Of a DNA stretch of 64,000 nt, positions 1 through 64,000 are shown piece by piece. The position numbers and the translations under genes were made by a program. The notes beneath the pieces were generated by a model. It was not told the DNA's origin, did not search any database, and saw only the letters and a list, made by a program, of their open reading frames with translations. Location of the stretch: the NCBI GenBank assembly GCA_950295325.1, contig OX485807.1, forward strand, positions 23,159,666 through 23,223,665, written 5' to 3'. Numbering within the stretch: the first letter of the stretch is position 1; the number at the start of each line of letters is the position of its first letter. The stretch comes from Polytrichum commune (lineage: Eukaryota; Streptophyta; Polytrichopsida; Polytrichales; Polytrichaceae).

Positions 1-311
1 TGCCTCCAAAACAAAAAATCCCAAAAATACCTAGACAAGTTTTACACACATGACATTACAACACTAGCACAAATTCAAAACAAAAACACCAAGGCCATAC
101 TCACACAAGAAGAATACCGAAACATACACAAACTTGCACCCAAAACCATCAAAGAACCCCTCCACCAAGCCACAATAATATTCCCGATCACAACAACACC
201 TAACCCCTTTGAAAATCATCCCCAACCACCACACACAACATCCACAAATAACACTCTAGACCTTAACCACCAACCCCACCACGTAGACTCCACACTAGGG
301 CGGGCCATCCA

Positions 312-440
312 GATAGATAGATAGAAACTCCGGTCCCTTTTTAGCAAGGGGCCGGCGTGAATAAAGTGTCCGTTCGTAATGTCAATGACCCGATGCCCAC
401 TGGACAAGGGGACATTGGGGCAATACTACTCTCCCCTTTA
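312..440 (+). mobile_element. SINE-like 129-bp insertion in the LINE
   Basis: The insert starts with a GATA-rich run and ends near CTCCCCTTTA. It is flanked by an 8-9 bp repeat, GGCCATCC(A), at 303-311 and 441-449. Removing the insert and one repeat restores the LINE reading frame. A related sequence lies at about 34006-34130. Both copies have a GC-rich hairpin after ACTCCGG and the shared stretch GGCGTGAATA. A GTTCG motif near position 50 of the insert could be a relic of a pol III box B, but I see no convincing box A. The family is unknown to me. Confidence 0.6.
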
Positions 441-887
441 GGCCATCCATGAAATAGTTGATACAAAAACCACCAACCGAAAGGACAAATGGGGAGCACA
501 AGCCTTGAAGAGAAAATACCTATGTCAATGGCTCACTATGCATGGCACCACACAACAATGGCGCCTTGAGGAGGACCTCTTACACCTGGACAACATCTTT
601 TTAGAACACAACCTTCTACTAATAACAAGATACCACACCACCACCCATAAACAAAAAACCACCCAAACATATGACAACTACCTCAACTACACCCAAACAA
701 AGGATAAAAAACACATACACCCCCCGCTTAGGATCACCAACCTCAAAACATCCACACAAGAATGTAACCCGGACAAAGATATCATTATCAATAAACCTAC
801 CATACAAACAAGCACCGCGGAATCCCACATATACGACCAAAATGGACAATTCCTCGCCACCATTACCACGGAGATACTAGAATGGCT

Positions 888-1385
888 CACGGGTAGATCA
901 CTCTAAGGCATTTTTGTGCACCACGTGCGGCTGGGGTTTTTTTTGTTTTGGGGTTATTTACCTTCAAGGGCTGAATTAAAGCCCCCCTATAATTACTTCA
1001 ATTTCAAAAATTGCCCATTTGTTTGCACCCTTCCATTACTTATATTGTCCAAGTCACTGCAATTTTTTGTACTCTATATTCCTTTTAAGTAATTTTGGAC
1101 ACACGGAAATCCCAATTATCATCCATTCCCGTGAGTCCTAAACCCATTTACATACCATACTAAACATACCTTCTAGGATCCTTATCTTCAGCCCCTATAT
1201 TAATTTTACAAAAATACAATGGCCCATATTTTATGTCCATCTAACTTAGTTATAATGGGATTGTCTACATTTAATGGCCCCTTCATTATTTGGATTTCCT
1301 TTATAATTTTTATTTCAAATGATTTTAATCCTCTCTATATTATGTCACACGTCGTTTTTAAAATGCACTAAGTGATCTACCCGTG
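888..1385. mobile_element. hAT-type MITE (498 bp)
   Basis: The termini are inverted repeats: CACGGGTAGATCACT on the left, and its exact complement AGTGATCTACCCGTG on the right. The flanking 8-bp target duplication GAATGGCT is perfect at 880-887 and 1386-1393. An 8-bp duplication is the hallmark of hAT transposons. No ORF inside looks like transposase, so this is non-autonomous. Removing the element rejoins the LINE frame (EILEWL to WARF). A relative with the same ends lies at 30832-31241. Confidence 0.93.
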
Positions 1386-1559
1386 GAATGGCTATGGGCA
1401 CGCTTCTCTCTAAACAACCTAACCCGCCTAACCAACTCCCTACATCCCCCAGTACAAAACTTCGAAACAGAATTATTATGGCTCATACAAAGATACATTA
1501 CCATACTCCCCAAGAAAAAACCTAAACACATACTACCCAACAATCAACATCATACAATA

Positions 1560-2090
1560 CACCCGGACATCACCAAATTACTTATAGACTCCTTCAAAAT
1601 CACACACTCATACTATTCCTCCCCACTTACGTGTCCCACACAACTCACACAATATCACTCCCCACACACCCGCGACATGCTATTCGGATCCCTAGGACAT
1701 GCACAATCGTCCAAATGGAGTGGTAGGGGCCTAGCATCCCCAACAGACTATAGTACAACCTTACAAGCCATTCATTGGGCTCGAATGGCCGCCAAAGAAG
1801 ATACACAGACAAGCACAATCCTCATAATTAACCACCAAGATTGGACACCACAAAAATTAACCCTCACCAAAGGAGTAGATATCCACGTCATCTCTACCAT
1901 ACCACCTCATACCATACGATATAAACCCTCACCAAAGGAGCAGATATCCACGTCATCTCTACCATATCACCTCATACCATACAATATAAACCCACGCCAG
2001 AATGGCCACAATATTACCAATATACGGAACCATCACTCACATCCATCATATACATACACAACCAGCTAACCCCAACACTGCACCAACAAT
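1560..2090 (+). other. N6-adenine methyltransferase-like domain in LINE ORF2
   Basis: The translation has, in order, SYYSSPLTCP (about 1608-1640), DMLFGSLG, GLASPTDY, a helix-like KWARMAAK-type segment, a hydrophobic strand STILIINHQDW (about 1815-1850) and, after the 65-bp duplication, TSIIYIHNQL. This order resembles the Rossmann-fold N6-adenine methyltransferases of the PCIF1 and phage Dam type: an early S/A-SPL motif, then an NPPY-type motif, then a strand ending in W. The NPPY position here reads SPTD, so catalysis is doubtful. The same block recurs in the diverged LINE copy at about 56280-56700, so it belongs to the element. The assignment is an inference from motif order. Confidence 0.4.
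1861..1990 (+). repeat. 65-bp tandem duplication, two copies
   Basis: Copy 1 is 1861-1925 and copy 2 is 1926-1990, each beginning CCCTCACCAAAGGAG and ending ATATAAA, with a few mismatches. The unit is not a multiple of 3, so it shifts the LINE frame. With one copy removed the protein continues without a stop into the RNase H domain. Confidence 0.9.
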
Positions 2091-2308
2091 TCCCAAACAA
2101 TCTAAATAGAGTCCTAAAAAAAATTACCAACACCCACATAGACATCCATCCCATTCAACCCACTCCCAACAATTATCACATTAAATTTTCCAAAACATGG
2201 AAAACCTCTCCCATAAACCACACCATCCCCACCAACAACAACATAACACTACCCCTACCCCTACCCCCCGCATACAACCACATACACCCCCTCAAATGCC
2301 ACCCACAA

Positions 2309-2705
2309 CAATGCATATATACGGACGGGTCCTTCATCCCACCTTCCAAAAATTCCGAGGGACAAATAGTCAGCAATATCGCGGGCTCAGGGGTATACAG
2401 TCCCAACAACATTACCCAAATAGCCGAAAGATTACCGGGATATCCCAATATTCTAAGAGCCGAGCTCAACGCCATACTTATAGCCATAAAAACTACCCAA
2501 ATAGACACACATATATTCACAGACAGCCTTAACAACATCTACCTAATAAACAACCACATCCAACACCCAACATCTCAACACCACCACCCCGATAAATTAC
2601 TCATCGCAGCCATCGTTCACCAAATATATTGGACCCCACACATGATACACATACACAAAGTACACGCACACACGGGAATTAGAGGCAATGAAATGGCGGA
2701 CGCCC
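2309..2705 (+). other. RNase H domain of the LINE
   Basis: All four acidic positions of a ribonuclease H are visible in one frame: Asp in CIYTDGSF (about 2312-2335), Glu in LRAELNAI (about 2453-2476), Asp in IFTDSLN (about 2516-2536), and the C-terminal VHAHTGIRGNEMADALANEG block with its His and final Asp (about 2660-2720). This DEDD set suggests the domain was active before the element was broken upstream. Confidence 0.88.
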
Positions 2706-3790
2706 TAGCCAACGAAGGGACACTCAAAGACAAACCGGAAAACACGCCACACATACACATAGCACACGCTACCCCCTACTGGCTAGCAACCTCCCCCACG
2801 GCTACACATGATGGAGCCATCCGCAACCTCCACACATTCATAATGAAAGATCACGAAAACCGAGAAACTTCACTAGCCAAACAAAAATTCCCATACGTAG
2901 CCAAATGGCTTTCGAATGAAAAAATCAACCAAAAACTTTCCAACCATTTTTGGAAACATGATAAAATACCCGACACACAAATTACCCAAACTCTAAAATT
3001 TAGATATGCCCAATATATGGGTAACCATAGGAAAAATATATTTTGGCCCCTTAAATACCAAAACCCCAAATGCACACTATGTCGCACCAATGATAGAGAC
3101 ACATGGCCACACCTATTATCCACATGCGAACACCCATACCTAAAAGGCCTACGAATCGCAAGACACAATAAAGCAACCCACCTCATTTCCCAAACCCTAC
3201 AAGCCAATAACAACACCAGGTTCTTCACCTTGACCAACGCGGGCAAATTACCCAACCAACCCCAAGACCAAACAATTCCCGACTGGCTCCTCCAATGTAT
3301 ATGCACGCAAGCACCATGCCATTGTCAAGCCAAATTAAGACCAGACATAATGTGCATTATTGGAGCTCCCAACCAAACGCAAACTCCAATACTACCCTCC
3401 CCAAGCCACACCGTACAATTCATTGAATTCACCTACTGCCACGATAGATTCCCCGAACAAGCCCGCACACACAAACACAACAAATATGACCCGCTAATTA
3501 CCACACTAAGAGCTAACGGATGGAATACCAACCCCCTCATTACTATCACCACAGGAGTAAGAGGTGCTATTCACAAGAACTCCATTGAACAATTAACCAA
3601 CCTGAAAATCCCCAAATCCCACATCAAAACCCTCATGAAAAACATACACCAAAATGCCATTAAATATCTTACCTATTTGGTCTTAAATAAAAGGAAACTT
3701 GACAACAACAAAACCCTATCCCACCACCATAAGGTGGAAATTATCTTGCACTACACCAGAGCCCACCTCCCACAGGAGGCATAACACCCA

Positions 3791-3821
3791 ATATTGCATC
3801 TCGGATTCCCGAGATCAATAT
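3791..3821 (+). other. LINE 3'-UTR hairpin
   Basis: Just after the LINE stop codon, ATATTG-c-ATCTCGG pairs with CCGAGAT-CAATAT around an ATTC loop. That is a 13-bp stem with a one-base bulge. A 3' hairpin of this kind could be the recognition structure for target-primed reverse transcription. Confidence 0.6.
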
Positions 3822-3870
3822 AGGGTTAACGGGCTCACATTCACGCCGGTATGCATAATACGGGCGTTAT

Positions 3871-3892
3871 CTTTTCTTTTCTTTTCTTTTCT
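3871..3892 (+). repeat. (CTTTT)n tail at the LINE 3' end
   Basis: Four perfect CTTTT units close the LINE 3' region in place of poly(A). This fits a short simple-repeat LINE or SINE tail. Confidence 0.7.
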
Positions 3893-4674
3893 TGCATACC
3901 ATACTCAACTACTTTTACAATAAAAATAAAATTTTATCACACCTACATTTGGGTGGTGTGTGGTTAAGCGTGGATGTATGTAAGGACACGAATGGAATTG
4001 TTCCAAAAATAATTAGATTGCATGCTAAAAACTTATTAACCATTCTATGTTCAATAATAAACATCATTAGAATAACCTATATGACCAATTGATGAGTTTG
4101 AAAATCTTCAGTTTGATAAAAAAAATAAAAAATAGTCATATGAGCTCCAAACTTCATGAGGAGAATGGCTATGACCATGATTTGGACTTGCCAAAAACCA
4201 AATGCATTAATTATGGGTTTCATATTCTAAGAGAAGTTGGTGCAGAGCTAAAAGTGTCCATTTAAGGCCCACTTATCTTAACATATTTCCTATTTGCAGA
4301 TCCATGTCCAACCATCTATCTAGAGATGAACGAATGTGGATGAATGAGAAATCATATTGCGATGGATGAAGAGTTCATCTTGCTGTGGACGAAGAATCCT
4401 CTGTTTCTCGAAACCCTGCGCACCCGTGCTAGGACATCTGGCACCGCAATTCCAAGAGTGCTGCACAGCTTCAAACAAATTCTAAAATACGTTCAAGAGA
4501 TGCTTTTGAAACTGAATGTGACCATCGAGAAGGTGTTTTTGAGGATTTTGGCTCAAAGTTTTCTTGGATTCGAAATCTGTGAGTCTATGGAGCGGTGGAA
4601 AGGCGGTTCCGTGCAATTTGCGGTTTCAGGTGTAAAATTGTGAGAGAGAAGGTTCGTTTGGTTTGGGAGAAGCC
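3893..4674. other. Spacer with the likely promoter and 5' UTR of the next gene
   Basis: The first part is AT-rich with no recognised element. About 75 bp near 4135-4200 (ATGAGCTCCAAACTTCATGA and on) are similar to 15425-15490, a minor dispersed repeat. The 4344-4660 part is less AT-rich and probably transcribed. It holds a 99-codon ORF that ends before the ATG at 4675 and matches nothing I know. Confidence 0.35.
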
Positions 4675-7600
4675 ATGGCGAGGGTTCTGCGACGCATCTT
4701 CAATGTCCCGAAGCAGCGACCTGTGCTGGAATTTGAAGCAGATTGGTCTGCAATTTCGCCTGCTGGACTGGGGTTGGTGTTCAAGGAGCTTTTGTCTGAT
4801 TTCATGGGGGCACCTCCGCCTCCGGAGGTTCTGGAAGCTCGTGAATTTTATAAGAGAGCATGGAAGACTGCAAATGTAGCAGACATTTACTTTAACCGGC
4901 AGATGGTTGGATCCACCAAGCCTGGATTCCTGGTTCGGGCAGTCATCTATGACATGCCCTCATTGATACAAAAAACGGTGAGTTGGGTTATCTGACATTG
5001 AATCTCTCGGATACCATCACATCATATGTAGTATGGGTGAACTGAGTTGGCTGGATGGATTGATTGATGGCATCCAGTGTTGTGAGAGGAGAAAACCCTC
5101 TCTTGAATGCAAATCTGGTTGAAAATTTGAGGAGATTGACACTGCTATCTTGCCATCTATAAAATGGTGAATTAGGTTAATTGACGTTGAATATCTCGGA
5201 GACCACTACATCATCTGTAGTATCAATGACCTAGGTTTGGCTGGATTGATTGATGGCATCCAGTGTTGTGAATAGAAAAAATCTCATTCTTGAATGTTAA
5301 TTTGGGTTGAGACTGACATTTCCAATTAGCCATCTACGACATGCCCTTATTGATACAGAAAACGATGAATTAGGTTAATTGAGGTTGAATTTTTCGGAGA
5401 CCACCACATCATGTGTAGTATTGATAAGCTAGGTTGGTTGGAGTGTTTGATGGCATCCAATGTTGTGAATGACAAAAAACTCGCTCTTGAGTTTAAATTC
5501 GGGTGAAAGTTTGAGGAGATTGACTTCGCTATCTTGCTTCTTGACCAATTTGCAGGAAAAGTTGGCATCTGGGAATCTGGTGCCTACCATTTCGAAAAAT
5601 GGAAGCAATGACGATCGAGTTGAGAAATTGGATGTAACGCGGCGAGATTGGGCATCCTTGCTTGACCTTGACACAAATGCTGAAGCAAATGAGAGGGTTA
5701 GGGCCGAGGAGGCAGTTTCTGCAGACCAGGTTATGGAATCACTCGGTTTGAAGGCCATTCCTGGGCTTCAGAACCGTGTGGGGTCCATCACAGGGCGGAA
5801 AGAGAAGCCAAAGTCGAGGATGGAAGAAAAGCAGACTCTTGAGGAAGTTATGGGCAGAGGTGAGAGCTATTCAGTATTGATTAATGAGTTTTAATTTGTA
5901 GCATTTTTGTTGTATTTGAAATTGGGATTCTCTGGTTCACCAGGAATTTTCAATCCATGGCCAGTCTTATATTCTTTGTGACTGCTCTTTTAGTCCTCAA
6001 CAGCTTTCTTCTGAATCTAAAGATGGCTTGGCTTCTGGTTACATCTTATAGTGTGATTGCTATAAATTCTGGACAAAACCATTTTCTTTTGGCATGTTGG
6101 CATTGTGTGACCCAGTCATTTTGTCATATGTACAGAGAATGTTACAGTTGCTGAAATCTCTAGCAATGCATTCCTGGTTTTGTCAAGGCTTGGTTAAGAT
6201 TCAAAAGTAAGCAGATAAAAGTTGACACTGAATGCTTCACCTTCATCATCCTTTCTTTCCCTGTAGGTGATGATCATTATACACCTTCAAGATATAATTG
6301 TTGGATTCATCGCTCACATGCTGATAGGGTCATCTTCTGTTGGCAGGTGATAGTATTCGAGCAAAGTATGCAGGTAAAATATTCCAGAAAAAAATGTTGG
6401 CTGAAGCTAGACGCGAACAAGCAAAATTAGGCATGGTGCCAACAGTTGGCCCCAAGGCATCCTCAAAAGGTTGGCAAGCTATGCCTGGGGCACCAGCACT
6501 TGTTCGTTATCTTGAGGTGTGCTCTTTACTACAGCCCTTAATCACATACTGCTGGTCTCCCCTGGTTCCTCAGTTGCATCTCCTGTCACGTCGCTGGGCT
6601 TTGGATATTGCACCATTCATCTTGGCACACTCTAGAACAGTAGTTTGTTTTGAGTAAGTGAATGGGATCACTCAGGCATCGTTAGCTGCAGGATCAGGCA
6701 ATCTTACTTAGAGCCATTGGATTTTGTGCAATTTAGTATTATTTTCAATAAATCAAAGAAATTTCTCTTCTCATTTGCAGTGTGTGTCTTATTCAGGAGC
6801 GAGGTGTGAATCAGGCTCTTTTAGCGCGTGGGCAGGAAGAAGACCTTACATGTCTTTTGGACCAGCTTGGGAACTATCAGTTTCAACATATTACTCATGT
6901 AAAACCAGAGAATGATAAGTCATTACTCGGAGAACCATTGAGGTGATTCCTGCCCATCTGTCTCAAGTATGGAAACAATCATGTGCGTTTGTCTGGGCTG
7001 TGGCAATGCTTAAGTGAGTGGGAAGGGTTGGCAATTTGCCATCTCATGCATGGTGATTGGGCTGTTTTTGTTTGTCATTTCTGTGTTGACATTTTGTGTT
7101 AAGTTTGGAATAGCATATTGAAAAATATTATGGCATCTCAGTCAGTTTCTGGGCTGAAGGAGCTTGCCTCTGATGTACTGATTGGACCTCTGAAAATAAT
7201 GCGTGTTCTTACCCTATCCATTTTCTTACATTTCTCCAATACATTTCTTATTCCTCTTGCTTGATTTCCAAGCTTGATGTGTATGTTGTGCAGTCTTGGG
7301 CTTAGTATTTCATACTGATGACCAAAGATATGTTGGTGATGGTTTGATGCAGCAATGAGTTGTTGAACAGAATATGTTCCAGATGGGGTCTACCTTCAAA
7401 GCAGGTCATGGTGGTGCGTGACAGATGGCCTTAAGCTCCTTTGGCTGGAATAGCATGAACTTACACTGGCGAAATTTGTGCGTATGTTGTTGTCCAGCAG
7501 GTGATCTCTTGTAGCACGACCATGGAGATTACTTTGGTTCACTTGACAATTCTCTTCCATGATATATGAGACCCTCTTGCACAACTTAGTCTAGTTCAAT

Positions 7601-9303
7601 CTTGTTCTCAATTGCTTTGTTTGCTATGCACATCTGATGCAACTGCACAAAAACATCATCAGTTACCACCTGTATACAAAGTGTTGTTATTTTGTATTCA
7701 AAGCATCGGGTTTAAAATTTGTTGACAGTTTGTACTTCTGGAGGTCAAACAGAGGTTCTGGTCATGGGTTGTTGTGCACCTTTTAGATGCTTCAAGTGTG
7801 TACACCCTCTAGGAGCTGATAAGAGGCCGAAGTCCATATTGAAGTCAAGGCAAATTAGAGATGAAGATTAGTATGTTCTGGGAGCTGAACATGTTGGCAC
7901 CTTGTTGCCTTTTGTGACTTCAGGTAATTGGCACAGGAGCACAGGGTGAAGCAGCATTAAGAGCAACTGGCGATTCTGGTTTCTTCGTTTGCCGTATCAA
8001 CAATTCTCCGGTTGAGGTTAGTGTCTTACAAGTCGAAACTGCACTTGCTTTCTCACCAAGCATTTGTGACTGTTATCATGAAGAGATTTATACATATGTA
8101 AGCTATGATGGATGGCGAAACTGGATTTTACTCTAGAGTGTGATAATATTCTGGTCCATACTCTTTATGAGAAATTACCAGGGTTCCAATTTTTGGTCAA
8201 ACTTTGAGCACTATTCAATACCGTCAGAACATCTGACATCAATGCCCCCTCAGTTGTTTACACACAAGGATAGCCACGTCATATAATATAGATACTTAGT
8301 GTAGTGATTTTGGGGACCAAGGAGGTTCTTGTTCCTTCTAGATGACACCCGTCCTATGTTGGGTATTTCTAGATGGTAGGATGGCTGAAAATCTTTTGAT
8401 GTTGAATTGGACAATTCAAATGTCTGCTTTGTTTCAGATTGATGAGGAGAACACCAATAATCATATTAAGGAGACATTGGTCGCTGAGCCTAGTCCCACA
8501 AAACCTAAAAAGGGGCTAGTTTCATGGTTTCACCAACTCAAAGAAGGAACTCTTCATGTTGGTGACGACCAGCGTAACATGAGGAACTTGTTTCCAAAGG
8601 GGTATGTGCATTTCTCTGTGACAGATATGGTGGAGTTGAAGTGGGTGATTGAGGATCTTAACGGGGTCTCTTACCGCAAGAGTACATTAATTAGTGGGTT
8701 TCAAGATCTTGGTCATGGAAGTAAGCAGCTATAATGTAGAAATGAAGGACTATGCTGTTGAATACATATTAGATTGCAGGCTGGTTGACAAAATTTGGTT
8801 GCCCCTACGCCATTGTGATGTGAGCACTTGTGGCACATATTGGAAGAAGGGAACATCCCACTAATAGCCTACGAGTGTCAAAAATGCATAATCTCTATGA
8901 TTTGTAGTTTTCTAGGTTAGTTGATTACTTTGAGCCTTTCTACTTGGTACAATTGGCAGCTATGGACTACTAGATTTATATGACCAGGAGTATCTTGAGA
9001 AACAAGTTCTCCAGATCTCAGGTGATATTAGACTTCATACTACTTCAATGGTCATCTTTAAAGAAACGTGTCTCTTAAGATCAGAGGTTTATTTCTTTAT
9101 GTGCTCTCAGCATGCATTTCCTGTGCTTACTATCCCTACCGCTTGATTGACTCTGAGATTTGTCCCTTTCATTGCAACTGACTATGTACACCAACAGCCT
9201 CAAGTTAAAGTATCAGAGATACTCTGTTGAAAGATAATTTTACACAATCTACTACACAGATGAAGTAAACATACCACCATATGTGGCCATGGTGAGTAGA
9301 TAA
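4675..9303 (+). CDS. Host gene of nine exons, about 496 aa, with a possible HAD-like core
   Basis: Exons inferred from frame and GT-AG sites are 4675-4977, 5556-5859, 6347-6516, 6797-6942, 7353-7413, 7924-8016, 8438-8720, about 8935-9021 and 9260-9303. Together they give one 497-codon frame ending ...YVAMVSR-stop. The start is the ATG at 4675 (MARVLRRIFNVPK). Exons 3-6 read like the later part of a HAD-type Rossmann fold: PGAPALVRYLEERG, then LLDQLG, then SNELLNRICSRWGLPSKQVM, then VVIGTGAQGEAALRATG. I do not see the N-terminal DxD motif, so phosphatase activity is not supported. The rest (WFHQLKEGTLHVGDD, LYDQEYLEKQVLQ) is unrecognised. A basic N-terminus could be an organelle signal, but that is weak. 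The only unclear junction is exon 7 to 8: the most obvious acceptor (AG at 8958-8959) breaks the frame, while a weaker one before 8935 keeps it. Confidence 0.72.
4940..5555 (+). repeat. About 190-bp triplication covering the exon 1 end and intron 1
   Basis: Three diverged copies begin near 4947, 5150 and 5329. The first spans the real exon 1 end (ATCTATGACATGCCCTCATT), its donor and the start of the intron. The third repeats the same coding-like stretch (ATCTACGACATGCCCTTATT). Shared landmarks are a CTCGGA or TTCGGA-type motif, CATCACAT, TTGATTGATGGCATCCAG and a GAGGAGATTGAC stretch in copies 1 and 3. Confidence 0.75.
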
Positions 9304-9855
9304 ATGCAGTATGTGATGGATCATTTGTATGAGGTCAAATCTTCCTGTATTTTATTTTACATATATCTATGTTCTGATTGGAAGAATGCCACTGATAAAT
9401 GAGCTAGTATTGGATGGGTCATTTTTGACGTTTTCATATAAGAATAATATTATACAACATAAAAGACATGCTCCATCCCAATGTGTGTTCTTTCAATTAT
9501 AAAAGGGAATCAAGGTGGCAACAGAAAACTGACTGAAGTAATCATTGTCATTACCATATAGATGAATATTGAACATATTCAAGCATAGACCTCAAAACTT
9601 CTCTTTATGTGGAAAGGTTGATTGACATTATCTTCAATTATGAAAAATGTCAGAAAAGAAATGGCAAAACAAATTAAGATTACTTGGATAGAAGATTCTC
9701 AATTTCAGAGTTGCAGTAAGAATTTGATACAATTTTGTCAACTCTATTTACACCATTACATATCCAGATTTTTAATAGCTGGCCTAACTTGATTACTTCA
9801 ACTTTTGCAACTATTGGATCTTCTCAAGTTTTGTTGAAATCATATGGAGAAACTA
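9304..9855. other. Intergenic spacer, 3' flank of the host gene
   Basis: AT-rich sequence with no ORF, repeat or RNA gene that I can support. It probably holds the 3' UTR and polyadenylation region of the gene ending at 9303. Confidence 0.3.
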
Positions 9856-10223
9856 CACTAAATACTGTAGTTAGTGTCACCAATTCTATATATCTTGCTC
9901 AATACTAATTGTAACTGCCAATGTAGTGTTGTCCACACTAAATGTAAACCTAACATTCTTCATTCCTTGTGAACATTTTTGGGCATTTTTGGGGATAATA
10001 GATTTACAATGTTGCAGCTTACGAAGTGGTTCTTCATCTTAAAACTTCAATCATCCATGAGAACATTTCATTACATAAATGTTAGGATGCAAAATACCAA
10101 ACTTTGTCTCAATAAAGGTAAGTTGGGATCACAATACTTGTAAACTTATTCATGAGAAGTGTCATTAGTAAAGTTACCATAGTGACATAAAATACCATAT
10201 GACACTAAATACAACATTTAGTG
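9856..10223. mobile_element. TA-flanked MITE of the CACTAAATA family (368 bp)
   Basis: The ends are CACTAAATACTGTAG on the left, and on the right a complement of CACTAAATGTTGTA. Both ends are followed inward by TTAGTGTCA. TA dinucleotides flank both ends (9854-9855 and 10224-10225), as for Tc1/mariner insertions. A second member is at 12786-13112. There is no coding capacity. Confidence 0.72.
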
Positions 10224-10636
10224 TAGACCACCATTTGTTTGTTTTTTTTTTTTTTTTTTTAGTTTTTTTTTTTTAAAATTTAAAATTTTTTTGAGTAGGC
10301 TTTGATGAAGACTAGACGGCACCAAAGTGTGAGTTGTGAAGGTCATCATGGATACACTCTAGACTAGTATGCGATAATAATGTTCGGAAAAGAAGACATG
10401 ACTCCAATATTGCCATCAACGTCAATTATGTTGTTGTATCTTAGAGTTGGTATGTTCTATATATGATTGCAAAATGAGCTCACAAAATTGTTCCTTGCAA
10501 ATGAACAACATAAAGGGGCACAAACAAGCCAACCCACATCTCACATGGTTTGTTAAATATACCGAGTTTACATGAATATCCATTATGATAAGGGAAAGCA
10601 GGGGATCTTCTTAACATTGAGAGCACTAACATAGGT
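10224..10636. other. AT-rich spacer with a long T-run
   Basis: It contains T-runs around 10241-10274 and no gene or element that I recognise. Confidence 0.3.
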
Positions 10637-10879
10637 CCTGTGTGTAGCAAAATTGAGTTAAACTCTTGTAATTCCTAATTCAATCACAAATGTGGAGAAA
10701 TTGGCAATAAGTCACCACAAACCATAAATTGTGCAAGATAATAGTTTGAGCAGGCTACATTCTGATGGGATAAAAATATCTCTCTCACATTAATATGTAC
10801 AAGAAAATTATATTTGAGAGAATCTATGTTCCTTGACTCACTTTTGCATCCTCTATCACAAAACAACTTAATACTTTAT

Positions 10880-12000
10880 CCACCTGCCTTTATGAGCTAA
10901 AAAGACTTAGATTCGCTTTGGCATGCTCTCATACAACCTTCTACACTCCTCTAGTATTATGAAAGCTCAATATTCCTCAATATGTGTTGGGGCACTTTGA
11001 TATCGATTGAGACGGCATTATAGTCTTGCTCAAATACGCTCAATTGAATTTAGATTACAAGATTGTGCATGCCACTTAAGAACGATAAATTTTTGTGATT
11101 TCAACCATTAGCGGACCATTTTTTGCTATATGTTTGGGATCATAATCTTGTTGAAAAATCAAATGGGAAAGATCCTGGTCATGTTCATGTGAACATGGGG
11201 AGGAGCGGGGCTAATACCTATTTTGGTAGGTGGACTATGGGATAGTTAGTGTTAGTAGGTAAATATATTGGGTTAATTAATGTTAGTAAATATATATAGG
11301 GTGTGCATGTTGGGGGGGGGGGGATTATTTCTTTTTGAGTTTTCTTAAGTTGTGGAGAATGTGTGTTAAATATCTAATGGAGATTTGTGAGAAGGTGTCC
11401 ATGAGATTGTGAAAGCCATTACAATGTATAATAAATCTCTTTTGCAAGATTTCCATGTATTGATGTTGATTCATTTTTCTTCAACTTTACAAACGATACC
11501 AGGGCTTCGGAAGATCATGCAACCCCAAACCATCACTGAACCATTGCCAAACTTTATAGTCAATTGGAACTATCTTGAATCACAAGATTGTCCATCATGA
11601 ATCCAACACCAATTGTGAGCATCCAAGCAAAATCGGTTTACCTTTGTCTCATCAGGTTAGATAGCATGCTCCAAGTCAAAAATGGTCCACTGTTCGTGGC
11701 ATCTGGCAAATTCAAGCTGCTCCTTGATGTGCTTAGGGTTCAATTTTGGCTTCTCCTACTTCATTTTTTTTTCAATCTTAGCCCTATAGCATGCATAGTC
11801 CTTCTCACTGTATCAACACTTACAATAACTTGGCATTCCCTATGTACATGTTGGGGAACATGTATCACAACATCAATATCTCTTAGCGTAGCAACTTTGA
11901 CACATACTCTCTTATCTACATATGTGAGCACTTGTGGTCTACCACCACTACTAGCTCTGAGATTGGACAATCTCTTTTGCTTAATTTGTGCGCGCGGCAT
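10880..12000 (-). pseudogene. Tc1-like transposase, degenerate
   Basis: The minus-strand frame starts at MPRAQIKQKRLSNLRASS. It continues through a helix-turn-helix region (SVDTVRRTMHAIGLRLKKK) and then, with frame breaks, through a first-Asp block read as DETKVNRFCLDAHNW. Next come VMVWGCMIF, FQQDYDPKHIAK with the second Asp, and a C-terminal L-YESMPKRI motif. These are Tc1/mariner DDE_3 landmarks in the right order. Stop codons and a LINE insertion between the first and second Asp blocks make it non-functional. Confidence 0.82.
11190..11420 (-). mobile_element. 5'-truncated LINE 3' fragment inside the Tc1 element
   Basis: Read on the minus strand, the segment encodes DTFSQISIRYLT, nearly identical to ETFSQISIRYLTSS near the end of the LINE copy at 58290-58320. 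It is followed by a 3'-UTR-like stretch with CCACCTAC and TAGGT, also present at 58430-58460. This is what a short, 5'-truncated LINE insertion looks like. The exact borders are uncertain. Confidence 0.62.
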
Positions 12001-12194
12001 GACTTTTGCAACTCATTTACTACATCCCTCGTAGAACTAAAAGCTTGCAGCTTCACAAAAAAATAAAGTTATCAAGGTCTATTCTAGTAATATCTTTTAA
12101 CGGTGATCATATTTAAATTTTAATAACAAAGTTGTAAGAAAGTGAGGCTCAAACTTTTATTTTTGGATGCCTAACTCAATTTTGCTACACATTG

Positions 12195-12750
12195 TATATC
12201 CTCATTGGTAACATGCATTGTAAATCAAGTGCTAGGAGTGTCACCCATACTACTACTATTTTGGCCTTGGGCAACTTCACCTCGAAGTTCACATGGCATC
12301 TTGGTTAAGGCCTTGGGATCAAGCCACCCTTATATTGTTGAGCTTTGGATTGGCATCCATATGGTATCACCCATTATTGAGTATCTATTGATGTGAAACC
12401 CAAAAAGGATCCGTCCAACCCGCCCGTTTTTTGGATTATTTTTCAGTTCATGTACATGAGACTTGGACCTTCAAATCATCTCGGGTCTAAACGTTCAAGG
12501 AGGACGGCAAGCTTATTCATGAATCCTCAACAAATATAACAATTGCTAGTATCCCATGCCGCATTACTGAGGCGCTTTGAATGGGCCTTGTGTGGTTGCG
12601 AATATGGTGCATCCGGGCCGTTGATCCACCAAAGCCCATCCAAGGACCTAAGTGGTCCTAGGTGGCAGGGGGCGGTGCTTGCCACCAAGGTGGGGTGGGG
12701 TTGTGGGCGACACATCTTTTTTCAAGGAGGCCAACTTTAGGGTCTTGTAA
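12195..12750. other. Spacer, no recognised element
   Basis: Moderately GC-rich around 12410-12740, with no supportable gene. Both strands carry ORFs over this stretch but neither looks like a known protein. Confidence 0.3.
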
Positions 12751-12785
12751 GGGCTAGGTGGCTAGGCCAACTTACTAAATAACTA

Positions 12786-13112
12786 CACTAAATAAAATAT
12801 TTAGTGTTTGATACACTAAATACAAAGGCATACACTAAAAATCAATAACCCTATGAAAGCAAGTAACATTAAATGTAAACTCAAACACTAAATACCAACT
12901 ATGGTAATATGCGGAAGTTACATGTTTGAATCTAATGTTAGTAAGGATATGAAAAAAAAATATATATATAATAAGGGAGGTGGCAGTAGGGAAGGTAGCG
13001 GCACATTTATGTCTAACACTAATTGTCAAGGAATTGAAAATAAGTATTGAGTAGAGTAGGGTGGTAACAACACTAAATATAATCAGACACTAAATATATA
13101 TCCTATTTAGTG
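12786..13112. mobile_element. TA-flanked MITE of the CACTAAATA family (327 bp)
   Basis: The ends are CACTAAATAAAATATTTAG on the left, and on the right a complement of CACTAAATAGGATATAT. TA flanks are at 12784-12785 and 13113-13114. The right arm at 14704-14760 gives the uninterrupted target sequence, which confirms the borders. Confidence 0.82.
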
Positions 13113-13633
13113 TAGTTGGTTAGGCTTACTTGATAAGTGGCAAAGGACTACTAAGGCTGGGTCAATTCTTTATGTACTCACACATGGATTTACAACTTGA
13201 AAGCAATGTGGGCACTTCCAACTTCGCCCAACATTGTAAGGTAACTGGGTCTTAAACGAGCATTTTCTTTTTGCACCCACTTCTTGTACTAGGATACTAG
13301 GATGCTAAACATGCAATTAGTGCGAGATGATTAGCAAATCCAATTTGTGCCCGTAGCCACTTTCCTCATAAATTGAGGAGCTCGTATGAATATTCTATTC
13401 ACTATCAAAATGAATGTTCTCTAAGTTAAGACAAAGATCATTTAGGCGTCCCCAATTATGTTGCTTGTTCCATTTAGCATGGTTAATAAGTTTTCAACAT
13501 GTTGTCCTCTATATTTTCAAGATATGCATTTTTGGTGTGCGTTCTTAGATTAACATCCAAGCTCTAGTCATACTTCACTCAATCATAGGTGTTCGTTTAA
13601 CATATATGAATAATACACGTCCTTTGCCACTTA

Positions 13634-14703
13634 GGGTATCTCCACCCCTTGGCACCAACAGGCACGTCAACGGGGTGGTTGCCGGTGCCAAAACGGGCTG
13701 CCGGTCGCGGGTCCCGGCAAAACCCCCACCCACTGCGCGTGGGTCACGCCATTAAACCCTAAATCCGGCCAACTCCGGCCAGCTGTGACCCCACCTTCGG
13801 TACTTCAACGTTGAGTTCAACGGTTGTTTTCTAGGTGATAAACTGTACTATGTATGCAACAGAAATTCTTGGTTGGGCAACTTGTCGCCAACAGTGATGA
13901 CTCACAGGGGAGATGTTCTAGGAATCGATCGCTCTTGAGAAATTCTAAAAGAGAGGGCGCTCTACTACTATCTCAAGCCTCTCTTTTGTTTCGTTGCAGA
14001 TGTAGCATGGACTCTGATGAGTCTGCACCAGTGTTCGCCGAGATTTTTGGGCATAACCGGTAGAGATCCTAGTGTTTGCAATTCCAACCAGTTACATGAT
14101 CAATAATTTACCTGCAGTCTTGAACTTCAAACGGTTAGTTCTCAAACTCAATTGGTTCATCTGTAACTAACTGTCGGTTCTCCCCGATCATTGCATATAG
14201 AAGTCTCTTTTCATGCCAACCCCAAAGCCTGATCATCCCCCACACGTTCCAAAGTTGAACCAGGTTCATGTACGAAGAGGCAGAAAGGTTTGATACATTC
14301 CGAGATTGAGCTTGAGCAGATCCTAGTTGTAGAGAGATCTAAGTTACTGATCCTCTTTCCCTCGGAAGAATTCTACAAGGTTTTCACCCAACAAATATGC
14401 CGTGCAATAGATTGAATTCCGCATGATGAGAACAACACAAAAAAATTAAATCATGAGCCAGCTCTAGTGTACATACACATGATGAAGAAGGGAAAAATCT
14501 ACCTGTGAAGACCAGATAGGATTCCCGGAATCTTAGGAGTTTAGAGTGAAGAAGTGGTCATTGCAAGCTCGCGGGCAAGGAGGTGGTTTTGGCATGAACG
14601 GCCAGGGTTTGCCCGTTGCCGGGTCGCCAGTGGCTGCACCTGCTGCCCAAAATCCTCGGTGAAGACCGTTGGCGCACCCGTTGGCGCCAACGGTGGAGAT
14701 GCC
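13634..14703. mobile_element. Tourist/Harbinger-type MITE (1070 bp)
   Basis: The element begins GGGTATCTCCACCCCTTGGC, and its right end is the complement of GGCATCTCCACCGTTGGCGC. The 3-bp target duplication TTA is at 13631-13633 and 14704-14706. The intact target (TAA, reverse complement) is visible at 13134-13136. About 140 bp inside (14065-14200) are related, in inverted orientation, to 59925-60115. Confidence 0.85.
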
Positions 14704-14760
14704 TTATCAAGTAAGCCTAACCATTTAGTTATTTAGTAAGTAGGCCTAGCCACCTAGCCC

Positions 14761-15502
14761 ACCTAGTTGACGCGGTTATCCTAGCTATTATATTTAGTAT
14801 GGACCCAAATTGATCCTATCCCCAAAAAATTGTGGTTGCCACACAATGTTGCAAACACATGTCTAGCACTCACAAATCCTAATTTTGTTATCCATGTATG
14901 TGCTTATTATTCAAATAGCACATCATGAAGGTAAGTGTGGTTAAATACTTTGCACCCACTTTTCGTAGGTTGGAAAACACGCAATAATTGTGAGATAATT
15001 ACCAATTTCAAAAATCATATATGTAGCCATTTGCCTCATAAATTTTGGAGCTTATATAAATATCTTGCCAAAGCTTACATAAACATCCACATAACTATGA
15101 ACCACTGAATTATATTTCTCTAATTTTTTATTAAAAAATTATGAACTCACCTTGTCATAGACATGCTTGATTCGGTCATTTGTCTTAATCAAACACCAAC
15201 ATTTGAGTAGTCTAGAGTTAGGTGTGCACTCAAAAACAAACACCATAAAGACATGTGTTCAAAAGAAACTGGACTATGTGCTCAAACTAGTTAACCTTTC
15301 TAGACTCCATAGTCAACAATCTTCTTTTCTTTGGTGGTGGTGGTGGGGGGGGGGGGGAATCGGGGAGAGTCATATGATTTAAAAGAGCATGAGAAAACCC
15401 CATTTTGGTAATAAATAACTCAAATGTTCATACGAGCTCCAACCATTATGAGGAAAGTGTCTACGGCCTTGGTTTAGATTTGCTAACCATCTCGGACTCT
15501 TA
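14761..15502. other. AT-rich spacer
   Basis: No gene seen. About 150 bp (14930-15080) are a diverged direct repeat of 13265-13415; shared landmarks are GCACCCACTT and CCTCATAAATT. A GGTGG/G-run is at 15332-15358. Confidence 0.4.
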
Positions 15503-16034
15503 GGGGCGCTTTGTATTAGGTCCCATTTCCAAACCCTAGGCATCAACCAATGAGAGTGCTTAGATTGTCCAAATGGGCCCTAATATGGGCCCAAGGGCTT
15601 TATATTGAGAGTCGGCCCACTTCTCCTAAAGCTTGTGTGGCGGGTGACATGGCGACGTTTTGGAGGGAAAAAAGTGGGCAAAAAAATGGGTTGAGGGTTT
15701 ATGGAGACCCACTTCACATCTACGGCCCACTTCACCCAACTTCCGTCATATAGTCATTTATGACTTTATGACTTTATGACTTTAGTTCAAGCAAGGGCAT
15801 AATTCATTTAAGACAAAGTGGGCCGTGGATTGGGCCTTACAATATAAAGTCCCTAGGCCCATTTGGAAGGCCCACTTTAAAGTAGAATTCCAATTTGGGC
15901 CCTACAAGTGGGCCTATGGACTTTATATTGCAAGGCCCACTCAACGGCCCACTTTATAAAGTAGGGCTAAAGTTAAGGCCCACTTCAAGTCCAAGTGGGC
16001 TCAACTTCAAATGGGCCCTAATATAAAGTGCCCC
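15503..16034. mobile_element. Tourist-like MITE rich in GGCCCA/TGGGCC (532 bp)
   Basis: The left end is GGGGCGCTTTGTATTAGG, and the right end is the complement of GGGGCACTTTATATTAGG. The target duplication TTA is at 15500-15502 and 16035-16037. The interior is dense with AAGTGGGCC and GGCCCACTT units. TGGGCC is the plant site-II (TCP-type) promoter motif, so the element could carry regulatory sites. Confidence 0.85.
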
Positions 16035-16489
16035 TTATATATTTGTGTGGGTCCATACCCTAGGAGAAGTGGTTTACGTGGCAAGAGCAGCCGTTTAAGA
16101 GAATTCTACATGTGTTACCCACTTTTGTGCTCGAGATGATTATCAATCCTAAAAAGAAATGTGAGGCCATTGGTCCATTGCCTTCCATGACTCTAGGAGA
16201 GCACTTCCTTGCAAGTGGCCAAAAGAAGCATGTGAACTAGAGTACATCACATGCATTCCATGCCTCGAAAACACTGTATAATCGAATCTTTCCTTTAACA
16301 AACACCTGAAGATCCTAACAGACAAAGTTCCATTTTGTCTCTAGCTTCCGATCGGTATAATCCGATGATTCCGATCCCTCCCTTGGACATGCCCTTGTTT
16401 TGAAGGGTCCAAAGAGCCTGAAATTAAGCGTAGTCATCGGACTCAACTTGGTCTTCAAGCGACTCTTATATATCATCGCACAAAAGTAA
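16035..16489. other. Spacer, nothing recognised
   Basis: No ORF or repeat with supportable identity. Confidence 0.3.
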
Positions 16490-17020
16490 TGCCCCCTTCC
16501 CACCTGACTTTAGTTAAGACCCAAAGTATTTCCTAAAAACCGGGTAAAGCTCCCTCGGTTATAGGGGAGGCATCCGACTATCCCAATGCACCTACAAGAG
16601 CTTGCTCCGGAGATTTTCAAGTAGGTTTTAGTTAAGTAGCTTTCACACATGTTCATGGTTTTATCTACCAAGCAATGAATGTTGGGTAGTTTTTGTCCCA
16701 TCCCCAAATGCCTTACTACTCACCTATCTTACCATCGGTTTTTGTTAATGGAGCTCCTCGTGCCCTCATAGCTAAGACTAAAAAGCCACCAATCACAAGG
16801 GTGGGAGGCGACACTTTTAAAGTTCCTATATTCTTGCCTCATGTTTAGGTACCGATGGGAGGGTCGGTGGTTGAGGCTTAAAACCTCCACTTTTAAGCCA
16901 TGCCACATCATTTGCCACCTAGGCTCGGCACTAAAAAGAGCCGTATGTGTGAACCCTAGATAACTAAAACCGCTTTTAGACTAAAACTACTTCTAACTAA
17001 TGTCAGGTGGGAATGCCCCA
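16490..17020. mobile_element. Tourist-like MITE, copy A (531 bp)
   Basis: Inverted ends are TGCCCCCTTCCCACCTGAC and, at the right, the complement of TGGGGCATTCCCACCTGAC. The target duplication TAA is at 16487-16489 and 17021-17023. Similar over its length to copy B, 20 bp downstream. Confidence 0.87.
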
Positions 17021-17040
17021 TAATAAGAGTAACAAACTTA

Positions 17041-17547
17041 TGCCCCCCCCCCCACCTGATTTTACCAAATAACCAAAGTCTTTTCTAAAACTTAGGTAAA
17101 GCTCCTTCGGTTATAGGGGAGGCATCCGGCTATCCCAATCCACTTACAAGAACTTGCTCCGGAGATTTTGTGAGTAAGATTTAGTTCAGTAGCTTTCACA
17201 CATGTTCATGGTTTTATTACCAAGCAATGAATGTTGGATAGTTTTTGTCTCATCTCCAGATGCTTTACTACTCATCTATCTTACATGCAGCTCCTCATGC
17301 TCTAATAGCTAAGACTAAAAAGCAACCAATCACAAGGGCGGGAGGCGACACTTTTACAGGTCCTATATTCCTGCCTCATGTCTAGGTACCGATGGGAAGG
17401 TCGGTGCTTGAGGCTTTAAACCTCCACTTTTAAACCATGCCACATCGTTTGCCAACTAGGCTCGGCACGAGATAATGTCGATGGTGTGAAAGCCGTGTTT
17501 TTAGAACCCACTTTTAGGCTTAGCTAAAGACAGGTGGGGAGGGGGCA
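17041..17547. mobile_element. Tourist-like MITE, copy B (507 bp)
   Basis: Same family and orientation as copy A. The left end is TGCCCCCCCCCCCACCTGA and the right end is the complement of TGCCCCCTCCCCACCTGTC. The target duplication TTA is at 17038-17040 and 17548-17550. The separate target duplications show two independent insertions, not one tandem copying event. Confidence 0.87.
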
Positions 17548-20500
17548 TTACGTGGCTTTCATTGCGGACACTTTATTGGATTGGATCGAGCATTGGTGTA
17601 ATCTTATCCTAAAAGTGTGTCTAATCGTGACATCTAAGGAGGGGGCCACACCCGGAGGGTCCAGCACGGAAATGGTGTTGGAACAGGTGGAGAACGGCTA
17701 ATTGGGACCGGAACAGGGGTTCCCAAAACGGAGCGGTTACATGGATGTCAGACCTTGTCGGCTCTTCATTCCTGCCGGAAAGGGTTGCCAAGCTGGTGAC
17801 AGCACTGCTTTACCACCGGCGCCAAATACCAACGTTCTGGGCAAGACGCTGGATGATGTGGATGAAACACTGGGAGAAGGGATGGATGTCGTCTCCCCCT
17901 GACAGTTCCACCGCAGTTCAGGCGGGAGCTTCCTGGACGCTTGTGGGGTTCCGAGTTCGGCGACCATCGTCCGGAGGGGTCCTGCAGTGCGTGGACGCGG
18001 CCTTGGAGGATCAGCAGGTTGCGGTGCTACGAATGCGATTGCGTTTTCCTGCGGTTGAGCGATCACCCCGCATGGAGCTGCGCCTGTGGAGGTGTGTGAG
18101 GCAGGGGCTCGGGAGTGGTAACGAGTGAGCGGAACTTGGGAAGCGCTTAGGAGAAGTTATGTGCGCGAGTGCTTGGGCGATTGCTCCATACAGGCGTGCC
18201 GGCCACGGTGGGAGCCGATTGCCGCCCCGCTCCCCTTCGCTGGTACACCTCATTCTCGTGTTTTATTTCCAACTGTTTTTTGGTTCGGGAAATTTGGCGA
18301 TACTTGTCGGAGCTTTGCGCGTGCCTTGGCTATTCCGCGCATCGCGGGCCTCCGCAACCATGGCCGTTTGCCGGACAATCCCGCATTTTTTTCCTCGTAA
18401 CCATTTCTGCAGCATCATTGTTTAGGGTTTCTTTCCGGTCCGGGCTTCCCGCTGTCGTTCGTGTGCGTTTCCCACATACAGCAGGTTGACGGTCTCTGGG
18501 TTCTACGGCGTGTCCCATCAACTCCTCCTCCTGAGCACATTCGTTTAGGTTTCCGCCACTGTGCGGTGTGTGCTCATTTTCCTGTTCCGTGGGTCTGGTG
18601 TCGCTCGGAGGCTCCTGCATTTGCACTTCGTTCATGGTGGGCTCGAGGACGTCCCCGCCGAAGGGAACATGCGTCTCCCCCATCGCGGAACGGGTGTCCT
18701 CTGGATTTATGGGGTTTCTGCTCCGGCATTGCAGGATGCGTTGTGCGGCGCAGACTGACGCTCGAAGACATTTATTTCCCACCAATGCGTTTGCGGGTAG
18801 TGGCCTTCTACATACAGCGCACCATTGGGTTGATCTCGGTACACATCCCATCCACCCGCAAGTCGCTGGTCACATATCCCACCGCATTCGCCGTCCTCCT
18901 GTTCTGGTTTAGCCCTGTGGGCTGCATGTGTCAGCCATTCCTGTCTGCTTTTTTTGTCCTTGTCAATTTCCAGGCCTGCTCCCTCCTTTCGCAGGTTCGC
19001 CTCTCTCCCTCCTCTTGCCGTCTCCTGTGTGCACATTGGGGGTCCGCATCCTGGATGCAAATTTTTTTACAATGTGCCAGTTCTGTGCCCAGGTTCTTGT
19101 TTTCCGCTGCAGCAGTTGTTTGCCGCACCCTTTCCGCGCTGTGTGAGCCCTGTCGTCGTGAGCTGCACTCTCCGTGTAAAGGAGCTACACGCTTCCCTAC
19201 GTTGTCGCGTTGGCCGCGCTCAGGTACAGTCATCCATAAACCCTGCTGGTTTTTCTACCCCTCGCATTCGGTCCTACCACCATGCTTTGCCTGCTACTCC
19301 GTCAATTCTGTCATAATTTAGAGCACAATGCACCCATGCATGGGACCTGTGGGTGGCCACCGTGCCGCATTCCTGCCGTGCTTGCCATGTGGCTGCATGT
19401 GCCGTTCCCCACCGCTCTATGATTGTTGTTTGGTATGTGTATTGATCTTTTGTGCCTTGTTTCACGGCTCCTACCATAAGTCTGTCGGCTGCGTCTTTGG
19501 TGCGTTTCGGGCACACAGTTTTGGCCTCGCCTGGGATGCCGAGCTGTTAAACTCAATGCACGTGCTCCTCGATTTGCTTATGTTCTTCTGCCATGCCGCA
19601 CAATTCCAGATCCCGCTTGGGGCAGTCTTGTCGATCGGTCACGCTTCGTTCTTTGCTGGTTCGCCTCCCCAAACTTGTAAGTGGCAACTCTGAATCTCAT
19701 CTCGATTGCACCCTCCACAGGCCCTGTGTATTGACAATACTCCTGCGTTGTGTGCGAATCCACGGGTTCTGTTGTGCAGGATTGACCACATCCGCTCGCC
19801 CCGCCTGCGATGCCCCGACGCGGCCCTTCCTCTCTTTAGCGAGGAGATACCCAGAAGTCTGCCCGCAGGCGCTCTGAGCGCCACCCTTTTCATTTCCAGT
19901 CCCCGTGCCTTTACACGGACTCTGCTGGCAGGCACTCCAGTTCCATAGTTCGGACTTTTATGTTCTTCATCTAGTTCCCCCTGCTGCCGCAGCTAAGAGT
20001 AGTGTTGTTGGGCGGCCCTCGTAGTTTCCAATACACTGATAGAGGCCATGGTTCCACATTCACCTGCCACTGTGCGAGACATTCTCTGCATGGCCGTGTG
20101 AAGTTCACTACTGCAATCTGTTTGAATTCTGCTTGGTTCTAGGCCCAATGTGAATTTGTGCACGGCAGGGCATTCCTTTCGGTGGACCTTGTTTGTGCTC
20201 TGATATATAGCAATACATACGTCCATATTTCTTTGTACGTGTCATCCATTTCTGTCCAAGCCCATATGCTTCAATGTGTTTGCTTTTTTGGGTTGAATGT
20301 GGTTTCATATGTTCCTGCATGTGGGCTCTTCTGTGGCGTTCCTGGCCCTCCACGCATTCCTTCCCTTCCTCCGTGCTTTTCACAAACCCAACTTCCCGGC
20401 TGTCTCAACCATCCCGATGATTTGCCGCCCTGATGTCTTGCGCCCTTGGTTCTCCCATCAGTTGCTTCCAGCTCTCTGTTCTAACTTCCATGTCTGCAAG

Positions 20501-20889
20501 TTTTCCCATGCTTGATACCGCGAACTAGCATGCTCTCCCTTACTCCTCCTGCTCTGGGTTGCATATAACCATGCAGGACCACAATGTCTCAATCTGCAAT
20601 TGCACGTTGATCCATAATCTGACGGGTCATTGTGCGACTCCCATGCTCTGCACGGGTGTTGAGACATGGGTGTGAGAATTCATTTGTGGTTTGCTTCGTT
20701 GCCTCCCCGATTTTGCAGGAATAATGCTAGTCTGTGAACCTTGTGCGTGGACTGCATATTTTGTCGAATCATGGATGATATTGTGCACTTGGGAGAGGCC
20801 TCCCAGTGTCCATCCTCCCAAGTTCCCAGAGACGTGCAGAACGATTTTCCAGCAGAGTTCCCTGACTCCTAGGGGCATGTTCAGTTCGA

Positions 20890-21973
20890 AGCTACAGGTG
20901 CAAGGGCTCCAGCCCGTGGTAGGGGCAGATCCAGCAGTGGACGTCCATCACCCGCTTCTTCGCAATCGCAGGTGCCACCCTTGCATAAGGTCCGGGGTCC
21001 GAACTGGACCGAGGCAGAAATGCTCGTCCTCATTGGTCAGAAGCGGATTGAGTGGGATGGGAGGCATAATTGCAACCAGCCTTCAATTTCAAAATTTGTA
21101 TATGGCACAACCGCATGGAAATTGGTTTTGGCTGGCTGCATGGCTGTGGTGGGCTTTAGGGCTAGGGATGTCGACCAAATCACCAACAAGTGGGATGGTT
21201 TGATCAAAGATTACAAGAAACTCAAGGACTATATAGAGGGGACGGGCTCCGCGAATTGGTGGGGAATGACCCGGGAGGAAAAGAAGGAGTTGTCCAAAAC
21301 AAGAAAGATGTCCTTGGAGTTCAGCGAAGCCATGTACATGGAGATGGAGGGTTTTGTGGGTAGACGACAGATTTTTGGGCGGGCGACGGATGTATTCGAC
21401 TCCGATAGACCGGCAACACCGGTGGCTCGGGCATGCAGACGCTCCCCTCCAACACCCCGCGACGCGTCGTTTGTGGGAGTGGGAAGCCCGTTGGGTAGCA
21501 CAACCGCGGCATCCGAGTCACCCACGTCAACAACTCCAGGAAATGACACGCCTGGCTCCACTGGGCGCAAGAGGAAAGCGGTGGGGACTGACAATCTTGT
21601 GGATTTTGTGAAGGACTTCAACCACGAATACCTCGCGCGAGTGGAGGCCCAGGATATCGACAAACGTGCATGGAGAACGGATGTGTTGGCGTTTGACACA
21701 GCTAGGGAGGCCAGACTTACACAAAAAGAGACTCAAGCTACAGCCATGGAGCAGAAATTCTATGAGTTGGAGGTGGAACGGACGAAGAACTTGGGCAACA
21801 TGACGGGTGCTTTACTGATGTTGGCATCATCAATGGACGCCCTTACAAGGTTTGGTTGCTCACTCAACTCACGTCTACCTAGCCTACAATTAATGCTCAT
21901 CGTCTTCTTGGATGATTGGCTGTGTGCTGGGAGTTTTGGACTCGAACTAGATAGTCCAAGAGGTCCTCCCTAG
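20890..21973 (+). CDS. Harbinger Myb/SANT-like DNA-binding protein (ORF1)
   Basis: The frame runs from about 20890 through a Ser/Arg/Gly-rich leader into a Myb/SANT-like domain: GPNWTEAEMLVLIGQKR, a central W, then ITNKWDGLIKDYKKLKDY, with the spaced tryptophans typical of the family. A Ser/Thr/Pro-rich linker follows, then a basic RKRKAV segment and a predicted coiled coil (residues such as AMEQKFYELEVERTKNLG). In PIF/Harbinger elements this protein binds the transposon ends and helps the transposase into the nucleus. The exact start is uncertain because an upstream intron is likely. The last codons overlap the convergent transposase gene from 21897, so the true stop may be earlier through splicing. 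Confidence 0.78.
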
Positions 21974-23611
21974 CCATTTGACCCTCAAGCAACGCCCGCT
22001 CCTCACTCACAAGACCCATTGGTCTTGGAGGCAGAAATCCTTCTTCCTCTTGTGTGGGTGTCACGTCAGTGTCGGTCATTGGCGGGAGGTCGCAATCAAT
22101 GAGAATCTGGTCTAGGGTGCGGTCCTTGCTCGCAAGCAAGATGTTGTGCAACACACAACAGCAATGCACGACTGTAGGCAAGAAATCAAGTTTCAAGGAT
22201 GATTTGGTTCCAATCTCCTTGAACCTGGATTTTAGTATTCTGAATCCTCTCTCAACACTCATCCTCGTGGATGAGTGTTTGCGGTTGAACCACACCTCCT
22301 CCCGGGAAAGCGGTAAACCCATAGGCCCCATTTTGAACGGTGTGATACACCAACTCAACAATGGGTATCTGCGGTCCGCCACAATGTATGGTGGGAATGG
22401 GAGACCCGATGGCCATGACATCGGGTCATCGTGGAATCCCCCCATCACACCCTCCTCCACTTTGCGGAACAACTCTGTCCTCTTGAAATGGGCGCTGTCG
22501 TGTAGGGACCCTGGAGGCCCAGTGTTGATGGAAGTGAAGTAGCACTTGCTGTCCACAACCCCCTGCAGTAGTATAGAGAAGGACTTGTAGCGACTCGATG
22601 ATCAGCTGCAACTATGCTATTTGAGGGTGATGCGATGTAGATGTGGGATCCATCTATGGCCCCAATGCAGTTCGGGAACCATTGCTTTGCTTGGAATGCG
22701 GCTGCGATTCGAGGCAGCCTCCTGCCAGCTGGCCATGCTATAAGGTGCCCGAAATTGTGGCTTATGGCATAGCACACTTGGCGCAGAATGTCGCCCACAG
22801 TGGATTTCCCGAGAGCGGCCTTGTCGGCGACGAGGGGTATGGACACACCATGCATCAGCTTGAATAATGTGACGACAACCTTTTTCTCGACACCAATAGG
22901 CTGCCTCCAATGCGTAGGCTGCCCTTGTATGAATGGTCGAAGGTCTTGGACTAGCCTGTCAAAAGTCCGCCGCCTCATGCGCAATATGTCGTAAAACATG
23001 TCGGGTGTGTAGATGTTGAATAGGTACTCCTCAAACCAGCAGGTTGACCTTGGTTTGACGTACCACCGAGCACTCTCAACTCCTATGTGCCAAGCTAGGA
23101 GATCAATGACTTGTCGGGAGTGCAGGTGTTCCAATGCATCCTCATCGGGCTCGTGTCTTCCCAATGTGCTGCAAGATGCCATGGAAACATCCCCATCCTC
23201 CCACCTCCTCATTTGTTTTCTATGTGAGCAGTGCCCTGCAATGGTTTCCGTCGATGTGATGTACATGGTAACCATGACAACGCATATGTCAATGCAATTC
23301 AAGAGTGTGTGGATAGCAGAGGCAATGGGTAGTGAGGACGTTGAATTCAGTGCAGTTGCTTGCCGCAGGGGAATGCTGTTGGGACCCTCGGCTGCAAACT
23401 CTGGAGGAGTTCGAGTACCACAGGGTGCTGGTCGGGGAGGGGACCAATTCGCAGGGAGAGGCATGCGTGATGGGCCTGCTGGTGGCGGGATTGTGGACGG
23501 TGCCGGAACATCTGATTCCGGGGGTGCAGCAGGTGGGAGGATGCGGGAGGGAGGATCCAGCTCCGAAGAAGATTGAGCGGCAGCTGCTCGTCTGTTGGGT
23601 GCAACCTTCAA
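21897..23611 (-). pseudogene. Harbinger DDE transposase with one frameshift
   Basis: The N-terminal half (to about 22600) contains MRRRTFDRLVQDLRPFIQG, a helix-turn-helix region (ALGKSTVGDILRQVC) and the first catalytic Asp in NCIGAIDGSHIYIA. The second half resumes in another frame with FSILLQGVVDSKCYFTSI, a second Asp in PPYIVADRRYPLL and the catalytic Glu in RMSVERGFRILKSRF. So the DDE triad is present, but the two halves need a frame change near 22590-22620. There is no room for an intron there, so the copy is probably inactive unless the base call is wrong. The last 80 residues are acidic and may overlap the ORF1 3' end. Confidence 0.85.
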
Positions 23612-26344
23612 GCACCAGGAGTCAGATCAAGCGTAGAACAGTTTGCTTAGGACCTAGACTAGCAGCTGGTGTATTGAAACCGATCAAGATTGTTGCTACT
23701 CTTTTTAATTTTCAAACGAAGTTGTCTTCAAACACACGCACACAACTGTCAGTGTCAATGTTGTTGCATACTTGCTAGCAATGGAATGCATTTGAATTGG
23801 CAATACAGGGTAGAATTGACCAACATATACCGCATGACTTGGGGGGGGGGGGGGGTTAATTGCGATCGGGAACAGAAATTCTGCGTTTGGTTTAAACACA
23901 AAGAGGCACTCATAATCACAATGTGGTTGTTTCGAAAACATGCGCCCATCCGAGGCCAACCCGATGGTTAGGAACAGAACTATGTGGCTGCGACCGTCAA
24001 TTATAGCACGCGGCAGGAGACTAGCAGAAATGTAGAGTTGGACACCGAGAGAAGGTGCACCTGTGCGTGCAAATCGCGAATGGCCATGCCAGCCGCCTGC
24101 AACCTGTCTGCGACACCTGCGAACGGGTTGGCCCGAACTGGAAGGTCTGTATGCCATGGCAGGCTCCGATCCTCCACGTTGTCGCTCCGAAGCATGCAGA
24201 GGAGGGAGCGCCCAAGGTCATGGGAACTCAACTCCAATTCAGAGTCAAACCGGAGCATCAGAGTCCGAAGATCGCTGCAATCCTCGCCCAATTCCCACTT
24301 GCAAAACATTTCTACAAGAGGGAGCAATTGTGTGCAGGTGTTGCGGATGGCATTGCGGGAGGGAGATGCCAGACGACCTTGACGCCGCCACACAAGGCGT
24401 CCTGTCAATTCCAGCAATTCGGGTGACCACGGCAACACGCAGAGGAAAAAAAACCATGACAATGGCGGGGAGGCCACAAACATAACACACCAAGAACGCA
24501 GACACTGGAGGAAATGAACGAACCCAATTTGGATTCTCGAAACTCGGCTTCATGACGAGCAGAGTGCGAATAAAAACCGTAGCAGAATAGTTTGTATCCT
24601 TGCCAATAGTCCTGCACCCTACAGATATAGAAACGCGAGGCAATGCGCCGCACAGCTGTGCTGGTTAAGAACACAAGGCACCATGAACGAATTTGCACAA
24701 ACAGTCCACCACAAGCAATGGGCATCCACACACGGCCCGGAGCATTGCAAACGGAAAACAGGCTTGCAAAACAAAGAGAATTGACCTATGGAACTCGTAG
24801 GCGACCACGCGAAAGCTGGATTCACCCTGCATAGACACGAACCCACAAAGTGCTCCAGGAATGGCGAGTGCTCATTTTTGGTGCCCTGGGAGGGCACCCA
24901 AAGGTGCAAAAACGAAACATCACTGCCGAAAGACGTCGAGGGGTCCAGAGCACACAGAATTTGTGCACAAAGGAGGGCGCTGCGATACATAAGCTTGCAA
25001 GGCACGGTGCAAGAGTTTTGCTCCGGCACACAGAGATGGCGGACACAGCCAGCATTGCAGGAGTGTGTTCGGGCGTACAGGACAAAGAACATTCACGGCG
25101 GGAGGGGGAGAGAGCAGACTCCATCCGCCGTCTACACCCAATTTCACGGCGCCACGCGTAGCAAAATGCACGAGGAGCAGTACACAGAAGAAAAACACAA
25201 TCCATGGGCGAATGGGACAGAGGGACGAGCAACAACACAAAAACAAACGCAGGTAGATGTTGAGGCGCAAAGGGAGCGACACAGAATTGGAAGGGCGCAA
25301 TTGGAAAACAATGTAATTATCGAGAAGGGCGAAATGCCCACATACAAAAACAACCTTGCAGTGGCAGCACTGCATGCCACCCCCAATGCAGAGGTTGAAG
25401 CCCTAGTCCTAGAATAGCACTGAAATTAAACCCCGAAAAGCGTCCATGACGTTCGCCGCAGTGAGCTGAGCTGAGGAATCCGCCGGTCCGGGGCGGCGCG
25501 GCCTATTGCGGCTGAAAGAGAGTGGGACCGGTGTAGCAGTTTCAGCGTAGACCTCGGCAGCGGGGGGCTCACATCATCAACAACGCAACACCCCCCCAAG
25601 CATACGCATGCTGGATGCCGCACAGTACTCCGGACGCACGCACGATTGCGGCTCAATTCTGCCTCCACCCACTGTTGAAGGGAGACAATTGCTGTTGCGG
25701 GGACTCCAATCGGACAGTGGCGTAGTGACAGGTTGGAGATTGCTGGGACCAAGACCCGGAGATGCTCCAACCCAAAACCCAGGATACAAAAATTGCAGCC
25801 ACAGGCGTAGGGGACAAGGAGACCCGCGAGGGAGAAGAAGATCAATGAATTGCTCACCCGAAGTGGAGCTCTCGGAGTTCACTGTCAATTCCGGTCGCCG
25901 CGGCTTCGTCCATCGTTATCTGCACGGAGTTGGTGGCGTGGGAGCGCAGCACTCAGCAGCGACACGGAGGTGGGGAGCCGTGGGGGCAGAAGAGCGTCGA
26001 AGCGTGGGGAAGGACAGAACGGGATGGATGAAAGTATGCGGGAATCCGGTCCGTAGCCACCCGGTGCGGCCATCCATCTTGGACCCGGGTCCGGGACCAG
26101 GTGGCCCCCCCTACCCGGACAGCGAACTCTGACCAGCCTTTCTTCTAACAGAGCCCCGGCCCAGCACCACTTGGTGCGGCCAGGCCCTAAGGAGGGTATC
26201 CTTGAGATGAGTTTTTATTTTGATTGTTTGTTTTATAGGAGAGCATTATATAATTCAGCCTTGGCTGGGAGTTCCCTTTCTAAATGTGGCCATGGACCCC
26301 ATTGTTGGGTTGGACCCTAGTTTGCCTACCCATTGTACATGTTA

Positions 26345-27242
26345 CAGTCCACCCTCTATAAGTGTTACCTCTATAAGTGTTAAAATTCCATAAGTGTTAA
26401 CATTTTTTCTACTCCCTACTTGGGGAGACTACAATAACGTTAAGTGTTAAGTGTTAACTGATTGGCTACTCCCCTCTTTGTAATTTTTCCCTCTATATCT
26501 GTTAACTTATTATTATACTATATAATACCATACAATACAATATACTATAACATAGCACATGTAATATACTGTAACATACTGTAACATACCCCCCATTTAG
26601 AAATTATTAGGGTTTAGGATATTGACTGCAAGTCCCTCCCTCGTCAACTCAATTTACCCTAGCAGGTTGAGCCAGTCTACCAGCGTTCGAATTTCTGAGA
26701 ATGTTGTTTTCGAATTTCAGACTTGTAGGACGAATCACATACCATTAGAAAGCTATTGAGGAGACGATTCCAATGGTAGTAGTTTTGTCAAATTCCGACT
26801 TCTAACGAGTGACTTATGGTTGGCCGAAATCTGCCTTCCAAGTCTCCCGCGGCAGCGGCGGCGAGTTTTGTCTGATTAATTTTGAGGGTGCTGTATTATT
26901 TTTGTGGATAGGGTTTGTGTCCTTGTGGTTTAGAGTCAGTTTGCATCTGTCTTTCAATTTAATCTAGGACAATAGAGATGGGGAAGGCTTCAAAGTTCAA
27001 GCTTCAAAGTTCAGACCTCTATAGATGCCTTCTTCCATCCTAGAGGAGTGGAAATGGAGGAGTGAGACTCCTCAATTGTATTTTAGAACTTCATTTGGTA
27101 TTATAAAAATATTTTACTTGTGTTACATTTATACGTGTTATGTTTTGATTTGTTAAACTCTATATTTCTATAAGTGTTAACACTCTATAAGTGTTAACAA
27201 TATTACCACTCCCAATTGTTAACACTTATAGAGGGTGGACTG
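26345..27242. mobile_element. pogo/Tigger-like MITE (898 bp)
   Basis: Left end CAGTCCACCCTCTATAAGTG, and the right end is its perfect complement over the first 20 bases and beyond. TA flanks are at 26343-26344 and 27243-27244. The CAGT...CTCTATAAGTGTTAA style of terminus is that of pogo-type elements. Sub-terminal CTATAAGTGTTA units recur at both ends. No transposase frame remains. Confidence 0.85.
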
Positions 27243-27244
27243 TA

Positions 27245-28140
27245 TTATGGGTCGGTGCCCTAGTAAGATGTTAGGTTTGGATATGATAAAATCGCTGGAA
27301 CCAACTTTGGATACCGCACCAACTGCATGGACGGTCGGCAAGCTAGATGGTGTCATGTACAATGTCTCAATGTTGCGGTATATACATTGTGGCTGCACAA
27401 GTTTGCTTACATTGTTGGACGAAGAATGAACTTCGTTGCACACAAGGGTAGCATCAATGCTTCATAGTCCGACAAAACTACCATCCGCTTGGCACAAGCC
27501 CATGCAAGACTCGGGGGCAGGGGGGTGGTCACTGACGAAAATCGTAGAAACAACATGAGATTAAAAAAGTAGGGTCTAATATATTCATTGTAGATAAATT
27601 TTGCAAAAAATGTACATATAATATAGGGGGTTTTTGAATAATGAAACTTGTTTACATGTAAAATACCATCACATATATTGCCTCTTTAATCTAGTCGGTA
27701 CATGTAAAATGATGCGGAAACAATTACTAGGGGTAGCGGATCTAGGGTAGGGTATGTGCTAGTGGATAAAAAAAAATTAATTTTCTGTTGAAAAAACTTG
27801 GATGGATGACTTCATAGGCTGGCTAGCTTGAATGTTACTGAACCAATGTATCTAATGTGGAGTTAATGCTCTCTACCTACGTGCCGGGAGGGAAGATTCC
27901 AATGCGTTGTTTGAATTACAATCGTCTTTCCAATTTTCATTGGTAGTTGAAGTAAAATAGGGTATTTTTAAATGATTCCCCCCAAATTTATAATTACTGA
28001 TAGGGTGTTTTAAAATATAAGCACTTTACCTTTATTTTGAAAAACACCATACCTTATAATCTTTTCTACAAGGTAAATAGCCACCTCCCCCCCCCCCCCG
28101 ATAAATAGGCCCTGAGCACACGTGTATGCAAAATATAAGA
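27245..28140. other. Spacer before the LINE, no gene identified
   Basis: Contains a 74-codon minus-strand frame (27219-27443) that extends a coding-like stretch but matches nothing I know, and a C-run near 28089. Otherwise AT-rich and featureless. Confidence 0.3.
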
Positions 28141-28917
28141 GGGAGTGACGCTTATGAGCTACAAGAAAAGTTCTTGCCTAGAAGGTCCAAGCTGTGAGCA
28201 ACACCGCCGCCACTACTCTATTGGTCACAAAGAAACTCCTCACCAGAGCCATAGTAGAGTTCGTTGAAACGGTGGATAGAAGGCTCGTCACATTCGCCAA
28301 CAACAATAACCTCAACATAGATATGCAAGTTAAAGCCTCCACCAGAAAATTCAAAACCCATGCCACAAACATGCACAACATCATGAGCGTCATGGCTACG
28401 GAGTTGCAACAATCCAACCACTGCATCCACAATATCATGCAAATTGTAGCCACCACCTCGTTGGAACCTCACCACCCCTATACCATGCACATCCAACAAG
28501 ATCCAAGCTCCTCCTTGAATGTAACATAAGTAGGAGGTCTCATCCCATAACTCCAAGCACCACCAGGCTTCCCCAATTACACCAACTATGGCCCACCATC
28601 AAGCCACCACCGAGGACAAAATTCTTACCATGAATAGTGCAACCTTAGAAATATCACCAAGGACCTCCATACCCATGTTTTGTGTTGTTTTCTTGATTAA
28701 TTATCTACTCAATTTAAAAATACCCAAGCCTTTGACTTGGATGCTATCTATCTTTTTAGATCTCTTGGGTATAACTTACACAATATATCTATCCCTTAAT
28801 GAAGCCTTAATGGCATTGATTTGGTTGAACTCAATACCACTCAAAGGTATCAATTGCTTCCCTCGACAATATTGCCAATCCCAAGCAACCAACGTCAAAA
28901 GATACCTTAGGGGAGAA

Positions 28918-28952
28918 TAAATAAATAAAATAAAATAAAATAAAATAAAATC
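28918..28952. repeat. (AATAA/AAAAT)n simple repeat
   Basis: A run of AAATA/AAAAT units. It may be the tail of a retroposon or a simple microsatellite. Confidence 0.7.
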
Positions 28953-29649
28953 ATCTTTTGCAAAAAGAAACAACTTGCACACATCAAAATCAACCCATAC
29001 CCACCCCTAACACAAACCACTACCCAAAACGTGCCCAAAACTTGCCAAAATCATCATTACTATATGCTCACTCCTCTCAACTTCAAACACAAAAAAACCC
29101 ACCACCACCACCCCCAACACCTGAACACTATCACATACATCACATTACTATCCACAAATCTTCCATTACATCATCCTACTACATACACCCATGTACATAT
29201 CATAATAATATGCCACCCTTACAATTCACACAAAAGAGCCCCCACAATGATACCACCTATCAATTCCTCTCATCGTATAGGAACATTCTACTACGTAACA
29301 TAAACCAAACTCACAAAAAGCCCAAAACTCCACACCATACACCACTACATATGGAACAACTCCAAAGTCATTCTCCCAAATAAAGACCTACCACCCCACC
29401 CATGACACTCACTCCGATCCTCAAACACATGCCAAAAGCCTTCAAACAAAGACAATCACAATACTACACAAAAAAACACGCCATAAACTAGAAAATTGAA
29501 TACAAACATCTTGCAAACTTATTCCTCTCAATCGTGCAACCCCTTACCAACCAACGAACAAACAACCCAAACTTCCCCCATCTCATCCAACATACACAAA
29601 TACTCCATACACACCCCATTCAGCACCCACTATGCACCCTAATTGTGTC

Positions 29650-30820
29650 TATAGGCCCCACCTTAGCTTATGCAACCAAACCCTACAATATGGATTCCCG
29701 CCTAGAAGCCTCACCATCCTTAAATGCCTCGAAATGCTCCCACACCCAATAGACCCCACACATGGCTGGCACTTTAGTGTGACGTATAGAAAGCACATGT
29801 GGCGAGGCTATAATTGTTGGGGGCATCATCTTGCTCATAAGCAATTAAATGACTCATTCAAATTAGGTAATTTTCTTATTGTGCATATTTCATAGTATCT
29901 TTTAATTACTTTAAAAGGCCAGGGTTAGTCATTTTCATATACCATATGTTTATTACAAATCACCAAGCAATTAGTCCGAAGAGTGCTATGCCCTATGATT
30001 ATCCTCCACATGTGGCTAATTCTAGTTGGTTGTCTGATTGAGACCAAACTTGGGCTCATTTCAAAAACCATCTCAAAAGGCAGAGCCAATAATTCATTGC
30101 AATGAGGTTTAGCCTCAAAGCAAGTTCATAAAGTCACATTACAAAACATACATATACAAAATTGATATGCAATCAAGAGCAACATGAAATGCATTTATTA
30201 TGAAAGCATAAACTGATGACATCCCCAATCATAGACTGTGATGGAAATCCTATTGCATTTTTATTCATGTGAAAAAGAAAAGCAAATGTGTGGACACCGA
30301 ATTGCTAGAAGGTATACGATTTGTAGATGCCAACAAAACAACAAACTCTCATAATGCAACGCCATGACCTAAACCACTCTCGTCCACGTTGCTTATCTAT
30401 ACCCGTCATCCAATGTTCTTTAACCATTTTTTTCAATCCATCGACAAGTTTTCATCCACTATGACAATATGAGGGAATATATACACTATAACCCTTTTGC
30501 AAAAAAATTATAGTATGGTACCTTAGAAATGATTTAAACCTAATTTCATGGAACTTATAACACCCTATATTATTTTGAACTCAAAGTCACATATTATGTG
30601 GGGCTTATTTATATTTTGAAACCACTTAAATTTTTTTGATACCAACATCAAAAGAGACCCTACCTTTGGCCACACATAGTTTTTAATTTTTGGGAAGTGT
30701 CGGCCCCATGAGACCCCATCACCAACACATGCCCAATAAAACAAATCCTCACAAATGCTACAACACTTGAACACATCAACCAAAAAATCTATGACCGCAT
30801 GACACAAACCATCTCAAGAA
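29650..30820. other. Unassigned stretch within the LINE region
   Basis: No identified coding sequence. About 100 bp at 29965-30065 are similar, in the same orientation, to 58740-58838 just after the LINE 3' end (shared GAGTG, CACATGG, TTGGTTG and GGCTCATTT). This may be a separate dispersed repeat. Confidence 0.4.
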
Positions 30821-30831
30821 ACCTAAATTCC

Positions 30832-31241
30832 CACGGGGAGGTCACTTCATTGTCAAGTTGACACCACGTGCGGACAAAGTTTGCTACCCCTATATTACAT
30901 GTCATATATAATTTTAAAATTTATGATATTTTTTCTACATATACATAACCATTGATAGTATCTTTTGTATACTTTTTTGAAATTTTTAGTCATCTTTATT
31001 TTTTTTAGTATTTTTTTTAGTTCAATTTTGTGTCAATCTAGTTAGAAATGGTATGTTTTATGAAAAAAACAAATCATCAAATTTAGTTACCACTTTTGAC
31101 TATGTCATAGGTACTGTGTATATCTACTCATGAAAAAAAATTGAAATTTTTTTGACCCATTTTGGTGGTGCAACTTACCAAAAGAAGATTTTTTTTGTTC
31201 GCACGTGGTGTTCAACTTGACAATGGAGTGATCTACCCGTG
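30832..31241. mobile_element. hAT-type MITE (410 bp)
   Basis: Long inverted ends: the left starts CACGGGGAGGTCACTTCATT and the right is the complement of CACGGGTAGATCACTCCATT. The match continues about 47 bp through CCACGTGCG. The 8-bp target duplication TAAATTCC is perfect at 30824-30831 and 31242-31249. Same family as 888-1385. Confidence 0.92.
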
Positions 31242-31389
31242 TAAATTCCTCATCTTTGTACACCAACAATTTCCCAACTACCTAGGACAAGTCGTCCAAG
31301 AAGCCCTAAAGATACTAGACCCAATAATTGGCTTCTCTCACGATAAAATATCAACACCCACATACACACAAACAAATTCATAGACTCAA

Positions 31390-31900
31390 TTACATGCACC
31401 ACATGGAACTGTAGCGTCCTCAACACCAACCTCCAAGAATTCCAACAACTCACCAGCAACTCAAACCCCACACTACTCTTATGTATATAAAAACCAAAAG
31501 TCCCAAAGACAAATCTACAAGATTCATAGATGCACAATCTCCATCACCCAATTATATATAACAACATTCCGGATGCCCAAACATGCCCAAACATGCCCAA
31601 GAAGACTCTATATCCAATATGCACTTACTAGGGGAGGCCTTGTCACTATGATACACAAAAGAATGGCCTGCTCTGAAAATATTACTAAGATTGTAGCCCC
31701 ACTAGAACTAACCCCATACCTACAAAACATCATAATCTTTAATAAACCCCTCAACCCAATCCTCCTCATCCACGTCTACATGCCATCACATGAAGAAGAT
31801 ACACCATCAGTACCTATTATACAAGCTACAATAAAACAAACACCCCACTCATACCTTAGTTCTTGTAGGAGATTTTAATTGAGACAACTTCCTCATTAGA
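31390..31900 (+). pseudogene. LINE AP-type endonuclease relic
   Basis: A frame near 31395 reads TTWNCSVLNTNLQEFQQL, matching the N-terminal TWN start of LINE endonucleases. After frame breaks, PILLIHVYMPS is followed by LVLVGDFN (near 31855-31880), the catalytic Asp/Asn motif of the EEP family. A stop codon directly follows GDFN. Confidence 0.7.
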
Positions 31901-32639
31901 TGACAAATCCAACACCCCCCCACAACACAAAATGACAAAGAATACACATATCCACAAAGAAATAACAGCTAACACCAATACCCAACACATCCAACTTCAC
32001 TTGACAAGGAGGCCCTGATTACACACACACCAACCTCATAGATGGATTCTACATATTCAAAACATGAAACGTCCAATGCCACACAAACACCCAACTCCAA
32101 CTTAATTTGGACAACTTTCTAGTCCCCTCTAATTTTTACCCCACTTTCTAGTCCGACGACCCTCAAAAGACAAATCAACCCTCCCCCCAAACTCAATACA
32201 TATACCCCATACCAAAGTCAAACATGAAATTTGCATTCCTAACCAAATTCAATGAGCAAAATCTTACACATATGCTCCAACTTACAAACCTACTCAAAGA
32301 AAACACATCCCTCCCCCACGACAAATTGATTCAAGCACAAGAACAATTTAACCACATGATACAATCCATTCGTGATTGTGCAACACAAACATGCACGACC
32401 CCTCCCCCTAGATCTAACTGCACAAAAAGAGCAAAATACTAAACCACTCAACTACCTCATCAATGAGGAAGGACACCTAGCAACCCACCCCCACACAATA
32501 TCCCACGTCATAAACACCACACAAAAAGAAGCCTTTCATAGACAAGCCCCAACATGCATAGATCTCATAAACCACCCTACTAAGTATATGTGGGCAATTC
32601 ATCAATACCCATGGCACACAAAAGCAAGATTCATCCTTG

Positions 32640-33110
32640 AGAAACATACAACACTAAATGCCCAACTAGCAACATTGTTTGCCATAATCATATATGGCAC
32701 ATGTCTTAAAAACCTCTCAAAAGGAAAGACATCAAGCCATGATGGAATACCTAATGAAATCCTAAAAGCCCTCCCCATGGACTTTCATGATGTTCCTATT
32801 TTTCCTACAATGCTACCACCAAAATCTATACCAAAGGAATGGAAACACAATACCACTATCCTCCTATATAGAAAAGACAACCCCATTATAATCACAAACT
32901 ATTGTAGAAATGACTACCACTTCAATACATCCCCAACACAATTACCTCATCAACATATGCCAACGACCTAGCCTTACTTTCGAATTACATCAAACACATA
33001 CAACCCCAACTAGATAAACTCGGCCAATACTCGAATTGGGTTCATATAGATTTGGGGATAAACAAATGTGCGGTCATAGGTTGCCCAAACAAATCCAAAC
33101 TACGACCACG
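32640..33110 (+). pseudogene. LINE reverse transcriptase relic with an internal deletion
   Basis: GKTSSHDGIPNEILKALP, then PKEWKHNTTILLYRKDNPII, then TNYCRND match RT blocks 1 and 2 (K-S-x-G/H-DGI; W-x-T-x-L-x-K; NYRP). The catalytic block appears as STYANDLALLS (about 32950-32980), with YAND for YADD. Only some 40 bp separate NYRP from YAND, where about 100 codons are expected, so the middle of the palm was deleted. Confidence 0.75.
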
Positions 33111-34005
33111 GCCATTCGCAATGTACCTCAAAACCCGAAACATCAACTATAAAAAAAACAACAACTCCTCATCCAGTCACAAAACGAACCATACACCTCC
33201 TTGGGAATAAAACTAGTCCCATCCCTCAAATGGGCCATCCAAAGTGCCGCCCTTCTACACTCACCATCCTCACTCCAACAAAAATAAAACTACTCAACAT
33301 GGTCATCCAACCAGGTAAAGAATATGTGTTTCATGCAACCACCTTCTCAATACCAAGCATTTGCAAAATGGACAAATTCCTTATCAAGCTGATAAACTCC
33401 GTCTACAACCTCCCCACAAGCACCCCCAACATCTTCATTCAATTACCTAGAGAAGCATTCACAATGGAAACATACTCTCTCCTCCCAAGGCACGCCACAA
33501 CACTTAGCAAACAACTAACACAAACACTCAATGGGCCCAAGACCGCTCAGACAAATATACCAAGGATAAGTCAAATTCATCATTTGCCATATAAGAAGTC
33601 TTCAAATACCTCCTGTTCCTAAAATATCAAGCATGTACTAGATCACCTCTACACATACTCTCTTTATACTTAAAAAAAACACTTTATGATCCATATCGAT
33701 TCCATAGACACCACATTCCCACTCGGACAATCACTCCTTCGCACAATCTAGTACAAAAGTCCTTTCTACAATATCCTTACCTCTGATAAAAAAGAAAACA
33801 CAAAACATTGCTCAAAAAACTTGCCACATTCAATATAATTGCCATACCTCAACTCCACGATCCCACAAGCACTGGAGTGCTTACACTTTAAGAATTCCAA
33901 CAAAAATATCATATGAAATCCAATATAATAATAAATGCACTACTTCAAGTGCCAAACATCTTCCCACCCGTCACCTACTTCATACCAAACCATACCACAT
34001 GCAGA

Positions 34006-34130
34006 TAGATAGATATGAACTCCGGCCTTTTCGAGGCCGGCGTGAATAGAGTGTATGTTCGTCCTGACAATGAGCCAGTGCCCACAAGACAAAGGGCCAT
34101 TGGTACAATACTACTCTCCCCTTTCGGGAA
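34006..34130 (+). mobile_element. SINE-like repeat, second copy
   Basis: Similar to 312-440: GATAGATAGATA start, ACTCCGG hairpin, GGCGTGAATA, CAATACTACTCTCCCCTTT end. I find no clear target duplication here. It lies in the old LINE, close to the connector that hosts the first copy in the other LINE (at its residue-equivalent 300). Confidence 0.6.
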
Positions 34131-35859
34131 TAGGCACTTTAGTAACCATGGATAAGTACTAGTAACATTAGTAGCATTGATTGGTTAGATATCATGTGGC
34201 TATAGATTGGTATTTGTTTTTGTTGGTGGTCACCAAGTCATGGTTCCACCACATGCACACATAACCCCAACACCCAACCAACTCCTACCCCAATCACCAC
34301 ACCAACCCCACAAACCACACATAGCACTCCCAATATTCCAATAGGCGCCCGAATCACAAGCATAACCGCCTTCAAATTAATACATAGAAAAGACAAATGG
34401 GGGCTCACAAAATGCATGTTCACCTTAAATGCCACCGGAACCAACACCAAACCTCACACACAAAATGGATTTCCCAAACCCACATCCACTAATAGCAAAC
34501 AGGGTCTGCACGACACAGAGGTCTGACAGCATCAGGGGTTTGTGTGGGATATTTGGACAGAGGCACATGTTTTGGGCCGGAGTCTGGAAATTGTGTGGAG
34601 GCAACACAAACAACACATGAATATTATGTGCCTGTCAGAGCCCTCTCCCGGCGATCGTGCAACAGATGATCAATCGGTGTTGGCATGGCATGGGCCCAAG
34701 CTCCAAGACCCGGCATGCCGTTTGTTGCAGGGCATTGAATAATGTGTGGCGGCGTACATAAATACAGACACATGGAGTGCAGTGTCTGAATTAGTATCCG
34801 GTCTTTTCCTTTATGTCGTTGCCATTGTGTATTGTGTTTGGCATTTTTGGTATATACACCCACCTCTTTGTACTCCCCTTGGTGGTGTGTGTATTGGCAT
34901 TCATGTATTTTGGTCGACTGGTTTTTGTGCCAGTGCATGCACACCGTTCGTTTGCAATGTTGGGCGATAGACGTGAGTGCAATTTGGAATCGAAAGCCAT
35001 CCACAGTTCAATCCATAAACACATGCAATGGGGTTGTGCGCAATATATAATGGCATTGAAATTTTATTCAAGTCCCAGAGGACGTGCAATTCCCATTGTT
35101 CGCTGCCCCATGGCTGCTTCCACGCCATTCTATCTCCTCTGTGCACACTTCCTATTGTTGCAAACAGAGCAAGCCTTCTGCAGGCTCACCCCTTTCCGTC
35201 CACTACTGGCTTCCTTGACATCTGTGGGTTTGCTTTTTGGTGATGAATCTTCGCATGGCACTAGAACCATGTGCCCGCTGCTGATGCTTCTGGTTGTGGT
35301 TGTCATTGGCCCTTGGAGCTGGTTGCACCCATCTTTATGCTTCCGCCCGCACACGGTTGTCTTCTGCACCAGTATCCCTCGCATAGATGGCGATTGTCTG
35401 CTCCCTCTGCTGCTTGGCAATTTTTGGCCTTATCTTCTGCACAAGCCCCCCCCCCTTCCCTTCAAGCACTGCATCCGCAATGCACCAAAATTCTTCCTTC
35501 AGTGCCAACTCTTGCCCACAATTGCGCCCATTTCGTCCTCCAGCCCCTGCGTGCTTGCCCTGACATGGTGCTACTTACATGCTGTGGACCTCTCCTGACA
35601 GCACACACCTTGGTTCTACAACACCGATCGGTCCCCACTTGACTCCTCCTGCCCCAAGGCGTATTCCATCTCGGTTGAGGCGATGCGGCGGCCCCTGGCC
35701 TCCTTCTTCAGCACGACACACCAGCCTGGCATTGTTGGTGCGTCGACGAAGAAAACCTGCATGTTATTCCCTTCCAGTCAGACCACAGGTTCCCTACTTC
35801 GACAAATTCAGCGACCAAAGCTAGCACACCCTTGGAACAACACAAACTTATCATGCTCT

Positions 35860-38800
35860 CTATACCTGTGATGCAAACGCTAGGAACAAGTATGGCTCCA
35901 AAGTGTCCCGAGGCCTGGCTGCAAGGTTTGCCAACCAGAACCCGTGTGTGTCCCTTTGCAATCGCGGCCGCATTTCAGTGTGCGTTCCAACCCATGACAC
36001 CACCATGAGGACGATGCACATTTGCCCATAGTTCAGCGCCAAAATGTCCTTCAGTATGCCAACCTTCGCCAATTCCACCACTGCGCATTCATCATGATAG
36101 TTGCCCCCCCTCTTGCAGGTCGTAGAACCCCTACTCCCGAGTCAAATGTTACGTGGCGCGCGCCGTCCTCCTCCATCTCCACCCTGTAGTGTGACGCATA
36201 TGATGTCATGCTCCTGAAAGAGCATGCCCGGCTGGACGGTCCGCATGCTAGAGCCCCCAACTCATCACCTTCCTCTGTCCTACTCTCTCCCATACGTGCG
36301 CACCTTGTCCGGAGCCACGTTGTGAATGGGGGTGTTCCATTTCTTGTTGCCGTCTCCCTCGCGTGCTCGCTGCATTGACACAACAATAGTATTCCCCGAT
36401 TCAATAATTTTCCCTGGTCCACTTTTCAATTCCTTCCAGCAAAAACTGGCGGTTCATTGGCACTTACCTTCGCATTTCCTGCGTGCTTGCGTGGTTCATT
36501 ATTACATATTCGTGTGCTCTTGCCAGCTCGCCCACACATAGATTGTGTACGCGTCCCCGCCCCTCCGGCACCGATGACCTCATGGATTCGTCCTCTTCAG
36601 ACTCCCAAATGTGTCTTCTGCTGTGCTCCTGCAAGTTCAGGTATTTTGCACAGAACCCTAGGGCCTCCTCCGCTGCGTAACCATTTGCCATGGACGCCTC
36701 TGGCTGCGCCCTATTCCTCACAAATGTTTTCAGGGTGCCCAGGTATCGCTCGCACGGGTACATCCACCTCCCTCCCACCGGTCCACACAACTCGATCTCA
36801 TCCACCAAATGCACAAGTGTGTGTTCCATAATGTCAAAAAAAGCAGGGGGGAAACACAACTCCAACAAGCACAAAGTTTCGACGACATAAACCCGCAGGG
36901 CCGCAAGCTCCGCCTTCACAATTACCCTGGCACATATGCGGCTCATGCTCTTGCCCAGCCTGATCAACGCTGTTCTCTGCAGTGGTTCCATCAGGGTTCT
37001 TATGACCGCAGGAATTATTTGTTGTAGAAGACAATGGTAGTCGTGGGACTTCAGTCCCACGAACCTGGATTTTTTTACATGCTTCCCCAGCGAGCTCCCG
37101 TACCCTGCAGGGGTGCGGATTGCGCTCACCTCTCTTATGAAGATCTTCCTCTCCTGCTCTGTCAGCACATACGGCGCTGGAGGCTTGAAGAATGTTTGCC
37201 TGTTCCGCCCCGGCCTTAGCCACAACTCCCGTCTGGTCCCCATTGCCTCCATGTCCCTCCTCGACTCGGCGGTGTCCTTCTCCCCAAACATGAATTTGAT
37301 TGCGGTCTCCGCTATGTTTTTTTCTATATGCATGACGTCCAGCACGTGCCTCACGGGCAAGTCCTGCAAGCTCGAATTCAGAATGTGCTGCACCATACAA
37401 AACAACACCCTTAAAAACCACTATGCCTTGAATCGCAAATATTTACCTTCTAGTACGGCAATGTGAAGAGCGCTGGCAGCCGCTTTACACCGCTGCTCAG
37501 CATGGGGTCCCCGGCCGCTCCCATCCTCCCCCCATAGCGTGCGTACTTTGCTCGCATAAAAGCCCATCGGATGTGTTCCGTTGCGTTCATCCGTTCAGGT
37601 TCTTCCCCCAGCTCCACACTAGGGAAGACATTTCTGTCGTGCCTGTAGGGGTGCTCCCTCGGTAACCACCTCCTGTGGCTGCCTCCATAGACCACCTTCG
37701 AGAGGTTTTCGGAGTACCTTGAGGGTGTGTTGGGGCCACACACAGGACATGCACAGTACCTCTTGTTCGTGGTACCCGCCATCATCGCATACGCAGGGAA
37801 GTCATGTATGCACCACAACAACATTGCGCGCAGCGTGAACCGGGCCTCACCTCGCCATCTACCTGCATCATTACACAAGACGCCCTCTGCCCATAGCGTT
37901 CGCAGCTCCTTTATCAATGGAGTCAGGTATACATCCATGTATAAGGCAGTCACGGCGTCGGGGCCCGGTATTAGTAAGCTTAGCATTATGAAAAATCTCT
38001 TTATGGTCAGCCATGGAGGGATGTTGTAGTTGAGGATAAGAACAGGACACATGGAGTGTGTTGATCTTTTCTGCGAGTGTGGATTTATGCCATCCACACA
38101 CATTCCCAAATGCATGTTCCTGTTATCAGCCTCAAAATCTGCATGCTTCTCTCTGACATGCTCCCACTGAGGGGAGTCAAATGGACCTCGCATGTTGCCG
38201 TCGTTGGAGACGTTGCACCCATGCCATGTCATCAAGTATGCCAGCTGCGGTGTGGAAAACATTCTCCGCAACCGTGGTGCCAAAGGAAAGTGTCTCAAAA
38301 CCTTGACGGGCACCTTTGACATCCCCACAATTCTATATCTACATGCATGGCACATGGGACAAGCTTCCTTGTTTGCATGTTCGTTCCTGTACAAAATGCA
38401 CCCGTTGTGGCATGCATCTATGCAATCGTATCTCAATCCAATTTTGCTCAGCATGCTTGTGGCCGTCCTTTCGCTCTTGGGCAGAGAGTTGGGTGTGGGC
38501 AATATCACGTTTCCCAGCAGCTGCAGCATTTCGGTGATGCAGGCATTCGTCACTTTGTGTGTGCGGCACACATTTAAAAACATGAGGGTTGTGTCCAGTT
38601 TTGATATATTCGACCCACAATACAATGGGGTTTTGGAGTCGTCGCTTAGCGCAGAGGCACCTTCACATCCTCCGGAGTTGGTCTCGTCCTCCCCCTCTGC
38701 ATTGTCGTCCCAATCTCCTCCCTCCCCAGACTCGCTGCTCTCATTGTCGCTGCAGGTTTCGGATACACTTGTGCTCCCCCCCTGCACGTCCCCTGCACTC

Positions 38801-39125
38801 GCGCACAGTCAGCTGCATCAGACTTTGGTCCTCCACACACCGGTTTTCTGGTCTGCGAACTAGCTAGTGCTCCACCGCATACATCAGTACCCGCTATGCA
38901 TGGCGTCAAGCACAATATTCCTCTGCGGCATGGCACTCTGTCGGACCATCTCTCACCTTCTTGTGGGCCCTCGTCGTCCGTGCTACCTTCAGACGTCCAC
39001 CCAGCGCCCGCGTCCGCGTCGCCATTAACGACTCCGCCGCTACCAACGGCAACGCTCGTGCTCCCTCCCATTTCCGACATTGCATCTTCGTGCAGCATGT
39101 CGGCTGCAACGAACACATCCCGCAC
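35860..39125 (-). pseudogene. CACTA transposase (tnp2 + DUF4218 + DUF4216-like)
   Basis: Read from 39125 leftward. The first part is acidic. A 7-G run near 38780 joins two frames, so a frameshift or sequence error is possible there. The tnp2 region has the CPMCHACRY cysteine cluster, LMTWHGCNVSNDGNMRGPFD, a DGINPH-type motif, LTPLIKELRTLWAEGV, and LLWCIHDFPAYAMMAGTTNK with the CPVCG finger. It runs to LPALFTLPY, where a TAG stop replaces the Trp of the usual LPYW-K. Past a short intron (about 37393-37434), the segment VRHVLDVMHIEKNIAET starts DUF4218, which has GYGSSLGKHV, LKSHDYHCLLQQ and GGRWMYPCERYLGTLK. The final part, 36422-35860, reads like DUF4216 (SYASHYRVEMEEDG; LVVVSWVGT-like; PYLFLAFASQV). 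In CACTA elements tnp2 is the DDE transposase. This copy would be truncated by the TAG. Confidence 0.85.
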
Positions 39126-41099
39126 AAGCGTTTCGCCGACTCGACTTCCTACACCCCCCCCGGTTTCCCCAGTCCAGCTGTGAGATCGGGTCTAGTGCAG
39201 CATACGCACCGTCCCACTCTTCATCGGAGGTGTCCCTCTCCTCGCCCTGCCACAAACGAATGCATTGTCAGTATGCCCACACAATGGCCTTCCTCTGTTC
39301 GAGTCCCCTGTGCGAGTGTGTCCACTCAAATCCACATAATCCTCCCCTCATATGCAACCAAGCTGTTGTCTCGCAAAGTAGGACCAACAATTAGCGGCGT
39401 TCAGGGGGGTCACCGATTCCTGCAGCCTCTTCAATGGGTGCCTCCCATAGTCACGCAAGTGCCTTGCGTGCGTTGCGCGCAACAGTGGTCTCCCAAATAG
39501 ACATAGCATGCATGGGCACCTGGTTCGCGCTTGCCCCGATCCGGCTTGGCGCACTGTTTCTCTGCGCCACATCTTTGCATCCCTCCTTTCTATCCTGCCC
39601 GCATCTGTTGTGGGGGCCCTGCCCCGCTCGCCTCCGCGTTCCATATTGCTAGTGCATGCTCCCACCTGCTATTTCCCTGCCTGCCAACGATGCGCCCGCA
39701 TCGTTCGTGGATGTATTCCACCCACTGCCGCACAGTCCGTGCCGGCTTTCCTCCCCTGCTTCCGCAACGGCATCTATGTGCGACGCATGTTGTTGTCCAC
39801 CAGAGATCACACAACGCACAATATTCACTGCGTGGCCGCTATTGGAGTCCACAACCTCGCAACCGTGTGCCTCTGCGAAATCTTCCACAGTCCCGGCCGC
39901 TGGGCTCGACGAAACCCGCGCTATCTTGCAATGCAGAACGGCAACATGTTCCGATGCAAACATCCCAATCACAATTGCCCTGACCCCAAAAACGCGTTTA
40001 CAGATGCCACATTGAGCGCCCACAATACACGCCGACCCCGGTTGCGTTTCTGAGCAACTGCCCAGAGTCGACACCAGCCGCCAGCCCTAACCAGTGCGGC
40101 GAGCTTGCGTCGGTCCCTGCCACCCGGCCGCACGCCCGCCTTTTGTCCGTCTATGTGAAGCACGCTCCCACCCCATTATTGGGCGGAGAGTCTGTGATGG
40201 CCCAGTCTCTGCTCCCCTGCTCTTACACCGCTATTGCGCCATTCCTGCCGATTTTAAAATCGCCCAACACATGTTCTGTGGTGTTGCCTTAGAAGATATC
40301 GGTGCGTATGAGCCTCTACGCGCGAAACATCTACGCCCGCTCCCGCGGTCCGTTTCAAACCCCCAACAAACCCTCTGGTGTTGATGTTCGGCTCCTGCTG
40401 CCTTCCCCGTCTGCCGCACTGAAGCCCCTCCACAACGGAGCCTCGCATCCACCGCAACCAACGGAGCAGAACGCGATGGCGACAGCGTGGCCTTTTGCGG
40501 CTTTCCTGGATGGACGCCGCTGTATCGTAGGTGTGCCACCTCGTGCCCTATGCTTGGAGCATCAATATGGGCATGCAAACCCCTGCACATATTTTTGTTC
40601 ATCATGGACATGCAGCATCTCCAATTTCCAACCTATATTATTCATATAGCCATTTCCTGTCAGTTTCTTCATTGGCACCCTATGATGAAACATGTTGTAA
40701 CATATTTAAAATGTAGCCTTGCATGTATTATGGATGCATATATATGAATGGGCAATATTTTGGCCAACAATTCAGGCGGGCGTATATACTACCCCCAGTG
40801 CTTATGATATATACGGTATATCGGCATGGCTTTCCTTGTGTTCCTTCTTAGAGCCCACTGTTTCGCCTCGGCTATGACACAACAATGCACAATGCCCACA
40901 TTCAAGCAAACATTTGACACATACTTTCATACACAGGAGAACTGTACACATTGCATTGCAGTTGAATGCCAAGAAGCCAAACATCCTTGAAGGGTCATTT
41001 TCCCAGCTGCAACATCAAAAACGACAAAAATTGTCTGCACCCAGCAGAGGGAGGCTGCTATGGAGCGCATGGAATGTGCTCCGATAGTGCGGGAAGAAA

Positions 41100-43460
41100 A
41101 CTACATTTCTGTGCCACAATATGCCGGCCGTTGTTGCATTCCCATATCCATTAGCCCTACACCCCCTCCATGGGGCCCAACTCCGCTTTCTCGTGCAAAT
41201 ACTTGGATGGCCACCGAACCCACCTCTCCACCCTCCCGGAAGCCCAGACAACATCGTCGCACATATTGCCTTTCCCTATATTGGCGTCGTCGGGGAATAC
41301 CAACGGGGTATCGTGGTGGTATATCTTTTTGAACAAAATATATTGCTGTCCGTCTTCGCATGTGGCCACTAAATCCTTGTGACAGCTTCGGGACTTGTTG
41401 TGCACCCCCGCTTTGGCCTCGCCCACCACCTCGTTCTTGAATCCAGGGTGCAGGACCCAGCACTTGGTGCCAGGCCTGAGCACAACCTGCAAGCAATGGT
41501 ACAGTTGTTAGCAAACAAAAATTGTATTCGACTGACTGCGATGTTGCAATTCGGGATTCCAGTACTGAAGGTGGGGCCCGACAACTTCTCACCCCTTTTT
41601 TCTTTGGCTGTAGTGGGGGGGCCTTGCATTCGGGCTCTGCAGTGGAACCAAAATCCCTGTCATTGCCATATCCGGGGGGGTCCCTGTACTTGGGCGCGCC
41701 ACTGCCAGTAGCCTTGCATGCAGGTCCCAATGGCACAGACTGCCGCGGGAGGGCTAGCCTGCCAACAAATGGCACTGCTCTAAGACGCGAATTTGCATGC
41801 ATACCTGCCGGCAGGCGCATCAATTTGCCGGGGCTCCCTTCCGCCGGTTTTTGTTTTCCCCCGCTGGAACTGGAGCTGGAGCCGTCGTCCTCCACAACAA
41901 TGGGGTGGTTCGACAAGGTCCCCAACGCCTCGTCCGTCTGTGGCATTGAGTGAGGTTTGGTCTGCCTTGGCGGGATTCGCCCTGTCCGCACCGGTGTCGG
42001 CCACATTGTTCTGGTTTACGCGTCGTTGGGACTCCGTCGGAGTGGACGGGGCGACATGCACACGCTCAACTGGCCTTCGCCTTGTGTCATCGGATGGCTG
42101 CACCCCAACATCACTTACCTGATGGCGGCGTTTGGCCCCCAACTCCGTCATTATGTCACCTATCCCTTTGAGCACAGCCTCCATTTTTTCTTCAACCCCT
42201 GCCTGCCTTTTTTCCAAAGCACCCAACCTTCCATCTACATGTCTCCGCCAACTGCTTTTCTCGTGTTGTCCGCAAACACTGCAATCCTTTGGAGCGGTCC
42301 CAATTCGGAATATCTGCGACAGAGGCTGATCATCCTCTTCTGCCTGCAGAATACTCAAAACAAAACCAACATGACATTCTATGTTAAAGTTTGTTCGCAT
42401 ATGCACACAGCGTGTGTGCACCAAGAGGCACGTTCCGCATTGGTTATCGTGATCGTTATTCATTGATGTTCCAAATTAATTGCAGGTGCACCATGACTTG
42501 TGTTCTTCCTGTGCACCAACCCGCCAAGCTCCAGGGTTGCGTGCGTGCGCCATTTTACATTCAGTGAACCATGTCACATAACAATGAACATTCACTGAAC
42601 CATTCACAAAACAATGAACACAATGGACTGTACCAGAGGTGGGGCTTGCTCGGCGGGTGCAGTATGTCGCGATTCGTCCTGGCGATCATTGTCCTCCGTC
42701 CTTCCGGCCAAATCCCCCGTCCCCGGCACAGTGGTTGCCTGGCCCCTCATGGGTGAGCCTTCTTTTGCGCATTGTCTGTCGACATCACCCTGGGACTGCA
42801 TGTCTCCATCTGCCCTACTTCTGCTTGTATGAGACGACCCCGCCTGCGAGTGCGGGACGGGAGGTGCTGGGGGCTTGTACAACGCTCCATATCCAGGAAA
42901 AGCATATGGGCCCACTGTTACTGGTGTCTGGCCATAGGAGGAGACGTGGACCGGCGGGAAGTTCAAGTACGGCTACAAGTATGGGGAATGGCCAACGGCA
43001 TACCCATACACAGGGTCATGCTGGGAGCTCCGGAATTGAGAGGCGCCCATGTCCCTCTGCACATGCCGAAAACATGCATTATAGTCCTCGACAGGGATGT
43101 CAGCGAAATTTGATTTGCGCTAACAAAAACAGCAAAACCAGCCACACACATCGATCGCACACAAAAATGCGTGTGTTTGGAGGGGGGGGGGGGCGCACCT
43201 CCGCCAGGCTCGCCTTTTTCGGTCGTCCCTGATGGTCGTGCGAGGCACCATGTTCACCTCTGCGGCTGCGCTTTGGACGGTCGTGCGGGCGTCCTCCACC
43301 CACCGGAGGTGCTTCCCGTGCGCGTGTGGACGCGCGCTTCCCGGGAACATGGACGCTGGTCTCTCCAACAACAGGCCCAGCGGGTGTCGACATCGTCTCG
43401 AGTTTGCGCCTTGTTCCAAATACCACCCCCAATCCCTGCTGTGCCTTCTCAACAATCCTC
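41100..43460 (-). CDS. CACTA accessory gene 1 (minus strand), multi-exon
   Basis: From right to left: a psq-like helix-turn-helix stretch (WVEDARTTVQSAAAEV, VPRTTIRDDRKRR) at about 43320-43200; a Tyr/Pro-rich segment (PYAFPGYGALYKPPAPP) at about 42970-42600; a coiled coil (VDGRLGALEKRQAGVEEKME) near 42240-42160; a Ser/Pro-rich linker; and a C-terminal domain near 41490-41160 with CWVLHP, CEDGQQYILFKKIYHHD and WVRWPSKYLHE. The last domain resembles the DUF8039-type domain often found in CACTA accessory proteins. A C-rich/G-rich tract at 43181-43190 interrupts it. Exon borders are not resolved. Confidence 0.55.
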
Positions 43461-44893
43461 CCCTTGGTCTGTCACAACAACCGTGGTTTGCCTATTCCTG
43501 TGCATCCATCACATGCTCGACATATTGGACGCGGCACTGTCATTGTCTGTGCACAACAATTATGAACTGGAAGGTTTTTGGGAGTCGACATGGATCTCTG
43601 CATGAACGGTCATCTTCAATTCAATGCGCGACTGGTGGGTGTAGCCCACCAACCAAACACACTCCTGTCATGGTGGTAGCGATGGTGACCATGTCCGCAA
43701 TTGTATTTGGCCATTGGATGGAAAAAGACAATCGGCGGACCCATGCAAGAGGACACGAAAGCAGAAAGCATGAACTTACAGGCAGCTACATTCGTGTAAT
43801 TCTCGTTTCAAAAAAAGAAGCGTGTCGCAGCCGCCTAAAAGGTGCAGGTCGCAGCTATCGTTAAGGATGCAAATGCTTAAACACACAGTGGCAGGTGGGA
43901 GCAGCTTAGTAGACAAATTTGGCGGCCATCCACACAGGATCAAGCATCTGGAGTGGTTGTTCACAAAATACCTGCAGTCGATCACGAGATGCGTGGGATT
44001 TGATGACATCAGGGTCGGATTCCGTGATGTCGCGATCCGCTGCCAGTATCTGAACGCCACATTCCAGCCTCATGATGTTCATGCATCCCACGGTCTGGAA
44101 GCTCCAGAATGCGAGAGAAAAGCTGCAACACCAAACAACTGCCAGCCTTCACATCGGAATGTCCGCAGTGGAGCCTTTCAATCCACGCTGTGGCCACCCC
44201 ACCGAAAACCCCACCTACATCCAATACAAGGAGTAGTGCTCCACATAAGCATGCAAATCAAGCGCCGAATGCGACTCTGACATGCGTGCTACATTCATAG
44301 CGCCCTCCACCCTGCTCTGCGATCAAACACGCAAGACGGAGGCGCACTCACAACTGTGTGCATCCACAACTGCTGCGGGGAGGAGACGCACAATGCATCA
44401 CTGCGTAGCGCACCCTCGGGAATGTCCACTTCTGGGGAGGGGGGAGGCGCATGTTTACATGCTCGCCTTCTGGACCGTGGGTGCCTTGCACGCGAGCCAA
44501 CCGCGGGCAAAACAACTGCATTGTGCTTCGGCTGCCAATAACGGCCACCGGCCCCCACCATGATTGCCGAAACGTCGCCCAATGATGGCAGGTGCCTCCA
44601 ACAATCAAACACATCACTTGATGTGTGCCAACCAGATTGACAATGATTGCGCAATTGTGCTTGCACTCGACTATGGCATGCGGGGTGCCGCAAATTGCTC
44701 GCCAACTGTCCCATGTTGATGGTTGTGACATCATTGCGGCGGGGACGTGCCGCATCTATGCATTTCGATGAGGGCCAGTGTATGTTTTGAGGTCTGCTCC
44801 GTCGCGCCGGCAGCATGCCCGGAGCATTGGGCACCTAAGGACGCCCCCTTAAACATTGCGAGGGCCGCCGTGGTGCACAGCGGCCGGGGCGTG

Positions 44894-44975
44894 GCGGAGA
44901 TGTGCCCGCGGTGAAGGCGGACGAATACTTGTAGGCGGAGATGTGCCCGCGGTGAAGGCGGACGAATACTTGTAG
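44894..44975 (+). repeat. 41-bp tandem repeat, two exact units
   Basis: Both units run from GCGGAGATGTGCCCGCGG through AATACTTGTAG, followed by a partial third start (GCGGAGACTG). This is inside the CACTA element near the pogo insertion. Confidence 0.9.
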
Positions 44976-45550
44976 GCGGAGACTGTGGGCTGCCCTGCGT
45001 GGATGGACGACGATGGGGGACAACCTCGCCCTGCCATGGGGGATGGCAGCGGGGATGGGTGCATTCAGTCCACCCGCAAAGTCGCCAATGGTTGCCATGG
45101 TCTGGATGGCAACGCATCCATGTACGCGGACCATTGCATACATTCAGCGGGCGGCAGCGAACGCCATGCATGGAATCCGTTAATAATGCCACGTCACGGT
45201 GGTTAGTCGGGGGGGGGGGCGCCTGCGTTTTGGCAGCTCCACGCCCCACGCATGCAGCAAGCTCATCATTTTGCTTTCCCTATTCATCGAGATGAACCTC
45301 TTCTCCAAACAGTTGGCATACACCCTAACCTCCATAGTGTCACGCCCTCCGTCTCACCAAAAACTGTGATATAAACAAGGTGCGACATACTTGAGAATGT
45401 CGCATTTTGTGCATATTGTGATATTATAAAACCATATGTGTAAAATAAAAATATTATTACAATTTAAATAAAAACAACAAATATTGGGACTTCAAGGTTT
45501 TTTAATGTAAAATGCAATTCAAAATTGTGAATAACAACAAGGGCACATCA

Positions 45551-47293
45551 TAATGTGTCATTGAGATCAGGTAAAGACCTCTCACTAGAGACAAAGAGGC
45601 TTCTAATGTCACATTGTTTTGTTGATGTTAAATGTGGAACACCATTTCCAATGACTTTGCCATGCATTTTTTCCTTTCCCAACAACTCGTGAGTGCTGAA
45701 AATCAAAGAACCTTGGCTAGCCATAAAATTCAAAACTTCTTCACCATATTTTTCTGCATCGCATTGCTTCACTACTTTAGGCTCACCATCACTGCTATCA
45801 ACAATCAATGTGACCACTTCCATGGATTCAATAACATGTGCGCCATCTTGCACCAATTGCACAAGCTCCCCAGTAGAAAATTCCACCTCAAAATCATCTT
45901 CACATTCTCCGTTTATGTTCTCCAAAGGAAAAAGCTTTTCTACAAGTTTGCCTTCAACATCCAAACCCAATTTTAATGCGCCAATGGGTCTACCCAATTC
46001 CAAAGTTGCATCCTACATTTTGGACTTCATACGTTCATCTCCATTGTTTATGTCTGCATTCCACTCCGCAGGCAATATGGAGGACTGTCTCCCACAATTT
46101 CTAATGGCTTCATAATCTAATTCATGCCATGCCGCCACACACCACAGCATAGCTTCAAATACATCGACATTTAATTTCCCCAAATCTTCATTTGAGTTGT
46201 TATCAATTTGTTGGAAAGTTCAGGCAACAAGCTTGCACATATAGCACATTGTGTATGCTGCAATCACTCCTTCGTCAAAAGGCCGAACAACTGGAGTCAC
46301 AATTGGTGTAAGGAACAAGATAGTGATATGGGAGAGTACAAAAACATTAAACCGATATATAATTGTTCCGACCTGACCATGAATATCATGGCTTCCTACA
46401 TTATGCATAATATTGCAAATCTTTCTGTATATCAATGTCATTCTTCGGTTCTCACTCTGCACCCAATGTGTAAAAACATCACCATTAATGTCGGCTGGAT
46501 TATAAGAACAATAGTGTATTGTCCTATGTGGATCCTAATTCTGAGAAAATCATCTGGGTTGCGCTGCTTTGTGAATGAAAACAAGCTCTAGTCGTGCCCT
46601 CCCTGTAATATTGGCGCGAATCCCCAATGGCACACGGTCCTTCTGTTTTTTATTTCCTTTCGCCTACCCAATATTCAAAGTCTTATAAGGAGAGGCCGCA
46701 TAATACAAACTTTTCCCATGAAAATTGAAAATGTATTATGGATCATATTTCTTCAATATGAATGGGATCTTTGTCATGGCCAATGCAACTCCATCTTCAT
46801 CTGCATCTCCACTTTCTGCACGCACACATTAACACTTTATTCCATGTTGAGTTCAGAAATTTTGCAACCGCCCATTAGAAAGCTTGAATTCGGTATCAGA
46901 TATGCCAAGTGAATCCCTCAATTCCTTGGTCATATGCATAACGACAGCACTAGTTGTTACTCCCCTCCATGCTCTACCTTGTCCAAGCCACAAATGCAAG
47001 GCTTTTTCAAGCTCGGGCTATTTTCCAGCTGTAGCACGTCGTTCATTGCATTCACGCACACATGTATCCACGTTCACCCACTTTCCATTTGAATGAAGAA
47101 TCATGGAAATAGTGGTCCGGTCCACAAGCTTGAATATATGTTGATCCACCATATACTGAGGAAGTCCTTCATGTTTCAAACTTGGACGAGCTTTGTGGAC
47201 TTCACAATTTCTCCTCTTATCAGACGCAGATAAATGAACTCGTTTGCGTGTGCAATTGCTCTCCATTGCGAACACCTTCTTTTGCCTAAGCAT
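45551..47293 (-). pseudogene. pogo-like (CENP-B/Tc5 type) transposase, degenerate
   Basis: The N-terminal part reads VHLSASDKRRNCEVHKARPS, DRTTISMILHSNGKWVNVDT and PELEKALHLWLGQGRAW, then RDSLGISDTEFKLSNGRLQNF. These match the two helix-turn-helix domains of CENP-B and pogo transposases. The DDE part, with stop codons, reads YIFNFHGKSLYY, ASPYKTL, KKQKDRVPLGIRANITGRA and FLTPIVTPVVRPFDEGVIAA; the last matches the PxxTxxxQPxDxGVI motif. The C-terminal part (from about 46180) reads AWH-type DYEAIRNCGRQSS and ends TSTKQCDIRSLFVSS with a stop at 45551-45559. pogo elements are well known in animals and fungi; in plants they are less familiar. Confidence 0.83.
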
Positions 47294-47733
47294 TCACCCA
47301 AACAAGCACGCAAAACCCCCCACAAATGAAGGACCTCCAGCTTTAACATGTTTGATATACATGGCGTACAAAAAGGACATGCATGTGCCTTCAAGTCCAC
47401 ATGGATTCAACAATCTGATGCCAGAGAACCCTAAACAAGTCTCACACAATACGATCATCCTATATAATAAAGCATCAAACGTGACTTTGAAAAAGTAATG
47501 TATGGAATGAGGTATTCGAACAAAAAACACACACAAATGGCACCAAAGCTTAGAAACACACCAAGTTCCAATGACTTCTCTTGCCAAGGAAGAGTGACAA
47601 TGCATTCCCTTTTGTTTGCCTCCATAATTGATGTTATGGTTCCTACAATGTACATCACAACAATACATGAACAAGACAATTCAAGGGAGCACAGATGCAT
47701 CATTGCATAATCAGATTTGAAATGCGTTGCCAA

Positions 47734-48421
47734 AACCGGGAGGAATTTATACAGACAAATGCGTCAAGTGGTGATTGATCCGTGGGAGACTTGAGCAGCA
47801 ACTTCACAACCAACAGATGAGCATACATGAGTATGGTTGGCAACATAAACCTCCCATACCTCTATACTAGTACTTACAAAGAGAGCACCAGAAAAAGGTA
47901 AGGGGTAGAGTAAAGAAAATTTCCCCTGAAGGCAAAGGGTAGGGCTTCTTGAAGTCCCGGGTGGCAACTATCCCCTTTAGAATATTTGTTTCTAAATTAC
48001 TCCTCGTGAACTGATGCTCCATTGGTATTCCGTACTACACAAAGAGCAACGTATCTTCATATATTCTTAGCGCTACATATGCTTGGAAATAAGGCGTGCA
48101 GAGGAACCCATTGATATCATGTGTGTTCGAGATGGATAAGCCAGAAGGTCTTAAACACCGAACTGATTCCACAAGCCTCAAAGCTTCAGAAGTTCCATTT
48201 AGGAATAAACCTTGTGGATGCATTAGTTTGTTGGGGAGAGAGGCAATAAGATGAAGGGCATAGCGGTGTGTGGAGCGGCGATAGGAGATAGCATACGATG
48301 CAGGCAGAGCTGCGATAAGTCGATCTGCGAGATAAACCGTTGCTTCTTCGGCACATGAGATTGAAGATTCAAGAACCCAAGATTTTTGCGGAACCAAGGT
48401 GAAGATGCCGATGTCATCCAT
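47734..48421 (-). other. Coding-like stretch in the pogo interior, unrecognised
   Basis: A 128-codon minus-strand frame (48035-48421) begins MDDIGIFTLVPQKSWVLESS and includes RLIAALPASYAISYRRSTH and LIASLPNKLMHPQGLFLNGT. A weaker frame follows at 47764-47967. Neither fits a transposase. It may be a captured host fragment, an upstream exon, or chance. Confidence 0.3.
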
Positions 48422-48484
48422 AGAATTTGTTGTCCGTCCGCCCTTATCACAACCATGTTACTTTTTATTATGGCACGCACAGTA

Positions 48485-49015
48485 CAGATTGTGGGAAAAA
48501 CATGTGACATTATCAAGGGTGATAGGGATAATAACGAGGGGGTTTTTTACTATGGAAATCGGTTTCAAACTTTTAGGTGACCATATGAAGGCGTTCTATT
48601 AACAAGTGTGATATTATCAAGGTTAGCTGGTACAAGCCTCAACAAAGAATATTTAGGAATATGCTGGGATTATTTGGCCCAAATTGTTTTAAATGGTAAT
48701 TTTTGCAGTGGCAGTGTTATGTCCTGTGTTTTGTGCGTGTCTGCATATAGCGATACACATGAATTATACCAACCCCAGTGCTCCACACGAGCATACTCGG
48801 CAATTCGTTTCCACTGGTTTTATTGGCAACATTGTCTGCGATGCGACTGTTGTGGAGGTTACGTGTGTATAGTCCAACCTTGATAATGTCACCATTGTTA
48901 ATAGAACACCTTCGTAATGTCACCTAAAAGCTTGAAACCTATTTTCATAGTGTAAAACTCCCTCGTTATTATCCCTATCACCCTTGATAATGTCACTATT
49001 TTTTCTCATAATCTG
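48485..49015. mobile_element. Fold-back MITE with TA target duplication (531 bp)
   Basis: Ends CAGATTGTGGGAAAAA and, complement, CAGATTATGAGAAAAA, with TA at 48483-48484 and 49016-49017. The inverted repeat extends about 165 bp and includes GTGACATTATCAAGG, GATAGGGATAATAACGAGGG and AAGGTTG-like parts. The word GACATTATCAAG is shared with the larger pogo element ends, so the two are probably related. Confidence 0.85.
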
Positions 49016-49156
49016 TAGTGTAAATGTGATAATATCAAGTATGGATGGATTGTAAGGGTGGGCATGGGTTCGATATTATTGTTCATGGGTGAGCATGGGC
49101 TAAAGCAAAGCATATTGGGGGTCATAGAGTGAGCTCTCATTCAATGATTTCGGCAT

Positions 49157-50007
49157 CGAATGTTGATGTATTTAAACCTATGCTATGGTGTGTGGCAGCA
49201 TGGCATGAAATAGATGATCAAACCATTACAAATTGTGGGAGAAAGTCCGCCATATTGCCTGCGGAGTGGAATGCAGACATAAACAATGGAGATGAACGTA
49301 TGAAGTCCAAATGTAGGATGCAACTTTGGAATTGGGTAGACCCATTGGCGCATTAAAATTGGGTTTGTATGTTGAAGGCAAACCTATAGAAAAGCTTTGT
49401 CCTTTGGAGTACATAAACATGCAAGGTGAAGATGATTTTGAGGTCGAATTTTCTATTGGGAGGCTTGTGCAATTAGTGCAATATGGCGAGCATGTTCTTG
49501 ATTCCATGGAAGTGGACCCAATGTTTGTTGATAGCAGTCATGACGAGTCTAAAGTAGGGAAGCAAAGCGATGCACAAAAAATATGCCAAAGATGTTTTTA
49601 ATTTTATGGCGCGCCAAGGTTCCCAGATTTTCAGCACTCATGAATTGTTAGAAATAGAAAAAATCCATGACAAACTCATTAGAATTGGTGTTCCACATTT
49701 AACATCAACAAAACAATGTGACATTAGAAGCCTCTTTGTCTCTAGGGAGAGGTATTTACCTGATCTCAACGACACATTATGATGTGCTCTTGTTGTTATT
49801 CACAATTTTGAATTAGATTCTACATTCAAAAACATTGAAGTCTCGTATTTGTTTTTTTTGCAATATTGTATTTATATTTATATTTTCCACATATTTTTTG
49901 ATAATATCACATGTCGCACAAAATGTTACATTATCAAGTATGTCACACCTTGTTTATATCACAGTTTTTGGTGAAACGGAGGGTGTGACATTATGAAGGT
50001 TAGGGTG
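49157..50007 (+). pseudogene. Inverted copy of the pogo transposase 3' third
   Basis: The plus-strand frame matches the minus-strand C-terminus at 46172-45551: NVDVFKPMLWCVAAWHEID, DQTITNCGRKSAILPAEWN, ELGRPIGALKLGL-like, and finally TSTKQCDIRSLFVSR with a TTA stop context at 49780. It is the right arm of the long inverted repeat. A frameshift near 49570 separates two frames. Confidence 0.82.
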
Positions 50008-51825
50008 TACTGCCAAGTGGCACCGCCCAAAATGCCGTCAGTGTCTCGCTAAAATTACTGCCCCTGTATGTACAATAATCATGCATACCTAACGGCCATG
50101 CCACGTGGGCGCCCAGCACACCCGCCGGCATATTGGTATAAAAGACCTACATTGTAGAGGACATCGTGGCGGCCGTGTGGTGCATCCCATGCGTGCAGAC
50201 AACACATACGCATACATGGGCACCCCATCGGGCCCTATGGTCGGCACACGGCGCGTATGCGCCTGCATTCGCTTGACGCCGAGCAAAGAAAGGCTGCTTA
50301 AGAAGGGGAAGGCCTTGCAGGAGCGTGAGCAGCAGACCATCAACATGCGAAGTGCATGCAACAGTGCCCATTCGATTGTCGTCGTCTCATCCATCGACGG
50401 TGCCCAAGCAGGTGTGGATTGCGGGTGTTCCAAGCAGATGTGTGCATGGAGAAGTCGGCAGACCTCTGTAAACAGTAGGGCACCAGACAGGGACGCCGGG
50501 GCACTCACATAAGGAGTGCACATCAAGGACGCGGCACACAAATACGATCGGGTGAGTACACGACCTCGTTATCCGCAGAGCAGAAGAGTTTGGAAAAGGC
50601 AAGATCCACCTAATTGTAGAGTCAGAATATCGTGCCGCAGCTTCTGTCGCGCAATACACAACAAACACGTCAATTACCTCCTTACCGCAATGTCCTTCAG
50701 TGGATGTCGCTTCATTAAACCATGTAGATTTGTTCCGTGTTCGGCACTGGGGATGACTGCTGCAACCTCCATCTACCAGAGGGCCCACCGCTCGAAAACC
50801 GTTTGATGTGGTGGGGCAGGACACCGCAGAACATAAATAAAGCATGTGTGCATGCGACGGGGGAGGGGGGGGTGGATCGGTACACAACATCGTCTTCTGC
50901 CGAGACACTGTGGGATGGGCAGAATTCTATGAGTGAAACATACTTCCAAATGTAAATGCCAGACCTCTATAAACGATTGGGCAGTATAGGGCAAAAGCAA
51001 AATCGCCGAACAGCACGGTCCCCAAGGACTGTGATATCGTCGTTGTCTTTGAACATTGAATGTGTCCAAATAGGAGGTTTTGTCTGGAAAGTTTGCGATC
51101 TACAGGATACGTGCATGCACAGAACAGGCATTTGGAGTTGTGGGGCGCACTGGAATGCATTGTGGCAGTGGGTGAAAGGCGGTAGATAGGAAACGGATTC
51201 GGCAGACTGTCCATAATATTGACATTTGCGTTGCTATCATTGCATGGGGCAGGAAAGGCGGCGTAGCTTTTTGTGAAAAGGGTTGTTTATCTCCGCAACA
51301 GATCGCGCCGCAGAAGCCGTAGCAAACCCACAGCCGCTGCACTGCTACCATCGGGAAGAGGAGTCAGCATAGGTAGAAGGGGGGGCCGGAATTCCACAAA
51401 CGTTCGCGCAAAATGGAGAGGATTGCTTACAACAGATGCTCCACTGCAGCATCCCCATACAGCAAGGCGAGCTCAACAAACTACATTGATCAAGATGATC
51501 ATTGTTTGCAATGCTGCACATTGCAGTGACTGACAGAAGTAGTGCACATGTGCAGGGCAAAGCGCCGCTGTGGACCGCAGGTGCACCAGTCATGGACGGC
51601 ACACGAAATACAAGACCTCCACAAGCAAGATATTCCACCTCCATGCATAATATTATTTGTATGCAGTTGAAAATCGCAGGTGGGTCACGCAATGCAGTAG
51701 TGGAGTGTATGTGTCCACTGCCAGGTGCGGCACACATTGCCGGAGCAGTCGCCGATGACAGAGGTGTGTGCAGGGTCATAGGTGGACACAGAGAAGCCGC
51801 AAAGGTAAGCCACACAGCCTCCCCA

Positions 51826-52986
51826 ATGCCGAAGGCCAAAAACCGGAAGAAGACGGAGACAAATGCTTGGAGACAGGCGTGGCGCAGGGACATGCATAAA
51901 CGGGCAAATATTGCCCACACGGATCGAGACACGCCCACCACAAAGGGGACTGATTGGATGTTGGTGTTGGAAATGCAGGCACCAAGCACGAGCAGGGCTA
52001 GTAGCGGGGCATCCAACGGAAGGTGGAAACCAGCAGATGAGACACGGAGGACTGCACTTGCGCCTGGGGTCGCGCAGACAATGCCAGGCAGAAATCACGA
52101 ACCCCAGCAGTCAAGGCAGCTGACGGAGGAGGCTCCAGAGGTAATAGCAGTACGCGAAGGGGGCGCTCTACCGGAGGGGTACACATACGCCGTCAGAGCG
52201 GCAAGCAACATAACGCCAGGAAATCGAGAGAGAGACATGCATCGTGGCGAGGCACTGCATGTGGGCACCCCCACGAAGGGCACACAATTGGGGACGCATG
52301 CAGCAGCAGAAACAGCGAAGACCAGCGCGGCAGCAAGGAGGAACACAACAAGAATTACAAACAAAAGGGCGAATGCATCGTTTGCGCAGGAGATGAAGGA
52401 CTCGCTGGCGGGAGGCAGGCCCCCCACAATACATGTTGGCGAGAATGAGACACACTTGAAGGCACGCTGGCACGCCGCGGCAAAGGAAATCGCATACAGG
52501 CTTCTCGACCTCAGCAAAGATGGGTGGAAGGCGTACACCATATTCGAGAAGGGAACGATACACAAAGAATTGGACGCGCAGTTCAAGTTTGTTCCGCCCA
52601 TAGACCCAAACCGTGTGGAGAAGTACTTGGCAGGGCATCTTCGAAGTTCGAGGGCAGTGTGGAAAACACACTGGCTGAGGCATGGGGATTCCAAAAGGCA
52701 CCGCAATTGTCCACAGGATGCATGGGAGAAACTGATCAGTTGGTGGCCCACTGAAGCTTGCAAGGAGGAATCTGCGGAGATGGCGGGGAGGCGGTCGCTG
52801 GCAAAGAACATCGGCAAGGAGGGACGCAGATCATTGGTTGACAGAATGGAGGAGGTAAGAGGGCACCATGATGGGCATGATTGCTTGAAAAATGTGGCTC
52901 AAATATTCAGTCACAATGGATGGGACGCATTAAGAATGCAATTGTGCGTGTGTTCACATGAATGTAGGCCTTGTAAGACCGCCTGA
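51826..52986 (+). CDS. CACTA accessory transposase, Ptta/En/Spm (transposase_24)-like
   Basis: The ATG at 51826 (MPKAKNRKKTETNAWRQ) opens a 386-codon frame. It begins basic, then is low-complexity and Arg/Ala/Thr-rich. The conserved-looking part is near the end: WHAAAKEIAYRLLDLSKDGW, KFVPPIDPNRVEKYLAGHLR, SRAVWKTHWLRHGD, then WEKLISWWPTEACKEESAEM and RRSLAKNIGKEGRRSL. This resembles the domain of plant En/Spm (TNPA-like) second ORFs, with the W-x(n)-R-x(n)-G-x-x-S ending. A donor-like GAG|GTAAGA at about 52854 suggests that splicing continues into the downstream exons at 53000-54650. Confidence 0.6.
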   Translation: MPKAKNRKKTETNAWRQAWRRDMHKRANIAHTDRDTPTTKGTDWMLVLEMQAPSTSRASSGASNGRWKPADETRRTALAPGVAQTMPGRNHEPQQSRQLTEEAPEVIAVREGGALPEGYTYAVRAASNITPGNRERDMHRGEALHVGTPTKGTQLGTHAAAETAKTSAAARRNTTRITNKRANASFAQEMKDSLAGGRPPTIHVGENETHLKARWHAAAKEIAYRLLDLSKDGWKAYTIFEKGTIHKELDAQFKFVPPIDPNRVEKYLAGHLRSSRAVWKTHWLRHGDSKRHRNCPQDAWEKLISWWPTEACKEESAEMAGRRSLAKNIGKEGRRSLVDRMEEVRGHHDGHDCLKNVAQIFSHNGWDALRMQLCVCSHECRPCKTA

Positions 52987-53280
52987 CTGTATTCAGTGCG
53001 CATGGCGGGAGGGATGACACGTTGATTTTAACAGTGTGTGTGGGAGAACTTTGCGCAACACCCAATGTGCGCAGATGAGTGCCCAGTGGCGACGGCGCCG
53101 GGGGAGAACGCAGTGGGAGATTACGATGATTGCTCGTTGTACGGAACTGGGGATACAACGGGGGAGCCCAATGTGGAAGCACGCTTTCATAACGCACCTG
53201 GCGGTTTGTTGGACAGGCTGGATGGAATGCGCACGTCCATGGTGGCGGTGGTTGCTGGGCAGGATGCAATTTTAAATTGA

Positions 53281-54219
53281 TTGGTGGCGTTGGAGAAGGT
53301 GGTGGCAATAGTGGGTGCCGACATGGCTTGGGTGCGGGAGGATGTGGGGGTGGTCCACGATGCCATTGACAAGATGGCAGACCATGTTTCGATACTAAGC
53401 AAAAGCGAGACCGAAGGCAACGATGTGGGGGCTGAAGGGACATTGCACGCGACGACATGGTGCACGTGGGAAGGCGAGGGCCACGCACAGGAGTATGGAG
53501 AGCCCGGGACTGTGGAGACAGGGAAAGGAAGCAGAGTGCGCACGCGAGATGAGGTCGCAGAGCACACGTACGTGGGATATGAGGCTGGCAGCTCAATGCA
53601 GGAGACGCAGGAATTCGACATGGAGGACGGAGTGAACATAAGCGCCACGAACACAGCAGAGGAGGGAACGGCGGGGGAGTGGCTCGAGGATCCACACACA
53701 TCGCACGCACCCGACTCCAATCCCAAAAAGCTAAGAAAGACGAGCAAGGAAGATGAGGTCGCGGAGGACGAAACGCAGGATATGGACATGACGGAGGATT
53801 GGACGGAAGATGGGCAAGAAATGATGGAGCGGTCATTTTGGGCAGAATTCGCATCCACCGTGAGAGGAGTGCCCGCGGGAGGGGTGGGCGCGGTCGCCAT
53901 GGAGGATGGATGGGTCAGGGCAAGGAGAGGACGTGCCGGGTGCACCGACCCTCCACCACAGAGAGGTGAGGACGGGACTCCCAACGAAGGCGGTAACCAG
54001 GGCATTTTGAACTTGAATGTAGTTCCGGCCATGGCGAACGAGGTTGTAAAGGCACACGCGGGGGGGAGTGTGCCAAGGAGCATTGGAGGCACGAGCAGAG
54101 GGGGGTCTTCAGGATGTGGACGCGGCAGGGGCCGTGGGATAGGGCGGACGAGGGGCCTGCCCACAGTGCAACCACGATTCCAATCATCGGTAAGCACCCA
54201 CACTGCCAAACAATGTTAG
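53281..54219 (+). CDS. CACTA accessory exon, coiled coil and acidic linker
   Basis: The frame begins in a heptad-like segment (VALEKVVAIVGADMAWVRED, AIDKMADHVSILSK) that continues an ORF just upstream (DRLDGMRTSMVAVVAGQDA, stop at 53278). It then runs through a very acidic linker and ends in a Gly/Arg-rich tail (GRGRGRGIGRTRGLP). This layout parallels the minus-strand gene at 41100-43460. It is likely the middle of the same gene as 51826-52986. Confidence 0.45.
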   Translation: MVALEKVVAIVGADMAWVREDVGVVHDAIDKMADHVSILSKSETEGNDVGAEGTLHATTWCTWEGEGHAQEYGEPGTVETGKGSRVRTRDEVAEHTYVGYEAGSSMQETQEFDMEDGVNISATNTAEEGTAGEWLEDPHTSHAPDSNPKKLRKTSKEDEVAEDETQDMDMTEDWTEDGQEMMERSFWAEFASTVRGVPAGGVGAVAMEDGWVRARRGRAGCTDPPPQRGEDGTPNEGGNQGILNLNVVPAMANEVVKAHAGGSVPRSIGGTSRGGSSGCGRGRGRGIGRTRGLPTVQPRFQSSVSTHTAKQC

Positions 54220-54321
54220 ACCATGCAGAGTGTTGTGCGTAGGAGGTGTCTATGTCGCACCTGTGCAGCGCATGTGGCATGGAATCTGGCTGAAATTGTT
54301 TGTGGGCTTTTGGAACATAGG

Positions 54322-54644
54322 AGTTGCTGCGTTGCGGATCGCACTGTTGGGTGCTATATCCCCTTCATGGGCAAAGGCCTATAGCAGAAGGAATTGCTGG
54401 CAGTGCGCCAGTGTCAAAAAGCACTGAAGACAACATTGCGCGAACATTGCTATTGGAATTGTGTGAGGACGGAAAACAGACGGTGCGGCTAACAAAGGTG
54501 CACAAAAAAAATGTTGCAGTTATGTTCCCAGAGCAGACTGGAAGAACGCAGTTCCTAGATGACTACATCACCCCTCCCGCTCCAAGCAACACATGGGTGA
54601 CGTGGTCAAGCCGATACCTGGTTGAAATGGAGGAGGAGGCATGA
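54322..54644 (+). CDS. CACTA accessory C-terminal domain, paralogue of 41160-41490
   Basis: The frame reads CWVLYPLHGQRPIAEG, then LLELCEDGKQTVRLTKVHKK, VMFPEQTG and NTWVTWSSRYLVEMEEEA-stop. It aligns with CWVLHPGFKNEVVGEA, CEDGQQYILFKKIYHHD, LVFPDDAN and ERWVRWPSKYLHEK of the minus-strand gene. So two related DUF8039-type domains sit on opposite strands of the same element. Confidence 0.6.
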
Positions 54645-55802
54645 GCAAGAAGAAGGTTGCCACATTGAAGCACATAGGAGGAGAGCATGCGGAGGGAAGA
54701 CCCAATTTTTTGCAAACGCCACAACCACCATGTTTTAGCAGGAATCAATATATAAATGCGAGCAGCAAATGGATGCACAAAATATTTTGGGAACGGCACA
54801 GGCAGAAGGTGGTTGCAGGTTTTACAACATAAGCATGGAAGGCAATTGCACATATGCTGGCGGAAACAGTTTGAGTGTTTTGCGTGCCTGAACCCGGCAA
54901 TGGGGGCACGACCTGCTTGAACGTCCGCAGCAGCGCCGCAAACCATACATGCATCTTTTTGTTGGGGGCGGTCCCAAGCAGCTCCAAGATTTTGGGACAC
55001 AAGCCCGGGACAACTGAAGTGCAGGCGGCTGCAGCAACAGCCAATTGAAGCAACAGTGGCCCGCAGAAGATCGGCAGGCAGGCAACGCCACCGGGAATAG
55101 GAAGATAGAGGGACGAACAGGGATGGTAGACAGGGTGAAAACATTGTAGTTTCGCAACTTTTTGAAGGGTGGAGGGCATAGTGGCAGTGAACAATGAACA
55201 TCCTAGGAAACTGTAATTTTTCTTGCTGTGAATATAATTTCTTGATTGTATATACAAACACAGAATGCCCGATTATTTCTGCAAGGGAGAGGAATGCACA
55301 CGATGGTGGGAGTACATGGTCACCGCGACCAGTGATTCCAGTGCACCGGAATATTGTATTTCGGCAATACTTGTGTATATATTGTGCACAGAGCAATACG
55401 TTCCAGTAATACACAATACATAAGAGGGTGGCCAGAACACCACAAAGGCCACGCCGTAAACTGCAAGTGGTGTATACGTCAACCATGACAATACCCCATG
55501 TGTGGGGGGCCCACCAAATGCACGCTCGGTCATTCATTAGAGAGGAGCATGCAATTAATGCGCGGGGTCAATTGTTGTTAGCAATAAAAAAACCACACAG
55601 TTAATAAACATACTGTGGCGCAGAGAGCAATAACACAGACTGCACACCCTGCACTCCAAATAATAGGACTGGTCCAGGATGACACCACGTCAACAATGGG
55701 TGGCAGTCGCTGGAAACAAGTCGACAGCTGTCGGGCACCCGCGAAAGTGTCAGAGGACTGCGGTTTGTTTGTGGGAAAGGACCATGTTTGCTACTAGTGA
55801 TC

Positions 55803-58430
55803 CTAAACCCTGATAATATCCACTATGATCATAATCTACACTCCTTTTTACCAAACTAGCTCAAAACACAAAACAACATGTCATCAACACCAAGTTCCTT
55901 GGAACACTCAACAACGTGAACACAACATCAAGATTGGCGCTATGTACAACCTAGCCTATTTATACCACACCTAAACCTACATATTCAAGAATGCAACCCA
56001 AACAAAGACATCATAGCAACCAAACCCACAATTCAAATTCAACCTCCCACTTTTGTGCAAATCCACGATCATCAAGGAGATTATCAAGCAACCATCTCAC
56101 TAGAAAAATACTTACCTATGGGAAACATATTCAACCCACATAACCATTAACACATTTACCCTCTCGCCTCCAACACAAAACTTTGCCACAAATATCCAAT
56201 CTACTAATCAATCTTTCATTAAGACATTACCTGGATACCTCCCAACAACCACCTCTATTACTCAAAACCATCACACCATCACACCATCACACCTGACATC
56301 CTAAACAACCTCATCAATACCTTCCAACTCACACATTCCTACTACTCGAGTCCACTCATATGCCCCACAAATATAACACAATATACTCCCCACAAAGACA
56401 TAGATATAATCTTTGGATCACTAAGCCCAACTTATTTCCACCATCGGACATGCAATGGCCTTGCACACATCACAAACATTATCTTAGCCCCCAAATCCAT
56501 AAAATGGGCCCGACTCGCAGCCCAAACATACCCTAACTCTGCCACAATAATGATTGTAACCCATGAAAATTGGACACAACGCATTCAACCCACTTCAACT
56601 AATAAATGTAACCCCATTAATTACAATACAATGTACACCATCCTTGGAATTCCCTCAATACTATAATACAAAATAACCATTCCTCACCTCCATACTAATT
56701 GTCACACAAAAACATAGCCATATCAACATAACAAGCTTTCTACAATCACTTCCGCCAAACACCCAAAAACATAGTACCACCTACCTCAAAATCCATGACC
56801 CCCACACCCAAACCCGACTTACCAAAACCCCCCCAAAATGGCACCTCACCACACCGTTGTCTCCCCAATCTACAACACAACATATATACCTCTCACCAAA
56901 TATAATTGACATTTATGCCTTAAGATATCCTCCCCTACTATCATACTATATGGCTCGTATACCCCCCCTGACAAGGCAACATCATTGGATCTGGAATCTT
57001 CAATGAACCTCTACAAGTACACATAGCTAAAAAAAACTACCTAGATACCCATATATCATGAGTAGAACGAAATGCACTCCTACTCGCAATAGAACATACC
57101 AAAACACTCACCACATACACATTCATCTTCATTGACATACTCAACAACATACATATTTACTCCTAAACCACATTAGACACCCTTGCTCCCAAAATAATCA
57201 CTCGAACAAGCTTTCATCACAAACATTATTAATACCATCAAAACCTCACACCACAACATTACGTTTAAAAAAGTAAGAGCACACACAAACATCCAAAGCA
57301 ACGATGAAGCCAATAAACTCATCAAACAAGGGGCACTAAAAAAATGTAAATTTTAGAAACCCCATTAATATTCCACCATATAGGACATTGGACACTCTTC
57401 TGGCCCTCCATCTCCCCCCCCCCCCCCCCACCTCAACACAACATGAGGACTTAGTCAAAAACTAAAAAAACTACATAGAAAATGAATATAAAAAAGCCCT
57501 CGTATCACACACTACAAACACAAAACCCAACATAGCCAAATGGCTCTCCACTCAAGACATACACCTAAAACGGTCCAATTTGTTATGGAAGACACCTTGG
57601 ATCATAGAAGCACAAATCACCCAAATTCTCAAATTTTGATGCAATAAATTAATGGGAAACTACGGGGGAAAACACATTCTTAAGCAAGATATCTCTCCAT
57701 TGTGCAACCTTTGTTCACTAAAAGAAAACAATGCATGCCTACATGCCCTATCGTGCTATACAAAGGGTGCACAAACATCACGTAAACAACGTGTGCACAA
57801 GCAAACACAATAAAGTGGCCCACACACTAGTGGCCACCTTGCTAGCTCACCCACCACAAAAAGCTTTACACTCATAAACGCCAACAAAGCCCAAAATCAT
57901 ACTCCAAAGAATACAATACCATTATGGCTCCTTCCATGCACATGCTATCTCCCAAGATGTGAATGCCCTACCAAACTACAAGTAGACATACTTTGCATTA
58001 TTGACACAATGCCCACAGAAAGCCCCCATTCACACCCCACCTCGACTTGAAGGTACAATTTGTCAAATCGACGTATTATAACAACAAATCCCCCCCCCCC
58101 CCCAGCAACCATCACGAGAAAAAACTATTAAAATTTGACATCTTACAAACATCAACAATACAACAAGGATGGGTGGTTCCACCCCCAATAGTCATACATC
58201 AGGCATCATAGGCACCATACATAAAGCCACCACCACAACTCTCCAAGACCTCAAAACTCCTACCAACAATGTCATGGAAACCTTCTCACAAATCTCCATT
58301 AGATATCTCACATCATCTTGAATAAAAGGAAATCATAAAAAAAACATGCCCCAATCCCGCTCCCGTAAACGCACAAGCCATCGACCCAAATTTGCCAACT
58401 AATTAATAGCAATAACTAACTAACTATTGT
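55803..58430 (+). pseudogene. Right (3') part of the old LINE split by CACTA
   Basis: Plus-strand relics in the same order as in the first copy: QECNPNKDII (about 55990), the methyltransferase-like block (SYYSSPLICPTNITQY from 56338, IIFGSLS, WARLAAQ, ATIMIVTHENW), an RNase H end (VRAHTNIQSNDEANKLIKQG, about 57270-57335), and the zinc knuckle (CNLCSLKENNACLHALSC, about 57705-57760). The C-terminus near 58290 (ETFSQISIRYLTSS) is followed by a 3' region with CCACCTACTAACCGTAGGT. Stops and frameshifts are frequent and long C-runs are present (57415-57430, 58090-58102). Confidence 0.78.
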
Positions 58431-60240
58431 TCCACCTACTAACCGTAGGTCTTAACCCACATCCGCTCCAAGTCCACGCAGACATCGCATGTCAATGTAC
58501 AAATACATTGATGTTCCTTTTTCATTTCTTTCTCGAGACCATCTAACACATGCTTCGTGTCCATTATACCATAACTTTAGATGTTCACTATACACAATAA
58601 ATAGAATCATGTACACCTACCTTACACGAGGTGCACCCTCCATTGTTCCAAGTTTTATTCACAACGTGTCATTCCATAGTATCGTTATATTCTCTCGCAA
58701 CTTAGGAAATCCATTTGTTTTAGAAATAATAAACAAGTGGCTAGTCGCAAGAGTGTTCCGCCCTAATATTATCTTACGCACATGGCCAATTTGGTTGGTT
58801 GCCCAACCAAGACCAAAGTTTGGCTCATTTTAGAGTCCCCTTAACACCAACAAGCAATTGGTGCAATTGTACGCCACTTGAAGAACGAGTTACTAAGGCT
58901 GAGTTTCCATGTAGACGGCTCGCCCACTAGATTCTAGTGTGAATAAGGAGAAACTTGCTCAAATGTAGAGGGAATCTGGTGGGGTAGGGTTTGTATGTGC
59001 CAACTAGCTACTGCCATCTTCCCAAATCTAGGCCCACCTACTAACCTCCTCCTCTAGGTTGAAACCTCTTCCACCTCCTAAAACTAGTCTTCATTTATTT
59101 GGTGACCAATATTTTTAGGTTAAAATTCTTGAGTGGACACATGGTAATCTAGCAGCCCGTGTCCACAGACCTCCATATTCTAGCGGACCACCGGAATGTA
59201 GTTGGATGGTAGCTTGTGCTTAGCTACATATGACCACCTCCGACCCACGATTATCTAAAATCTAGTGGGTGAATGGCCTACATGAACACTCGGCCTAACA
59301 CCACATGTAGCCATACGGTTGGCTACCAAATTTGACCCATTCTAGAGACATTCTAGACCCATTCTAGACCCTAAACCAAACCCCCAAACCCCCAAACCCC
59401 TAAATCCCCAAACCTTAATCCAAGATGAGAGTTAACTTGGGCACGCAACAACAAAGATCTTTGGACTCTCATTCTAAGAGTTCTTGAGAATATTTGTATT
59501 TGTTTGGAGTTATAAGTAATCATTTCATACCATCTATATTGCTTAAACTTGTTGTATATATTTTAAACCTCATATTACTTATGTTTTTGTATTCCCTCAA
59601 TAATATGACAACTTTACGTCATTTGTCATATTAATGAGAAGACGACACCTCGATAATACGACTTTTTTGTGTTTCCCAAAAATGTCATACTAAAGAGGGA
59701 GAACAATAGTGCAAAGAATTCTCTAAGGAAGAACTATTTTATTCTAGTTGGAGTTCTCTGGAGGCCAAGGTTCTTGTCCAAGGGTTTGAGGTTGCCCAGG
59801 AAACTTGACCTCTGGAGAACTCCCCTTCAAAAAAGTGTCCCCACGTTGGCAATCATGTCATTTTCATCCGTGTACAAAGTTCTCCATCAAAGGACTCTTG
59901 GCTGTAGTGTAAACCACCACCAATGATTGGGGAGAACCGGCAGTTAGTTACAGATGAACCAGTTGAGTTTGAGAAGTAACCGGTTGAAGTTCAAGACTTA
60001 AGGAGAATTACCGATTAGTTTAGAGGAATTTATCGGATATACCCCAATTTAATAAAGGGAAGCTGGAGGATGTCAACATGTAACCAGTTGCACTTGCAAA
60101 CACTAGGATCTCAACCGATAATGCCCCAAATCCTCCCCGATCACTGACCACCAGCGGACAAGAGTAACACTCTCAGCCAATCAAACTTCAGATTCCCCTA
60201 GAATTCATGACTGGTGGACTTCTCCACCATAGTGTAAAGT
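58431..60240. other. Spacer between the LINE and the GGH region
   Basis: Mostly AT-rich. Around 59365-59410 a run of CCCTAAACC/CCCAAA units resembles degenerate telomere-like repeats. A 115-codon frame at 58489-58833 has no recognised match. Confidence 0.3.
59925..60115 (-). repeat. Dispersed repeat shared with the Harbinger-type MITE at 13634-14703
   Basis: Its reverse complement matches 14065-14200: the shared words include GAGATCCTAGTGTTTGCAA, GGTTACATG/AGTTACATG, GTCTTGAACTTCAA and CGGTTCTCCCC. Confidence 0.7.
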
Positions 60241-60739
60241 CTCTTCCCATAGTGCAGAGCCAATAAAGAAGGATGTTATCATTATATTCTGTTATATATT
60301 ATATAAAAGTGTTACATGCTTAGTTGAAGGTGTGCAATTAATGCCCATAATTGAAGCAGCTTTCTATTGCTTGGTAGGAGGCTTGGAATGGCAAACGGCC
60401 CACTTGCGAAATCTCCCCCCACCCAAATTCCAGTTGGAGGTGTGAAACCAATGAGTGGATTCCACCACTCATTGTCTGACACGTCTGCAGAAAGGAATAA
60501 TGCTACGAAGTGCCGTCTGTTTTTCCTCCCTGTGTTCCCCGTTACGTTCTCCAACGAGAACGTTAGAACGTCTTCGGGAACCTCATATCGTTTGTATGGA
60601 GGACTTACTCCACTGTTGCTTCCAACCAGATCACGCGCCGAATGGCCTTCCGATCTTTTGTGCTTTCCTTTGGAGTACTTAAACTGTTCTGCAAGGGAAG
60701 CTGGGAATTACACTGTGGAAAAAAACTGGAAGAAATTTG

Positions 60740-61295
60740 ATTCAAGTGTGGTAGGTCTCGATGCTTTCTCTTTCGGTTTGCTAAATTGTTCTAGAAGGGA
60801 AGGAAAGCTTGATGTACATTGAGGTTTTCATTTCGAAGAGAATTGAGGCGATTACGGCCGGTCTCGATGCTTCTTGGTGAAGTTTTGCGGGACGAATATG
60901 TGTATTTTGTTACTTGTTTAGATAGTTTTGGTGTTAAGGAAGGAGAAGGAACGGTAGTTTGCGTTGCAAAATTCATTCCAATAGAATGAGGCTAAGGCGA
61001 ACGGTTGCGTAATCCTCTGTGATTTATGTTTCTTTTTCTTTGGTATTCTAAAAGTGTTCTGGAAGAAGAGGAGCTTCATCTTTATTGAAATTTTTGATTT
61101 TGAAAATAATTGAGGCGATCACGGTAGGCTTCGATGCTTCTTGGTGAAAGCTTGCAGGAGGACTGCTCTGCGTATTTTAAGACTTGTTTAGATAGTTTGG
61201 TGGAAGAAGGAGCGGTAGTCTGCATCGCAAACATGATTCGAAGAGAATTGAGGCTACCAGGACGGTAGGACGTGATGCATCTTGGTGATTCTTGC
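60740..61295 (+). repeat. Diverged tandem repeats upstream of GGH
   Basis: Units share GAATTGAGGC, TCGATGCTTCTTGGTG, ACTTGTTTAGATAGTTT and GGAGCGGTAGT/GGAACGGTAGT. Copies begin near 60835, 61108 and (partial) 61245, with an older piece near 60752. The spacing is roughly 270 bp and then 140 bp. Confidence 0.7.
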
Positions 61296-62581
61296 AGAAT
61301 GCCTTTGTGAAGTGTTATTATCTTCTTTAGAGCCGTTTTTGTGTTCTGGAAGGGAAGGGAAGGAGAAAATTACACGTTTCTTGAAAAGAAACAGTGATCT
61401 AGAAGTAGGAGAGTATGGAGTAGAACTGGTAAGTTTTTGGCAGAATGGCTTTTGTATTATTTTTCTTTTTTGAAAAACATTTGGAGTTCTGGAGGGGAAG
61501 AGGAAACACACGTGTCTGTCAAAAAAATGTGTCCGACGAAGAATGAGAGGCGTATGGCAGGTTTTTGAAGCTTCTTGGAAATTGTGATCGAGGAAGTCAA
61601 GGTCGAAATCAAGACAGAGTGGATTCGAAAGATTAGGCAGGAACGGAATTACTTGTAATTTCTTATTTCTCTTCACGTAGTATTGGAGTGGAAATGTTTG
61701 CTGTGAAATTGATGGTGTTTCGTTTCTGCCATACTTAAAAGGCTTCTCCATGTAATGATGCAGTTGTTGGGTGGAGAGGTCTTCAAAAGTATTTTAGAGA
61801 CACATTAACTCATGAAAATTTGTTGATATGATTATGATGCATGTCAACCAAAAGTGAAGTCCACTAGGAATTTCATCCGGTAATTGAGTTATCCTCTAAC
61901 TCAACATGAGATTTGGTCGGGAGTTGGTTGATTTGCATACAACACCTTCCATGTTCGGTAAGTTTCGGCGCATTCGTGGAGGTAGTGTGGAGGTTTGAAC
62001 AAAGAACATTTCATTATGGGTTTATTGAGGGTCAAATTTATTTTGGCATGCCAAAAGGTGCTCAAATGAGTTTGGCCCTCATGAACTGAAATAGGTTGCT
62101 CTTCATTCAAATTCAAACACTACCTCCGAGCATGGACCACAAGTAGAAGCAAATTATTGATGTAGTATGCAAAACAACCAATGGAAAAAACATAGGGGAC
62201 CAACTCCCTGTGTAAAAACCCCATCGAGTTAAAAGGATAATTCTAATGTTTGTTCAGTGAATACTGTGATTTACAGATACGAAGTGGTAACAGTATGAAT
62301 GGCAGTGGGAGGTCTGGACTCACCAAGATGTTGTCTGGTCGTAGGATGATGTCTCAGATGGGGAAAAATTTGGACTACTTTTGATAGTTTGATATAATAA
62401 ATAGTGGTTGTGCAGTAAGAGTTACTTTCGAACGCTTAGTTACTGATGTTACTGTAACCTCTTTTGTGTGTTGGAAGGGCAGGAGAATTTGTACATTGTT
62501 AGTATAACGGTTGTCATTCCAGTAATTTCTTACAAACTTCTTTGCATTATAAATGTTGCAGGTCACAAGCTTCAGACAGAG

Positions 62582-64000
62582 ATGACGATTAGTGCATGTG
62601 CTTTGCATTTCATGACCGTCATCATTTGTTTGTCTCTTCTCCAACATGCTGTTATCAGTGCACGCATGCCAGGTGTCATCAGGCTGCCATCTGAACAGCA
62701 TGCACTCAAGAGTGACAATCGGAAAGTGAATGGTGTAAACCATTTAGCTGATGAGGAAATAGCAATCAACAGCAGGCCTTTGATTGGGATTCTTTCACAG
62801 CCTGGAGATGGAATGAAATGGTCTGTCACGGGAGGACGGATGAAGGAGCCTTTACCCTCTGATTATGAGGAATCGTATATTGCGGCTTCATATGTAAAGT
62901 TTGTAGAATCTGGGGGTGCGCGAGTTGTGCCATTAATATACAACGAGCCGGAGGAGGTTTTGAAGAAGGTGTGCCCTCTAATTCCATATTATTTCTCTCT
63001 AACTTCTTTGGTTATATCCTTCTTCTATGTGTTTGATTAACGTGAAGGTGTGCAGCAAGCCTCAACGAAACAATATATTGTAAATATGCACCCTATTGAT
63101 GCTCACCTTATGGAGGAACATTGGTTGGTTTTACAGACCACATTCAGGATAATATGGGCATTTTAGTGTTTGTCCCATGATTTTTTTGCCTTAATATCTC
63201 AAATGAGGTTTAGCACTACATGATTCTTCAGACTTCAAAGTAGGTATTCGTGCCTCTGCTGATCATGATTCCTGCAGAAATTTGCGTCAATAAATGGGTT
63301 ATTGTTCCCTGGAGGTGGCAACAGCCTGAACGCTGACAGCCCCTTTTTTCTCACTGCCAGAAAACTATTCAATGTAAGTGTAGTCTTTTTCCAGCTCTTT
63401 GCTTATATCAGAACTCCTCTCAAGCTTTTAAACTGTATAATAATTGGATCGTCTTGGCTACTATTAAGTATTACAAAGTAACCTGCCATTGCTTCATAGT
63501 GTGAAATTATAGTTGAAGAGAACTATATCTGAAACATTTGAAATGCTCCATATACTTGTAGGAATTTGACCACAAACCTGTGTGTTTTATTTGTATGTGT
63601 GGATCTACTAGACTTTGTATTGCTCGATACACTTTTAACCCATGGAATTGTTGGAAACAGGGGCTACAACTTTATTATCACTTACAGTTCTCTTGGTTCC
63701 CCTAGAATACTTGTTTGATTATATTAGTATGCAGTGATATTTAAAATAAGTGAACTAGCTGGCAGTATAGTGTACCTCTTTTCATTATATTACTATTTTT
63801 TTTTTTTGCAGTGGGCTATAGAAGCCAATGATAATGGAGATTACTTTCCTGTTTATGGAGTTTGCTTGGGCTTCGAGCTTCTGGGTATTCTTGTGAGCCA
63901 GGTACATATGATACACACAAGATCACCTGTCAATAATCTCTTATTATTATCTGATATGTTTTCGTCTTTAACAGAAACATCTTATCCTTGATTTAGCTCT
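62582..64000 (+). CDS. GGH: Gamma-glutamyl hydrolase, 5' part (gene runs off the window)
   Basis: Gamma-glutamyl hydrolase (peptidase family C26) removes glutamates from folyl polyglutamates, in the vacuole in plants. The ATG at 62582 opens a signal-peptide-like N-terminus ([20 protein letters not shown]...VISA). The exon ends at 62968 after ...NEPEEVLKK. Exon 2 is 63278-63373 ([20 protein letters not shown]) and exon 3 is 63812-63901 ([20 protein letters not shown]). The last carries the nucleophile Cys in GVCLGFE. A fourth exon probably starts at 63975 and is cut off. Each junction is GT-AG and in frame. An AG at 62561 just before the leader suggests an intron in the 5' [15 protein letters not shown], which opens the mature domain, and the LFPGGG motif are also family landmarks. 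Fairly sure. Confidence 0.9.

Follow-up and report, generated by a model that had tools for sequence, protein, structure and literature searches.

LINEs of the Dualen/RandI type are described in two reports as carrying an APE endonuclease together with a restriction-like endonuclease (PMC4640811, PMC3636483), and an RNase H is listed for them in one (PMC4640811). Methyltransferases have also been recorded in retrotransposons. Gypsy elements of Klebsormidium carry Dnmt3 according to PMC5890265, and the methyltransferase of DIRS elements is of the adenine type according to papers other than PMC3266345. The Pfam family PF12237 (PCIF1_WW) is, according to PMC7641849, misannotated as WW and represents a CAPAM-like (CAPAM/PCIF1-like) methyltransferase. 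The motif of these methyltransferases is given as [DNSH]PP[YFW] or NPPF, and changing it abolishes or reduces activity (PMC7927073, PMC10544176, PMC6318281). A jumbo-phage family is said in PMC7824862 to have the PCIF1 clade as its nearest relative. Among the titles and opening lines of abstracts in a limited library, no report of a PCIF1-type domain in a LINE was found; a published report could exist.

The window analyzed here, a stretch of 64,000 nucleotides from Polytrichum commune, holds two diverged LINE copies, referred to below as copy 1 and the older copy, which share a block of protein sequence within ORF2. On the basis of sequence comparison we favor, with a probability of roughly 55%, the reading that ORF2 of this Dualen/RandI-like LINE holds a pseudo-methyltransferase derived from PCIF1/CAPAM, which would have been kept as a nucleic-acid-binding module.

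Two LINE copies and the block they share

Copy 1 is truncated on its 5' side by the start of the window, and the stop codon of its final ORF lies at 3782-3784 (Table 1). Three breaks interrupt its ORF2, namely a short insert at about 305-436, a TIR element at 888-1385 and a 65-bp tandem duplication at 1856-1985, and the pieces left open are 1-300, 442-885, 1362-1919 and 1925-3781. The initial annotation had placed the block between an RT-side connector and RNase H. That placement stands; no RT motif was seen in copy 1, the 5' part of which lies beyond the edge of the window. The CCHC knuckle of copy 1, together with its RPDI...IEFTYC...KHNKYDPL stretch, is taken by us to be a restriction-like endonuclease; Pfam and PDB searches lent no support to this reading of the copy 1 end.

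The older copy is a single element cut in two by a 21.3-kb CACTA transposon, not a 3' fragment. When the flanks of the transposon are rejoined, the connector of copy 1 aligns across the junction with 33% identity (E 9e-21, 764-nt subject), and the older copy carries stops within this alignment. Because the transposon splits the element, its halves at 31.2-34.5 kb (5') and 55.8-58.4 kb (3') mimic separate copies. The transposon ends are CACTAATAGCAAACAGGGTC and, reverse-complemented, CACTAGTAGCAAACATGGTC, alike at 18 of 20 positions; Transposase_21 and DUF4218 proteins within CACTA elements are typical of plants. In the 5' half, TWNCS, GGLVTMIH and LVGDFN are presumably APE-like, and HDGIPNEIL and YANDLALL presumably RT-like, and a Pfam search found no APE or RT match for these remnants at 31392-31879 and 32738-32979. 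Both sets of motifs (31.4-33.0 kb) sit 21 kb upstream of the block of this copy.

Table 1. Features of the two LINE copies, with positions in the window
Feature	Position	Strand	Basis
Copy 1, ORF2 connector, open from the window edge	1..300	+	Open frame; no match in Pfam search
Copy 1, ORF2 connector, second open piece (RKDKWG ... EILEWL)	442..885	+	Alignment spans the empty site in the older copy; no match in Pfam search
TIR insertion splitting copy 1, with 15-bp perfect TIRs CACGGGTAGATCACT and GAATGGCT at each side	888..1385	.	Sequence
Copy 1, PCIF1/CAPAM-like methyltransferase block as far as the frameshift	1386..1928	+	PF12237 match; weak hhalign alignment to PCIF1
65-bp tandem duplication, shifting the frame inside the block	1856..1985	+	Units 1856-1920 and 1921-1985, 4 of 65 differing
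Copy 1, candidate last strands of the block (TPEWPQYYQYTEPSLTSIIYIHNQLTP)	1994..2074	+	Aligns globally, though weakly, with HGTAVIFLQNN of fish PCIF1; no Pfam match when searched alone
Copy 1, RNase H with YTDGS, RAEL, FTDS, GNEMAD	2318..2713	+	Clear PF00075 match, E 1.1e-14; PDB RNase H alignments
Copy 1, CCHC knuckle (CX2CX9HX4C)	3071..3127	+	Sequence; name assumed
Copy 1, restriction-like endonuclease-like end (RPDI ... IEFTYC ... KHNKYDPL)	3338..3496	+	Assumed from motifs
Older copy, APE-endonuclease-like remnants (TWNCS, GGLVTMIH, LVGDFN)	31392..31879	+	Assumed from motifs
Older copy, RT-like remnants (HDGIPNEIL ... YANDLALL)	32738..32979	+	Assumed from motifs
CACTA transposon inside the older copy	34487..55799	.	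Ends 18/20 alike, ATC at each side, Transposase_21 and DUF4218 within
Older copy, same block, frame-broken	56110..56640	+	PF12237 at 15.6 bits (E 0.013), under the cut-off
Older copy, decayed RNase H region	56880..57360	+	tblastn alignment
Older copy, CCHC and RLE-like remnants	57703..58145	+	Sequence

In copy 1 the motifs of the block are read in a single frame of the ORF at 1362-2069, with SYYSSPLTCP at 1608-1637, FGSLG within 1674-1700, GLASPTDY at 1728-1751 and TILIINHQDW at 1815-1844. The order is the same in the older copy, which has SYYSSPLICP (56337-56366), FGSL (within 56403-56423), GLAHITN (56457-56477) and TIMIVTHENW (56544-56573). The two blocks are 44% identical over the aligned part, tblastn pairs the copy 1 block with the older copy at 56271-56576 (E 3e-21), and a run of nine residues, THSYYSSPL, is identical in both. 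The motif order that the initial annotation had reported as kept in two diverged LINE copies was therefore recovered in the sequence, with SYYSSPL, FGSL and the strand ending in DW or NW all present, but SPTDY does not belong to the conserved set, the older copy reading HITNI there. The interval proposed for the block in copy 1, 1560-2090, is not read in one frame, as the 65-bp tandem duplication shifts the frame near the end. The block probably spans about 1530-2074, its end falling in the second ORF (about 1925-2074).

Several other repeats and reading frames were noted during the examination of the window. The insert at 305-436, flanked on both sides by GGCCATCC, belongs to a short dispersed element that is also found at 33998-34124 (80% identity), one per LINE copy and seemingly inserted at separate positions, with GATA repeats at its start and a GC-rich hairpin inside. 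The older LINE holds a 42-bp end sequence (31200-31241) that is 76% identical to the TIR element at 888-1385 with ends CACGGGTAGATCACT. The coding strand is strongly A+C-rich in both LINE copies (e.g. 1387-3784; 68-79% A+C and 7-13% G, five pieces measured). A weak match to Peptidase_C26 (gamma-glutamyl-hydrolase-like; E 0.093, below cut-off) was also obtained and, with the CACTA proteins, would point to a plant. A Myb/SANT-like ORF (PF13837, just under cut-off) lies beside an ORF on the opposite strand, the pair occupying 20876-21970 and 22448-23626. The ORF opposite the Myb/SANT-like one presumably encodes a Harbinger transposase (CIGAIDGSHI) and had no Pfam match. Rfam searches of the window sequence gave no family at the gathering score, and a tRNA search gave neither genes nor tRNA-related parts.

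Resemblance of the block to PCIF1/CAPAM

The piece 1362-1919 of copy 1 scored 34.0 bits against PF12237 (curated cut-off 31.1, E 2.7e-8), with its residues 27-118 lying on profile positions 13-100. The match stops at position 100 of 176, right before the catalytic loop, and a joined piece that includes the end of the domain gained nothing (33.4 bits versus 34 without the end). The short piece 1530-1718 alone still reached 25.3 bits (E 1.3e-5), and pieces 1386-1607 and 1677-1919, taken singly, had no PF12237 match. The older copy scored 15.6 bits, below cut-off, on profile positions 46-96, the same region as in copy 1; its E of 0.013 is only about tenfold under the best match of a shuffled sequence to any family (E 0.11). 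PF12237 was matched neither by the reversed sequence nor by the seven shuffles scanned out of nine made. No WW domain was matched among the window pieces scanned. Searches of bacterial genomes gave no PF12237 match above cut-off (0/398, 0/297 and 0/4; 697 distinct genomes, two of them searched twice) and a single match below it (E 5.9e-4). These scans apply a loose first look ahead of scoring and had no positive control (0/14 control genomes gave a match), and they address chance matches above cut-off, not the distribution of the family.

Direct comparison was made with PCIF1 in PDB chains 6irv and 6irx, which were reached with a stretch of PCIF1 as query. With two-row profiles, hhalign placed SPLTC...DMLFGSLG...GLASPTDY...TILIINHQDW against SPLNC...DGYFGSRG...FEANPPF...SFIVFIPEW at 31% identity, with a pairwise E of 0.0043 and a probability of only 8%. 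Over 72 paired columns the PCIF1 residue was matched in 14 of the 28 columns identical between the LINE copies versus 8 of the 44 others (Fisher p 0.005), a test favored by its design in that the alignment was built using both LINE copies. The support from the hhalign alignment and from this column test is modest. Pairwise scores of the block with PCIF1 were near noise under BLOSUM62 (z -1.1 to 2.4) and reached z 3.6 at most under BLOSUM45, and the pairwise alignment of the older copy misses the motif register. PCIF1 was absent from the results when the block was searched against PDB sequences, the few matches being unrelated proteins. AlphaFold gave a mean pLDDT of 32 for the block (three window rows) and, from a single sequence, of 34 for a 619-aa part that takes in RNase H and the RLE-like end, values too low for a meaningful fold comparison.

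What speaks for homology to PCIF1 is the Pfam score, together with the second copy and the spacing of the motifs. It is unlikely that the block is instead an unrelated LINE-specific linker domain which PF12237 matches by chance or convergence. Such a reading would fit a match confined to half the domain, weak pairwise and profile scores and the low-confidence structure model (pLDDT 32). However, the PF12237 score lies above the curated cut-off and the second copy falls on the same profile region, the eight control sequences gave no PF12237 match and the 697 bacterial genomes none above cut-off, and both the motif spacing, which is similar to that of PCIF1, and the column enrichment argue against it.

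The order of motifs had initially been likened to N6-adenine methyltransferases of the PCIF1 or the phage Dam type. The first of these likenesses is supported, at the level of sequence, by the PF12237 match above the curated cut-off, while no match to the second was obtained in a test that is insensitive. Phage Dam was dropped as closest relative: the block of copy 1 and that of the older copy each matched 0 PHROGs families, NCBIfam had no match to the block, and phage tblastn with the block returned five records, all with E of at least 1, the first lying opposite an annotated gene. The phage tests are insensitive because PCIF1 used as the query likewise yields no phage record (none at E<=1). 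Scans of IMG/VR with the LINE sequence and with PCIF1, and of GTDB contigs, gave no confirmed relative; both used short exact peptide patterns, which reach close relatives only. Four GTDB-contig loci were returned, whose tblastn matches to the block were noise (best E 0.007).

Probable loss of the catalytic motif and constraint on the block

As initially annotated, the position of NPPY reads SPTD in copy 1 (1737-1748); the older copy has HITN there (56466-56477). [DNSH]PP[YFW] is thus broken in both copies, in keeping with the decayed enzyme that had been offered as an alternative to an active one. Two base changes would be enough to turn SPTD of copy 1 into SPPY, and for this reason an old loss is not proven by the motif in itself. 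The third position of the motif is ACA (Thr) in both copies and the fourth is a RAC codon (Asp/Asn) in both, and the common third residue suggests that the motif was lost before the copies split. The lack of stops in 442-885, 1386-1919 and 1925-3781, stretches picked for being open, sets an upper bound of roughly 2.7% per site (95%) on neutral change in copy 1, from which a hand estimate puts the loss of both motif positions after insertion of copy 1 at well under 1%. The RNase H of copy 1 retains YTDGS, RAEL, FTDS and GNEMAD, the first Asp lying outside the PDB alignment. The shared ACA and RAC codons, the neutral bound and the retained RNase H residues are together the reason for regarding the loss as old.

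The same evidence bears on whether the family has an adenine methyltransferase that is still active and modifies the family's own RNA or cDNA, with both copies having lost the motif after their birth. Both copies are indeed broken elements, the distance of copy 1 from SPPY is short, and PMC3266345 and PMC5890265 report methyltransferases in DIRS elements and DNMTs in Symbiodinium LINEs, respectively. Set against this are the three stop-free stretches of copy 1 with the estimate drawn from them, the Thr common to both copies and the RNase H residues kept in copy 1, and we regard recent loss from an active enzyme as rather improbable.

Constraint was estimated from 103 codons. Of the differences between the copies, 46 fall on first, 25 on second and 59 on third codon positions, a pattern in which second positions are avoided. 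The initial annotation had pointed to the ratio of silent to replacement changes, and by the Nei-Gojobori method dN was 0.49 and dS 1.34, a ratio of about 0.37 (bootstrap 2.5-97.5%, 0.0-0.67) from just two copies, both broken, with dS near saturation. The lower bootstrap value of 0.0 is taken to come from saturated dS, and neutral decay of the older copy accounts for part of the divergence, pushing the ratio up. The ratio was lowest in the SPL..FGSL half, being 0.17 for the 51 codons up to FGSL versus 0.66 for the 52 codons past it; therefore the first half has been under tighter constraint than the half that holds the catalytic position. A ratio for the region after the block (0.22, 516 codons) was left unused because the alignment there runs through frameshifts. 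Weak constraint past FGSL, the catalytic position included, would suit a genuine PCIF1-derived domain that is now functionless and persists as a passive structural spacer separating RT from RNase H, but the greater conservation of the first half, with its identical THSYYSSPL, makes a mere spacer decidedly improbable.

If the block is a pseudo-methyltransferase kept for binding nucleic acid, as we prefer, a domain from the RNA adenine methyltransferases of the PCIF1/CAPAM family would have entered ORF2, with the RT connector on one side of it and RNase H on the other. It would no longer transfer methyl groups, and the SPL.C / D..FGS half would have been kept. Once folded, the pseudo-methyltransferase would hold nucleic acid, most likely the RNA of the element itself, beside RT and RNase H, and the candidate RNA target would be the capped 5' end or the 3'-UTR hairpins of the element. 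METTL14 serves METTL3, and the role proposed here would be analogous to that of METTL14 alongside METTL3. Two hairpins are predicted right after the LINE stop (3781-3870; 120-nt fold, z -5.8, 0/200 shuffles as stable) and are a possible template-recognition structure. A fuller scenario is offered tentatively. In it, a plant LINE with two endonucleases would have taken a cap-adenosine methyltransferase into ORF2, where it became a pseudo-enzyme recognizing the RNA of the element, with active versions possibly surviving in sister lineages. If true, the presence of such a PCIF1-type domain in ORF2 of a plant LINE would add an RNA-modification family to the methyltransferase domains captured by retrotransposons, and the path from an enzyme fold to a nucleic-acid-recognition part of a LINE would become testable.

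Comparison with described elements and enzymes

The block shares with PCIF1/CAPAM (PF12237; PDB 6irv, 6irx) the motifs SPL.C and D..FGS, a similar spacing to the catalytic loop and a W ending the next strand. However, PCIF1/CAPAM has NPPF where the LINE block has SPTD or HITN, and the block, unlike PCIF1/CAPAM, sits embedded in a retrotransposon protein. We infer a placement of the element near Dualen/RandI, with the RT of copy 1 lying beyond the window and that of the older copy decayed. Read across both copies, the element would resemble Dualen/RandI in its putative order of parts (APE-like, RT-like, RNase H, CCHC, RLE-like), yet it has a methyltransferase-like block, which goes unmentioned in the passages on Dualen/RandI consulted (PMC4640811, PMC3636483). 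DIRS1-like elements, as described in PMC3266345, likewise have a retrotransposon pol protein with a methyltransferase domain (RT-RNase H-methyltransferase), but they are tyrosine-recombinase elements and their methyltransferase is listed after RNase H. SymbioLINE-Dnmt is, according to PMC5890265, similar in being a LINE that has captured a methyltransferase, on which purifying selection acts; it differs in that a cytosine methyltransferase is encoded in an ORF upstream of the RT ORF, not within the RT protein.
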